Assembly: GCA_038049695.1 (NCBI GenBank)
Contig: CP142455.1
Span: 27,379,501-27,443,500 of the forward strand
Reading direction: 5' to 3'
DNA from: Cinnamomum chago
Taxonomy: Eukaryota; Streptophyta; Magnoliopsida; Laurales; Lauraceae
Length of the DNA: 64,000 bases
Shown here: in pieces, positions 1-64,000 of the stretch
Layout: every line of letters begins with the position of its first letter
How positions within the stretch are numbered: position 1 is the first letter of the stretch
Notes under the pieces: model-generated
Databases searched by the model: none
What the model saw: only the letters and a program-made list of their open reading frames with translations
What the model was told of the DNA's origin: nothing
Program-made: the position numbers and the translations under genes

Positions 1-979
1 ATGCCGGATTGTACGGAGTCGAAGGACAACTTTGGATTTTGTATTTGTCGGAAAACTCGTAGAATCGGTGATCCCGGAATTGTGGTCCGTTATCATGGAA
101 GAATCTTTTAGGTATGCCGAAGTGACAAATAATAATGATGCGCAAGAATTGAATGGTTGATGAGGTCTTCATTTCGCTGAGCACAAATGCTTCTGACCAC
201 TTGGAGAAATAATCCGTAGCGGCGAAGATGAAGTGATGGCCTTTGCTTGACGGGGGAGAGATAGGACCTATGATATCCATACCCCAAGTTTCGAACGGCC
301 ATGAGATTGCTGTGGGGTGTAGCAATTCTGGAGGCATATGAACATAGTCTCCATGAACTTGGCATTGGCAGCAGCGTTTAGCAAATTGCATGGCATCAGC
401 TACCATGGTAGGCCAGTAATATCCCAACCTTTTTATCCGATCGTAGAGTTTGGGACCAGCCTGATGAGCTCCACAAAGACCAGCATGGACTTTTTTTAGG
501 GTTTCCTTAGCCTCTTGTTGCGACAAGCAGTGCAGAAGTACTCCGTCGAAGGATTTTCTGTAAAGCATTTTTTAAGGTATATCCAAATGAAAGTTTGGGG
601 CTTGTCTTTGAACGCTTACCCATTCTTTTGGGTCTTCAAGGAGGATTCCGAACATGATGTAATCAATGAACGGATCTCTCCAGTCACCGATCGGAGGTTT
701 GAGGATGGAGATCCGACTTCCGGTCAATTGGTGGCATTCAGCAACTGCTTGGTGTGTGTTAAGAGGGGGGAGAATCCTTCTTTGACACACTATAATTTGC
801 ATGTTTTCCCCATCCTGGATCGCCATGGATGCGGTAAGTCCGGCCATGGCATATGCACGAATATTCTCACCTCTGAGGATATGGGTGATGCGACAGATGT
901 CAAACCTTTGGCGAAGTGATTGCGCCTTGTTGTAGTAAGGCAACAAATCAGGCTTCCTGACTTCAAATTTCTGATTCAT
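1..979 (-). pseudogene. Element A integrase and preceding linker (decayed, partial)
   Basis: Integrase of element A, which would insert the cDNA copy into nuclear DNA. The HHCC zinc-binding region lies at about 350-490 and the catalytic-core stretch around WGMDIIGP at about 270-290. The second catalytic aspartate (motif DNGPQFRD) lies near 60-90. The frame runs off the window start just after the PSTPYNPA motif, so the catalytic glutamate is outside. From 979 to about 540 lies the linker that starts MNQKFEVRKPDLL. A frameshift separates linker and core relative to copy B. Family assignment is firm; activity is not expected. Confidence 0.8.
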
Positions 980-1830
980 CTAGTTGACGATCAGTTGAGA
1001 GTCTCCAAAGACTTCCAGCATGGTGATGCCAGATTCGAGGGCTAGTTCCAGTCCCACGATGAAAGCTTGGTATTTAGCCGCATTGTTTGAGCATGGTTCC
1101 AGTAGCGAGAAAGCATGTGGAATCATGTGCTTGTCGGGGCTAACAAAGAGGATGCCAATTCCCGAGATCAGCTTTCTTTTTTCATTTGTCCTGGTTGCAC
1201 CGTCAAAGTACATGCCCCAGGAGGCATTTGGTGAGAAGGTCTCCACGTTGTAGACAGGTTCGTCTGGGAGATCATCCCTGAGTGGGGAATCTTTAGGCAA
1301 TGGCTGCTCTGCAAGAAAGTCTATTAGAGTTTGGCCTTTGATTGCCTTTTACGGTACATACATAATATCAAATTATGATAGGAGGATGGACCATTTTACC
1401 AGTCGGGCATTGAGAGAATCTGCTTTTATGACAAGGACCTTTAAGAGGTTGATTCTTGAAATCAGATAGACCGTGTTTGAAAGAAGGTAGTGGTGTAGCT
1501 TTTGTACGGCGAACATCACTGCAATGCATTCTTTCTCGACTGGAGAATAACGATGCTCCACACCTACCAGCATACGGCTGAGGTAATATAGAGAAGCTTA
1601 TTTTCCTTTGTCATTCTCTTATGCAAGCAGAGCACCTAGAGAATGGTCGAGAGCTCTTGTATACAAGATGAATAGTTTTCCAGTGGTAGAGGCAGCCAGC
1701 ACTGGAGTTTTGGTCAGCGTCCCAAACACAATCTGTCTTGATATTTTGAAATGCTGCTTCACATTCAGCGTCCCAAACAAAGTTTACACCTTTCTTCATC
1801 AACCGAGAAAATGGACGGCACTTTCCTGAC
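980..1830 (-). pseudogene. Element A RNase H and archaeal-type RNase H (decayed)
   Basis: Two RNase H-like domains in tandem. The first is the ordinary Ty3/gypsy RNase H (about 1830 down to 1340), seen as the stretch around VEHRYSPVEKECIAVMFAVQ. The second, 1300 to 980, reads YFDGATRTNEKRK and later NNAAKYQAFIVGLELAL, an archaeal-type RNase H as found in Tat elements. Its first acidic residue (the D of YFDG) is present. The first domain is interrupted by a frameshift near 1600 and a stop near 1370. The enzyme would degrade the RNA strand during reverse transcription. Confidence 0.78.
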
Positions 1831-2767
1831 AGATTGGAGATGAACCGTCTGATGTATGCCAATCTTCCTTGAAGTCCTTTCAGTTGTCTTAGGGTTCTTG
1901 GAGATGGCATTTCTAGAATGGCCTTGTCTTTGACGGGGTCAAGTTCTATTCCGCCTTTCCAAACTATGAATCCGAGAAACTTACCCGATGAGACACCGAA
2001 GAAGCACTTTAGTGGATTCATCTACAGTTTGTGTTTGCGAAGTTGGAGGAAGACTTCTTGAAGATCTTTGAGATGGTCTTCTTTTCTTTTGCTTTTGATG
2101 GCGAGGTCATCAACATAACATTCGACTGTCTTGTGCTGCATATCCTAGAATATCTTCATCATAGCCCTCTGATATGTGGCACCAGCATTTTTCAGACCAA
2201 ATGGCATGACAGTGTAGCAATATACGCCAAATGGGGTCCGAAATGATGTGTGTTTTTCGTCTTCTGGATGTATCTTTATCTGATTGTAGCCAGAGAATCC
2301 ATCCATGAATGTCATTCGCTCAAACCCATAGGTGTTGTCAATCATCACCTCTGGAATGGGGAGCGGGAACTCATCTTTGGGGCAAGCGCCATTTAGGTCT
2401 TTATAATCTATACGACCCTGATCTGCCCATTTTTCTTTGTCACGGGGACGATATTGGCCAACCATTCAGGATGTTGTTCCTCATGGATGAAGCCGACGCT
2501 TTTGAGTTTTTGAACTTCTTGTTCAATTTTTTCCATCACATCCCGACGGAATCTTCTTTGAACTTGTTTGACAGGCTTGATATCTTTTTGCATATTGAGT
2601 TTGTGGACTGCTATTTTAGGGTCTAAGCCTGGCATTTCAGCATAAGACCATGCAAAACAATCAACGAACTCACGAAGAAAAGAGATATACTCGGGTAACT
2701 CATCATCCTTTATATTCTTGCTTATGAATACAGGATGTGGGTTATCTGGTGTTCCTAAGTCTATCAT
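1831..2767 (-). pseudogene. Element A reverse transcriptase (decayed)
   Basis: Reverse transcriptase of the Tat type. Visible motifs in order are DYKDLNGACPKDEFPLP, FMDGFSGYNQIKIHPED, MPFGLKNAGATYQRAM and the catalytic YVDD box near 2107-2120, then KCFFGVSSGKFLGF at about 1990. The region upstream (2767 to about 2460) is the pre-RT segment beginning MIDLGTPDNPHPVF. A stop or frameshift just before DYKDLN and another near 2145 break the frame. Copy B has the same order of motifs. Confidence 0.82.
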
Positions 2768-2866
2768 TTGAACATGATCTTCTGTTGGAAGGTTCGAAGG
2801 TGGTCCTCCACAATAATTTTGGAGGCTTCCAATTCAATGAAACCTTTTGGAGTTTCAGGGGCATTT

Positions 2867-4084
2867 TCAGACCAAGGCTTTGTTTCTGGCCATGGGTCTT
2901 TCTGAATCGGTGATCTTCTCAAGGCTTGCTATGCGGTGATCCCAACCGCCTGTTGAAACTGGGTTGAAGTACGATACTTCTTTTGGAGACGATGGTTCTT
3001 CCGGGTCAGAATGCCACATGTCTTTATCACCGGACAATTCCTCTTCATCATCAGAGAAATCATACCGATCTATAGAGCTTCCTGGGTCCTTGACGGATGA
3101 CTCTTCAAAGAGATATCTAGGGAGATCAATGTCTTCATTGACATGAGATGTTGAGGCTTGGTCGGCAAATCGACTCCTCAGCATTTGTGTCAACTGTCTC
3201 ATGGGAGCGTCGAGATAATACCGCAACCCATGTGAAGATTTTTCTACATGACCGTAGAGTCTCCAATCTTCCAGTTGACTTTTGGTTAAGGCGGGCTCCA
3301 ATGGTGTGAGAATACCGCGACCTTGTCCCAGACCGACTGAGTTTTGAGTGTCATAACCCATTTTCTTTATAATAGCCTGTGCCATAGGACTATATAGAAA
3401 TAGTTGAGGCATACCTTCGTTTTGGAAAGGTTCAAGCAAGGAGTTTGACGAAGAAACTTCTGATTTGTGGAAGAAGATTGGCATCTCTTCTGCTGAAGTT
3501 GTCGGAACAACAAAGGAAGCAGTCGTAGGATCTTCTACGTCAGCAGGCATCTCTATTGGAGGTAGAGCAGGCTGAACTTGTTGAGTGTCAGCTTGACTTG
3601 ACAGTGTGTCGTCTTCCGACTCTGACTCTGAATCCGTGTCATGCATGATAAACACGAAAGAGACAACAAACTTGCTCCTAGACTTTTGTTTTGTCTTCTT
3701 TGCTCTGATTGTTATGACCAAGGGCTTTGAAGATTTTAGAGAGACAACGAAGGGAGATGGATCTCTCTCTTCAGATCTACAGGAAGGTTTGTTTTCTTTC
3801 GATGATCGCTGAGGAGCCTTGCCTTTATCTTTCTGGAGATTTTCGACAAGGGGTGTTATTTCTTCCTCCTTTTCTTCTTTTTCATCTTTATACATCTGAG
3901 CATCTGCAAAATGGACTTCTTTGCCTTTGAAGGGCTTTTTGTCTGCAAACACTCGATGTATTGAGCCGTCGTTGGCAACAAACTTGATGCATTGATGTAG
4001 AGTTGAAGGGACGTCACCATTATCGTGTATCCAGGGGCGTCCAAGAAGGATGTTGTAGCATGAAGGGGTTCTTATTGCATACAC
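2867..4084 (-). pseudogene. Element A protease end, acidic linker and G-patch-like segment
   Basis: The longest open stretch in A, 405 codons. It begins in the protease C-terminus (YNILLGRPWIH). A lysine- and glutamate-rich low-complexity linker follows with many Ser/Asp runs, then at about 3270-3400 a glycine-rich segment, KKMGYDTQNSVGLGQGRGI. The spacing of aromatic and glycine residues resembles a G-patch, an RNA-binding motif seen downstream of protease in some retroelements. The upstream protease part (4330 to 4085) lies in the same frame but has a TAG where B has Gln before the catalytic aspartate (IDLGSALNL, where B has IDPGSALNL). The role of the G-patch here is inference. Confidence 0.7.
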
Positions 4085-4335
4085 AGTGACTTCAGAGATA
4101 AGATTACCGATTTACAACTTAAACCTGATTTTGCTGATAGGCCTTTGAGCGCTCTCATCGTACCCAAAGATGGATACAGACGTGTGACTTAGCTTGCTAG
4201 GTGGGATGCCCAGCTCTTCAAGTGCCGAAGTAAAGATGAGGTTTAGTGCAGAACCTAGATCGATCTAGACTCTGTGTATCGGCATTTCTTTGACGTACCC
4301 TGTGAAGTACAGGGGTCAGTTGTGCTTTGTCTCTC

Positions 4336-4965
4336 TTAGCAGGAGGTCATCCTTACCGAAGGCAATGGTTGCACTTGCTGCGTTCTGTTCCGAGAGGCAT
4401 TCAATGCCTGATGCCTCAGTTTTCTTCTTTTCTCCCTTTGAGGCAGTATTTGATTTTTTGACCTTATAATCCATTTCAATCTGTAGACTTGTGGGGCATG
4501 TTTGTCAACATCCACATTCAGCCTTTGAAGTTCTAAAATGAGATTATCACGAGTGTGTGGAGACATTCGTAATAAATCAAGGATGTGCAGTCGTGCAGGT
4601 ATGTGTTTGAAGTGCTCAATCAGGTCGTACTTGAAAGCCTCCTTCGGGCCTGCATGTTCATTATTGTTGCTACTTGGGGCGTCTATATTTTGTGTTCCCG
4701 AAGGATTTACATAAGAAGAAGAAGAAGAAGGATGGTTGTAGTTTTTGTGGTAATCCCGGCAAGAATGGGTACCTCTACCAACTTCAAGAGCTTCTCGAGA
4801 AGGGTCTTCTTTTGGAAGATCATCCTTGGGATCGAAGGGTTGATCCTTCTCGTTTACTGAAGATGTGTCTGTAGCATAGTCACCATCCTCAATGATTGCG
4901 TTACATGGAGCATTTTCCGGGAACAAGTCCTGAACAACATCCAACAACTTTTTTCCTTCATTGAG
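4336..4965 (-). pseudogene. Element A gag C-terminal region, cut by the Tekay insertion
   Basis: Matches the C-terminal part of the gag polyprotein of copy B (residues around LLPENAPCNT and the end HAPQVL). Visible here are VVQDLFPENAPCN, GRGTHSCRDYHKNYNHPS and HILDLLRMSPHTRDNLILEL. At about 4962-4966 the similarity stops in mid-codon and the frame runs into antisense Tekay LTR sequence, so the first 35 or so codons of the 243-codon open frame are not gag. The missing upstream gag, about 3 kb judged from copy B, is absent on the far side of the insertion as well. Confidence 0.8.
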
Positions 4966-7639
4966 CAATTCCGGATACCGATAAACTCGTTCGATCACCC
5001 GAAATTGGCGCGCTACTTCCCGGAAAATCCGAGAACTTCCAAGATCGTAGGCCGCAGTGAGGTCCAATTTAAAACTTTTTGAACCAAATACTATTCAATG
5101 GTTAAAACTTGCGGAAACATAACATTTAAATAGAGCGGAAGCAATAGGTATCATGTATAATAAAGGAAAGCAGAACAGTGGTCTAATTAAAGTAATTCAA
5201 TGTAAATTTAAAGTTATACATCTTTCATTCTACCCTTCTCACTACAAATGTCACTCCAAAAACCCAAACAAAAGTGTGTCCCTCAAAACCCCTGTGGATA
5301 CTCGTCTCCGCCCTCCGGCTCGACGTCCGTGTCGGCCGGGCCCCAAGCGTACTCTCCTGCCACGGGTGCCTCGACTAGGGCTAAAGCGTCGTCATAGATC
5401 TCTGGGTCAAGGCCTAAGCACCATAGAATGGGTCAGATCTAAACGATCTGGCAAGATACAGCATACTACTAACATAGCATATATATATCAAAGGAATAAA
5501 GATGGGTACATAATTTAAATGAATAACAAGGAAAGAGAACTAGGCAATCGTGCATGTAGAGCATAAGGAATCAGTATAAGGAAATCAACTAAACTACTAC
5601 AAACAAGGTGGCACATTCACACGAGCTGGAATACCGCGGGATATTATGCCGCGGCCCTCCCATACTGAACACAGTCGCGGTGGGGAATCTCACCAGGGAA
5701 TAACTAATCCCGAATCTCACTCATCAACTCATCATCTCATCACTCCAGATCGGCACGGTATGACACCTTGCCGTCTTAGCCACACAGCTCATCATGATAG
5801 CTCCTCAACACTCAACTAGCTCCTACCGGGGATGATCAGTCCACAGGCTGAGCTTAAATCAACCGAGTGAATGTTCATGCCAACTCGAGAATAACTCTAA
5901 GGTCTGTGTCTGTCTAGGCTTTGCCTTGCGTGAACAAGGTCCTAACAATATCTCTAAGAGGTCCAAACATCTCAACACAGTCTCTGGATCTCATTCAAGG
6001 TCCAGGCCCACTCGTTGGATCCATACCAAGGCCCACTAGTACATGGCCTGGTCTAAAACTATCCATACGAGGCAACTAGTCCACTTATACTGATAAACAA
6101 TTCCATTTCGATCCATAATACTTAAACATTCCAATAGAAACTACCTCTTCCAGCTAAAGGGTTCACATCACCACACTTAGGCCCATTAAGGGCCCGCCTA
6201 GACACAGACACGGGTCAATGATCTCCGAATTCACATCATCGGGTCACCTCTAGATACCCTAGGTCCAGGTCCTCCAATTATGTTTAATTAACAGTATACA
6301 GCTAACCTAAAGATCTAAGAATGACAGAATAATAACAAGGAAGTATAAACTTCAACATATGAATCAATAGGGAGAATCCAACGGTCCAATCCTAGGTTAT
6401 GGGTCACTTTAGGTTCGGGTCTATCTCCGGTAATTCGATCTCTAAAAGACGTCATTAATGCCGTAAATTACTGTATTTGGTGCTTAGTTGGTTAAAGGCA
6501 TTGTTGACAACTTTTAGGGGTCGAATCATCTTAGATGATCAACCAAAACTCTAAACAGTGGTCCCCGCGATTCAAGGTTGAGCCACACCGTTGACTCGGG
6601 CTTAGGACACTGACAAATACTCATTTGGATGGTCAATGGGCCCCACAACTGATCATATCTCCTAAGTGTTGAAAACTGGAACAATCAGGGTTTTCCAGGT
6701 GAACCTGATGTGTTGTGAGCTCGGTTGATTTCCTGGCCGGGAAGATCAACCGAGTGCACTGACAAACCTGAGTCAGGCATCCTGGACAACTTAGATCGTT
6801 TCTAAAGGTTTACAGCGTGTCCGGTCAAACAACCAGGCCTAGGTGATTAACCGCATACTCTGAAAACCTTAGAAAGATTGATGATCCAGCTTTAAACACT
6901 TTCTAAATGTTAATTATAAGTTTCGGGTTGATTTGGGCGTAAACAGACTGAATTTCGGGTGAAAAACCAACTTTCAGTCATTTCTAGTGAAAACCATGTA
7001 AACGGGTCAACCTGGGCTAAGCCGGGTCAACCAAACTGATTAAAATGGGTTTTCTACAAGAAAATGGCTGATGGCCAATTTTCCATCAAAAACCTAGTTG
7101 TCTCGGTCGACCCAGGTGAGTCCCAGTCGACCCAGACAACAGGGTTACAGTCTGCAGAGAAAAAGCTAACTGAGAGCTTCATTTTCCCATTTTTCAGTGT
7201 TCCCGGTCGACCGAGAGGGTTCCCGGTCGACCTAGAACACAGTCGGGCGAGTCCCCGGGCGTGTCAGGGAAAACTGCAGAAAAAATAACTGAGGCTGAAA
7301 TTTTTGGAAATCCAGTGTTGCCGGTCGACCGATAACACTGGGATTTCAGTCCCAGTTGCATTTTCTGCAACTTTTCCGTTTCAGCTCCTTTTTCGCCCAA
7401 ACCACCTCCAATCTCTTCCAAACTCCTCCCAAACACTTCTAATCAATTAATAACACATAAACCATCCATCCATCACCTTATGGCCCACTGATCTTCCAAA
7501 TGGGGGGTGAAAAACCCCCATCCATCAGTGACCTTCCATCCAAAACACATAAACAGACTCAGGTGGAAACTAAAGCTTAACAGACATCAATTGAAGTGAA
7601 AAACTACAGAATCACAAATTAAAATACACATCCTAAGTT

Positions 7640-8560
7640 ATGAGTATGATGCACTTGCCTTTGATAATTAGAGAGAGAGTTGTAGAGAAAAATATAGCTA
7701 GAAATGAAGGTCCAGACCCAGCCCAGCTGAACAGAGGAGAGGGGAAGAAGGAGATGAACACCCAGCTGCTGTAGTAGTGTAGCAGCAGCTCCAAAACAGT
7801 CCCAGCACAACTGAAAAGGTCCTAGCTCAAAGGAGAAGAAGTAATATGGCAGCTGCAACTCCTTTAATAAATTTCCAGCAGTGAAGAAGAAGGAGAAGAT
7901 AGCCTTGCAGCAGCTCTGAAAATGGGTTCTAGCAGCAACACAGAGTCTGGAAATGAGGGAAAAGAGAGTGGAAGAAGAGGGAAATGGAGGGGAAGATGAA
8001 GAAGATGGTGGCACATCAGTGAAGAAGTAGTTGCAGCAGAGATTCAGGATGGAATTTCCAGCAACAGATCCAGCCCAGCAACAGTGAGATGAAATGAGGA
8101 AAGGAGGATGGAAGATGGGGTGCAGCAGAGTAGCTGTAGCAGTAGTCTCTTCAATAAAGAATCCCAGCACACAGCAAGGAGAAGAGGAAGGTGATGCAGC
8201 AGTAGCACTCAAGGGAAATTCCAGCAGTTCTCCAGCACAACAGGGGAGATGGAGATGTGGTAGCAGCAGCTGCTGGGAAAATGTCCCAGCTCGAATTCAG
8301 CACAACAGTAGCTGGTAGTGGAATGGGAAAGATGGAGGGGGTGACTGCTCCAGCTGAAGTGAAGAAGAGGAAGAAGGCAGCAGCAGAGCTTGAAGATGGA
8401 AGTTCCAGCAACAGATCTAGCAGCTCTGGAAGGAAATGAAATGGGTAGAAAGATGGGGTAATAACAGCAGCTTCAAAAAATGGAATTTCCAGCAACAGTA
8501 GCTGGTTGCACTGCTCAAACGTATGAGAGGAAATGAAGGAGGAGAAGAGAGTTGCAATGG
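7640..8560. repeat. Purine/CAG-rich low-complexity zone in the Tekay LTR
   Basis: About 900 bp in which the plus strand is strongly A/G-rich with scattered CAGCAG. A recurring word TTTCCAGCAACAG appears near 8053, 8402 and 8485. It lies just downstream of the LTR TATA box in element orientation, so it would be transcribed as a pyrimidine-rich leader. The long open frames on both strands are composition artefacts. Confidence 0.6.
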
Positions 8561-8627
8561 AAATGAAGGTAGTTGGGAGTGGTTTTCTTGGGAAGAGGGC
8601 TGGAGGTTATCTTGGGAAGGGGGCTGC

Positions 8628-8674
8628 TTAGGGTTTAGGGTTTATTGCAAATGGGGATTAAGAGATATTATATA
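8628..8674 (-). promoter_or_regulatory. Tekay LTR promoter: TATA box followed by telo-box
   Basis: On the minus strand TATATAAT lies at 8674-8667. A doubled plant telomere-type motif (TAAACCCTAAACCCTAA, 8644-8628) lies 23-46 bases downstream, about where transcription would start. About 440 bp of U3 precede it. Telo-boxes near start sites are known from plant promoters of growth-linked genes; their use here is inferred. Confidence 0.55.
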
Positions 8675-9112
8675 GGTCTAGGGGGAGTGATTAAGGACCA
8701 AGATACCCTTAGGGTTTAGTGGAATTAGGGTTAGGGTTTGAGGTTAATTTGGTCATTAGGGAAGAAGGTTCTAGAGAGCACCTTTAGCTTACACTAACCC
8801 TCTTAATTAACTTAATTAAACTCTATTAACAACTAACCTAACTCTAAAAGCCTAGGATTAACACAACACCCAATTAAATTAAAAACACTAACCCACTAAG
8901 TTAATCTAACTAACTTAGGAAATCTAACTAGTCCATCTAATTAGCCTCAAATAAACCCAATTAAAACAGTAATTAACAATGATTAGCCATAATTAGCAAT
9001 AATTAGCGAAGATTAGCGAAGATTAACATAATTAAACAATAATTAACATAAATTAGGGTTAATTAGTCTATAAAATAGCCCTTAGAGGGCCCACCAAGGG
9101 TGGGACCTCACA

Positions 9113-11785
9113 TCATTCCCTCCTTTTAAAAACATTTGTCCCCAAATGTAAAACAAGATTAGAACATACCTGAGGTAGAAGATGCGGATAGTCCTTCTCC
9201 ACCTGGTCGCGTAGCTCCCACGTAGCCTCCTCCGGAGTGTGATGCTCCCACTGAACCTTCACCCAATGAATGGTTCGGGTTCGGAGCACCTGCTCCTTGG
9301 TGTCGATGATCGCGACTGGCCTGGCGACGTACGAAGCATCTGGCTGGATGTTGAGTGGCTCGTGATAAAGAATGTGGGTCGGGTCCTCCACATACTTCTT
9401 CAGCATGGAGACGTGGAACACGTCATGCACTCCCGAAAGCTCTGGTGGTAGCTGAAGCTTGTAGGCGACGTCTCCAACTCTCGATCTGATCTCGAAGGGT
9501 CCAACGTATCTCCGCGCTAGCTTACCCTTCTCACCAAACCTCAGGGTACCTCTAGCCGGAGAAACCTTCAGGAAAACTCTGTCTCCCTTCTCGAACTCGA
9601 GCGGTCTGCGCCGATTGTCTGCATAGCTCTTCTGTCTGCTACGGCTGACCTTCAGGTTCTCAACTATCTGCCGAACCTTCTCGCTGGTGTCGCTGACAAT
9701 GGAAGGACCATGGAAACTCCTGACACCAACTTCCTCCCAGCAAACTGGGGTCTTGCATCTCCTCCCGTACAAAGCCTCGTACGGTGCCATCTTGATACTC
9801 GCATGGAAGCTGTTGTTGTAGGCGAACTCGCACAACGGCAAGGAATCCTCCCAGTTCTCCTTGAAGTCCAAGACACAGGCTCTCAGCATGTCCTCTAGTG
9901 TCTGGTTGGTGCGCTCTGTCTGTCCATCTGTCTGAGGATGGTAGGCTGTGCTGAAGCTCAACTTGGTGCCCAAAGCCTGCTGAAGACTCTCCCAGAAGTG
10001 AGAAGTGAATCGCGGGTCTCTGTCTGAAACAATCGAAGCTGGAACTCCGTGCAACGAGACAATCCTGTCGACGTACAGCTTAGCAAGGACATCGAGTCCT
10101 GCTCTCATCGACACTGGCAAGAAATGAGCTGACTTAATCAGCCGATCCACGATCACCCAAATGCCGTCGTGGCGCCTCCTGGTGGCTGGAAGCCCTGCAA
10201 TGAAGTCCATGGTGATGTGCTCCCACTTCCACTGCGGAATCTCAAGCTGATGAAGAAGTCCTGGCGGCTTCTGGTGTTCGACCTTGATCTGCTGGCACGT
10301 CAAACACCTGGAGACATAGCGAGCTATCTCCTTCTTCATGTTGTTCCACCAGTAGTAGCTCCTCAGGTTCTGGTACATCTTGGTGCTGCCGGGGTGAATC
10401 GAGTATCTGCTATGGTGTGCATCTGCAAGAATCTCGTCCTTCAGCTCCTGAATGTCTGGCACGCACAATCTGTCCTGATAGTAGAGCACTCCTCCAATCA
10501 ACCTGAACTCGGGCCTCTGGTCAACCTGCTCGATCACTCTGACAAGCTTCGGATCGTTGCGTTGACTGTCCTTGACCTTGCCTAGCAACTCTGGTTCCCA
10601 CGCTGACATGGTGGCAAGCAAGACTCTCTCGCTGAGCGGCTGAAACTGAACGTCTAAGCTGCTGAAGACGTCGGTCCACACACCCTCTGCTGCTAGGAAA
10701 CTGACGAGGGCGGTCTTCCTGCTCAAAGCGTCCGCTACGACATTCGCCTTACCAGGATGGTATTTGATAGGGAAGTCGTAGTCCTTGATATACTCCATCC
10801 ATCTCCTCTGCCGGTTGTTGAGGTCGTTCTGCGTGAACAGGTACTGCAAACTGCGATGATCTGAGTGCACCTTGAGGTAGTGTCGCCACAACTTCAAGGC
10901 AAAAACGACCGCTGCAAGCTCCAAGTCGTGAGTGGCGTACTTCTTCTCGTGCTCTTTCAACTGGCGCGATCCATAGGCAATAACCTTGCCCTCCTGCATC
11001 AGAACACACCCAAGACCGGTCCCTGAAGCGTCGGTGAAGACTACGAATCCACCACTGCCAGAAGGTAAAGACAAGATCGGTGCTGTCGTCAATCTCTCCT
11101 TCAGCTCTTGAAAGCTGTTCTCGCAAGCATCGGACCAAACGAACGGTACATCCTTCCGTGTTAGCTTGGTCAACGGTGCTGAGATCGTGGAGAAACTCTT
11201 GACGAATCTGCGGTAGTAGCCTGCTAATCCGAGGAAGCTCCTGATCTCTGTGGCGTTCTTCGGTCTGGCCCAGTTCGTCACTGCCTCAATCTTTGCCGGG
11301 TCCACTGCTAGCCCATCCTTGGAGATGATGTGTCCAAGGAAGACTACCTGCTCCAACCAGAACTCGCACTTGCTGAGCTTGGCGTACAACTGGTTGTCGC
11401 GCAACAACTGGAGAGACGTCCTCAAATGTTGCTCATGCTCCTCTCTGGACTTCGAGTAGACCAACACGTCGTCGATGAAGACCACTGTAAAGCTGTCGAG
11501 GTATGGTGCGAAGATCTTGTTCATCAAAGACATGAACACGGCTGGTGCATTCGTCAACCCGAACGGCATCACAAGAAACTCGTAATGGCCATAGCGGGAT
11601 CGGAACGCTGTCTTCTGCACATCCTGACCTCTGACTCGCAGCTGATGGTACCCCGATCTCAAGTCGATCTTCGAAAAGAACTGCGCACCCTGAAGCTGGT
11701 CGAAAAGCTCGTCGATCCGGGGAAGAGGATACTTGTTCTTCACTGTTGCCTGGTTCAGCTGCCGGTAGTCGATGCACATCCTCAT
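9113..11785 (-). CDS. Tekay pol: RT, RNase H, integrase, chromodomain (890 aa, 5'-truncated)
   Basis: Open for 890 codons. It begins inside the RT ([12 protein letters not shown]), so the visible start is the edge of a deletion, not a true start. RT motifs are [12 protein letters not shown] (residues 37-48), MPFGLTNAP (73-81) and the FIDD catalytic box (103-106). RNase H (about 250-375) shows [10 protein letters not shown] and an [11 protein letters not shown] stretch. Integrase (about 465-720) has an HHCC finger ending CLTCQQIK and the DDE core with [16 protein letters not shown] and [10 protein letters not shown]. The C-terminus (about 800-870) holds a chromodomain with [16 protein letters not shown], which in chromoviruses steers insertion to marked heterochromatin. 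The reading frame passes through the polypurine tract, and its TGA stop lies at the LTR edge. It lacks gag and protease and could act only with helper proteins. Confidence 0.88.
9116..9127 (-). other. Tekay polypurine tract
   Basis: Minus-strand AAAAGGAGGGAA directly before the LTR start TGATGTGAGG. It would prime plus-strand DNA synthesis. The pol frame runs through it and stops at the TGA formed by the first LTR bases. Confidence 0.75.
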
Positions 11786-11880
11786 CGATCCGTCCTTCTA
11801 AAATGACGTCGAAGTCATGCATGGGTAGCACGATCAAATCTACAAGCAAAATGCACTCCCCGATTTGCACTCGGTATCTG
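11786..11880 (-). pseudogene. Tekay protease remnant at a deletion junction
   Basis: A short piece of the protease end is legible in another frame (LPMHDFDVIL). It joins directly to the RT sequence around the [15 protein letters not shown] motif near 11790-11800. In an intact element a long linker and the RT N-terminus lie between these motifs, so the joint marks an internal deletion that also shifts the frame. Gag is entirely absent between here and the primer site. Confidence 0.65.
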
Positions 11881-12009
11881 GGGTGATAAGTCCAAAACCT
11901 AAGACTACACTGACTCTACCCAATCCATCGTCCTTACACGTATCCCATCACTCGAATCCTCACTACGTCCTATGGTTTCTAGTGTATTTTATTTCCTAGA
12001 GACCAGCTC
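11881..12009 (-). other. Tekay leader remnant
   Basis: About 130 bp between the protease remnant and the primer-binding site. It should be 5' leader plus gag in a whole element. I see no gag motif (no retrotransposon-gag domain, no zinc knuckle), so gag has been removed. Confidence 0.6.
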
Positions 12010-12021
12010 GCTCTGATACCA
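12010..12021 (-). other. Tekay primer-binding site (initiator tRNA-Met type)
   Basis: On the minus strand the sequence is TGGTATCAGAGC, the complement of the plant initiator tRNA-Met 3' end. It lies six bases inside the inner edge of the 5' LTR. This fixes element orientation and the LTR border at 12028. Confidence 0.88.
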
Positions 12022-12027
12022 TAAAAT

Positions 12028-13498
12028 TGTAACGCCCCAATTCCGGATACCGATAAACTCGTTCGATCACCCGAAATTGGCGCGCTACTTCCCGGAAAAT
12101 CCGAGAACTTCCAAGATCGTAGGCCGCAGTGAGGTCCAATTTAAAACTTTTTGAACCAAATACTATTCAATGGTTAAAACTTGCGGAAACATAACATTTA
12201 AATAGAGCGGAAGCAATAGGTATCATGTATAATAAAGGAAAGCAGAACAGTGGTCTAATTAAAGTAATTCAATGTAAATTTAAAGTTATACATCTTTCAT
12301 TCTACCCTTCTCACTACAAATGTCACTCCAAAAACCCAAACAAAAGTGTGTCCCTCAAAACCCCTGTGGATACTCGTCTCCGCCCTCCGGCTCGACGTCC
12401 GTGTCGGCCGGGCCCCAAGCGTACTCTCCTGCCACGGGTGCCTCGACTAGGGCTAAAGCGTCGTCATGGATCTCTGGGTCAAGGCCTAAGCACCATAGAA
12501 TGGGTCAGATCTAAACGATCTGGCAAGATACAGCATACTACTAACATAGCATATATATATCAAAGGAATAAAGACGGGTACATAATTTAAATGAATAACA
12601 AGGAAAGAGAACTAGGCAATCGTGCATGTAGAGCATAAGGAATCAGTATAAGGAAATCAACTAAACTACTACAAACAAGGTGGCACATTCACACGAGCTG
12701 GAATACCGCGGGATATTATGCCGCGGCCCTCCCATACTGAACACAGTCGCGGTGGGGAATCTCACCAGAGAATAACTAATCCCGAATCTCACTCATCAAC
12801 TCATCATCTCATCACTCCAGATCGGCACGGTATGACACCTTGCCGTCTTAGCCACACAGCTCATCATGATAGCTCCTCAACACTCAACTAGCTCCTACCG
12901 GGGATGATCAGTCCACAGGCTGAGCTTAAATCAACCGAGTGAATGTTCATGCCAACTCGAGAATAACTCTAAGGTCTGTGTCTGTCTAGGCTTTGCCTTG
13001 CGTGAACAAGGTCCTAACAATATCTCTAAGAGGTCCAAACATCTCAACACAGTCTCTGGATCTCATTCAAGGTCCAGGCCCACTCGTTGGATCCATGCCA
13101 AGGCCCACTAGTACATGGCCCGGTCTAAAACTATCCATACGAGGCAACTAGTCCACTTATACTGATAAACAATTCCATTTCGATCCATAATACTTAAACA
13201 TTCCAATAGAAACTACCTCTTCCAGCTAAAGCGTTCACATCACCACACTTAGGCCCATTAAGGGCCCGCCTAGACACAGACACGGGTCAATGATCTCCGA
13301 ATTCACATCATCGGGTCACCTCTAGATACCCTAGGTTCAGGTCCTCCAATTATGTTTAATTAACAGTATACAGCTAATCTAAAGATCTAAGAATGACAGA
13401 ATAATAACAAGGAAGTATAAACTTCAACATATGAATCAATAGGGAGAATCCAACGGTCCAATCCTAGGTTATGGGTCACTTTAGGTTCGGGTCTATCT
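12028..13498 (-). repeat. Tekay 5' LTR (truncated; inner 1.47 kb only)
   Basis: Right LTR copy, identical in order to 4956-6428. It starts TGTAACGCCCC beside the primer site and stops abruptly at 13498 after GGGTCTATCTCC, where element A resumes. The other copy continues for another 2.7 kb, so the outer part, including the promoter, is deleted here. Comparing the two by eye over about 1.46 kb I find about eight mismatches, mostly transitions. Confidence 0.88.
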
Positions 13499-13991
13499 CC
13501 TCCTTCATGATGGGTTGCCTTCTTTGTTAGGTAGGAGGCTGGTTTCTCCTCCTTCATGTATGCAAGAGGATAGAACCGGCTTTCTTTGAGAGGGGCCAGG
13601 TATGCTAGCCTTGTAGATGCTCGGGACCTCCTTTGCTTTGGCGAGACCAAGTCTTAGGGTAGACCTGGTTATCTACAGGTTGAGGCTTCGTGGGGTTGCC
13701 TCGGGCTTCAGGCTTCTTTGCATTCGCCCATGGTGTCATGGTAGTGACACGTTGCAGGGCGATCTTCTGCCTCTTAGCAGGTGCGATTTCCTCTACGGGA
13801 AGTGGGAACGGTCCCAGCGACCCGAAGATGATGGTCCGGGGAGTATAGGTCGGCCCGGTGTTCTGAGATTTGCCGAGGGAGGTGACGCTTCGGCAGCTAG
13901 CAGGATGCTTGTGAGTGCGCTTGTTCTGCTTCTCCTGGAGCATAAGCTGGTACTTGTTCTCATCAAACGTGATGGTTAATGAAGCTGCCAT
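13499..13991 (-). pseudogene. Element A ORF1, N-terminal part
   Basis: Begins MAASLTITFDENKYQLMLQE, the same start as ORF1 of copy B at 26479, so I take 13991 as the start codon. FGSLGPFPLPVEE and later PLKESRFYPLAYMKEEKP also match B. A frameshift between about 13605 and 13650 splits it in two. At 13499 it stops at the Tekay LTR; the B equivalent of this point is about 26975. I do not recognise a known domain. Extra ORFs upstream of gag are known in Ogre-type Tat elements. Confidence 0.75.
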
Positions 13992-15295
13992 TGTTAGGTT
14001 TTTAAAAAACTTCTAAAACAAGATCACGTCCATTAGTAATCACAAGAATATAGTGATCATAAATGGGAAAGAACTATGGTTTTGTCTTTTCAAATCGCTC
14101 AGGGGAACAAGGCCCAGTCCAAGCGAAGTGAAAAAGGCAAAAGGCCATAGAGGATACAATTGTTCTGAACGCAAGTACAGGAGGCTTAGAACGAGCATTC
14201 CCGTGACTGCTAAAAGCAATTGTGGACCTTAATTAAAATTACCGAGAAGCGAGGCTCACTCGAAGTAAGATGATATAAGGTTGGAGATACAGATGTGTCA
14301 GTCGCGAATACAGTAGAACCCGAAGGGCGTACTAGCACCGCTAGGCACAAATGTTGCAAATCAAATCCTTGGGATCGATACGAGATGGGATTTTTGAAAG
14401 GTCAAAATCGGATTCATAAAAGAGAGCAAATGGTGTTCCAATCCGAATAAGGGCTCAAACATTTCTACGAGCGCTAAATCCAAAAAGGAGGGAACCAAGA
14501 TTTCTTAGATGTAAACCCAAAGATGACGATTATTTATTTATTTTTTTGTTGAATTTTTTTTTGAAAGGAACACAAAGGTTTTCAATTCGGCCTTATGAAA
14601 CCTTAGTAGATAGGTCAGCCCCCAGGTAAGGGTAGGATTACTTAATGAACCCGTTTGGAGGACCCTTGCCTCGAACAGTCTAGCTGTCTCCACACTCTGG
14701 ACAAGGCTTTTCTTTATCTACTTTGGTCAAAGAACGCAATTGGTTCAACCTTAGTGGGTTTTGAAAAAAAAATTATTTTATTTTTTTTAAATGGATTCAT
14801 CAAAGAGAACGAACAGTGTTCCAATCCGAATAAGGGCTTAAACATTTCTGCGAGCGCTAAATCCGAAAAGGAGGGGACCAAACTTTCTCAAATTTGATTC
14901 CAAAGAAAAGACTTTTTTTTAAGGATTTTTTTTTTAAGATTTTTTTTTTGGAAATCCCTATCGAAGTCACCAAAGAGAAAAGATGGCCCATTCCCCAATA
15001 AGAACAATAGCTGCGAACATTTCTGTAAGCTATCAAGCTCAAAGATGAGAGGATCAAAGTTTCTCAAAATTGAATCCAAGAAAGAAAAATTAGATTTCTT
15101 TTTTTTTTTTTTTTGAAAATTTTTTTTTGAAATGAGAAAGAATGGAAATAAGTTCAAAGGTGGAAATTTTCCAAAAATCCCATCTCATGTTTTTTTTTTT
15201 TGGACGCAAGATCCAACATAGGCCACTAACTAGAAAGGAGCTTAAGAATTCAAGCATCGCGTTCTCAAGTGAACTGGTCTCACCGGGTATGCTAG
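13992..15295 (-). other. Element A 5' leader with internal direct repeats
   Basis: Untranslated leader between ORF1 and the 5' LTR. The first 70 bp are homologous to the leader of copy B. A segment of about 50 bp (GTGTTCCAATCCGAATAAGG and onward) occurs at about 14429 and again at about 14814, and a more diverged third copy starts near 14985. Between them are long A or T homopolymers. No primer-binding site could be identified with confidence near 15290. Confidence 0.6.
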
Positions 15296-17872
15296 CTTAA
15301 TGGACCCGATTTTTTCTCTCTTTCCTCTCCTCTCCCATTCGTCCCTGGGGTCGCCGAGAGGAATCGAAATGGAGGGAGGAAAGGGGGAGAAAAAAGGGCA
15401 TCTATATTTTTGTATGGGTATGCCAGATTTTCTATTCTACTAGGAATTTTGAAACGGTGATCCGGAGATCCACCTTCATAAGTAAAAAGGAAATCAACCT
15501 TTTTTCTAACTTTCCATTGCACACATATTTAAGAAAAGAGACAGTTTTTTGAATGCCGTGAGAGGCGATTTTGTTTGCCGTGAAAGGCGATTCTATGTCG
15601 TAGGAGGCGATTTGTGTCATGAAAGGCGATTTTTTCCATGAAAGGCAATTTACAAATCTCATCAAACTGAAAGACAAAAATTGTGAATTTTTTATCTCTT
15701 AAAAAAAACAAAGTACAATAGAAAAGTAAGAAAAGGAATCTGATTTCTCAAGAGATCGTGGGGACCAGTTCAGATCGACGGTTGCAAGTCATGTATGGAC
15801 TTCGCCATCGTCCTTCAGATGAGAACGCTTGATGCTTTGATTCTTTGGCTTGGCTTGGACTTCAGTTTTTTAGAGGATAAGGACCAAGAGAAGGTCCTAT
15901 ATCCAATGAAAAACGAAGAGACGGGCTGAAGAGCCGCGTCTTGGCCATGTTGAGTAGGAGAAGAGAAGGTTTTTCCTTGGAGAGGGGGGGGGGGCACACA
16001 AAGGACTTTGATCACCTTCTGGTGTTTGTTGCACCAGAGTTTCTTCTAGTTTCTTCAGAGTAGCAGGGCTTCTGGATCTTGATTTCGGAATTCCAGGATT
16101 CTGTCTTAGCTTCGGGGATTCGGGATTCTTCCTTCTTGGAGTCACCTCCTTTGATAGGCATTTGGTAGCCTTTAGGTGGCTTTATGGGCTTTAATGTATT
16201 TAAAACCACATAATGGGAGGAGTTACAAGTTTTAATTCGTTTGTTTTGTAAGTCCTTTTTCTTGGCTTCTCATTGGCCGGTGGAGATAATGGGCTTTTAA
16301 TCGCCTTTAATCTCCATGATGAGAGGAGTTCCATGGCCTTAATGCCATGATGGCTTTTGACTTGTAATTCCCAATTCCTTGAATCTGATTGGGCCGTCCA
16401 AAATAATGAGTTAATGACCGCATTTAGTTCGGTCAATTAACAACATTAAGTGGTCGCCGAGGAGTTGAAGAGTCGCAGGCCGTGTCGCGTCTTTTGGAAT
16501 TCTTCTCGCGATGAGCGACGATGGATCTTCATGTTGATCAATGTGGGATGATCATGCAACTTCAGATATTGGTTGATACCAGCGGGCCGATGACATCTGT
16601 CTTGTCGATTTCTCGATCGATCAAACAGAAAGAGCACTTTCTTGGTCCGCCGGTTGGTGATCTTGGAGCGATCGGGGGTGATTTCATGCTCTTAACGGCG
16701 AATCTGTGATGTTGACGAAGATCAGTCATTTCCGAGCATCAAAAATCAGCTTTTCAGGAAATCACAGGGGCTGGAGCTCCCGGAATGTGAAAAGAATCGA
16801 AAAAAGGGGCCCTGCAGCGAAAATCCGGCGACCAAGCACCCATGGTCGCCCGCAACCATGGGGGAATTTTCCCTTTTGGTCGCCATTTCATCGACCCTTT
16901 TTCGGCCTTTTTGTTTCTTTTTTTCTCCTGTATTTTTCTTGACATTTTCCTCATTTTTTGGCTTGATTCTCCTGAAGGAAACTTGACGAGAAGCCATGCA
17001 AAACTGGGCACAAAGTTTCCTATTTTTTGGAAGACTTTGAAGTGCAGAGTTGCTGATTTTTGTCAAGAGTCGAAACCAGGTCAAATGATGTCAAAATGAC
17101 CTGAAATTTGACGTGGAGCTTCCGGAGCAGTAGATAGGACCAACCATGGGCTTTCGTTTGATTTTTGAAGCCGTTTGGGTTCCCGTCGCTACTAGGCTTG
17201 ATTTCGCCACGAGGAAGGTGTCGCGCTTTAATGTGCGATCAACCAATGTCCGATTGACCTGAAATTTGACAGGGAGCCTAGTGGAGTCATTTTGAGATGA
17301 TCCATTAGCTCTTATTTGGATGTCATGGCCTCGGGGTGCTCTACCGCTGGTAGCCTTGATTTTCTTTCGGAGCGTCAAAGTCATGTCAAACGTTGTCGGA
17401 ATGACCTGAAATTTGACGTGTAGCCGCCATTTTGAAGCATATTGAAGCTGCCCATGTGCTCCGTTTGATGAGTAATGGCCCCGGTGATTCTCGCCGCCGA
17501 GTGGCTTGATTTTCTTTCGGAGCATCGAAGTCGGATCAAACGTTGTCAAAATGACCTGAAACTCGACGTGGAGCCTTTTGGAGGTATTTTGAGACCATCC
17601 GTAGGCTCTGATTGAAGTTTTGATGTCTTCGACGCCGCTGCCGCCAGGAGCGCCTGTTTGGCTGCCGGAGGAGTGAAGTTAGGCCAAATGATGTTGGAAT
17701 GGCCCGAAACTTCATGTGACCTCCTCTTTTGGCTGTCTTGAAGGATCTGTCTGTTTTCAAGTGATTATGACAAGATCTGATGCTTGAAGTAGCATTGCCA
17801 GTTTGCAGTAGGGTGCGGCTTCATGTGGCCTTTCGATGTTGAAGAGGCAAAGTGACATTTTTGGTGTCAACA
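15296..17872 (-). repeat. Element A 5' LTR (about 2.6 kb)
   Basis: Homologous along its length to the 3' LTR of B at 43026-45735. The outer edge is clear: the plus strand ends GGTGTCAACA at 17872, so the LTR begins TGTTGACACC, as B's does. The inner edge near 15296 is where similarity to B's LTR end stops. The position matching B's TATA box reads CTATCAAAGG near 16160, so the promoter is damaged. Open frames within this stretch are not convincing. Confidence 0.8.
15553..15652. repeat. LTR minisatellite, about 20 bp unit, five copies
   Basis: The unit resembles GCCGTGAGAGGCGATTTT and is repeated about five times with drift, the later units reading CATGAAAGGCGATTTT. In the LTR of copy B the same place (about 45445-45490) has only two units, so the array changes length between copies. 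Confidence 0.7.
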
Positions 17873-17882
17873 ATGCAAAGAA

Positions 17883-19399
17883 GTAGATTATACCTTAGGA
17901 GCTCGGTTGTGCTCTAATGGAGAAGTTGCGTCTTTCTTTGATGGTGAAACTCTTTCACGTATCAAACAAGAATCTCCAAAGATCCACGCTATGACCCTCT
18001 TATCAGATCTTTTTTCTCAAGAAGATGGGTGGAATCTCCACGATAAAGCTCTTAAGGAAACTAGAAGAGAACTAGAAGAGGGAAGAGAGGAGAATGAGCA
18101 TGTGCAACACTTGCACAAACAAGGCTTGGGCGTGAATCCTTAGGTGGGGATTTTCATGGGACGTCCAGCCCTATAATCTCCTCTATTTATAGCTTTTGCA
18201 AAACCTCCTATTTGTTATCTAATTTAAATAGGAGTCTCACTTCTCTAACAATTAGTAACTCTCTTATTTCTAATTTAAATAAAAGTCTTACTTCCATTAT
18301 AATTAGTAACTTACTATTACCACTATTAGAAGTCTCACTTCAAATAGAAATAGTAACTTTCTATTTCCTTTTAGAGTTCTACTCTAATTAGTATATTTTA
18401 AATAACTTGAGCTAGCGTGGGGACCACTAGGGATTTCAAAGAAAGCTAGCTCCAATTGGGACACCGCGACCCCACATCTCATGTGCAATCCGGGCCCACA
18501 GTTAATTGCAAATAACACCACTACATAAATGCAATTGCACTCCAGTCTTAGGAATAAATTACAATGAAGACCCTAAACTTCCCAATTACCACAAGTAGAC
18601 CCCTCTGTCAATATCCATGGATCAATTGGAATAAATTTGTCTCATCCAATCTTAGATCCACGTCTTATTATCCTTGAGCCCCAATTAATTACAGTAATCA
18701 TCAGTACCATCCAATTAACTCTTAATTGAGATGTGTGCGCACTTACTAATGACAAATCCATTAATTGGCACAAGGGGATAATATAGATAGATTTCATCTT
18801 GACCATTGTATGTTCCCACAGTCCTACTACCACGTACCCAAGACACCGAGGTATTGACCTACAGTTGGCCTTACTCATTGGTAACTCAAAGCAAATGAAT
18901 AGATAGGAATTTGAGTTCATCAATGTCTCAGGATTGAGAGCTCATTGCTAGGGAATTATGGGAGCAGGCCTTAAAATCGAGAAAGTATTGATAAGGTGTT
19001 TCTTATGGTCCTTCAATACATCCAATGTACCAGCACTATGATCCGGAATCTTACATTCTGATGATCGAGACAAATCACACTATCTCATAGAGATCAAAGT
19101 GATGTAACCTTATCAAATGAGATGCCTAGTCTAATCACTGGTTGTGAAGATATTTTTAAGTATAAGATTCGTGACATATGTCTCCTCTATGTGGATCTCA
19201 TCCATATACATATATCACATCTAATATACTAATGGGATCCGGTTCATCTCATGAACCATTATGTCATATGTATTGGTCATGTGCATTAAGAAATAAAACA
19301 CCATTCATCTCATGAAAAGAAAGCATAATTTTATTGATAAATAAAGAAATTAATCAATTTATTAGATCAACTAATGGATTGAGACCATACAATCTAACA
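17883..19399 (-). repeat. Copia-family LTR, outer 200 bp missing
   Basis: Matches 24838-26394 through its length, including the word CCTTAGGAGCTCGGTTGTGCTCTAATGG and the end GACCATACAATCTAACA. It lacks the first 200 bp present in the other copy and abuts the end of element A's LTR at 17872. On the other side, 19400 onward shows no polypyrimidine tract, so this LTR is probably not joined to the copia interior at 21116-24620 by a simple insertion. Several ATTAGTAAC-type sub-repeats (18180-18420) occur in both copies. Confidence 0.75.
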
Positions 19400-19510
19400 T
19401 CCGATCGATCGGCCTGTCTGCCCGATTGATCAGATCTGGGACGAATCCCAGTTCCATTTCAGCTTTGAAGCTGCTTCTTTCTCAGGACAGACAGATTGCT
19501 TAGAGCAACC
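19400..19510. other. Unassigned joint sequence with GATCGATC palindrome
   Basis: About 110 bp between the copia LTR and the LINE fragment. It contains CCGATCGATCGG followed by CGATTGATC. The arrangement resembles the palindrome cluster in the copia leader at 24300, but I cannot assign it to an element. Confidence 0.4.
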
Positions 19511-21115
19511 AATGCTTTCTTCCTAACTCTTCTTCTGAAAAAGCAATCCCCAATCACTTTCTCTGATTATAGACCCATCAGCCTCCTTAACGTTTCCTAC
19601 AAAATTATCTAAAAAATCATGTCTTCCAGGGTCTCTAATTTTCTCCGTCTCCTGATCTCCAAACACTAGTATGCCTTTGTCAAAGGAAAAACTATATATC
19701 ATCATGTAGCCCTAGCCCATGATCTCCTTCAAAACCTCAAGTCTTTTACTTGAGGGGCGGGGGTGGGGGGCGGTCTGTATGAAATTGGATATCTCCAAGG
19801 CTTTTGACAAGCTCCAATGGACCTTTTTGTTCAGGGCTCTCCAATTTTTCCATTTCTCTTCCAAGTGGATCAATCTGATGAGAGAGCTTGTTTGCACTTG
19901 CAGAGGATCGGTTCTGGTAAACAAAAGTCCTAGTGGTTTTTTCAATACTTCTTGCGGGCTGCACCAAGGTGATCCGCTCTCTCCTTAGCTCTTCATTCTA
20001 GCAGAAGAGATCCTTAGCCGAAAAGTAGAAAAGATAAGGCTTGAAGGTTCTATATTTCCTATATCCCAGGTTAGCTCCACTCCCTGTCACTTAATCTATG
20101 CTGATGACATCCTGGTTTTTCTAAAAGGGTATAAAAGGGGGCTTAGGGGCTTCAAGATCTACTTCATTTGTATCAAGACTCCTCAGGCCAACGTTTCAAT
20201 CTTCAGAAAAGCCACCTTTATCTTGGCAAGTGCAGTCCAGAAAGCCAATATGATCTCTGGCCTCTTGCAGATCAGTATATCCCCTCTTCCTACGGTTTAC
20301 CTTGGAGTGCTTCTATTCATTGGAAGTGCTAGGCATAGACATTTTAGCCAAATGCTTGATTCCATTAGATCTAGGGTGGTAGGCTGGAAGATGAAATGCC
20401 TCTCATTTGCTGGAAGGCTGACTCTAGTAAGACATGTGCTTGCTTCCATTCCTCTCCACATAGCTCTTGTCCTTCCCCTTCCCAGCAAAACTTATCTTCA
20501 AATTGAGCGTTTATTGAGAAACTTCCTCTGGTCAAATACCCTGGACAAACTAATTAAAAGCCAACCTGGTTAGATGGAATTTAGTCTGTCTTCCTAAAGT
20601 TGAGGGAGGGTTGGGCCTTAGTCGGGTGAAGGAATTCAACGAAGCTTCTTTAAGGTTTTTGGTTTGGTCTATTATCAATTCTAATTCTTTGTGGGCTATC
20701 TAGTTCAGAGGAAGGTACCTTAGGGACCCTTTGTTCTAGAATCAGAGGACTCATTAGGGTGGCTCTTGTATTTGGAAGAAAATCAGCTCTCATCTCCCTT
20801 CTCTTCAAAAGGACAGCAAGTGGCTTCTCGGAAATGGTACATCTATCAGTCTCTGGTGTGACAACTGGATTGACTCCAAACCAATTGCACGTAGGTTCCC
20901 CTCTATTCAATTCTCAGAAAATGACTTGGTGGCTGACATAATAGTTAACAGAGCCTGGTGCATTCCCCCCCAGTTACCTTTCCAACTAAAGGAGTTACTC
21001 TCTCTCAACAAGTTTCATTTCCATTTCCATAGAGAGGGATAATGTCCTAGACTCTCTCTTTTGGCCAGAGAGCTCCTCAAGTGTCTCTCCATTAAGGCTG
21101 TCTGGAAAACTCCTG
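19511..21115 (+). pseudogene. LINE (non-LTR) reverse transcriptase fragment
   Basis: Plus-strand remains of a plant L1-type ORF2. Early motifs are TFSDYRPISLLNVSYKII (19550-19610) and AFVKGKTIYHHVALAHDLL (19670-19740). The RT core follows with KLDISKAFDKLQW (19780-19820) and GLHQGDPLSP (19955-19985). YADDIL is at about 20098-20115, preceded by a small frame break. The C-terminal part has KVEGGLGLSRVKEFNEA (20590-20645) and the region before a zf-RVT domain (to 21115). Many stops and frameshifts make it dead. No endonuclease domain and no poly(A) tail are visible; both ends are cut. It lies where the copia element should have its RT and RNase H. Confidence 0.82.
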
Positions 21116-21828
21116 GGTAGTCTTAGGTATAGACTTAGATGGTACGAGGTTCAGTATGTACATCGCAGTATCCAAGGTGTATCCATAAAAGGATATAGGC
21201 AATCCTGAGAAACTCAGTATAGACCTGATCATATCTAAAAGAGTCTGGTTCCTTCTTTCTGCTACTCCGTTCTGTTGAGGCACACAGGAGTAGACAACTG
21301 GGATAAAATCCCATTTTGATAAGTATCCCATAAAATCAGCGGAGAGATATCCTCCCTTTACTCTGACATTAATGGGTCCACATACATCAGTATACACTAA
21401 TTCCAATAAATCTTTGGCCCTATTTCCCTTTGATGAAATGGGTCTTTTGGTCATTTTGCCTTCCAGACAGGATTCGCAGACAAGCATTGGTTCTACCACC
21501 AATGAAGGTAAGATACCACTTTCACTAGCCTTTCAATCCTATTTAGGTTTAGATGACCTAGCCTCAAGTGCCAAAGTTTTGTTGGATTAGATGAAGGTGA
21601 CTACTTCTTTAAAGATGGTCTATTATTGATGTCAGTGTCGTGTATCTCATACATTGTGCGAGTTAACAAATAAATGCCATTGATTACTTTGTCAGAATAC
21701 ATAAAAGTACCGCATCTCTTTATGACAATTTCAGTACCAAAAGTAATACAATAACTCTTATTCACCATACTAGAAACTGAAAATTAAATTCCGTCTAAAA
21801 GACGGTACATATAATGTATCTGACAAAA
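21116..21828 (-). pseudogene. Copia pre-integrase and integrase, internally deleted
   Basis: Read leftward: a pre-integrase stretch with LWHLRLGHLNLNRIERL (about 21570-21530), then CESCLEGKMTKRP, LLELVYTDVCGPINV, and directly KGGYLSADFMGYLSKWDF, then PQQNGVAERRNQTLLDM. The first catalytic Asp (TDVCGP) and the Glu (NGVAERRN) are present. The segment carrying the second Asp is missing because KGGY joins straight to the later GEYLSADF-type motif. The frame ends near 21116, where the LINE fragment begins. RT and RNase H are absent. Confidence 0.78.
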
Positions 21829-22911
21829 TCAACTTAATATTTGAAAATAACAAGTTACTACTCCCACTGACACTGCTTCTGTCTTAATGTCTGATCCTAG
21901 GTTGACAATGATTTCTCCATCACTGAACCTCCTGGTTCCCCTGAACCCCTGCAACGAATTACATATGTGATCAGTTGCCCTGGAGTCCATACACCAAGAT
22001 TCTGAAGTACCAGTTGTAGAACTAACTTCAGAAATAAGTGACTCAATCATACCTGAGGTCTTCTTCTTAGACAGAAATTCTGAACAATTCCTTTTCCAAT
22101 GTCCTGTTTTACCACAATGGAAACACTTTCCTTTTACTCCCGTATCCTTAGCCTTGGCCATACTACTAGTAGAACCATTCTCCACCTTAGGACCCTTGAT
22201 GACTGATTTCTTCTTGCTATATCGGTATTTGCCTTTCGGCTTGGACCTAGCAAATGACTTTTCTGTCATGAGGGAATTTTTCTCTTTCTTCATGATTTCC
22301 TCAGTCATTACCAGCTGGCGAGACAACTCGCCTATAGTCATTTCCAATTTGTTACAATTGATCTCGAAATGACTGAAAGAATCCGGTAGTGACTGAAAAA
22401 TCATGTCGATCTGTGATTCTTTATCAATCGAAACACCCAGTGCGTCTAACTCATTTAGTGCGAGACTCATTTTCAACAAATGTTTTTGTACTGGGGTTCC
22501 CTCAGCCATCTTAGTGTTTATCAACACCTTCATAGCAGCTTGCCTAACAGGTCTAACCTGGTCCGCAAACATCTCCTTTAAGTTCGATATAATATCGTAT
22601 GCTGACTTATAGGATTGATGTTGGTGTTGTAAAACACTAGACATGGATGCCTGTATAAAACATCTGGCTACCTCATTGTCTTTTGTCCATTCGGTGTAAA
22701 GGTCCTTTTCATACTGAGGTGCATGAAGCTCAGGCTCAGGAAGGGGGGGTATGGTAAGGACATATCTGCATCCTGAAGCTGTTAGGATAATATCGAGGGT
22801 CCTTTTCCAATCTATGAAGTTGGATTCCATCAACTTATTATGGTTGAGGATGGTCGCAAGTAGATTGAAAGTGTTTGAATTCATGCTGAAAATACTGTAG
22901 CACATAACCAT
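21829..22911 (-). pseudogene. Copia gag and start of protease (360 aa open frame)
   Basis: Ty1/copia gag capsid and nucleocapsid. MNSNTFNLLATILNHNKLME opens the gag after a short upstream extension. The UBN2-type gag domain spans roughly residues 20-200, and a CCHC zinc knuckle (CFHCGKTGHWKRNC) lies near residue 270. The protease then begins with WCMDSRATDHIC; family members have DSGAT here, so the catalytic-loop glycine is replaced by arginine. The frame closes soon after. The intact gag frame contrasts with the broken pol. Confidence 0.82.
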
Positions 22912-24620
22912 ACATTCAATTAATGAATTTAAATGACATTAGGGTTTAGTATTCTACCAAATTTATATGGAATCCTCATAACCATTAAATTCAGAATACA
23001 TCGGAATCCCAATCCCCGGGGTATGCCTCCTTGGGGAGTGCGAATACCACCTAGATTGGTGCGGATCAAAGTTGGTCAAATTTAGGATTAAGGCTAACTT
23101 TCCATGATCCCCTTCATTCATTATTATCTAGGTATCTCATACCAAATAATGTATGACTCCCGATTTGCTTTGGTTTCTAAAATAAATGAGGCAAATCCCT
23201 GGGGATACTACATCATTATTTTAGTTAAGTGTGACCCACCAACTAGCATTGAATGACAACCGTTGCGAGCAGCTCCTCCTTGGGGAGTGGGCCCCCGCCC
23301 CGTCTCACCAACACTATCCATAGGAGATCCATATCTAGTAGCCAGACAAGTAAAAGCCCTCCGTGGGGAACGGCCATTCTCAAGATGGCGCGAGGCTAAT
23401 ACTTTCCTTACAATGGACCTATGGTGGAAAACCATGGGGATTTCTAAATATAGATGGCCCGCTCCCACTTAATATTTTAGAATTGAGGATTTCTTTGTAA
23501 GGTATTAGGGCCCCATATATGAATATATGAATATCAAATCATCTTATGATATGATCTAAGATTGGTTCCAAGTCAAGTTATTTTTAAGGAAAGTGTAGTT
23601 TCTAAATTAGTGTTACCAATGTGTCCATCTCATGGGTCATAAACACTAATTAGAACTCTTTCCAAAAATTAATTTGATTTGACCAATTTTAGTAACTTGC
23701 TATGTTTGGATCAGATCTGGAATTTTTCTAATTTAAGCATGCATCCATAAATAGAAATTGCAAAAATAGGAACTAGTCCTCTCCTCCACATGGCCCAAGC
23801 GGAATAGACTTCTTGGACTTCTAGACTTTCCAAAATTTGGAATTCCTCAAACTCTTTGGGAAACTCCAGAACTCTTTTGGTAATCTTCAAACTCTTTGAT
23901 TAGGAGTCCAACATCGCTTTCCTTCTTCATCTCGGACATCGCCAGAATTTACAATTTTTTTTTAGAAAAAGATTACATAAATGTCTATGCCTCAATTATG
24001 AGACTTACATGGTAATCTAAAACTGGAATTAAAAGGCTTTAGGAAAATTCATCATGCCTTGCCCTTTCACGGGAAACCAAGGAAACCATGACGCCCTTTA
24101 CATATAGCCTTAAATAAACCAATCACCATAAAAGAAAGCATAAGACTTGTGGGCCATATGGAGAGGATAAGATCACCTGCAAGTTAGTATCTAATACAAC
24201 CATACAAATCACAAAAATAGGCTGCCAAACAATGTTGGAAAAATAGGAAGAGAAAATAGACAAAAAACAAAAAAAAAAACAGTTTCTGCAGAAATTCTGC
24301 AGAAGGCCCGGTTAACCGGCCTGCAAGTCAGCCGGTTAACCGGGCACGGGGCCCGGTTGACCGGCCTGACGAATTTCTGCAGTTGGGTTTTCTTGTTTCT
24401 CGTCCAATCTTTCCCAAATCACTTCCAAAGTGCACCAATGGCTTCCTATGATCCTTCCATCATTATTAAACCCTTTTGTGACTTTCCAAACATGAATTTA
24501 CTATCAAACCAAGCAAATTCATTATTTTGATCCATACATAGCCCTTGTCTCATCTTCTTCACATCTCATGCAAAGGTTAGAGCAAGCTTGCTGGTCTAAC
24601 ATGATTAGAGATGAGGTTAG
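22912..24620 (-). other. Copia 5' leader, no gene
   Basis: About 1.7 kb between the primer site and gag. It includes CTCCTTGGGGAGTG repeated near 23030 and 23275, and the GGTTAACC palindromes at 24307-24366. Short open frames around 23200-23470 have no recognisable domain. Confidence 0.6.
24307..24366. repeat. Cluster of GGTTAACC palindromes in the copia leader
   Basis: Two CCGGTTAACCGG-type palindromes and one near copy (CGGTTGACCGG) lie within 60 bp, flanked by CTGCAGAA words. In element orientation they sit about 270-330 bases after the primer site. A role in RNA dimerisation is possible but is inference. Confidence 0.6.
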
Positions 24621-24632
24621 GCTCTGATACCA
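24621..24632 (-). other. Copia primer-binding site (initiator tRNA-Met type)
   Basis: Minus-strand TGGTATCAGAGC, two bases inside the LTR edge at 24635. It fixes the orientation of the element and identifies the right-hand LTR as the 5' LTR. Confidence 0.85.
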
Positions 24633-24634
24633 AT

Positions 24635-26394
24635 TGTTGGAATATAGGTGGGCTTTCCATGACAGGTTTCAAAAACTTTTGACCCACTTAATGCAGGGAT
24701 CAATTGTATAGAATGCATCAAACCCAATCCAGGATGCGTTTTCCTCAATCTCATAGCCATGTACAGCAACAAACACTATCTCTAAGATAGAAAACAGAAC
24801 ATAAACATGCTTCCACGAAATCCACAACATACATGGATGTAGATATACCTTGGGAGCTTTGTTGTGCTCTAATGGAGGATTTGATTTCTTCTCTTTGGTG
24901 ATGAACAACTTCACTTTCCAAATCAGAATCTTCAACTCCTTTTGATCTTCCAACGCTATGTCCCGTATCAGATTTCTTTTCTCAAGAAGATGGTGGAATC
25001 CTCAAGAGAAAACCCTACTAATAACTCTATGGAACCAAAGGTGAAAGGGAGGGGAAGTTTGAGAAGAAGAGAACTTGTACAACTCTTGCACAAGGGGCTG
25101 AAAATTGCACTATGAATTATGCACGAATTTGAGAGGAGTATTCCTCTATTTATAGCCCTCCATAACTCCTCTTTTCCTATTTGAAATAGAAGTTTAACTC
25201 CCATTACAAATAAGTAAACTTCTCCCTTACTAATTGCCATAGAAGTCCTACTTCCATAACTACTAGTAACTTTCTCCTTTCTAATTAAAATAGAAGTCTT
25301 ACTTCCATTATTAATTAGTAGCTTACCATTACCACTATTAGAAGTCTCACTTCAAATAAAAAAGGTAACCTTCCTTTTAGAGTTCAAGTAGAATTAGTAT
25401 CTTCTAATAAATTGGGCTAGCGTGGGGACCACTAGGGATTCCTTAGAAAGCTGGCTCCAACTGGGACACGCGACCCCACATCTCATGTGTAATCCGGGCC
25501 CACAGTTAATTGCAAATAACTCCACTATATAAATGCAATTGAACTCCAGTCTTAGGAATATATTTCAATTAAGACCCTAAACTTCCACAGTACCACAAGT
25601 AGGCCTCTCCATCTATATCCATGGATCAGATAGACCGTCCTCCAAATTAGATCCATATCTTATTATCCTTGAGCCCCAATTAATTATAGTAATCATTTGG
25701 TACCGATCCAATTAACTCTTAATCGGACTGGGTGCGCACTTACCAATGATAAATCCATTAATTGGCACAAGGGAATATTTAAGATAGATTCCTTCTTGAC
25801 TATTGAATGTTCTCACAGTTCTACTACCACGTACCCAAATCACCGAGGTGTTGACCTACAATTGGCCTCACTCATTGGTGACTCAAAGCAAATGAATAGA
25901 TAGAAACTTGAGTTCATTAATGTCTCAGGATTATGAGCCTATTGCTAGGGAATTATGAGAGCAGACCTTAATAATAAAGACAGTGTATATAAGGTGCTTC
26001 TCATGGTCCTTCAATACATCCAATGTACCAGCATCATGATCCAGAATCTTACATTCCGATGATCGAGATAAATCATACTATCTCATAGTGATCAAAATGC
26101 TGCAACCTTGTCAGATGAGGTGTCCAGTCTCATCACTGGTTGTGAAGATATTTTAAGTATAAGATTTGTGACATATATCTCCCGTATGTGGATCTCATCC
26201 ATATACATATATCACATCTAATATACTAATGGGACCCAGTTCATCTCATGAACCATTATGTCATATATATTGGTCATGTGCATTAAGTAATAAATCACCA
26301 TTCATCTCATGAAAGGAAAGCATGATTATATTGATAAATAAAGAATTTAATCAATCTATTCATCATATACTGGTATTGAGACCATATAATCTAT
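24635..26394 (-). repeat. Copia 5' LTR (about 1.76 kb)
   Basis: The inner edge is TGTTGGAATATAGG beside the primer site. The outer edge near 26394 (GACCATATAATCTA) lacks the last three bases seen in the other copy and adjoins the leader of element B. It is clearly diverged from the copy at 17883-19399, with many substitutions and small indels, so it is older than the Tekay element. Open frames inside are not genes. Confidence 0.78.
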
Positions 26395-26478
26395 TCATCA
26401 TATTCCATTTATGATCACCATATTCTCGTGATTACTAATGGATATGGTCTTGTTTCAGAAGTTTTCCAAAAACTAACA

Positions 26479-27399
26479 ATGGCAGCTTCATTAACCATCA
26501 CCTTTGATGAGAACAAGTACCAGCTGATGCTTCAAGAGAAGCAAACCAAGCGCACCTACAAGCGCCCCGCCAGTTGTCAAAGAATTACCACCCTTGGCGA
26601 CTCCCAGAACAGCGGGTCGACCTTAACTCCCCGGACCATCGTCTTCGGGTCGCTGGGACCATTCCCACTTCCCGTAGAAGAAAATGCAACTGCCAAGAAG
26701 CAGAAAACTGCCATCGGACATGTCGCTGCTCCGACACCAAAGGTGGCCATCAGAAAACCTGAAGCCCATGGTAACCCTACGAAGCCTCAACCTACAAGAA
26801 ACCAGGTCTGCTCAAAGACTTGGTCTCCAAGACCTTCACCCAAACAAAGAAGGTCACAAACACCTGCAAAGCCAGCATACCTGGCCCCGCTCAAGGAGAA
26901 CCGGTTCTACCCTCTCGCATACATGAAAGAGGAGAAACCTACCCTCCACCAAACAAGAAAACCAACTCAGCACGAGCCGGCTTGCTCCTACAAGCCCAAA
27001 ATCAAGTCATGCATCATCAGGCCTCCGGAAGAACCTACAAAGGCCTGCACTCCTGCGAGTCGACCCTTCCTCTCAACAGGGGCCGAACTCGCCAAATTCA
27101 AAGCTTCGCTGCGACAGGCAAAGGACCGCGTCCAGATCCTGTCACTGTCAGTCTTCAAAGAAGACAAGCTCGGCTGCTGCGCACCAGGGACTACGTCCTT
27201 TATTACCAGAGCACAGCCAGAGCTAACCGAAGCTCAAATCACTCGTCGTATGCACCGCCGCGCGGCATATCGACAAAAGAGACTAGAGAAGCAAAGAACC
27301 CAGGATTCTGCACTTCAGGTCTCCCAAAAATGGGTCGAAAAAGAAAAACCCGACCAAGTTGTTGTTGTCCATATGGTTGGCAAAACCAGAAAACGCTAG
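26479..27399 (+). CDS. Element B ORF1, upstream of gag (306 aa)
   Basis: Starts MAASLTITFDENKYQLML, conserved with copy A, which supports this start over the in-frame upstream one. It is basic and proline-rich. PLKENRFYPLAYMKEEKP lies near residue 145, and the C-terminal third has a charged, helix-prone stretch (ITRRMHRRAAYRQKRLEKQ). No known domain is recognised. It ends at a single TAG (27397-27399), and the same frame continues straight into gag, so the stop may be a mutation or a read-through point. Comparable ORFs of unknown role precede gag in Ogre elements. Confidence 0.7.
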   Translation: MAASLTITFDENKYQLMLQEKQTKRTYKRPASCQRITTLGDSQNSGSTLTPRTIVFGSLGPFPLPVEENATAKKQKTAIGHVAAPTPKVAIRKPEAHGNPTKPQPTRNQVCSKTWSPRPSPKQRRSQTPAKPAYLAPLKENRFYPLAYMKEEKPTLHQTRKPTQHEPACSYKPKIKSCIIRPPEEPTKACTPASRPFLSTGAELAKFKASLRQAKDRVQILSLSVFKEDKLGCCAPGTTSFITRAQPELTEAQITRRMHRRAAYRQKRLEKQRTQDSALQVSQKWVEKEKPDQVVVVHMVGKTRKR

Positions 27400-30300
27400 A
27401 AGTCAGCAACAAAAATCCATGTTAGGCGTCCGGTGACTCGCAGCGTCTCCCGGACACGAAGACATAAAGAAAACTCTCCCGCTCCTTCAAGCCAAGGATA
27501 TCGGAGTAACCACTCTTCGAGCTCTTCATCTAAAAGAATGAGCTCCAGCTCAGTCACCAAGACAATATCTTCATTCAACTCTCGAGGAATGAACGTCCTG
27601 GTCACAAATACTGAGCAACCTCCACCACATGATGACGTAGCTGCACGCATCCAGCAGCTGGAACAAGGACAGCAGAGAATAGAGGCCCTAATGGAAAACC
27701 TCCTTCTCACTATCCAACGTCTGCCAAACAATGAAGCTCCTCCGAGCCATCAAGGCGATGAGGAAAATGCGGAAAACAGTGAGTCACGCGCCCTTACCAA
27801 AAAGGACGTTGACGATATCCTCGCCAAAGCAAAAGAAGAGGATACACTAAAGGAGCATGGGATCAAGCCACCATATCCCTTGTGGATGGACTCGGTCCCG
27901 TTCCCTACAAAATTCAAGCAACCTACTATCCAAACATATACGGGGAAAGGTTCAGCCAGACAGCACGTCATCCATTTCAAGATCCTGACGGGAGCTATTG
28001 CGGATCAAGATGCCCTCAAAATCCGCCTCTTTGCAAGTACCCTAAAAGGTACGGCCTTTGATTGGTACTCCACTCTGCCGGAGGACTCCATTCAAAATTG
28101 TGCCATGCTGGAGACACGCTTCCTAACCCACTTCAAAGGTGAGGATCATCCTGTTACTATGGCTCAGCTCTGCAGCCTAAAACAGGGAGAGAATGAGTCA
28201 ACATATGACTTCATTCATAAGTGGAAGGCAATGGCATACAAATGCTCCGATGTACTGCCACAAGCGTCACTGGTCGACATCTGCCGAAACAACATGAGAG
28301 CAAGAATCCGCTCCATGATCATCGGCAACAAATCAAAGAACCTGGGAGAACTCCTGGAAGCAGCTATGGAAGCTGAAACGGTGATCAAAGACCTCAACAG
28401 TCAGAAATCATCAAAGAAAGAGCCAACTGCCATTGCAACCTCAAAACCAAAGAAAAAGGAGGTTCTCAATGTGCAAACCAAGTCAGCTCCTCAGCAGCCA
28501 AAGAAAGCTGAAAACAAAGATGCAGGTAAAAAGCCTGAACTCTCTGATGCCTTCAAAGAACGAGTAGAGAAGAAATACCCGTTCGATGAAGATGTTGAAG
28601 AAATCTTTGGGGCACTTCTCGCAAACGGTAAACTCACCTTGCCTGACCCCAAAAGACCAAGAGATGTTGGCAAAACCAACGATCCTCGGTTCTGTCCATA
28701 CCATCAGATGGTCTCGCATCCTCTCAGTCAATGCTTTGTTGTGAGAGAGAAGATAAATGAGATGTGGAAAAATGGAGTCATTACCTTCGACAAGAACTAT
28801 GGGTCTGCCTCCGTCAACATGGTGTCGTGTGGACAAAAACAAAAATCACCAAAAGAGAAGATCACTACTTCCTTCAAGGTGATAAAGATGACCCAAACGT
28901 CCCAAAAGTTGGTTCCATATCCAACATCAGACGGACAGCCCATATGGGTACACCCCGATATCCTAGAAGATGAAAATTGGGAGGTCGTCAAAACAAAGCC
29001 AACCGCTCGACAGCGAAGGCAAGCCAGGAGACAACTCCGCAAGCTCAAACAGCAGGAGAAAGCTCCGAAAAAGCAAGAACTCACTGAAAGGGCAGAGACC
29101 TCCTCCACCGCTTCACTGGGGACAACAGAAGAGTCCTCTCCTAAGACTTCAAAGGCGGCAAGAAGATTCACTCTTGGTGATTTCATGCCACCACACCTCA
29201 AAGAAGAAACTATGCAAGGGGCATCATACTCTTGCAACTCGGTGGTCGGATTCCCCATGGATGGATACGAGTCCAGTGACACCGCCAGTGACATCGATGA
29301 ATGGGAGGAATCCCTGAAAACAGGAGAATATCTCTCCGACGAGGAATGGATCCCTGAATCTTATCTTATGCCAGTAATCTGGTATAACCCATTACAGCAG
29401 CAAGGATCCTCGTCTGATGATGAAGAAGACCAAGAGGCTGTTCAAGAAAACACTCCAGTGGAACCCAGCCATGTTGAACCACAAGGAGCAGACGAAGAAG
29501 AAGATTTGGCTCCCGTGCCTGATCTCGATGAATACGCAAGGATCTTGCAGCACCTTGCTATAGAGCAAGAACAAGGTCGCATTAATCAGCTTCGTCACAA
29601 CCCAGCACCGGAAGTTCCTGAAAATCTACAGGAATCTCCTCCGGTAACCCCGGAAAACGAAGAAAGCTGTTGGATCGATGATCCTCCTACATCTGAGGAC
29701 GAATCTGATTCCCAACAGTTCATCTTAGAGGCATCTTCCGTCAAAGTTACTTACAATGCAATAGTTCAGGATGATAATTCATCACCTTCTCAAGCTTCGT
29801 CTCCTGGAACAGTAACATCGGAACTCAAACCTCTTCCGACTGATCACCTTGAAGAAATTCCAGCCAGTGAAATCTTCTTCAGAGAAAATCCGGTCAATTG
29901 GTCCCAAATGCCCGATCTCATCGGTGATGTCTGGACCAACAAAATATTTGATAAAGAAGGAAAGTTGCTGGATGCTGTTCAGGACTTGCTCCCGGAAAAT
30001 GCTCCATGCAACACAATTACTGAAGATGGCAATGCTGACACAGAGACATCTTCAGCAAATGAGGAGGAACAACCCCTCGATCTTGAGGATGATCTTCCAA
30101 ACAAAGACCCTTCTCCAGAAGCTCTTGAAGTTGGTAGAGGTACCCGTTCTGGCCGGGATTACCACAAAAACTACAACCAACCTTCTGCTTCTTATGCCAA
30201 TCCTTCGGGAAAACAAGCTGTAAACGCCCGTAGTAGCAAGAATAATGAAAATGCAGGCCCCGAGGATGCTTTCAAGTACGACTTGATTCAATACTTCAAA

Positions 30301-30426
30301 CACATACCTGCACATCTGCACATCCTAGACTTATTACGAATGTCACCACAGACTCGTGATAATCTCATTTCAGAACTACAAATGCTGGATGCGGATGTCG
30401 ACAAACATGCCCCACAAGTCCTATAA
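27400..30426 (+). CDS. Element B gag polyprotein
   Basis: Open from the ORF1 stop to 30426. The first ATG in this frame is at 27538. The retrotransposon gag (capsid) domain lies at about 27890-28390, with FDWYSTLPEDSI and ESTYDFIHKWKAMAYKC. A Cys/His motif, FCPYHQMVSHPLSQC, lies near 28690-28735 in place of a classical knuckle. The C-terminal half is acidic and low-complexity, ending with LLRMSPQTRDNLISEL and HAPQVL. It forms the virus-like particle and packages the element RNA. A copy of the C-terminus is present in element A at 4480-4965. Unlike pol, the frame is unbroken. Confidence 0.82.
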   Translation, partial: KSATKIHVRRPVTRSVSRTRRHKENSPAPSSQGYRSNHSSSSSSKRMSSSSVTKTISSFNSRGMNVLVTNTEQPPPHDDVAARIQQLEQGQQRIEALMENLLLTIQRLPNNEAPPSHQGDEENAENSESRALTKKDVDDILAKAKEEDTLKEHGIKPPYPLWMDSVPFPTKFKQPTIQTYTGKGSARQHVIHFKILTGAIADQDALKIRLFASTLKGTAFDWYSTLPEDSIQNCAMLETRFLTHFKGEDHPVTMAQLCSLKQGENESTYDFIHKWKAMAYKCSDVLPQASLVDICRNNMRARIRSMIIGNKSKNLGELLEAAMEAETVIKDLNSQKSSKKEPTAIATSKPKKKEVLNVQTKSAPQQPKKAENKDAGKKPELSDAFKERVEKKYPFDEDVEEIFGALLANGKLTLPDPKRPRDVGKTNDPRFCPYHQMVSHPLSQCFVVREKINEMWKNGVITFDKNYGSASVNMVSCGQKQKSPKEKITTSFKVIKMTQTSQKLVPYPTSDGQPIWVHPDILEDENWEVVKTKPTARQRRQARRQLRKLKQQEKAPKKQELTERAETSSTASLGTTEESSPKTSKAARRFTLGDFMPPHLKEETMQGASYSCNSVVGFPMDGYESSDTASDIDEWEESLKTGEYLSDEEWIPESYLMPVIWYNPLQQQGSSSDDEEDQEAVQENTPVEPSHVEPQGADEEEDLAPVPDLDEYARILQHLAIEQEQGRINQLRHNPAPEVPENLQESPPVTPENEESCWIDDPPTSEDESDSQQFILEASSVKVTYNAIVQDDNSSPSQASSPGTVTSELKPLPTDHLEEIPASEIFFRENPVNWSQMPDLIGDVWTNKIFDKEGKLLDAVQDLLPENAPCNTITEDGNADTETSSANEEEQPLDLEDDLPNKDPSPEALEVGRGTRSGRDYHKNYNQPSASYANPSGKQAVNARSSKNNENAGPEDAFKYDLIQYFKHIPAHLHILDLLRMSPQTRDNLISELQMLDADVDKHAPQVL

Positions 30427-31025
30427 ATTGAAATGGACTATAGGGTCAAAAAATCGAAAACTCCCTCAAAAGGAGAAAGAAGAAAACTGAGGTATCCTGC
30501 ATCGAATGCCTCTCGATTCAAAAAGCAGCAAGTGCAACCATCGCCTTCACCAAGGAAGACCTCCTGCTAGGCGAGACAAAGCATAACCGACCCCTGTACT
30601 TCACCGGGTACATCAAAGAGGTGCCAGTACGCAGAATCCAGATCGATCCAGGTTCTGCACTCAACCTCATCTCCACTTCGGCACTCGAAGAACTGGGCAT
30701 TCCGCCTAGCAAGCTGAGTCACACGTCTTTGTCCATCTTTGGATATGATGGCAGCGCTCAAAGGTCGATCGGCAAAATCAGGTTCAAGTTGCAAATCGGT
30801 GATCTTATCTCCGAGGTCACTGTCTATGCAATAAAGACCCCTTCATGCTACAACATCCTTCTCGTACGCCCCTGGATACACGAGAATGGTGTTGTCCCTT
30901 CGACTTTACATCAGTGCATCAAGTTCGTTGGCAATGACGGCTTGATTCATCGAGTGTTTGCAGAAAAAAAAGCCCTTCAAAGGCAAAGAAGTCTATTTTG
31001 CAGATGCTCAGATGTACAAAGATGA
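30427..31025 (+). pseudogene. Element B protease
   Basis: Aspartic protease of the polyprotein. The catalytic loop reads IDPGSALNLIS near 30645-30675, followed by PSKLSHTSLSIFGYDG and PSCYNILLVRPWIH, the typical end of a gypsy protease. The frame is reached only after a shift from the gag frame between 30430 and 30500. It breaks again at a run of eight A residues (about 30963-30970) where copy A has one base fewer or a C. Copy A reads LLGRPWIH where B has LLVRPWIH. Confidence 0.75.
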
Positions 31026-32130
31026 AAAAGAAGAAAGGGAGGAAGAAACAGCACCCTTTGCCGAAAATCTCCAGAAAGACAAAGGCAAGGCTCCTCAGCA
31101 ATCACCAGAAGAAAACAAACCCTCTATCAAAACCGAAGAGAATAATCAATCTCCCTTCATGGTCTCCCTCAAGTCTTCAAAGCCTCTAGTGATCACCACC
31201 AAAGCAAAGAAGACAAAACAAAAGGCTGGGGGCAAGTTAGCTGTCTCCTTCGTGTCTATCTTGCAAGACACGGATTCGGACTCAGAGCCAGAAGACGACA
31301 CATCGTCAAGCCAAGCTGATGATCAACAAGTTCAACCCGCTCTCACTCCGATGGAGACAACCGTTGACATAGAAGATCCGGCATCTGCTTCCTTCGTTGT
31401 TCCAGCAACATCAGGAGAAGAAAACCCAATCTTCTTCCATAAATCGGGAGTTTCTTCATCAAATTCTTCGCTTGAACCTTTCCAAAATGAAGGTATGCCT
31501 TAACTATCCCTATATAGTCCAATGGCACAAGCTATCATGAAGAAATTGGGCTTCGACGCTCGGAACCCAATCGGTTTGGGAGGTGGCCGTGGTATTATCA
31601 CGCCATTGGAACCAACCCTGACCAAAAGTCAACTGGAAGGTTGGAAACCCCACCGCCACATAGAAAAGTCTTCACATGGCCTGGGGTATGATCCTGACGC
31701 TCCCTTGAGACAGTTGACACAAAGGCTGCAAAGTCATCTTGCTGACCAAGCCTCAACATCTCATATTAATGAAGACATCGATCTCCCCGGATATCTCTTT
31801 GAAGAGTCACCCGTCGAAGATTCAGGAAGCTCACCCAATTGGTATGATTTCTCGGAAGATGAAGAGGAATTGACCGATGATACGGATACACGATTTTCTA
31901 GCCCAGAAGAACCATCATCTCCAAAAGAAGTGCCCTACTTCGACCTAGTTTCAACAGGTGATTGGAACCATCTCTTAGCAAATCTTGATAAAAGTACCAA
32001 TCAAGAAGACCCATGGACAAAAGCAGAGCCGTGGTCTGTAGATACCTTTGGAACTCCAGAAGGCTTTGTTGGGCTGGAAGCTTCCAAAAATATTATGGAG
32101 GAACCACCTTCAAACCTTCCAACTGAAGAT
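30958..32130 (+). pseudogene. Element B acidic linker with G-patch-like segment
   Basis: Between protease and RT. First a Lys/Glu-rich then Ser/Asp-rich low-complexity stretch, a TAA at 31501 where copy A has CAA (Gln), then MAQAIMKKLGFDARNPIGLG (from 31522) with GGGRGI after it. The glycine pattern resembles a G-patch. An acidic region with SSHG and DEEELTDDTD stretches leads into the RT. The segment is conserved between A and B, suggesting past function, perhaps RNA binding next to the protease. Confidence 0.65.
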
Positions 32131-32919
32131 TCTGTTCAAAAGATAGACTTGGGAAAACCTGATAACCCACGTCCTGTATTCATAAGCAAGAATATAAAGG
32201 ATGATGAGTTACCCGAGTATATCGCGTTTCTTTATGAGTTCGTTGATTCTTTTGCATGGTCTTACGCTGAGATACCTGGCTTAGACCCCAAAATAGCAGT
32301 CCACAAACTCAATCTTCAAAAAGATATCAAGCCTGTCAAACAAGGCCAAAGGAGGTTCCGTCCTGACGTGATGGACAAAATTGAACAAGAAGTTCAAAAA
32401 TTCAAAAGCGTTGGCTTCATCCGTGAGGAACAACATCCTGAATGGTTGGCCAACATCATCCCCGTGACAAAGAAAAATGGGCAAATCAGGATCTGCATTG
32501 ATTACAGAGACCTGAACAATGCATGCCCAAAAGATGAATTCCCGCTCCCTATACCGGAGGTGATGATCGACAACACCTGTGGGTTCGAGCGAATGACATT
32601 CATGGATGGCTTCTCTGGCTACAATCAGATAAAGATGCATCCTGAAGATGAAAAACACGCAGCATTTCAGACCCCGTTTGGCGTGTATTGCTACTCTGTC
32701 ATGCCATTTGGTCTGAAGAATGCCGGCGCTACATATCAGAGGGCTATGATGAAGATATTCCAAGATATGCAGCACAAGACGGTCGAATGTTATGTCGATG
32801 ACCTCGCCGTCAAAAGCAAAAGAAAAGAAGACCATCTCAAAGATCTTCGAGAAGTCTTCCTCCGACTTCGTAAACATAAACTGCGAATGAATACCCTCAA
32901 ATGCTTCTTCGGTGTTTGA
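32131..32919 (+). pseudogene. Element B reverse transcriptase
   Basis: RT motifs are FVDSFAWSYAEIPGLDP (near 32240), ICIDYRDLNNACPKDEFP (from about 32490), FMDGFSGYNQIKMHPED, MPFGLKNAGATYQRAM and the catalytic YVDD at 32791-32802. It ends KCFFGV followed by TGA at 32917-32919, where copy A encodes Ser (TCA). The frame continues on the other side (SGKFLGFIV), so this is a point nonsense change. It would copy element RNA to DNA. Confidence 0.85.
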
Positions 32920-33903
32920 TCGGGTAAGTTCCTCGGATTCATAGTTCGGAAAATCGGAATAGAACTTGACCCCATCAAAGTCAAGGCTATCTTAAAAATG
33001 CCATCTCCAAGAACCCTAAGACAATTAAAAGGGCTCCAAGGAAGATTGGCATACATTCGACGGTTCATCTCCAACCTATCAGGGAAGTGTCGTCCATTCT
33101 CTCGGTTAATGAAGAAAGGTGTCGATTTTGTCTGGGATGCTGAATGTGAAGCCGTGTTCCAGGACATCAAGTCATACCTGACTAAACCTCCAGTGTTGGC
33201 TGCCCCCACAACTGGAAAACCATTCCTCTTGTACACAAGAGCCCTTGACTGTTCTTTAGGCGCTCTACTCGCACAAAAGAATGACGAGGGAAAAGAAGCT
33301 GCTCTATATTACCTTAGCTGCATGTTGATAGGTGTAGAGCATCGCTACTCTCCAGTCGAAAAAGAATGCTTGGCAGTGATGTTCGCCGTACAAAAACTGC
33401 GTCACTACCTGCTATCCAACACAGTGTACCTGATTTCGAGGATCAACCTCCTAAAGGTCCTTGTCACAAAAGCAGGTTCTCTCAATGTCCAACTGGCAAA
33501 ATGGTCCATCCTCCTGTCACAATTTGACATTAGGTATGTACCACAAAAAGCAATCAAAGGCCAAGCTCTAGCAGACTTCCTCGCGGAGCATCCATTGCCT
33601 AAAGATTCTCCACTCAGGGATGACCTCCCAGACGAACAGGTCTACAATGTGGAGACTTCCTTATCAAATGCTTCCTGGCACATGTACTTCGATGGCGCAA
33701 CCAGGACAAATGAAAAGGGAAATCAAATATCGGGAATTGGCATTCTCTTTGTTAGTCCCGACAAATACATGATTCCACACGCATTCTCGCTACTGGAACC
33801 ATGTTCAAACAATGCAGCTGAGTACCAAGCCCTCATCGTAGGATTAGAGCTCACCTTGAATCCGGCATCACTACGCTGGAAGCTTTTGGAGACTCTCAAC
33901 TGA
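32920..33903 (+). pseudogene. Element B RNase H and archaeal-type RNase H
   Basis: In frame with the RT once the TGA is passed. RNase H (about 33120-33600) contains LLYTRALDCSLGALL and VEHRYSPVEKECLAVMFAVQ. The conserved first acidic position looks altered (TRAL where TDAS is usual). Archaeal-type RNase H begins at about 33680 (MYFDGATRTNEKG) with NNAAEYQALIVGLEL. A one-base loss near 33853 breaks the frame just before GDSQLI. The two RNase H domains in tandem mark the Tat lineage. Confidence 0.8.
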
Positions 33904-35467
33904 TCATCAAGCAGATGAATCAGAAATTTGAAGTTAGGAAGCCCGATCTGTTGCCTTACTACAACAAGGCACAATCGCTTCGACAAAAGTTCGACATCTG
34001 TCACATCACCCACATCCTCAGAGGTGAAAACATTCGTGCAGATGCCCTGGCTGGACTTGCTGCGTCTATGGCAATCCAAGAAGGGGAAAACATGCAAGTT
34101 ACAGTGTGTCAAAAAAGGATTCTCCCTCCTCTCAACACACATCAAGCAGTTGCTGAATGCAACCAGGTGGTTGGAAGTCGGATCTCCGTCCTTAAACCTC
34201 TGATCGGTGACTGGAGGGATCCGTTCATTGATTACATCATGTTCCGAATCCTACCTGAGGATCCAAAAGAGCGGGTAAGCATCCAAAGGCGAACCCCAAA
34301 CTATCATTTGGATATTCCTTCAAAAATGCTTTGTAGGAAATCCTACAATGGAGTACTTCTACGCTGCTTGTCACAACAAGAGGCTGATGAAACACTCAAA
34401 GAAGTACATGCTGGTCTTTGTGGAGCCCATCAGGCTGGGCCTAAGCTCTACGATCAGATAAAAGGGTTAGGTTATTATTGGCCTACCATGGTGGCTGATG
34501 CAATGCAATTTGCTAAGCGCTGCCAACAATGCCAAGTTCATGGAGATTATGTCCACATGCCTCCGGAATGGCTACATCCTACAGCAATCTCATGGCCTTT
34601 GAAGCCTGGGGTATGGACATCATAGGTCCTATCTCCCCTCCATCAAGCAAAGGTCATCGCTTCATCTTCGCTGCTACGGATTATTTCTCCAAGTGGTCAG
34701 AAGCATTCGCGCTCAACGAAATGAAGACCTCATCAGTCCTTCAGTTCTTGCGCACCAATATAATTTGTCGCTTCGGCATACCTAAAAGATTCATCTATGA
34801 TAACGGACCACAGTTCCGCGATCACCGATTCTACAGGTTCTGCGACAAATACAAAATCCAAAGTTGTCCTTCAACTCCGTACAATCCGGCAGCGAATGGA
34901 CTAGCAGAGGCTTTCAACAAAACGCTCTGTAAAATCCTCAAGAAAATGGTCTCTAGTCACAAAAGAGATTGGGGCGACAAACTGCCTGAAGCTCTGTGGG
35001 CCTATCGAACCACCGTTCGAGGACCAACCCATAGCACACCATTCTCCTTGGTCTATGGATGCGAAGTTGTTGTCCCTTTGGAAGTTCAAATTCCTTCCTT
35101 AAGGGTATCTCTGCAAAATGACATGACGCAAGAAAGCAAAGTCAAATTGAGACTCCAAGAGCTGGATAACCTCGATGAGAGACGACTCGAAGCTCTACAA
35201 AGCATTGAACTCTACCAAGCACGCATGGCAGGATATTTTGACAAGAAGGTCAGGCAACGCGCCTACAAAAAGGGAGACTTGGTTCTTACAGTAAAAAGAC
35301 CAATGGTTTTTGCCAACAAATCCAAAGGCAAATTTGAACCAAAATGGGAGGGACCTTTCGTCATCAACAAAGTCTTCTCCAACGGCGCATACGCTCTTCT
35401 AAACATGGAGGGTGACAGATGTATGCTGCCTATCAATGGAAAGTTCTTGAAGCGGTACTACCCTTGA
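33904..35467 (+). pseudogene. Element B integrase
   Basis: A linker (MNQKFEVRKPDLLPYY, 33915 onward) leads to the HHCC finger (about 34405-34545: HAGLCGAHQAG ... CQQCQVH). The core contains WGMDIIGP (about 34610), DNGPQFRD (about 34800) and NGLAEAFNK with the catalytic Glu (about 34900), spaced as in DD35E integrases. A one-base loss near 34593 splits the frame between finger and core. The C-terminus has KKGDLVLTVKRP and ends LKRYYP followed by TGA. No chromodomain is present, as expected for Tat. Confidence 0.85.
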
Positions 35468-36086
35468 AGGCTTCTTCCATCGGGTCAGAGCGACGCCTGC
35501 ACGGCCAAAGCCTATTCCTAGGTATCTGCTCGTCAAACCCATTCCTTTTGGAATTTTCATCCTCTTGTTGAAATTTCTAAAAAAAAACCCTCAAAACAAT
35601 GTCTCTTTCATCGTTTCATTGTTCAAAAAAAAAAAACAAATCCAAAAATCCAAGTTTACGAGCATCTTCCCAAACTTGATCAAAATTTTCGATCCTTGAA
35701 CCCAAAATTCATGGTTTGAAACAAAATCAGGACCTAGGGATTTCAACCCTAGTCCACCCCGACTTTTACCACCAAAATGGTTTTGAGTCAAAATTTACGA
35801 CCCTCGTGTCTTTAAACAAAAAATGGTTTTTCGAAAACCGCAGGGAAGCGACGCTCCGTCGATACTTGCAAAACCCAAAATCGGAAGGATGCGAACCCCA
35901 TTCTATACTTCCAAAACCCCAAAATTTCAAAAATCGTGGAGACGCAACATTCCAGTTGATATCCACAACCCAAATTTCAAAACAAACAAAAAACAAAACA
36001 AAGGTTCGAAAAAACCTCAAACTTCAAAAATCATGGGGAAGCGACATCCATCGACACCCACAAAACAATTTTTTGAAGACAAAAGC
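35468..36086 (+). other. Element B post-pol spacer
   Basis: A/T-rich untranslated sequence after the pol stop, with AAAAAAAA runs. No convincing gene is seen in either strand. The word AAGCGACGC near 35849 foreshadows the next repeat array. Confidence 0.6.
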
Positions 36087-36238
36087 AGGGAAGCGACGCT
36101 TAGTCGATACTTGCACCCAAATCCGCGAGGAGGCGACATTCCATCGATACTCGCAACCGAATGAGCAAGGAGGCGACATTCCATCGATACTTGCAATACC
36201 ATTCAGCAGGGAGGCGACTTTTTAGTCAATACTTGCAT
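36087..36238. repeat. Tandem repeat, about 50 bp unit
   Basis: About three to four units built on GGAGGCGACATTCCATCGAT followed by ACTCGCAA or ACTTGCAA. Diverged relatives occur upstream at about 35845 and 36035. The array directly precedes the 22 bp array. Confidence 0.7.
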
Positions 36239-36239
36239 T

Positions 36240-36945
36240 TTTGAAAACAAGAAACCTGGCTTTCACGCCAAAAAAAAAAAAAACAGGCTTCCATGCCAAA
36301 AATCTGGCTTTCACGCCAAAAAACCAAAAACATGGCTTTCACGCCAAAAACTCGGCTTTTATGCCAAAAATCAAAATTCAGCTTCCATGCCAACAAAACA
36401 AAACTCGGTTTTCTAAAAAAAAAATTTTGGCTTTCATGCCAAAAACAAAAAATCTGGCTTCCATGCCAAAAATAAATTTTGGCTTTCATGCCAAAAACAA
36501 AATCTGGTTCTTACACCAAAAACAAAACCTGCTCTCATGCCACAAACCAAATCTTGGCTCTCATGCCACAAAAAATCTTTGGCTCCCATGCCATCTCAAA
36601 CTCGGCTTTCATGCCATTTTAAAAAAAAATCGGCTTTTACGCCACAAAAACCGGCTTTCATGCCACCCCAAAAAAAAATCGGCTTTCATGCCACCTCAAA
36701 ATTCGGCTTTCATGCCATCTCAAAAAAAAGTTGGCTCTCATGCCATCCCAAATTTTGGCTTTCATGCCACCAAAATCGGTTTTCATGCCACCTCAAAATT
36801 TCGGCTTCCACGCCATCCAAAATTTTGGCTCTCATGCCATAAACCCAAATTTCGGCTTTCATGCCATCTCGAAATTCGGCTTTCAAACCACACAAAAAAA
36901 AAACCCTGGCTTTTGCCGCAAAATCTGGCTTTCATGCCAAAACAA
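36240..36945. repeat. Minisatellite, about 17-26 bp unit built on GGCTTTCATGCCA
   Basis: About 30 units of the core GGCTTTCATGCCA separated by A-rich spacers of varying length. The core is an imperfect inverted repeat (GGC ... GCC). Apparent open frames here simply spell the repeat as a periodic peptide (GFHA, LAFMP). Unit length drifts along the array. Position: between pol and the antisense gene of a Tat element. Confidence 0.85.
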
Positions 36946-37144
36946 CCCTTTTGACAAAGGATTTTCACAAAATGATAACCTTTTGATCAAAATTTTCAAA
37001 CAAACATTCTCATCCAACCTTTGCTTATTTTCATCAAAAAGAATTTAAGTAAAAGGTACACAGAGTACCAAAAATGTTTTACATAGAGGTACCAAAAAAA
37101 AAACAGAGAGAAAAGAAGAAAAGGGTTTGTTATAAATCAAGAGC

Positions 37145-40100
37145 TCAGTCTAGCATGGTCTTCAACCAAAGATCCAGCTCCTCAAGTAGACTCTTGGCCT
37201 TAGCCTCTAAAGCTTCCAGGCCGCGCTTCTTCAAGATCTTGCCATAAAATACGGCAGAACGCCGCGACCCATCTTCGGCACAAGGAAGCTCTTCCCAGAG
37301 AATTTGCCACTGTTCATACTCCTGAGTCTTTCTCTGAAGGTTGCTACCGGCTTCTTCAACTTGGCGAATCAGAATTCCCTCTTTAGCACGGGCTTCTACA
37401 ATGGCAGTCCATTTGGCAGCACTTTGTTCTTACAATTGCTCAAGGCGCTGCCTAACTTCTGCGACCTCCCTATCAAGACGGCGCAGGTCCTGTGTTAGCT
37501 CAATGATAGCCAACTCGGTAACGTTCCTCTCTCGAACGAATTGCTTCCGAGCCCATGAGATCTCATCCATTTCAGATTTGATCTTACCGGATGGCTGTAA
37601 AAATATCTCATTAAAGAAGTCACCGCTTGGGAAATTCTTGGTCTCAGTCCATTTGTCGCCTAAAGCAATGACTTCATCAACAAAGGCCTTGGCACTTGCA
37701 ATGTCCAGACCGACCTCTGCACTGTCAGCAAGGATGTCCTGTACATGCTTAACCATGCCAAAAGCAACTTCCAAATGGCCAGAAGAGAGAGTTTCAACCC
37801 ATGTGCTCAGCACACTCTTCAACACCTTCTTTGCATACTGAAGGGATGGTCTAGATGGAGATTCACCACGCTCTGTTGGCTGACTGCCCATGTCAGGCCG
37901 TGGTGGAGGGAAATCAAAAGGCTCTTTCCAATCGGAGCCACTGAAGAAGCAATATCACTACAAAGTCCTGCCTCTACCGTGACGGGACTGGTAGAAGAAG
38001 CCCCTACTTCTGGATCGGCTGCTGGCATCTCCTGCTCTGGCCCTGAGGAAGACGAAGGAACTTCTCCTGTTGCTTCACAACCTGCTGGCAAAAAACACAG
38101 GAAAAGGTATGAATATGATCTTGTCAAAAAAAAAATTCAATGTCAAGATTATCATTATGAAATACCTTCTTCCATAGATGGCTCGAAGTCGGAACCCTCT
38201 GGCAAGTCAGCTGACAAGAAAACAAAAATATGTGTCAGCAAATTCGAAAAAAAAAATCATCCTCATACCAGGTGGAGATTCTGGGTCCTCCCCAGAGTCC
38301 CTCAATTCTTCTTCAGATGCCGCAACTGGATCCATCACCGCCTCATCGACAGGAACCTCGGGTATCACCAAGTTTTCATCTTCTGCAAAAGAAAGAAAAC
38401 AGCAGATCAAAAAAAAATCCCTCATAAACGGAAAGAAGCGGAAATAGAAAAGAAGGAGAATCATACCAACATCGGCGGTCTCTTCTTCACGACCCCTCTT
38501 CTCTGGAGGCTCATCAGCATCTCCTGATACCTCCACAGCAATGGTAGGAGGGACTTCCAGATCAGGAGAGTCTTCTTGGCGTCTCACAGTGCGAAACTGT
38601 CCTCTCCTCCTCTTTTTTCTACGAGCCGGTCTACTTGAAGTACCTGCCTCACTGTCAAAGTCAGGACTTCCACTTGGCTCCTCACTGGACGGCCCGCTCC
38701 TACCAGTGGACCCCATGGAAGCCTTCATTCGCTCTGTTTGCATCCAAGTGTCGATATCGGCTTCCTTCTCCTCGAGTTGTCTCAAGACCTCAGCAGGTAT
38801 CTCTTGTGCGGCTCCGGATCTGATGACATCCTGTTCCTCAAGAAAGCCTATCCTATGCTTCTCTCCAGAAAGGAAGAACAAAACTTCCTCTCGACGGACG
38901 CCATCTGATCTACCAAGACCCTTCCCAGGAGATTGCTTGACATTCAGCTCCTTCTTGGAAAGCCCTCGGTACACAGTAAAGCTCTCCACGAACCATTTCG
39001 TGAAGCCAGCAGTCCGGAAAGTGGGCAACTCAGGATAGGAAATCATAGCAGTGGTGTCTTCTGCACTATAGAAGGCCCATGCATTTCTTTCGTCCTGCAA
39101 ACCTCCAAAGCGCTTCACCATGCTCGAAGGCGCTCCAACAACGCCTTGAGAGAAGCCTAACTGCAACGCAAAACGCGAACGGACATACGGCTGGATGTCA
39201 ACAAAAAGATGTCTGCGGTACACATCGTGCCAACACATATGTTTAAAAGCCACCTTTTCTCTGCGTTGGTCAAAGATTAGTGTCTTCCCGATCCTGCCCT
39301 GGTGGAATCACGGGAGACACCAAAATCAAAAGCCTTCTTCCGCAAATCCGGAGAAAGCTTCACTGAAGATTGCCCAATCTCGACGTCCCTGAATCGTCGG
39401 ATTCTCAAGCGGGCAGACAAAAGAGATTCGAAAACGGTTTTTCCCCTAGCCAACCGAATCATGAAAGGGTCATCATCATCCTGTGAGGCGCCTAAATGGT
39501 GAAAGCCAGGACAGTGGTACACATACCACGAATAGAAAATATGGGCTGAAAATACTCTATTCATGGGAAGCCCAAGCCGGACCAAGAAAGCAGCTGCCTG
39601 CAGTTTGGTACATAAATACGAGTAAAGAGCCGGCACCAAAGCTAGCTGCTCTCCAAACGCCATCTGACAAGCTGGAAAAATACAATGCGGCCTGATGTGC
39701 GTCCCATCTCCTCCAGCAAAGACAGCCTCACCTAGCCAGTAAGTGAGGTACATAGCGAGATCTCCTCGCAGCACAATGTCGGAACAAATGGCGTTTGTGC
39801 TTGCGAAGAATTCCCTCAGATTTTCTCACATAACGGAGATCTTCTTCGAAGCCAGATTCTTCTCAGAAGATTCTCCACTGCCAAAGAAGTTGGGAGATAA
39901 AGAGCCAAAATTCTTCCAACTGCTGCACCGGACTTTCGAGCCCTCCTTCTCCTTCAAAAAATCGTAGAAGGTGACGAGCTAAAAGTACAAAAGCCTGAAC
40001 TCCTCAGACCGCTCCTCAAGGACGCTGTCGATCGACATAAATTCCTCATAGAGTTTGCCGAGGATGGGCAGCCCGGTAATGGCACTCAGCTCCTTCAAAG

Positions 40101-41882
40101 AAAAATCAATCTCACCATTCGTAACAATGAAGGTGTTAGTTTGTGGAAGGAAAGACTCCAGCATGGCCATAAAAGCCTCATCGGAGAAAACTACGGTTTG
40201 CCTAAAAGCGCGAACCGCATAAAAAATCTCGGCCTCCTTCAGAATGGCACCACCAATCTGCAGGATGTGATCAGTCCACGACTCCCAGCTCGAGTCAACA
40301 CTGAAACGGCCACGAAGTCGAAAAGGCTTCACTCAATTGCTGCCATCACCCCTGAAAATGCCAAGGCCCACCGGTCTCAAATCAACCGATGGATGATCAG
40401 ATCCTTGGTAGCCGCTGGCCGGCATCAACATGTCCAAACGGACAGGCGACTTCTCTGCATAACCAGAAGGACCGCCAACAAAAACCCCGGTCTTGACCAC
40501 ATTGGTCCTCTTCACCCAGCTTAGAGGATCTTCTCTCTTAGAGCATGTGGGAGGAATACTCATGATCGAAATAGAACGATCAAAAGTCGATCAGGTAGAA
40601 ATGGTTCTCTCCTCACCATCAGCTGTGTAAGAGAATTGAAAGCATCTCCTTTGGTATGACGAGTCATCAGGGGCTGCATCACCAAAGAAAAAGGTAGGCT
40701 TGGGCACAACGCTCTGATCGTCCATGACCCAAGGACGATTGCTTGCCATAATCTTGTAGAACTCCTCATCCTTGAGAGCGATCAGTCGCTGTCTCATCTC
40801 ATCTCGGTTGAGCGAGTCACACTCTTCCAAGTTTCTCTCCACATACTGGACCTTCTCCCAGGCCTGTTGTACGGCCACATTGGAAGATCTGGCAGATTGA
40901 CGAGGTACATCGGTAATGGGCTCCTTACCCTTGTTCGTTCTGGAGGAACTACCTGCAAAGATTGAAAGAAAGAAATCAATCAAGAGAATGACAGGATTTT
41001 GCTAAAAAAAAAAATCCTAGCGAAATTTTGGCATGACTCCGGGGCAAAAGAAAAGGGAATCACCCCGAAAAGAAATGAAGCCTGAAGATGAGCTCAACAT
41101 CGCTGCGAGCTCATGATCAATGAAGGATTCTCAAAGAAGACTCGAACTCAAACATTGCTGCGAGATCAAGTTAGTCTTCTCAAATCTCCGCAGGATCGGA
41201 AAAAAGCTCAACATTGCTGCGAGCTTTAAATTCCAGAACTTGCAAAGCTCCTCAAAATCCCGCAAGACTAGGAAAGAGCTCAACATTGCTGCGAGCTTCA
41301 AATCCCAAGACTTTCAAAAGATTTTCAGGTGTGCATCATCATGCTCCCAATCCAATTTACAAAAAATCATGCATAAAAAAAAATCATCATCATGCATTAG
41401 ACGCTAGGAAAACTTTGACAAAAAATTTGACCAATTCCAGCCCAACTTGGTCAAAACCAATCAAACTTTGTCTAAGTCAAAATTCATGTTGGCTTAACCT
41501 AGAGACTCTAACTTTCCATCTTGATGCATAAAAAAAAAGTATGTGCATGAACATCTTGGATTGCATGAACCTCATTATCACGGTGAGCAAAAAAAAAAAT
41601 AGAGAGAGAGAAAACCTCATTCAAAAAAAAATTTCTGGGCTGGCCCGCAGCCCATGCCCCACAGGCCGTGGCCCACAAGCCACGTGGCTGTACGGTCCAG
41701 GCCGTACAGGCCTGGTCGTACAGCAGCAAGAAAAAAAAAGAGAAAAAACAAAAGAAAAAAAAACGTGAAAAAAAAGGAAAACACGTGAAAAAAAAAAGAA
41801 AAAAAGAAGAAAAAAAAATGAAATGATGAAACTTTCTATTACATAGAATTTCTTGTAAAAAGAAAAACTTACTTGAAGCCAT
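37145..41882 (-). pseudogene. Antisense plant mobile domain (PMD)-like gene inside element B, 5 exons
   Basis: Antisense to gag-pol. Proposed exons: 41882-41873, 40952-38467, 38382-38269, 38210-38166 and 38081-37145. Each intron has GT..AG ends, the first with a perfect GTAAGT donor, and all four introns are in phase 1. The start reads M-A-S across intron 1 into a Ser run. PMD-type motifs in exon 2 are QTNTFIVTNGEIDFSLKEL with AITGLPILG (about 40100-40040), then RGDLAMYLTYWLGEAVF and FPACQMAFGEQLALVPAL (about 39770-39630). Exon 2 ends basic (RPARRKKRRRGQ); exon 5 ends in a Leu/Glu-rich, coiled-coil-like tail. Breaks are TGA at 40591 and 40333, TAG at 39979, TGA at 39826, a frameshift near 39310 and one near 37925. 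About 1,190 codons if unbroken. Antisense ORFs at this place are known in Tat/Retand elements; PMD proteins of plants act in silencing. Confidence 0.8.
41091..41300. repeat. Tandem repeat, about 55-68 bp unit, in intron 1 of the antisense gene
   Basis: The core CTCAACATTGCTGCGAGCT recurs four times (near 41093, 41149, 41209 and 41279) with related spacers. It lies wholly within the 920 bp first intron. Confidence 0.75.
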
Positions 41883-42625
41883 GGAGAAGAAGAAGAAGAA
41901 CTTGAAGGTCTTTGAAGAAGAGGAGATCTTGGAGCTCCCTTGAAGACTTTTGCAAAAAGAAAGCAATAGGAGCAAGAGATCCCACCTCCCTTGCTTTTAT
42001 AGAAGAAAGCAAACCAAAAGAGGAAAGAGGAGAAAAGTAAGGAGGTAAGTGCTAAAAATTAGCAACCTTCCCAAAAAAAAAGGAAACTTGAGATATTCTC
42101 TCCCAAAACAAAGATTCATTGAAAAATTCTCTCCAAAAAGAAAGAGAATGATAGATATTCTCTCCCAAAGAAAGATATTTTGAGAGAATCTCTCCCAAAA
42201 TCAAGGAAACTTGAGAAAATCTCTCAAAGTAAGGATATTTTTAGATATTCTCCACCCAAAGGAGATATGTTTAGATATTCTCTACAAAAACGACACCATG
42301 TGAGATCTAAGCCATCTTTCAAAGCTTAAGGTCCCATGGGTTAGCCCATATGAGCCAGGTTTGACCACCTAGGCACTAAAAGTGGCTTTTAGTCAAAATT
42401 CCTCTTACCAAGAGCATACAAAAAAAAAATCGTTCCATGCCTCTTTTGAGTTGATTGGACCATACAAAAATCCAAGCTTCATGAGTTTCCAAAAATCCAA
42501 ACCATCCCACCTCATGAACCAAACTAAGCCAAAATCTTGAAATTGACATTCCACAAAAACCCAAACCACTCCAATGGACCCAAAATTGTCCCAAAGAGTG
42601 AACCCAAAAACCAAACCATGGTCCC
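41301..42625. other. Rest of intron 1, antisense 5' end and spacer of element B
   Basis: A/T-rich, with homopolymer A runs (41600-41820) and repeated GAGATATTCTCTCCC/AAAGA words (42090-42290). Apart from the antisense first exon and TATA box I see no gene here. A short GC-rich island at 41640-41720 contains repeated GGCC and GTACAG words. Confidence 0.6.
41994..42001 (-). promoter_or_regulatory. TATA box of the antisense PMD-like gene
   Basis: Minus-strand CTATAAAAGC at 42002-41993. It lies 112 bases before the proposed ATG at 41882, leaving an 80-90 base 5' UTR rich in CTTCTTC. It is independent of the LTR promoter. Confidence 0.55.
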
Positions 42626-42810
42626 CTAACTCGCCACATACAGCTTCTTAGGTCACAAGACCAAAACCAAAAATCAAAACCCGACCCCCTAACTTGCCAC
42701 ATACAGCCTGTTAGGTCACAAGGTCAAAACCAAAACCAAAAACCTGACCCTCTAACCTGCCACATACAGCTTGTTAGGTCACAAGGTCAAAATCAAAACC
42801 AAAAAACCAA
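42626..42810. repeat. Tandem repeat, 63 bp unit, three copies
   Basis: CTAAC(T/C)(C/T)GCCACATACAGC begins at 42626, 42689 and 42752, an exact 63-base period. The rest of the unit (TTAGGTCACAAGGTCAAAACC) is well conserved, and A/C-rich flanks fade at both ends. Confidence 0.88.
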
Positions 42811-43012
42811 AACCAAATCCAAATCCAAGTGTCATTCTCAAAATCTTGCCTTGAGATGGTACATGACTCCTCTCACTATCATGAAATCCCTTGGAAGCTC
42901 AAAAGGCTACTCTATAAAAAAAATGCTCAAAGACTCTTGGTCAAGTCAGAAGCTCTTCTTCAAGATTCTCTTCGAGGCACATCGACTGCAAAAGCTATAT
43001 CGTCGCTGTACC

Positions 43013-43025
43013 TCGAGGGGGCATT
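43013..43025 (+). other. Element B polypurine tract
   Basis: CGAGGGGGCATT directly before the LTR start TGTTGACACC. The purine run is short, but the position is fixed by the LTR border, which matches the outer LTR end of element A. Confidence 0.6.
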
Positions 43026-45735
43026 TGTTGACACCAAAAATGTCACTTTGCCTCTTCACACCAAAAGCTACATGGAGCCACATCCTACCCCAAATAGGCA
43101 GGCGCCACTTCAAGCATCAGATCTTGTCAAAATCAAACAAAAACTGTAAGGTCATTCAAAACAGCCAAAAGAGATGTACACATGAAGTTTCGGGCCATTC
43201 CGACATCATTTGGCCTAACTTCACTTCTCCAACAGCTGAGCAGCAACTCCCGGCGGCGACAGTGTCGAAGACTTCAAATCTTCGATCAGAGCCTACGGAT
43301 GGTCTCAAAATACCTCCGAAAGGCTACATGTCAAGTTTCAAGTCAAACCGACACTGTTTGACCCTCCATCAACTCTCGAGCAGCGAAATCAAGCCCTTAG
43401 GTAGCGAGAATTACCGAGCCCATCACTCATCAAACGGAGCACATGGGCGGCTTCTACATACCTCCAAAGGGCTGCATAACAAATTTCAGGTCATTCCGAT
43501 GACATTTGACCCAGTTTCGATGCTCGGAAACAAAATCAAGCTTACCGGCAGCAGAGCACCCCGGGACTATGGCACCCAAATTCAAAGCTTGTGGATCATC
43601 TCAAAATGACTCCAGTAGGCTCCCCATCAAATTTCAGGTCAATCGGACATCCTTTGACCAGAAGTCAAAGCTCGGCATTTCCCTCGCGGTGAAATAAAGG
43701 CAAGCGTTTGCCTGACCCCAAACAGCTTCAAAACTCAAACGAAAGCCTATGGTTGGTCTTATCTACTGATGAGGGAGTCACACGTCGAATTTCAGGTCAA
43801 TCGAACATCGTTTGACCAAAAGTCAAAGCTCGGCATTTCCCTCGTGGTGAAATTAAAGTCAAGCGTTTGCGGGACCCCAAACGGCTTCAAAACCTGAACA
43901 AAAGCTTATGGTTGGTCTCGTCTACTACTCAAGAAGCTACACATCGAATTTCTGGTCATTCCGACATCGTTTGCCCTAGTTTCGACGCTTGACAAAAAAT
44001 CGGGAGTTCTCCACAGCAAAGTCTTCGGCTTTGCAGAAAATGGGAAACTTTGCGATCCGATTTGCATGGCTTCTCGTCAGGTTTTCTTGAGGGAAATCCA
44101 GCTATAAATGAGAGGAAATTCCAAGAAAAATGCAGGAGAAAATAGAAGCAGAAAAGGACGAAAAACGAAGAAGAAAAGGCGACCGGAAGGCGGCCGACCA
44201 TGGGGCACAAACCCCATGGTCGCCGGCCCCATGGTCGTCGGCGACCATGGAGGTCCGGGCCGCCGGACCTCACCCAAAAACCCCGTTTTTCGGGTATCTT
44301 TCGCGTTCCGAGTTGATTGGCCCCTGTGATTTTTCCAAATTCTGATTTTTTGAGCATGAAATCCGTCGATCTTCGTCGACATCGTGGATCCGCCGCCGGA
44401 ATCATGGAATCATCATCCGACACCTCAAAATTGTCAACCGACCGATCAAGAAAATGCACTTTCTGCCCGACTGATAGAGAAATCGACTGGACAGATGTCG
44501 CCGGCTTGTTGATATTAATCAAAGTCTGAAATTGCATGATCATCCGATGTCGATCAACATGAAGATCCATCGATGATCATCGCCAAAAGAATTCCAAAGG
44601 ACGCGGCGCGGCCCGTGACTCTTCAAACGACCGGGAGACCATTTAATGTTGTTAATTGACTTGTTTATGACAACTTATTACAGTCATTAACTCATTATCT
44701 TGGACGGCCCAATCAGAAGCAAGCAAATGGGAGTTACAAGTCCAAGTAATCATGACATTAAAATCATGAAACTCCCATCATCATGGAGATTAAAGGTGAT
44801 TAAATGCCCATTACTCTCCATCGGCCAATCAAATTCAAGGAAAAAGGAGTTACCAAATCAAGAAATTAAAAACTTGTAACTCCTCCCATCATGAGCATTA
44901 ATACCATAAATGCTCATAAACTCTCCTAAATGGCTACCAAATGCCTATAAATAGGAGGCCATTCCAAGGAAAACAGAAGAAGAAAAATTATCCAAAAACT
45001 CTCCGAAAAATCCAAGAAAAATCCAGAACCTCTGCAACAAACTCTCCTCTATTGAAGAAAACTCTGTTGCAACAAGCACTACAAGGTGATCAAAGCCCCT
45101 TGGGGGGCCACCCCCCAAAGGCCACCTCTCCTTCTATTCAACATGGCTAGATGTGGCTTTTCAGCCCGTCTACTCAGCTTTTTACCGGATATAGGACCTT
45201 ACCTTGGTCCTTATCCTCTAAAAATCTGAGGTTGGAGCCAAGCCAAGAAATCAAGCATCAAAGTTCTCATCTGAAGGACGATGGCGGAGTCCATACATGA
45301 CTCGCGACCGTCGATCTGAACGGGTCCCCCCACAATCGTATGAAAATTTAGATTCCATTTCTTTCTTTTCTATTGTATTGTATTTTTTCTTAAAGAGACA
45401 CAAAATTCACATTTCTTGTCTTTTCATTATTGATGAGATTTGTAAACTGCCTTTCATGGCAAACAAAGAAAATCGCCTCTCACGGCATTCAAAACAAACT
45501 TGTCTCTTTTCTTTAAAATATGTGTGCAATGGAAAGTTAGGAAAAAGTTGATTTCCTTTCTACTTGTGAAGGTGAAACTCCGGATCACTACTCTAAATTC
45601 CAAGTAGAAAAGAAAATCTGGCATACCCACAAAATGTTGATACCCGCCTTTCTTTCTTCCCTCTCCCTCCTTCCGGACCCCGACAGACCCGGGGTGGATG
45701 GCAGCGGAGGAGGAACGGAGGGGCGCGGTCCATCA
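43026..45735 (+). repeat. Element B 3' LTR (about 2.7 kb)
   Basis: Begins TGTTGACACC and ends near CGGTCCATCA at 45735, where similarity to element A's LTR stops. It is homologous to 15296-17872 read on the other strand. U3 is about 1.9 kb. It contains a TATA box at 44946 and near-repeats of a block around CAAATTTCAGGTCATTCCGA (43190-43990, about five diverged copies). No gene is seen; small frames are shadows. Confidence 0.85.
44946..44952 (+). promoter_or_regulatory. TATA box in element B LTR
   Basis: CCTATAAATAGG, a strong plant TATA box. The matching place in element A reads CTATCAAAGG. Transcription would start near 44980 and run through the R-U5 part that contains the short minisatellite. 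Confidence 0.65.
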
Positions 45736-45800
45736 GCTATAATGAAAATGCATCAATCAAATTGCAATATACAAAATTCCTAACAATCTCCCCCTTTGCA
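45736..45800 (-). repeat. Copia LTR stub and polypurine tract flanking element B
   Basis: On the minus strand AAAGGGGGAGAT is followed by TGTTAGGAATTTTG, a copia-type polypurine tract and LTR start. Only about 50 bp of LTR remain before the end of element B at 45735. This suggests B inserted into this LTR and the other side was later lost. Confidence 0.6.
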
Positions 45801-47663
45801 ATTTGATGGCAACTTACTCATCATTGAAATAACACACCAAGTCTTCAGCTCCCCCTAAGCTGGACAAGTCTTGAAATCTTCTTGGATGCTCCTCCTCTTA
45901 GCTTGGGCTCTTGGGCTCTTTTCTTCAATCTTCTTGATGCTTGGAGCTTGATCATACTTCAAGCTTTCTTTTCATCTTCCTCTCTATGGCCAAACATCTT
46001 CTTTAGCTCCAAGCTTTCTTTCTTCTATTTGCTCTCCCCTTTGACCATACCTCTCTCTCCCTTTGGCAAGATATGCATTCCCTCCCCCTGTAGAAGATCA
46101 TACAAAATCTCCCCTTGGGAAGCTTGGGCATTCTCTTCACCCTTTTGAGAACTTGAATGCTCTCTCCCCCTTTGCCATTAAATTGCAAATGTACCTACAC
46201 ACATGAAACAAGGAAAATACATTTAGTAGCACTTGTTAACAAAAGAAATCGAAAATGAAATTCATAACAGGTAATCATGTATGGAAGTAATCTCTAAGGG
46301 TTCAAAGGCAATCAAATGGTCAATTTGATCAAAACTAATACTTCCTATGAAGGTTACACTCCCCCTCAATCCATTCTCTTCTTTTGTCAAACTCTTGACA
46401 AAGATATAACTATTTGGTTTCAAGAAGAAGATGGTTTAACCAATTGAGGGTCAACTTCAAGAGAAGGATTAGATTCATATAACTATAAAGCTCAATATGA
46501 TCAAATTAACAAAAGAGAGCAAGGTCAATGAGAAAAGCAATCATGGATACCAATTGGAAAAACAAAGAATACCAATTGAGATTCAAGGATAATACTATAA
46601 AATCAATCACTCTAAAATGGATTTAAAAATATAACTACTAGGAAAAATCCAAATTAGAGCTATCCATGATGACATGGGGTTTACTAAACATAGCATCAAA
46701 TAATTTAACTATGAAAATCATATGTTATGAAAGTTTTGAAATCATTTCATTCAATCAAAAAATGTGACTACTAATGTGCAAGATGAGTGAAATGAAATTC
46801 AAACATGAAGCCTACCTCAACAATTAACCAACCAATATTATGAACACATAAACATGGTGGTCATGAGATATACCTATATGAGCAAAAGAGGTGGCAAACA
46901 TGAAATTTATGATGCTAATAGAATGTGACATGGAACAAAAATATATTACTATTAAGTTCAATCCAATGTACACAAGGTTTATCACATACACAAGATAAGA
47001 CATCAATTGGATATAAAATCAATGGAAAATTATACCAAATGAAACCAATTGAATATGACAACATGATTAATAGCAAGGATGTGACAAACACAAAATTCCA
47101 TCAAGCATCATAAAAGGTTATTCATCACTTTTAATGATATAACTAATAAGCATGGTGATGAACAACGTAAATTGCAATGCTAAAGGATATGACTTGGTAA
47201 AGCATGCAATTTCCAAAGTGTCAAAATCATATGAATCAACAACTAAGATATCCATCAAACATATAAAATACGAGGAATGGATTTCAAAGAATTACATATG
47301 ATCAAGAATACTATTATGAGGTTGAAACATGTATAAGAATGAAATCACTTTGAAAATATACATGAAACAACATCATAACCATCCATAAAGAAATGACCAG
47401 AAAGCATAGAGGATGGATTTGAGTTCTAGTATGGTTTCAACAAATATAACTAATATCACAACCATACATGGAACCAATTGTCATTTGCATATAAAAAGAA
47501 TAACTAAAAAAGCAAAGATGCAAACAACATTCATTTCCATTTCTAAGATGATGTAACCAAAAGAAAAAGGAAATGAGAATCATGGAACATGCTTTGATGA
47601 TTATAACTAATGATGTTTTAGAGCATTTCCAATCATACAATCTTCAAATCATTTCAATAAACA
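45801..47663. other. AT-rich sequence without recognisable genes
   Basis: 45801-46190 is CT-rich with repeated CTCCCC and CAAGCTT words and probably belongs to the copia element just left of it. 46200-47660 is very AT-rich with recurring ATAACTA and ATGAAA words. The same style recurs at 53940-54480. No domain is visible on either strand. Confidence 0.5.
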
Positions 47664-48240
47664 CACTACAACAAAAATCATTTTTCGCGACGAAAATATT
47701 TGTCGCAGAAAATCTGAAAATCGTCGCCCAATATATTCTGCGACGAAAATGGTTTCGTCGCCAGTTCATCGCCTATTAGGCGTCAATGAATTTTTTTGCC
47801 GACGATCACAACTAATCGTCGCCAAATATCAATTTTTTGCGACAACATGTTATCCTCGCCAAATATCAATTTTTTGCTACAACACGTTATGTCGGCAAAA
47901 AGGATTTTTTTGTCGCTAAATATCTATAATTCATTGCAAAAAAAAAAGGATAAAACACGATGAAAAGGAATTTGGCGACAAAACGGAATCATCGCTAAAA
48001 TATATCTTTTACCGACAAAACTATATTGTCGCTAAATAGTGTATAAATTGCCATAAATTATAATAAGCGACGAATTAGTTTTGTCGCACATAGTTTTTAG
48101 ACATTAGGCAATCACCTTATTTCGTCGCCAAATATTTAACATTGCCACAAATTCTCTTAGGCGACAAATTATATATGGGATAATATGAAAAGATATTTAT
48201 TCCTATTAGGCGACAAATAAAATTCGTTGCTAAAAATAAT
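47664..48240. mobile_element. CACTA (En/Spm-type) transposon terminus
   Basis: CACTACAACAAAAATCA at 47664 is a typical plant CACTA terminal inverted repeat. It is followed by about 550 bp dense in subterminal motifs GCGACGAAA/TTCGTCGC and weaker GGCGACAAAT copies in both orientations. The preceding bases ACA could be one half of a 3 bp target duplication. I could not find the matching right end (TTTTTGTTGTAGTG) anywhere to the right, and no transposase is recognisable, so the element is truncated or extends with a degraded end. Confidence 0.75.
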
Positions 48241-48289
48241 ATATTTATTTTATAAATCACTGCATGCCACCTCAAAAACCTCCTTTATG

Positions 48290-48465
48290 CTGAATATAAT
48301 AAAACCTACTCATTCAACTAAAATAAAATGTATAAAAAAACCTTCCCATTCAAAAAAAATAAAATGTACAATAAAACCTACTCATTCAACTCAAACAAAA
48401 TGTAATAAGGTCGGCTCATTTAACTAATAAAAAATGTACACCTGCTCCTTCAACATATTAGGAAA
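48290..48465. repeat. Tandem repeat, about 36 bp unit
   Basis: Four to five drifting copies of AAAACCTACTCATTCAACTA followed by AAATAAAATGTA. It lies directly inside the CACTA subterminal region. Confidence 0.65.
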
Positions 48466-50779
48466 CATATAACTATTAAATCCAACCCACAAGTTTAGCC
48501 ACGTCCTCGTCACTAATTTAAGTAAAATTGTAGCATCCAAAATAGTGCAAGTACAATATTCTTATGAAAAACAAAAAGATGCTCAAGCAATTGTCCTATA
48601 TTACATTGATCTCCAATCTCAACCTGTGGTACAAAAAAAAATATATATGTTAGGAATTAAACATGGGAATCAAAAGCAAAGTGAGACAAAATAAAAGCCT
48701 AGGAAAATTAAAAAATAAAATTGAACTTGAAGCAAAACAAGTTGATTCAAGATCACAAAGCTAAATCACTATCCTAATAGTTAATATGAGTATGTGATGT
48801 CCATGGTGAAATGGAAGTTATACTGATGCAATGCCCACAAAGTAAGAAGAACCCATAAATCCAAACACCAAACAACACAACATAAAAAAAATAATAATAA
48901 AAAGCCTCAAGAGAGTTTACTCTGATCTAATAACAGAACTCTCAGAGAAAATGATGGCCTCTCTACTAACCCCTGTTTGAAATCAGTTCTATGCACTGTT
49001 TCTAGTCCCAATCTATGGTACATAAAAAAATGTTAGGATTTGAGTGCAAAGTATGTTAGGACGAAACTATTAATAGTTTGCTTTGTGGTACATTCTTTGT
49101 ATCATAACCAACAAAGGAAACTATTAAAGCATAAGAATATAGCAACCGGGTATGAGCAATATAAAACACAAGATGTAAAGTTCATAGGCTTGTTTTTGGG
49201 CCTAGAAAAATTGGAGCTAACGATTACACCGAGCCCCCCGGAATACTAGCATTGGTTATGGTTTGTTGTCTCACTGACACAACATTTGAGTGTAGGAAAT
49301 GTTTGCAAGAGCCGTGGCGCACTAGGAATATTTGGTCAGTGGGGGTACCTCTCTGCACCAAATATGTAAAATGGTTAACACAACTAAAGGCGACAAACAA
49401 TTGCATTGACCAACCAGGGGACATGAATGGGAGTTGATCAAGCCAAGTACAGGCTGATATCCAGAGTTTGTCATGATGAAAAATGGTCCCTGTATGACAT
49501 CAATGATACACTTGAGTGGTTATGATCTTGACTGTATCAAATCGATGATGCACTTGAGTATATCAGATCGATAGATTATTTATGCTACATCATATCCTTT
49601 TCAAAGAACTGTTGATGGTCCTTTCAATACAGCATTTTTCAAACATCCCCCAAATGTGGCTGCCCCTATTCTCTCTTTGTGCATATGGGTTCTTGAACTT
49701 GTCTGGAAGGACCTTAGATGTGGCAAACAGGATCGATGCAAGGTGTGGTAAAGTGGAGATGAGCTAGTAGAGAATTACACAATTATCAAGTGCCTTTACG
49801 ACTAAAGAGGCTCTATGACCCTCTTTAGATTTTGTAAACAGTATCAAAATGTAATGAACCTCTGAAAAAAGTATTAAATATAATGAAGCAAATAGGAAGA
49901 TATAGCTTAGACAAGTAATAAAAACAGCTAATCAGAGTTCTACTCTACTAATCAAAACAAACAACTTGAAATAGCACCACCCACAAATGTTAATCAATAC
50001 TTAGATGCATCAGAGTTCCTATCAATCTCGTAATATTGTATGAGAAATTTACAATGCAATTGAGGGGAAAAACAAAACACAGGACTATTGAACTAAAACA
50101 ACCGAATCAAACCACACCCAATTCAAAACTTTAAAAGAAGAGGGGAACAAGCTCTCACCCCACTGGCAATGACAACACCAGCGTCAACCGGTACAAGCAC
50201 AGCATAAGTCAGCCACTGTGGTATCATCAATTCTACCAGACAGGCTGTTAGAGTGCTAATTTCTTTAGTTCATAAATATAGTTCCGACGCCCATTTGATT
50301 AATTAAAGCACTGAAAATTAAGAAGATAGGTCTCCTTTCTGCTGCCAAGTGTTTCCTTCCAACTTGCATTCTGTCCTGCCACCATGCATTTCCTTCCTGC
50401 CATCAAGGCTCCCCTCCTAGATGAGTTCTTATTTTGCATGGGTTATTAGATACGGCTAAATGGAGATTAGGGAAATTATTATTATCATTTTTAATTCATA
50501 TTTTCAGTTAGACTCAGTTTGTGTGAACCTTGGAGTTTGCTTCAATATCATCTAACTAGACCACTTAAAACAGAAGAGCAAAACCACTAACTTATGCATC
50601 AAACACCCCATCTGAAGTATTTAATAGAAGGGCAACCATCTCCACTGCCGATTAAGGGAACAGTTAAAAATAATTTTGCAATCAACAGACAATGTTAAAC
50701 ATACATATCATCAAGAGATCATTAAAAATTCAAAATTTAGGGCTCTTTCAGAAGATTATAAATTGTAATTTTGCCTCAC
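48466..50779. other. No recognisable gene
   Basis: AT-rich sequence. 49020-49450 contains GGGGGTACC and CCCCCCGG words; small frames there have no domain. I see no splice-consistent continuation of the RHD3-type fragment to the left of 50780. Confidence 0.45.
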
Positions 50780-53700
50780 TTGCAATGCCTTAGACTCCAG
50801 CTGTTGCCGCTTTGCAGTCCGAACACGCTCATCAAAGTATACAGTCTCCATATCATATCTGTAGTTAGAGAACAAGGGATAGAAGCAGAACATTTATGTA
50901 AAAATAAGTCAACATGGGAAAAAGAAAAGTAAACACATTGAAGTATTTAACTACTGAATTCATAGCACATAATGTAGTCTTCATTTTTTTATCATTATAT
51001 TTCTGATCTGTTCAGGCAAGATTCAAACAATTAGTATGCGATGAAATGAATTCCAAAACCTGATCCGCTAATGTGAGGTGCCCAACCAGCACAATATTAA
51101 TATGCTGTTGGTATCTGATATGTCAATTGCCACATATTTTTATCAGTGGAGGCATTAAACAGGAACAGGATGACAGACTAGGTAAGACCTTAATGGCTAA
51201 TATAGAAAAAGGACTCTATGATGTGCAGTTGAAAAAAGGGCTTTTTTGTGTTGAACTCAATACCATCAATTCAACAGATGTGGCCAAATCTTGATTTCAG
51301 ACGAACATAAAATATGTGGCCATTACATTATGTAATTATGACAGTAATTTTTCCTAACTGGATAAGAAATGTTTTATAAACATTAACATGCATGAAACTT
51401 TGAGTTATATGTCAACAGAGATTGGGTTCTTCAGTGTTCCCTTAAGAATTGGATGGTTCTGCAGTTGTTTGTGTGAACACCAAAAATGCAACAATGACTC
51501 ATTTCCAGTTGAATATTTGATATCAGTGTATTTAAGTATTAGGAGGAACTTACAATCTAGCAAAGGAGATACGAACTTAGGTGATAAAAAGAATTCAATC
51601 TAGTTAATGAGCAATTGAGCAATAAGCCCAATAGTTAGCAAGACAACAACAACCAAATTTCAAAACAGGTAGAAGTGCTTGAACTGTAAACCAAAAAGAA
51701 TATATTCAGTTATATGTTTCAATGGACTTTTCAGAAGCAAAAGCACATTTACATGGCTGAGGCTATATTACATAGACAGTATGGATTGCCATTCTGCTTT
51801 TCATTTGAAATCTCTTCACAGTGAACGGCGGCAACCATCACCTAAATAAATAACATAGGAAATAAGAGAATGTCTCAAACACTAGAACGTGGTTGCTTGC
51901 CACTAAGCAGGTGAAATTCAAAACTGAACACCTTGTGAGCAGGAAGGTCAAGGTCTTTATTCTCTTTTATAACTTTCCATATCTCTTTTAAGGTTGGATA
52001 GTAACTTTGATGCTTACACAACTTCCAAATTTCCTTCATTCTCCTTTCTCAATCTATACTGCTTTCTCAACCTCACTTTTCCAGATTTCTCCATTGTAGG
52101 ATGAGCAGGTGTCTTAAGTTCCACCTCCTTTATTAGAATCAGTTTCCCCACAAATCACCTGTGTTACACCTTGTACTGGTTTCTAAGGTGAAAGTATAGA
52201 AAGAGCTCAGCCAAAAATCCTCTCAATTGTCCAAAGAGCTTTATCTTTTGTTCCAACTCCCATACCTTACAACGTGAACCCTATAGATTTTATGTTGTTC
52301 CTATCTACCAAAACAAAAACATCAATAACGTCTCCTGCCTCATTAAACAAGGTTCTCAAATTTGGTGCACCTCCTATGACAAGTTCTGAGGCAAACAAAG
52401 ACCTCCAAAGTGCTCCACCATCACTATCCTTGTATCACCACATCTTTTTCTTAAGATCAATAGAAATGATATTATTACCATTAGCACAAATTTCTTGAAT
52501 GTGATCCCCAATATACTCCAGAACCTCATATCTTCCATATTACCAATAGAGTTGCCCGGCATATTGACTCATCTAATCCAAGAAACTCGAATTACACAAT
52601 TTTAGAAAGAATTGAGCAGTTAAAACTGAAGAATGATCAATGTACTGGGGTGGGTTAACTTCTCAAACTTTCTCTATACAATAAATCATAGAATTGTTTT
52701 TACAATAAAACAAAACTTTTGCTAGAAAAACTAAAGCAAATTGATCTTCTTATGTAACTCTTACCTTTTCTCTCGTCTTACCATAAAGTTAGAGATGTTT
52801 TCATTCAACTCAAACATTCAAATACCAAACAAATAAAATATCTTAAAATCATAACTCATAACATAACAGAAAGCGGACCATATCTTCGCCAATACTTCTC
52901 AAAATTGCACAAACTTGAACTCACCCAGTTTCATGCCAATCAGACATCATTTAATGCATGAAATATGACTCATAGTAAAAAATGAAAAAAAGAAAGAAAG
53001 AAAGAAACTACTTTAATCATGTTACAGTGCAAAATGCATCCAGACCCTAACTACTTGGCAGATTGCATGCTTGCATCAAATGCACAACTATTAACAGGAC
53101 ACCATGATATATTTTACTCAAAGCTAAACTAACACATGTTAGTGCTCAAGCAAAGTCTTGAATATTCAAACTTTTGCTGTTTCATTTGGTCTCATACCTC
53201 CTGCTTGAATTGTCCTTCCTTTACTTCATAACTGGACAAAGCTGTCACCTCCACCTTCAAAATCAAAAACCACATACTTCAGAGAGGGAAAAAAAAAAAA
53301 AAAAAAAGAAGAGTGATCAACTATGTATAACCAGCCTCAATATGTATAACTGACAGTTCACCCTAAAATATTCACTAAGTAGAGTATCCTTGTGAGTCGG
53401 GTTTGGATACTGTATCCCAAATCTACAGCAATAATGTGATCATGATTAATGACAACTCAGCAGATACAAGAAAGGCCACATAGCACTGCAAATGTAGAAT
53501 CATTCAAAAGAATTCAAAATGTAGAATTCACCTTTTGAATGTCTTCCCTTAGAATAGGTTCTAAATGCTGAAGTGGGGTCTGCATGGAAAACGTTAAATA
53601 GGAATGAACTCTGAGCAGCACTTTTATTTTCTTTTGATGAGGAGTCATGATGCAACAATTCATAAATTTGCTGGAAAAGGACACACTAGGGATAAAACCA

Positions 53701-53817
53701 AAATGGAAAAACATTTCTTTCGAACAAAAAATACTACAAAAGAATGCAAACCTTCGTTTTATCACGAATGACAAATAACAAAGTTGTTTTGCGAGGACTG
53801 AATAGGCACGTCATGAC
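50780..53817 (-). pseudogene. RHD3-like: RHD3/SEY1-type dynamin-like GTPase gene fragment (six exons)
   Basis: Exons on the minus strand, collinear with plant ROOT HAIR DEFECTIVE 3, the atlastin-like GTPase that fuses ER tubules. 53817-53752 (LFSPRKTTLLFVIRDKTK); 53579-53532 (LQHLEPILREDIQK); 53254-53198 (VEVTALSSYEVKEGQFKQE); about 51985-51932 (EIWKVIKENKDLDLPAHK); 51841 to about 51790 (VMVAAVHCEEISNEK); 50858-50780 (YDMETVYFDERVRTAKRQQL). Most have clean AG and GT borders. Missing are the N-terminal P-loop part of the GTPase, the exon after EDIQK, the segment between FKQE and EIWK, and the whole C-terminal helical and membrane part. It is therefore a middle piece of a gene, either a decayed copy or one captured by a transposon. 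Symbol is by family resemblance only. Confidence 0.78.
52195..52375 (-). pseudogene. RRM-like fragment inside the RHD3-type pseudogene
   Basis: Minus strand reads NLRTLFNEAGDVIDVFVLVD followed by RNNIKSIGFTL, a stop, and in a shifted frame KDKALWTIER. This matches the second half of an RNA-recognition motif (RNP1 region). RRMs of this style occur in some plant LINE ORF1 and in host RNA-binding proteins. It sits between two RHD3-type exons, so it is probably a later insertion. Confidence 0.45.
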
Positions 53818-53939
53818 CTGCGATAGATAGAAAGATGGTTTGTATAAAACAAGCATTGCACACATCAGCACTTTCAGTTGTACAACATCCAACAATAAGC
53901 ATAAAAAGAATGACTTTGAAGAATAATTTTCAACATTGT

Positions 53940-54830
53940 ATTTTAAAAGATATAACTTAATTGAGACACATACAAGTTGATTTTTCAAAGATTTTCCATA
54001 TTCAAGTATAACTTAGAAATCCATGGAAAAACTTAAATTGATTCAAATCATTTGTTCAAATAATCTTACTATGAAATCTACACAAATGATTTTGCAACAA
54101 TAATTGATCATGAATAATCTAGCTATGAAAGCTTTGAAATCACAATCAATTGATCATGTATAGAAATGCAATGCAAGTCATATAATTAAATGTGAACAAA
54201 AAGCAATTCTTACATGATGAAATTATAATCAAATGATTTTGAAAACCATGAAATGTAACTTAGAATGGTGCATGAAAACAAAATCAATTGATCATAAAGA
54301 AGCAATGCATTTTAATAAATATAACTATATAAAAACAAAATGCAATGCAACATGACCAACAATATGATTTAACTATTAAAGAATAGGTTGGTCAATGAGG
54401 TTCAAGGCCTTAAGGTTTGTCTAAGTAAATAACTTTAGGAATCCACCTAAGGTCTTGAAAGGGTTGATATTATTAATGTTGCTGGAAAAGCATGGAATTA
54501 ATTAACTTACACAGACACTAGGGTCGCAGAAAATCACATGTGGATATCTACTCTTTATCGGTTGAAACCACCAGTACATAATCTTTGTGTCTAACCATTT
54601 AGCCTCATCGAGTTCTTTAAAACGTTTCCAAACACAAGCGTGCAATAGATATCTAGCTCATCCGGTCTACCAAAACAACAACGGACAAGGAGATTAGCCT
54701 ATATTAAATTCGGAAAATTAAAGAAGTGCTTAACGTTAGCCTACATTAAAGAAGTGATTAACAATCTAAAATAAAAACTGAATCCAGAAAGTAGGGACGA
54801 TACTTTTTCGCATAAAAGCCGAGGAATCCC
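53940..54830. other. AT-rich sequence without recognisable gene
   Basis: Recurring ATGCAATGCAA, ATAACTAT and TCAATTGATCAT words, similar in style to 46200-47660. The two stretches may be halves of one older insertion. Nothing coding is seen. Confidence 0.4.
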
Positions 54831-54840
54831 TATAGTAGGG

Positions 54841-57233
54841 TCAACTGTTCTTCGTAAGCACATACTCCGAACTACTCAAAGAATGGTCGTAGTCCTCAAA
54901 ATAATAAGGAATCTTTCTTTCACGATGCAACCGCTTTATCCTCCAAACCAATGTGTTGATATCCGACTTCGGAGTGTGTACAACAATCGACGTTTCAGGA
55001 TGTGCATTAACCGGTGTAGTGAAGATATCATCCATAGCTGGAATCGATGGAAAGGCAAATCCAGATGCCAAAGAAGGCGATGATGTAATGCCCTCCATGT
55101 TTACCACCTCATCTGAATAGTCCAGCTTCTTGGTCGCGGGTGATATCCCTTTTCTTTGCCTGGCCTTTGGAATAGCTCTCTTCCATGTTCCAGAATCTGA
55201 TACCTATATCAAAAGGATAAATAACAAATGTCATGTCATGATGAAACAGATGGTTGAACATATCATGAACTTTTGTGTGGAAATTATTACCTTCATCTCA
55301 TCATCCGATTGAGAGGTGGAAGATGACTCCCCCCCATAATTTCGAACGCCAAACAATTGCATCTCTAAATTTTTTTATTTTTTCCCGCAAGCTTGTCGTG
55401 AAATCTTTGATCTTGACCTTCTTCTGTACCGCCCGGTCTGAAGACCGTTCCAAGTGGTCCAACAAAGCATGTACCTGAATCGAGATTTTTATGCATTAAG
55501 GATGAGTTAGAGGTAATAAACTCGAAGAGAAAGAGAGAGTAAATATGACACGGCGCTCATATGTTTCTCGGTGGTGGATGTCTCTTCGCAGTGGGTGCTG
55601 TAGGCTTTGACCCCTCTACTTTTAGTTTCTCCAAGTGGGTAACATTGGGCGATTGTCTTCCTCGACCACCCATCCCACATAAAATCTCTCTAATGGTTTT
55701 TTATGAATACCAAACATGATAGGAAGGCGAGTGTTTCTTTGAGGAATCCTTCTGTCCGCGTAGGACATTACTCTCCCTTGCCTCCCACAGTCTAGTAACT
55801 ACATCTCCATATGTTTGATAGTCCATTTCAAACATTTCCAAATGCTCAACCCTCTTAAAAGGAATATAGAAGGATGGGGGACAGCTTGCCTAATGCCAAA
55901 CTGTTTTGCTACACGTTCGGGGTTGTGTCTTTCAACAATCTAGTAATGTAGAAGGACCGTCAAAGAAGTGAACAACCCCTTATCAACCTTTGGTTTCTTT
56001 ACAAACAGCTTCTTAGGCATCTTAGCATATGGCTACCACGTGAACTGCAAAATTATAGCAATTTAATCACAATACTCAGTAATGCATCAATATCATTGGA
56101 AAAAGTAATACATTGTTGTGAATATTATTACCCCGTCCTCTTTTAGACCATTGATGTGCCTCCGAATCTCTTTCATGTTTGTTACTTGATTCCTATCTAT
56201 CAGTTTCAATTCTCATGTCTTGAACAATGGGTACTGTAGGTCTTTTTTCCAACTAGGACTTGGTGTCGGACATCTCCCGATCAACATCCTTAAATATGCC
56301 CATATCTGCAAGCCAACAACCAAAAAAGGGAAGATGTTAATTACAAAGTAACATCATCTAACTAGAATGAAAACTATATTCAAAACCAAACTGAAACTTT
56401 ATTAAACAGCACTTTCCATCACCTACAGCAACTGTAAGAGGCTTGTTAGTGTCTTCAAAAGGCTAATTTTCAAAGAACCACGTTTTTCTTCACCCTCGTC
56501 CTCTTCCTTACCCTCGTCTTTACCTTTTAATAACCTTATAGCCCTTTCGAGCATTCTGTGCAGGCTTGCAAGGCAGGCCAGATCCCATGCGTAGGCCTTG
56601 AATTCCCTAAACAACTCTAGATGCCAAGCTGGCCTTCTGGCACCTGAAGAATTGGCAAAGATTTGTCCAGAAACCAGAAATAACAAATATGCTCTCGTCT
56701 TGTAAACCTCGCTCCTCTTCTTGGAGGACTTCTAGCCACTTGAATTTAATTGTAATGCCAATAGTGTCTTTGCCAGGACGTGGAGTAATGCCAAGTAACT
56801 CCTTGCACACTTCGAGGACAAGTGACTTGGGGAAAGTCTTACCCGTTACTGGTATACCGTCGATCGAGAGCTCATATATATGTGCAACAGCCTCCAAAGT
56901 CACCGTGGCTTCACCAGTAAGTAAATGGAACGTGTTGGTTTCAGGCCTCCATCATTCAACCAAGTCACTAATGAGGGCATGGTCTATTCTCATATAATCA
57001 ATTTTTGAAAGATGTGTTAGACCAACATCCCTAACAATCTCCCTTTGCCTATCAGTTTGAACCCATATGTCTTTATCCGGGTTCGTATTAATACTTCTAT
57101 ATGACCTTGGCTCCACCACATTTAATATGGATTTCGACACATGAGAGTCTTGCTCATATAGCAATTTATCCTCTCGTTTCAGCCTCATTCCTTGGGCCAT
57201 TTGTTTAGTTTTGGCAAATAGAGACACAAGCAC
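54841..57233 (-). pseudogene. Second plant mobile domain (PMD) gene, decayed, multi-exon
   Basis: Independent of the element B antisense gene. Exon 1 (about 57233-56405) reads DRQREIVRDVGLTHLSKIDY, RIDHALISDLVE, a TGA, WRPETNTFHLLTGEATVTLE, ELSIDGIPVTGK and, after a one-base frameshift near 56690, RAYLLFLVSGQIFANSSGAR. These are the canonical PMD blocks of the MAIN/MAIL1 family. Exon 2 (56305-56132, clean AG and GT borders) has IWAYLRMLIGRCPTPSPSWK. A further exon from 56044 has IVERHNPERVAKQFGIRQ. Later segments (55470-55330 and 55206-54841) form a charged tail ending in DHSLSSSEYVLTKNS. At least five premature stops fall in otherwise conserved blocks, most one transition from Arg, Gln or Trp codons. 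Confidence 0.78.
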
Positions 57234-58230
57234 ATATAAAACATAGGATTAAAATTAATTTCAGATAGAAAGGGCACATGTAGTGAAGGGAACCTTAAGG
57301 TATTTCAATCATAACCATAACCATAAAATTTCAGCAAATATTTAACATTCAAAACAACGAGGATTCTTTATTAGTAGCATCATAGCCAAACCAGTGGATA
57401 TGTTATGCTCCTTCATAAAACTTTGACATCAAATTTAAGTAAACAACTTATCTAACGTTCTATTAAAAAACAATCCAAGACGAATTCATACATTACTTAA
57501 CAAATAGTATACCTTAAATGGTAAAATTCATCTATACGAGGAGATAGTATGGAATTCTCTAGATGTTTAGAAGCTTCCTATTTTTATGTTTAGATGTATA
57601 GATAGTATAACTGAACATATATATTCTAATGATTTATTGTGAGACACTTCCTATTTTTATGTAATTTCATTTTACATGCACACACACATAGTCAAGGATT
57701 AAAATAACAAGAACAGTTTCATTTAGTTTTCTTTCCTTTTAGCTTTTTGAGGGAACTTCTCACTACATGATACTAATGTGACTGGATGAGTGCTTTGTCT
57801 AGCTTGAAAGTTTTTAGTGGCATTTAGTAATCGACCGCAATCTCCACCACAAGTACCCTATTGGCAGTACCTTTGAGGGTGATAGATAGCAAGCAATTCA
57901 TATCAAAAACAGTTTCATTTTATCTCAATAGACAACCTAGCAAAGCTTATTGGTAGAATATTTAGCAAAGTTGAAGTCTGTTTGTTTGGTCCTTTGAACT
58001 TGGTTGAATAAAGAGCAGAAGTTCCCTTGCAAAATCTTTACAAATCTATCAATGGAAAGTCATATATCTACGCTGGAGAATTTTCATTGAGAATTCCCTC
58101 AATAAATTTATCTACAAAACAAACAGTATTACTAACAGGAAACAATGTAACTGAGAAGCATGATTATATCATGTATCACTGTCCAATCACACACAATCCT
58201 CAAGCCTTGGTCCCATACCAATACTTGTTC
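57234..58230. other. No recognisable gene
   Basis: AT-rich sequence upstream of the PMD pseudogene. It may include its promoter, but I see no convincing TATA box tied to a start. No repeat structure is noticed. Confidence 0.4.
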
Positions 58231-58930
58231 TAATTTGGGGCCAAGATTCAACCTTTAGTCACCAAAGGGTATATATAATCAGTGTATTGGAGAGAGACAA
58301 GGGACACAACTCACTTGATATATCCATCTTCTTTACTATAATTTATGCAAGTTATGCTCTTGGGGTCTTCTACGTCGGTTCTAGGGTCAAATTCAACGGG
58401 CATTTGGCTTCATTTGCATCCGGAAGGTGGCATGCTGATTAAATTGTTCCTTATTTGGTTCGACCAGGTGTTTGCCCTATTGCTGATTTGTTTCAACATG
58501 GTGTTTATTGGGGTTGGATTTTTTTATGAGAGAGAGAAGGCAACTGATTGACAAAACCTTGAAGTTGTCCTTATTCCATTGTCAAGAGATCAAATGAACT
58601 TGATTTGATCATATCTTTACAAATGAATACAACAGGGATATATACAAATATCTTTAAGAAACATTGATTGTATGCCCATCTAAGGTAAGTTGGAACAATG
58701 TTGGTTGGGTTTGATTGCAGCAACATCAAGCTGGCGCATGGATCCTAATGCTCCCACTCAAGTTATAAAAAACACCAAATTTGCATTGAAGAAGGTAAAA
58801 CTTATTTGCCAAGAGCCTTGCTAAAAATGTCAATAAGTTAGAGGTCAGAAATACATAAGTTGTTTAGAGAAACCCAGATTGGATTTTATTTTCACAACAA
58901 AATGACAATGAAGTTTGATATGTTTGGTAC
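58231..58930 (-). mobile_element. Copia pol C-terminus and 3' LTR remnant
   Basis: On the minus strand 58925-58780 reads TKHIKLHCHFVVKIKSNLGF and, in a shifted frame with one stop, LIDIFSKALGK, the end of a Ty1/copia RNase H. GAGTGGGAGCATTAGGATCC follows near 58765-58740, a short polypurine run and LTR start. The LTR probably extends left to about 58240, but its end is not defined. The open frame at 58345-58551 lies inside this LTR and is not credible. Confidence 0.6.
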
Positions 58931-59693
58931 TTGATTGTTTGGAACACTACTGGAAGATAGGATTGGGAGTTATGTGAAGAGGGGGTTGGTCACCAATTTT
59001 CACTTATCACAGATTAGTTTATTTGGTTGGGAATGTGAGACGCTAAGATTGTCTCCTTCATCATCTTCTGAATGCTACCATTTTGCAGGCAGGAACTCCA
59101 CAGTAGATGATAAGAAATGGAGGAAAGAGTTTGTTAGGAAATCTTCAAAAAGAGTGGAAAAGGCTTCAAACCAAGGTTGTAAAAGTTTTCTTTTAAGCCA
59201 ATGTTCTTTTTAACTAATTTTTCATATCAACGTAAGCTGCTCACCTTTTCTTTTAGCTTTTACTATTATTATTACCCATGGCAACAGTAGGAATGATCCG
59301 TGTTCTATGTCATTTTTTTCTGAATCATTATTAAGATGCACTTTTTTTTGGAGTATATTACTTATAAAAAAGTTGTGGATTGTATTACTATTGAAAAAAG
59401 AAATCAAGTTGTTTGACATACTTTGTTTTTAGACTTGAGTACCCTCAAAATTAAGGGTTAGGTGGTTTTCGAACTCTTATGTTTGTGTTCATGTACATTT
59501 GCTTGTATGTGCTTTGGAATGTGGATCTTGTTGTTTCGGTGGTAGAGGAGAATTGATATGGAATGGGAGCAATTTGGAAGGCAGGAGGGCTCATGAAAGG
59601 AACAAAGCTACAAGGGTTTTGTCTCTCTCTTGTTCTGATACTAGTTGGGGTGATCATCTCTGGGATTTTTTGTATTGAGATTGTAGGTGTAGG
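58931..59693. other. No recognisable gene
   Basis: Begins AACACTACTGGAAGATAGG near 58942. Small open frames show no domain. 59420-59690 may be LTR sequence belonging to the copia gag remnant that follows, but no second LTR was found. Confidence 0.35.
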
Positions 59694-59935
59694 ATGAATA
59701 GAGGAAGCAAGATTGGTGTTAAGCTTGAAAAGGATAATACTTTACTATGGCAAAGTCAGTTTGAACCTCTTCTGCATTGCAATGATCTTTACGGTCATGT
59801 GGATGGTTCTACCCCTTGTCCCATCCAATACCTTCAAGGTACTTCCGGGACACAGAAGACATTAAATCAAGCATATTTCTCTTGCCAAAAACAACCAAAT
59901 GTTGGTCAGTTGGATTAAATCTACTCTCACTGAAC
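59694..59935 (+). pseudogene. Copia gag N-terminal fragment
   Basis: Reads KLEKDNTLLWQSQFEPLLHC then NDLYGHVDGSTPCPIQYL, the start of a copia gag (UBN2/retrotran_gag_3-type) with the usual LW and GYVDG-like motifs. It ends in stops after about 70 codons. It lies on the opposite strand to the pol remnant at 58.9 kb, so it belongs to a different insertion. Confidence 0.65.
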
Positions 59936-61100
59936 ATGCTTTGACTCAAGTTGTTAGATTAAAAACTACATTGTTCCTCACTGTTATATTTATATAAACC
60001 CAACACACAAACCCTAATTCCTTGTAAGGAATTGGAATCAAAACCATTGCCAAATCAAAGTTCTTCAAACAACAAAAGTAGATAAATATTTCACACCAAA
60101 AATGCAATAATGAAGAGGTGGAAACATCATACATAAAAGAGAAGAAGAAAGATGACAGACAATAATAGAACAGAAACGAAGAAATTGCACGTTTGGTAAT
60201 GTAATCCCATTTCCGGATTTTAATCAATCACCAAACAACCATTACGGAATGGAAATCCCATGTCCCAAAACATGTGAAACGCAAACAGAAACTATTGTGG
60301 ATGTTTCGTTCTTTGATAAAAACCCCAAAGAGACATTGTGTTTGAAATGCTACACAAATGTGCAAACGTTGTCAACGTTCCATACCTTAGAGGTGATGTG
60401 CGATATCGGAGCAAGGTTGATCCAAAGTAGGGAAGGAAGAATGCAAAAGGAACAGCGGCGTCGACATACTGGCATAGAGGAAGGAGGGGGAGAGCAAAAA
60501 TGCGAAAACGAAAGGGAGAGAGGGTTTTATGAAAATGAAGCACTGCGTCACTCATTTCATATTTGAAAAGAAAAAAAACCAAACGGGGTCTGACCCTGTT
60601 TGTGTGGCGCTAGTTACGAGGCACTCATACGTGCGACAGACATATTCTGAGTATTTTCTAGTAAAATCCTCTAAAATCTAAAACCCCTTTTCTTCTTTGC
60701 ATTTCTTTCTCTTCTTCCTCTTCGAGGCCCTAAGTTTCATTTGTTTCACCTATTGTGATCAAAATCACGCATTTGCTTCTCATGATTAGCATTGATTTGG
60801 CCGATTTTATTATAGATAACTTCCTTTCAACGACAGACATTCCATTTTGAGCAGCAGTGGAAGATGTTGCCGTGTATCCATATTCAAGGTCAATTGCCTT
60901 ATTGGGTTTGCTGCTACTTGGGAAATTGCTTCGCCTAACTTAACAACATGCAAAAAAAATAGTCCTTACATATCTTGAAATCGGATTCACAAGAAAAGAT
61001 ATACATCCCATGCCCATCACTCATACAAGATTTTCCTTACCAATCCCCAGATCTGTAACTAGTGGAATGGGTGTAAATTTGTTAAACAAAAGAAAACGGG
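59936..61100. other. No recognisable gene
   Basis: Two short frames near 60250-60570 lack any domain. 60650-60730 is CT-rich (TTTCTTCTTTGCATTTCTTTC) and could be a decayed 5' UTR, but I cannot tie it to a coding region. Confidence 0.4.
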
Positions 61101-61101
61101 A

Positions 61102-62192
61102 AAATTAGCCAAAGGTCCCTTAATATTGATGTTTGAGGCCTTTAATTCACAGGGTTTTCAGTTAAGTCCTCTTGTCCATGCACCTAGACTTATTTCAAGC
61201 GGAGGTCCTTAAGTATGCCAGATCATACATTAATAGGACTAATTGCCTTTCTAACCGTCTGAAGTTATGCCATGAGTTTAATTCCTAATTTTAAGCCCCT
61301 TAACATGATATTTAATGATTGATTTGCCCCTATAAATAAATCAAGCTGTCTATCGGGTTTTATTTCCTAGTTTTAGATCAAGTTTTGAAATTCAAATGAG
61401 ATGGTATAGATCAAGTCTCGAAATTCAAATGGGAGGGAATGATGTTGCTACATCTTTTCTTACACACTCAATGCTTCCAAGCAAGACTTCCTCATGTAGC
61501 AACTTGATGCTTGCTACTGCTTGAGAAGAAAAAATCTCATCGTCTGCGATGTTGCGAAGAATAGAGATAAGTAGGAAGTTTGACAGAATATCAGATGATT
61601 AAAGGTATTAGCACAAGGGATAATCTAGCACAAGGTGTCATCAGAACGTTATTGGCCCCACCAAATCCAGACCATTGAACCGATGATTGGGTGATGTAGC
61701 ACATGGTGCCATCAGAAAGTGGTAGTGGGTTTGGATTTCCCAATCTCTTATCCGAGATGGGTACTGGTGATGTGCCCACAATGTGCCTACCCAGACACTT
61801 CAATTCAATCAGGTTTTTTTCTTTTATTTTTTTTAATTGGACTGTATAGTATTTTCAGTGAAAAATGAAAATTACTAGAATAACTAGCTTTATCAATTGT
61901 CACCAGCAAAGGATTTAGTGTACCTATAGCAGGGTGGTGTTCCAAACTCAAATAAATCTTGTCCAAACTCATATAAATTTGTTCCAAACTCAGATAAATT
62001 TGTCCAAGACTCATCTAAATTTATTTGAAACTCAGATAAATTAAATCTAAAATCTCAAAACCATATAGATTTATATGACTTTCTTTCAAAACTCAGACAA
62101 ATTTATCTGTCTTTTGAAAAAAATTAGATAAAGCGAAAATTTTGTGTATTAGAGGCCTAAAACGACAAGGTTAAGGGACATCTGGCTAATTT
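61102..62192. mobile_element. 1.09 kb non-autonomous element with terminal inverted repeats
   Basis: 61102-61140 and 62154-62192 are inverted copies of each other, 32 of 39 positions matching by eye (AAATTAGCC..GTCCCTTAA..AGGCC). Weaker similarity continues inward to about 61163 and 62131, giving a terminal inverted repeat of about 60 bp. No coding domain lies inside. A target-site duplication is not visible (flanks AAAACGGGA and ATTCTTATT differ), so the superfamily is open; long terminal inverted repeats would fit a Mutator-like derivative. Confidence 0.7.
61940..62040. repeat. Minisatellite, about 21 bp unit
   Basis: Four to five copies of TCCAAACTCA(T/G)ATAAATTTG. The minus-strand frame spells a 7-residue periodic peptide (MSLGQIY, LSLEQIY). 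It lies inside the terminal-inverted-repeat element. Confidence 0.75.
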
Positions 62193-63270
62193 ATTCTTAT
62201 TTATTTGTCTCTATTTCTATCTCTCCTTTTCTCTTCTTGTTCTCCATATCTACTAACTCTCTCTCCTTTGACTAAATATGAAAAAGAGACAAAAAGAGAG
62301 TCAGACAGTTAGAGAGATGGAATTCGCAGATCTTCAGGCAAGCGAGAATGAGAATGGCTACGGAGGTCGAAGAAGAAGAAGAAGCCTAGTCCCATGTGCA
62401 GATTCTGTGTATAATTTCTCCTTCTTTGAATCAGTTTTACCCCTTTTCTTTCTCTTATCTATCAACGGGCTTTTCCCCTTTTTTTTCTCCAAAAAGTGAA
62501 ACTCTTAACGAAATCAGTATTCCTTTTTTATATACCGCACAGAGTGTATTAAGAAGGGCATTCTAGACTTTTTAACTATTTAAAATTTGAAAAGGGACAT
62601 TTACCTCTACGAAAAAAAAAAAACGTGAACCTTTTGCAATAAAATGCAAGGAGAAAATTCAGGTCAGGGGGCAGGGAAGAAGTAAGCTTCCAATTAATTG
62701 CACCGAGTTTTTTGCATGACATAGTTCTTTTATTGTTCAAAATGATGATTGCAGGATATAGTGGAAAGCCGGTAACAAGTTGGAGGGCTTTCGTTGCACA
62801 AATGTAAGGCTTCAATGGGCTAAATACGGCCAAAATTCAATTCCTACGTAGACATTGTATTGGGCTGAAATAAGTATTTATATGCCCACGGACGTTGACC
62901 CACTAGCTAGCTAACTTGTAAAATTGAAACTGGCCTTTCTGTCTGCCCTGCTTTTATTGATAGACATGTATCAAAGTGGCCCAAATTGGGTCTTTCCAAT
63001 CAATCAACATCTGAAACACCCTCAAACACAGTTGAAAAACATAAGGTTTGAAGAAACTATTTAGGAATACATGATGCAGAGCATAGTTTTCCAACCACTA
63101 AAACTGTCCAGGCCCAACTCAACCTTGTCAGAGATGCTAGTTGATTACATTGGGTGAAAATAGTTTTGGTTTAATTTTAGGTGGAACCCAATTGACCTGA
63201 CCCACCTGATTGACTCATAATCTGGCATGACCCCTTTGGGTTTGGCCAAGTTGACTTGGTCATCTTAAGT
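62193..63270. other. No recognisable gene
   Basis: 62270-62510 has a short plus-strand frame with GGRRRRRSLVPCADS and a hydrophobic end, with no known domain. 63100-63260 contains repeated TGACC/GGTCA words. Nothing else stands out. Confidence 0.4.
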
Positions 63271-63277
63271 AAAGTAA

Positions 63278-63306
63278 ATATAATATATATATATATATAT
63301 ATATTA
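63278..63306. repeat. (AT)n microsatellite
   Basis: An uninterrupted run of about eleven AT units after AAATATA. Confidence 0.9.
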
Positions 63307-63424
63307 AAGATTCATCTTTTTGGGGTGTCCTATCTCTACAAGCTCATCATGGGGTTCGCGCAGTATTCTATCACTTAGATCTTCCATTCTTTCATAAATA
63401 AGTCTTTTGATTTGTAATGGCGAT

Positions 63425-63964
63425 TCCAGAGAGTTTTGGATGGATCCTTGGCTTAAAGGGGGAAGACTTATTGATCAATACAGTGAAGGAGCAGCATGAT
63501 CTCGGCCTTGGTTCGAAGATTAAAAGTCAAAGAATTTATGCTTGATGATCAACGGCATTTCCCTCCTACTACCTCTTGTGACATCATCACAATTTTGGGG
63601 AGAATTACAGCAGAAGTGTATCCAGTTACTCTATTCCCTGATGAGGTGATCTAGAAGGAAGAATGGGAGATTTTCAATAAAATCCACATGTTCTTTGTTT
63701 AGAAATCAGGTTTCACAGGTTGTTCCATGGCATTCTCTTAAATGGTTCAATGGGTGCATTCGTAAACACTTTGTGTGTTCCTGGATGCTAATTAAAGGAT
63801 GCTTGAAAACAAAGGAATTCATACGGAAACGGAATATCAACTATGATACTCACTTTGTTTCTACATTGCCCTTTTGTTATTCATTTTTGGCAATGTATGC
63901 TCCGAAAGTTATGCCTTCTGATAGGTCCTTAAAAATGCATAATTTCATCATCATTTTAGAGTAA
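63425..63964 (+). pseudogene. LINE ORF2 C-terminal fragment (zf-RVT region)
   Basis: Reads RFWMDPWLKGGRLIDQYSEG near 63440-63490 in one frame, then after breaks CLKTKEFIRKRNINYDTHF and TLPFC near 63795-63875. This is the layout of the zinc-binding region after the RT of plant L1-type elements (DPW motif, then LKT..L..RNI and a Cys pair). It is full of stops and runs towards the window end. Confidence 0.55.
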
Positions 63965-64000
63965 TTAAGGCACCATTTCAGTAAAAAATCATGATTTTAT

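Follow-up and report, generated by a model that had tools for sequence, protein, structure and literature searches.

An antisense, intron-containing PMD-type gene downstream of pol in a Tat retrotransposon of Cinnamomum chago

What does a gene with introns do on the strand opposite gag-pol of a plant retrotransposon? The question is raised by a 64,000-nucleotide stretch of Cinnamomum chago DNA (hereafter the window), plant DNA with nested LTR elements, in which one element carries on its minus strand, at 37145–41882, a gene model of five exons totalling 3595 nt (Table 1). An initial annotation of the sequence had described an intron-containing gene of PMD (Plant Mobile Domain) type lying antisense to gag-pol in a Tat element, and its coordinates, strand and exon structure hold. 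Whether the PMD passed from elements to hosts or in the reverse direction is treated as an open question in PMC5418596, and the presence of gag-pol and a PMD on one element makes selection on the PMD protein, and an action of that protein on host silencing, testable questions. The family concerned, of avocado type, is rich in copies, its exon structure is readable, and exon 2 is uninterrupted in some of the relatives.

Table 1. Positions within the window of the antisense gene, its candidate promoter and the parts of the carrier element
Feature	Position	Strand	Remarks
Carrier Tat element, gag-pol	26405..35467	+	From Pfam profiles and ORF list
Diverged repeats around GGCTTTCATGCCA	36238..36939		Family D1, 8 copies; between pol and antisense gene
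Exon 5	37145..38084	-	Last part of linker, then heptad-like tail ending in TGA; alternative start 38081
Intron 4	38085..38165	-	81 nt, phase 1, tandem acceptor CAGCAG
Exon 4	38166..38210	-	45 nt, frame-neutral
Intron 3	38211..38268	-	58 nt, phase 1
Exon 3	38269..38382	-	114 nt, frame-neutral acidic segment
Intron 2	38383..38466	-	84 nt, phase 1
Exon 2	38467..40952	-	PMD domain followed by a linker, basic (RPARRKKRRRG) and acidic
Intron 1	40953..41872	-	920 nt, phase 1, GTAAGT donor
Exon 1	41873..41882	-	10 nt, start codon; window reads MASSSSSR
TATAAAAG, possible core promoter of antisense gene	41994..42001	-	112 nt upstream of ATG
Carrier 3' LTR	43026..45690	+	Begins TGTTGACACC past a purine-rich stretch; right end approximate

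The carrier was recognized by Pfam matches to Retrotrans_gag, Asp_protease_2, RVT_1, RT_RNaseH, RVT_3, Integrase_H2C2 and rve; its leader and possible gag start extend from about 26480, and the ORF with the gag domain spans 27400–30426. Elements of the Tat clade (Ogre/Retand type) are distinguished by an additional RNase H between RNase H and integrase (PMC6317226), and the order RVT_1, RT_RNaseH, RVT_3, Integrase_H2C2, rve places the carrier in this clade of Ty3/gypsy. A repeat array of 0.7 kb separates pol from the antisense gene, and the 3' LTR follows on the far side of that gene. No 5' LTR of the carrier's own was found within the window, where a copia-type element (LTRs 86% identical) ends at about 26393, at the point where the carrier leader begins. 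A second Tat-type element occupies the minus strand at 2–17873; a chromovirus whose LTR stretches share 99.5% identity interrupts it, and CGGCGACCCCAGGGACGA near 15354 may be its primer site. In pol it shares 85% identity with the carrier (4957 aligned columns), its positions 15371–17873 share 73.5–78.6% identity with the carrier 3' LTR, and dN/dS between the two Tat elements of the window is 0.22 in the RT region (466 codons).

All four introns of the antisense gene are of GT-AG type, and each junction falls in phase 1 of the local frame, as the initial annotation had stated; T content also separates introns (0.42–0.56) from exons 2–5 (0.21–0.27). The exon model could be compared with relatives from two protein searches, which gave 30 and 39 matches and together 39 distinct relatives, the best of them 90% identical over the whole query. 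Thirty-six of these are gene models of avocado (Persea americana), and the others are the ENA proteins P0002 and P0005, together with P0004, which is labelled Yersinia pestis. When mapped on the window, the avocado models follow the end of exon 3 and the starts of exons 4 and 5, thereby matching both edges of intron 3, while the acceptor of intron 2 (the start of exon 3) is matched by P0027 and P0031 and the donor of exon 2 varies among the models. Exon 5 is reached through this same series of exons by 14 of the 39 relatives, every one an avocado model. At the other end of the gene, nine avocado models extend as far as the 5' end of exon 2, and two of them begin just as a splice from a 10-base first exon predicts (P0037 with MASSSSSR and P0007 with MTSSSSSR). 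The remaining seven do not: P0009, P0010, P0013 and P0021 begin within the part that aligns with intron 1, P0003 opens with a similar peptide, and the first residues of P0020 and P0040 fall a short way upstream of the exon-2 acceptor. The short first exon is thus the weakest part of the model, a predicted start that has support among the relatives, though not the majority start.

A candidate promoter for this gene is the TATA-like TATAAAAG, the sole match to TATAWAWR in 26.3–42.9 kb. Such a match is expected about 0.03 times per 200 bases of one strand from shuffled sequence (mean 18.87 per window), or about 0.08 times from the 52 matches observed in the window. The longer CTATAAAAG occurs once in the window, and 44 of 100 shuffles also contain one, so its lone occurrence is unsurprising by itself. 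The HBZ gene of retroviruses, also antisense, is spliced and encodes a protein unrelated to the PMD protein. What it shares with the present gene is antisense reading, from a separate promoter (a candidate one here), in an element that replicates by reverse transcription, except that the HBZ promoter lies in the 3' LTR whereas the candidate TATA-like site here is internal (PMC10186651).

The PMD assignment of the initial annotation was borne out by the profile PF10536, which scored 44.4 bits against a cut-off of 34.9 on the exon-2 frame with X at the stops. When the gene was cut into eight stop-to-stop pieces, two of them matched the profile in the right order, both below threshold (25.8 and 22.0 bits). 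Among five relatives the scores were 61.3 bits for P0002, 56.6 for P0004 (full-length, model positions 1–346 of 347), 42.7 for P0034 and 20.8 for P0033, with no match on P0030. Chance ORFs could be rejected, given a profile score above the cut-off and 39 relatives. A search with the PMD block only left 19 of 47 candidates, every one from this family, and reached no genic PMD; the word filter of the protein searches misses distant PMDs, and one family is all that they yielded. Transposase_28 (PF04195) found no match up to E of 1 on the eight antisense pieces, among which the head of exon 5 (from 38084 down to about 37906) is missing, and a Retand-type Transposase_28 antisense gene was rejected on this result. 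Other searches returned little: one piece searched against PDB sequences gave best matches of only E 0.26 and 0.9, NCBIfam on three proteins gave one match (E 0.052) far under its cut-off, a viral contig scan gave no match, and a pattern scan of genome contigs gave 195 pattern matches and no relatives. The predicted structure of P0002 (AlphaFold, alignment of 31 sequences) had a mean pLDDT of 41.5, too poor for use. The tail of the protein had been called coiled-coil-like in the initial annotation; a heptad periodicity is present in three avocado relatives but only moderate, with 37, 86 and 134 of 5000 shuffles equally strong.

PMD genes inside plant retroelements form a described class, and the gene reported here is a well-resolved addition to the Gypsy-encoded members of it. 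Ikeda et al. (2017, PMC5418596) describe two clades, PMD-A1 and PMD-A2, as exclusively Gypsy-encoded and widespread in angiosperms; the present gene resembles them in having PF10536 inside an angiosperm Ty3/gypsy LTR element, between pol and the 3' LTR, a likeness of location. In the survey of Neumann et al. (2019, PMC6317226), a PMD was reported in 57% of Ogre elements and Transposase_28 in 23% of Retand elements, and a later survey ranked the PMD as the most frequent non-canonical domain (PMC9289625, where a tRNA-Arg primer site is cited as a mark of Ogre). The carrier shares with Ogre elements that have a pfam10536 extra ORF the Tat affiliation, the additional RNase H, a long LTR and a PMD ORF, although the Ogre survey used getorf ORFs of at least 250 codons, in which a multi-exon gene is visible only as pieces (PMC6317226). 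The antisense ORFs of Retand elements are similar in lying between pol and the 3' LTR, in the repeat arrays found there and in having products that are SMC-like in some cases (Vicient 2025, PMC11963269), but their domain is TRP28 rather than PMD, and the words "PMD" and "intron" are absent from that text. On the frequencies in that survey, and with no Transposase_28 match on the eight pieces, the PMD may point to Ogre rather than Retand for the carrier, two lineages otherwise told apart by position in an RT tree and by the primer site. As for introns in a PMD antisense gene, no description was found in the literature searched, although work on Grande gene23 may hold spliced cases, and the novelty may lie in the combination of antisense orientation, splicing and frame-neutral exons 3 and 4.

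The host relatives of these proteins, MAIN and MAIL1 (PMD-C), share the PMD domain according to their descriptions but, unlike the antisense gene, are ordinary host genes outside LTR elements (PMC5418596, PMC7156037). They take part in TE silencing, by a mechanism given as unknown in PMC5418596, and are binding partners of PP7L (PMC7156037, PMC5418596); the PMD has already been proposed as a counter-silencing tool of TEs (PMC8616336). The initial annotation had suggested that the element acquired a host-like silencing factor. Acquisition from the host is not supported: the PMD-A clades are described as exclusive to Gypsy elements, and Ikeda et al. lean to host domestication from an element while calling the direction open (PMC5418596).

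We consider that there is about an even chance that the locus is a decayed accessory gene of an Ogre-like Tat element, with its own antisense promoter, about five spliced exons, and a protein made of a PMD, a basic/acidic linker and a coiled tail, which may, less surely, work in the nucleus as a relative of MAIN and MAIL1. The layout, the domain, the pattern of splice sites, the relatives and the uneven conservation of the protein are shown. Mechanistically, the gene would be transcribed from its own candidate promoter and spliced from about five exons. As genomic RNA has the opposite polarity, its antisense introns would go unrecognised by the spliceosome and persist through retrotransposition. 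Sense introns are lost when spliced RNA is copied and antisense ones survive, and we infer that antisense orientation and introns belong together; introns in an antisense gene likewise seem to speak against capture from a processed mRNA. The protein, with its PMD, linker and heptad-like tail, would most likely be a nuclear accessory factor. Less surely still, it might pair with MAIN, MAIL1 or PP7L or displace them, letting the element evade silencing or improving its transcription. Given the part that host MAIN and MAIL1 have in TE silencing and their binding to PP7L, interference with this silencing is our leading guess for what the element's PMD protein might do.

The same protein might instead serve the element's own cycle, by aiding its transcription, bringing the pre-integration complex into the nucleus or choosing targets, and be unrelated to host silencing, which we regard as possible but rather unlikely. 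Such a role would agree with the regulatory function that Vicient (PMC11963269) proposed for Retand antisense proteins and with the nuclear location of Grande GENE23 cited in PMC7264820, the layout being the same here. It fits less well with the domain itself, since the gene encodes a PMD and the characterised host proteins with this domain function in silencing and gene expression; nor did the eight pieces give a Transposase_28 match.

The copy in the window is dead. We counted six in-frame stops where the initial annotation had four, five of them in exon 2 (lowest base 40591, 40333, 39979, 39826 and 39277) and one in exon 5 (37430–37432), while the two frameshifts that it listed were found near 39220 in exon 2 and near 37900 in exon 5. 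By contrast with this copy, no interruption occurs through most of exon 2 in P0002 (90% identity with the window frame) or in P0004, even with differences at 143 of 736 aligned residues. In simulations that started from the window sequence with its stops dropped and included no indels, neutral drift to that distance produced 8.8 and 7.6 stops on average, and none of 300 runs at either of two transition biases was stop-free; the argument for selection is weakened by the retrieval of P0002 and P0004 for their length, which enriches for stop-free relatives. Identity to P0004 in blocks of 40 residues (29 of the 38 other relatives) was also uneven, at 0.80–0.92 across most of the PMD but only 0.62–0.68 at P0004 residues 281–360 inside it, 0.69–0.79 before the PMD and 0.47–0.65 in the linker after residue 640. 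This pattern, read together with the stop-free relatives, suggests, at the protein level, that the antisense PMD protein may be under selection.

Both observations bear on the idea that antisense transcription itself matters, through dsRNA, siRNA or interference with gag-pol, and that the protein is secondary. An antisense-RNA role has been raised in PMC7264820 and the TATA-like site is directed towards pol, but conservation concentrated in the PMD rather than the linker, and divergent relatives that stay free of stops, argue for a selected protein and make this reading improbable in our view. That the gene is a neutral passenger tolerated by the region is very improbable: the stops and frameshifts of the window copy would suit it, and Neumann et al. 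questioned the function of the highly divergent eORF proteins (PMC6317226), but the neutral simulation and the uneven conservation speak against it, and the decay is common to pol of the same copy, with at least one in-frame stop (32917–32919) and frame changes.

The lengths of exons 3 and 4 are multiples of three. The proposal that phase-1 introns would let exons come and go without a shift of frame found a counterpart among the 14 avocado models that reach exon 5, of which 13 have exon 3 and nine have exon 4; in the five that lack exon 4 (one of which, P0025, lacks exon 3 too) the frame of exon 5 is kept. Of the nine matches to exon 4, three have weak E values (0.013–0.044) but lie at most two residues from exon 3. 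As the avocado models are automatic, skipping, deletion and annotation choice are not separated by these counts, which speak for frame-neutral exons but do not prove alternative splicing. It is conceivable, but unlikely, that the antisense placement keeps the gene spliced so that its frame-neutral exons, sited in the linker that joins PMD and coil, yield PMD isoforms, whether through alternative splicing or because copies gain and lose exons, which would tune contact with the changing MAIN, MAIL and PP7L silencing machinery of the host. Exon 4 is longer, at about 37 amino acids, in the avocado model P0030, and intron 3 is, by our own judgement, short for a plant intron.

The second Tat element in the window, the same kind of element as the carrier of the antisense PMD gene, is interrupted by a chromovirus insertion, and its antisense region falls beyond the window limits. 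The chromovirus insertion is young, and its LTR stretches share 99.5% identity over 1463 bases. At the left edge of the carrier, a copia-type element directly adjoins the leader, and the carrier's own 5' LTR is missing.

Repeats in and near the antisense gene, together with these neighbours

Feature	Position in window	Strand	Remarks
Second Tat element	2-17873	minus	pol region 85% identical to carrier's
LTR of second Tat element	15371-17873	minus	~2.5 kb
Chromovirus inside second Tat element	4966-13500		weak chromodomain match
Copia-type element	18219-26393		LTRs 86% identical
Tandem 72-base repeat, intron 1 of antisense gene	41176-41318		copies 79% identical
63-base tandem repeats (n=3)	42594-42782		between putative antisense promoter and carrier 3' LTR

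Several of the related avocado (Persea americana) gene models take as their coding start a stretch matching the region of the intron-1 repeat, not the 10-base exon. Another relative, P0004, is an 803-residue plant retrotransposon PMD protein that is encoded on a 4348-base contig and labelled "hypothetical protein [Yersinia pestis]" in public databases, an entry that most likely reflects a bacterial assembly contaminated with plant DNA.
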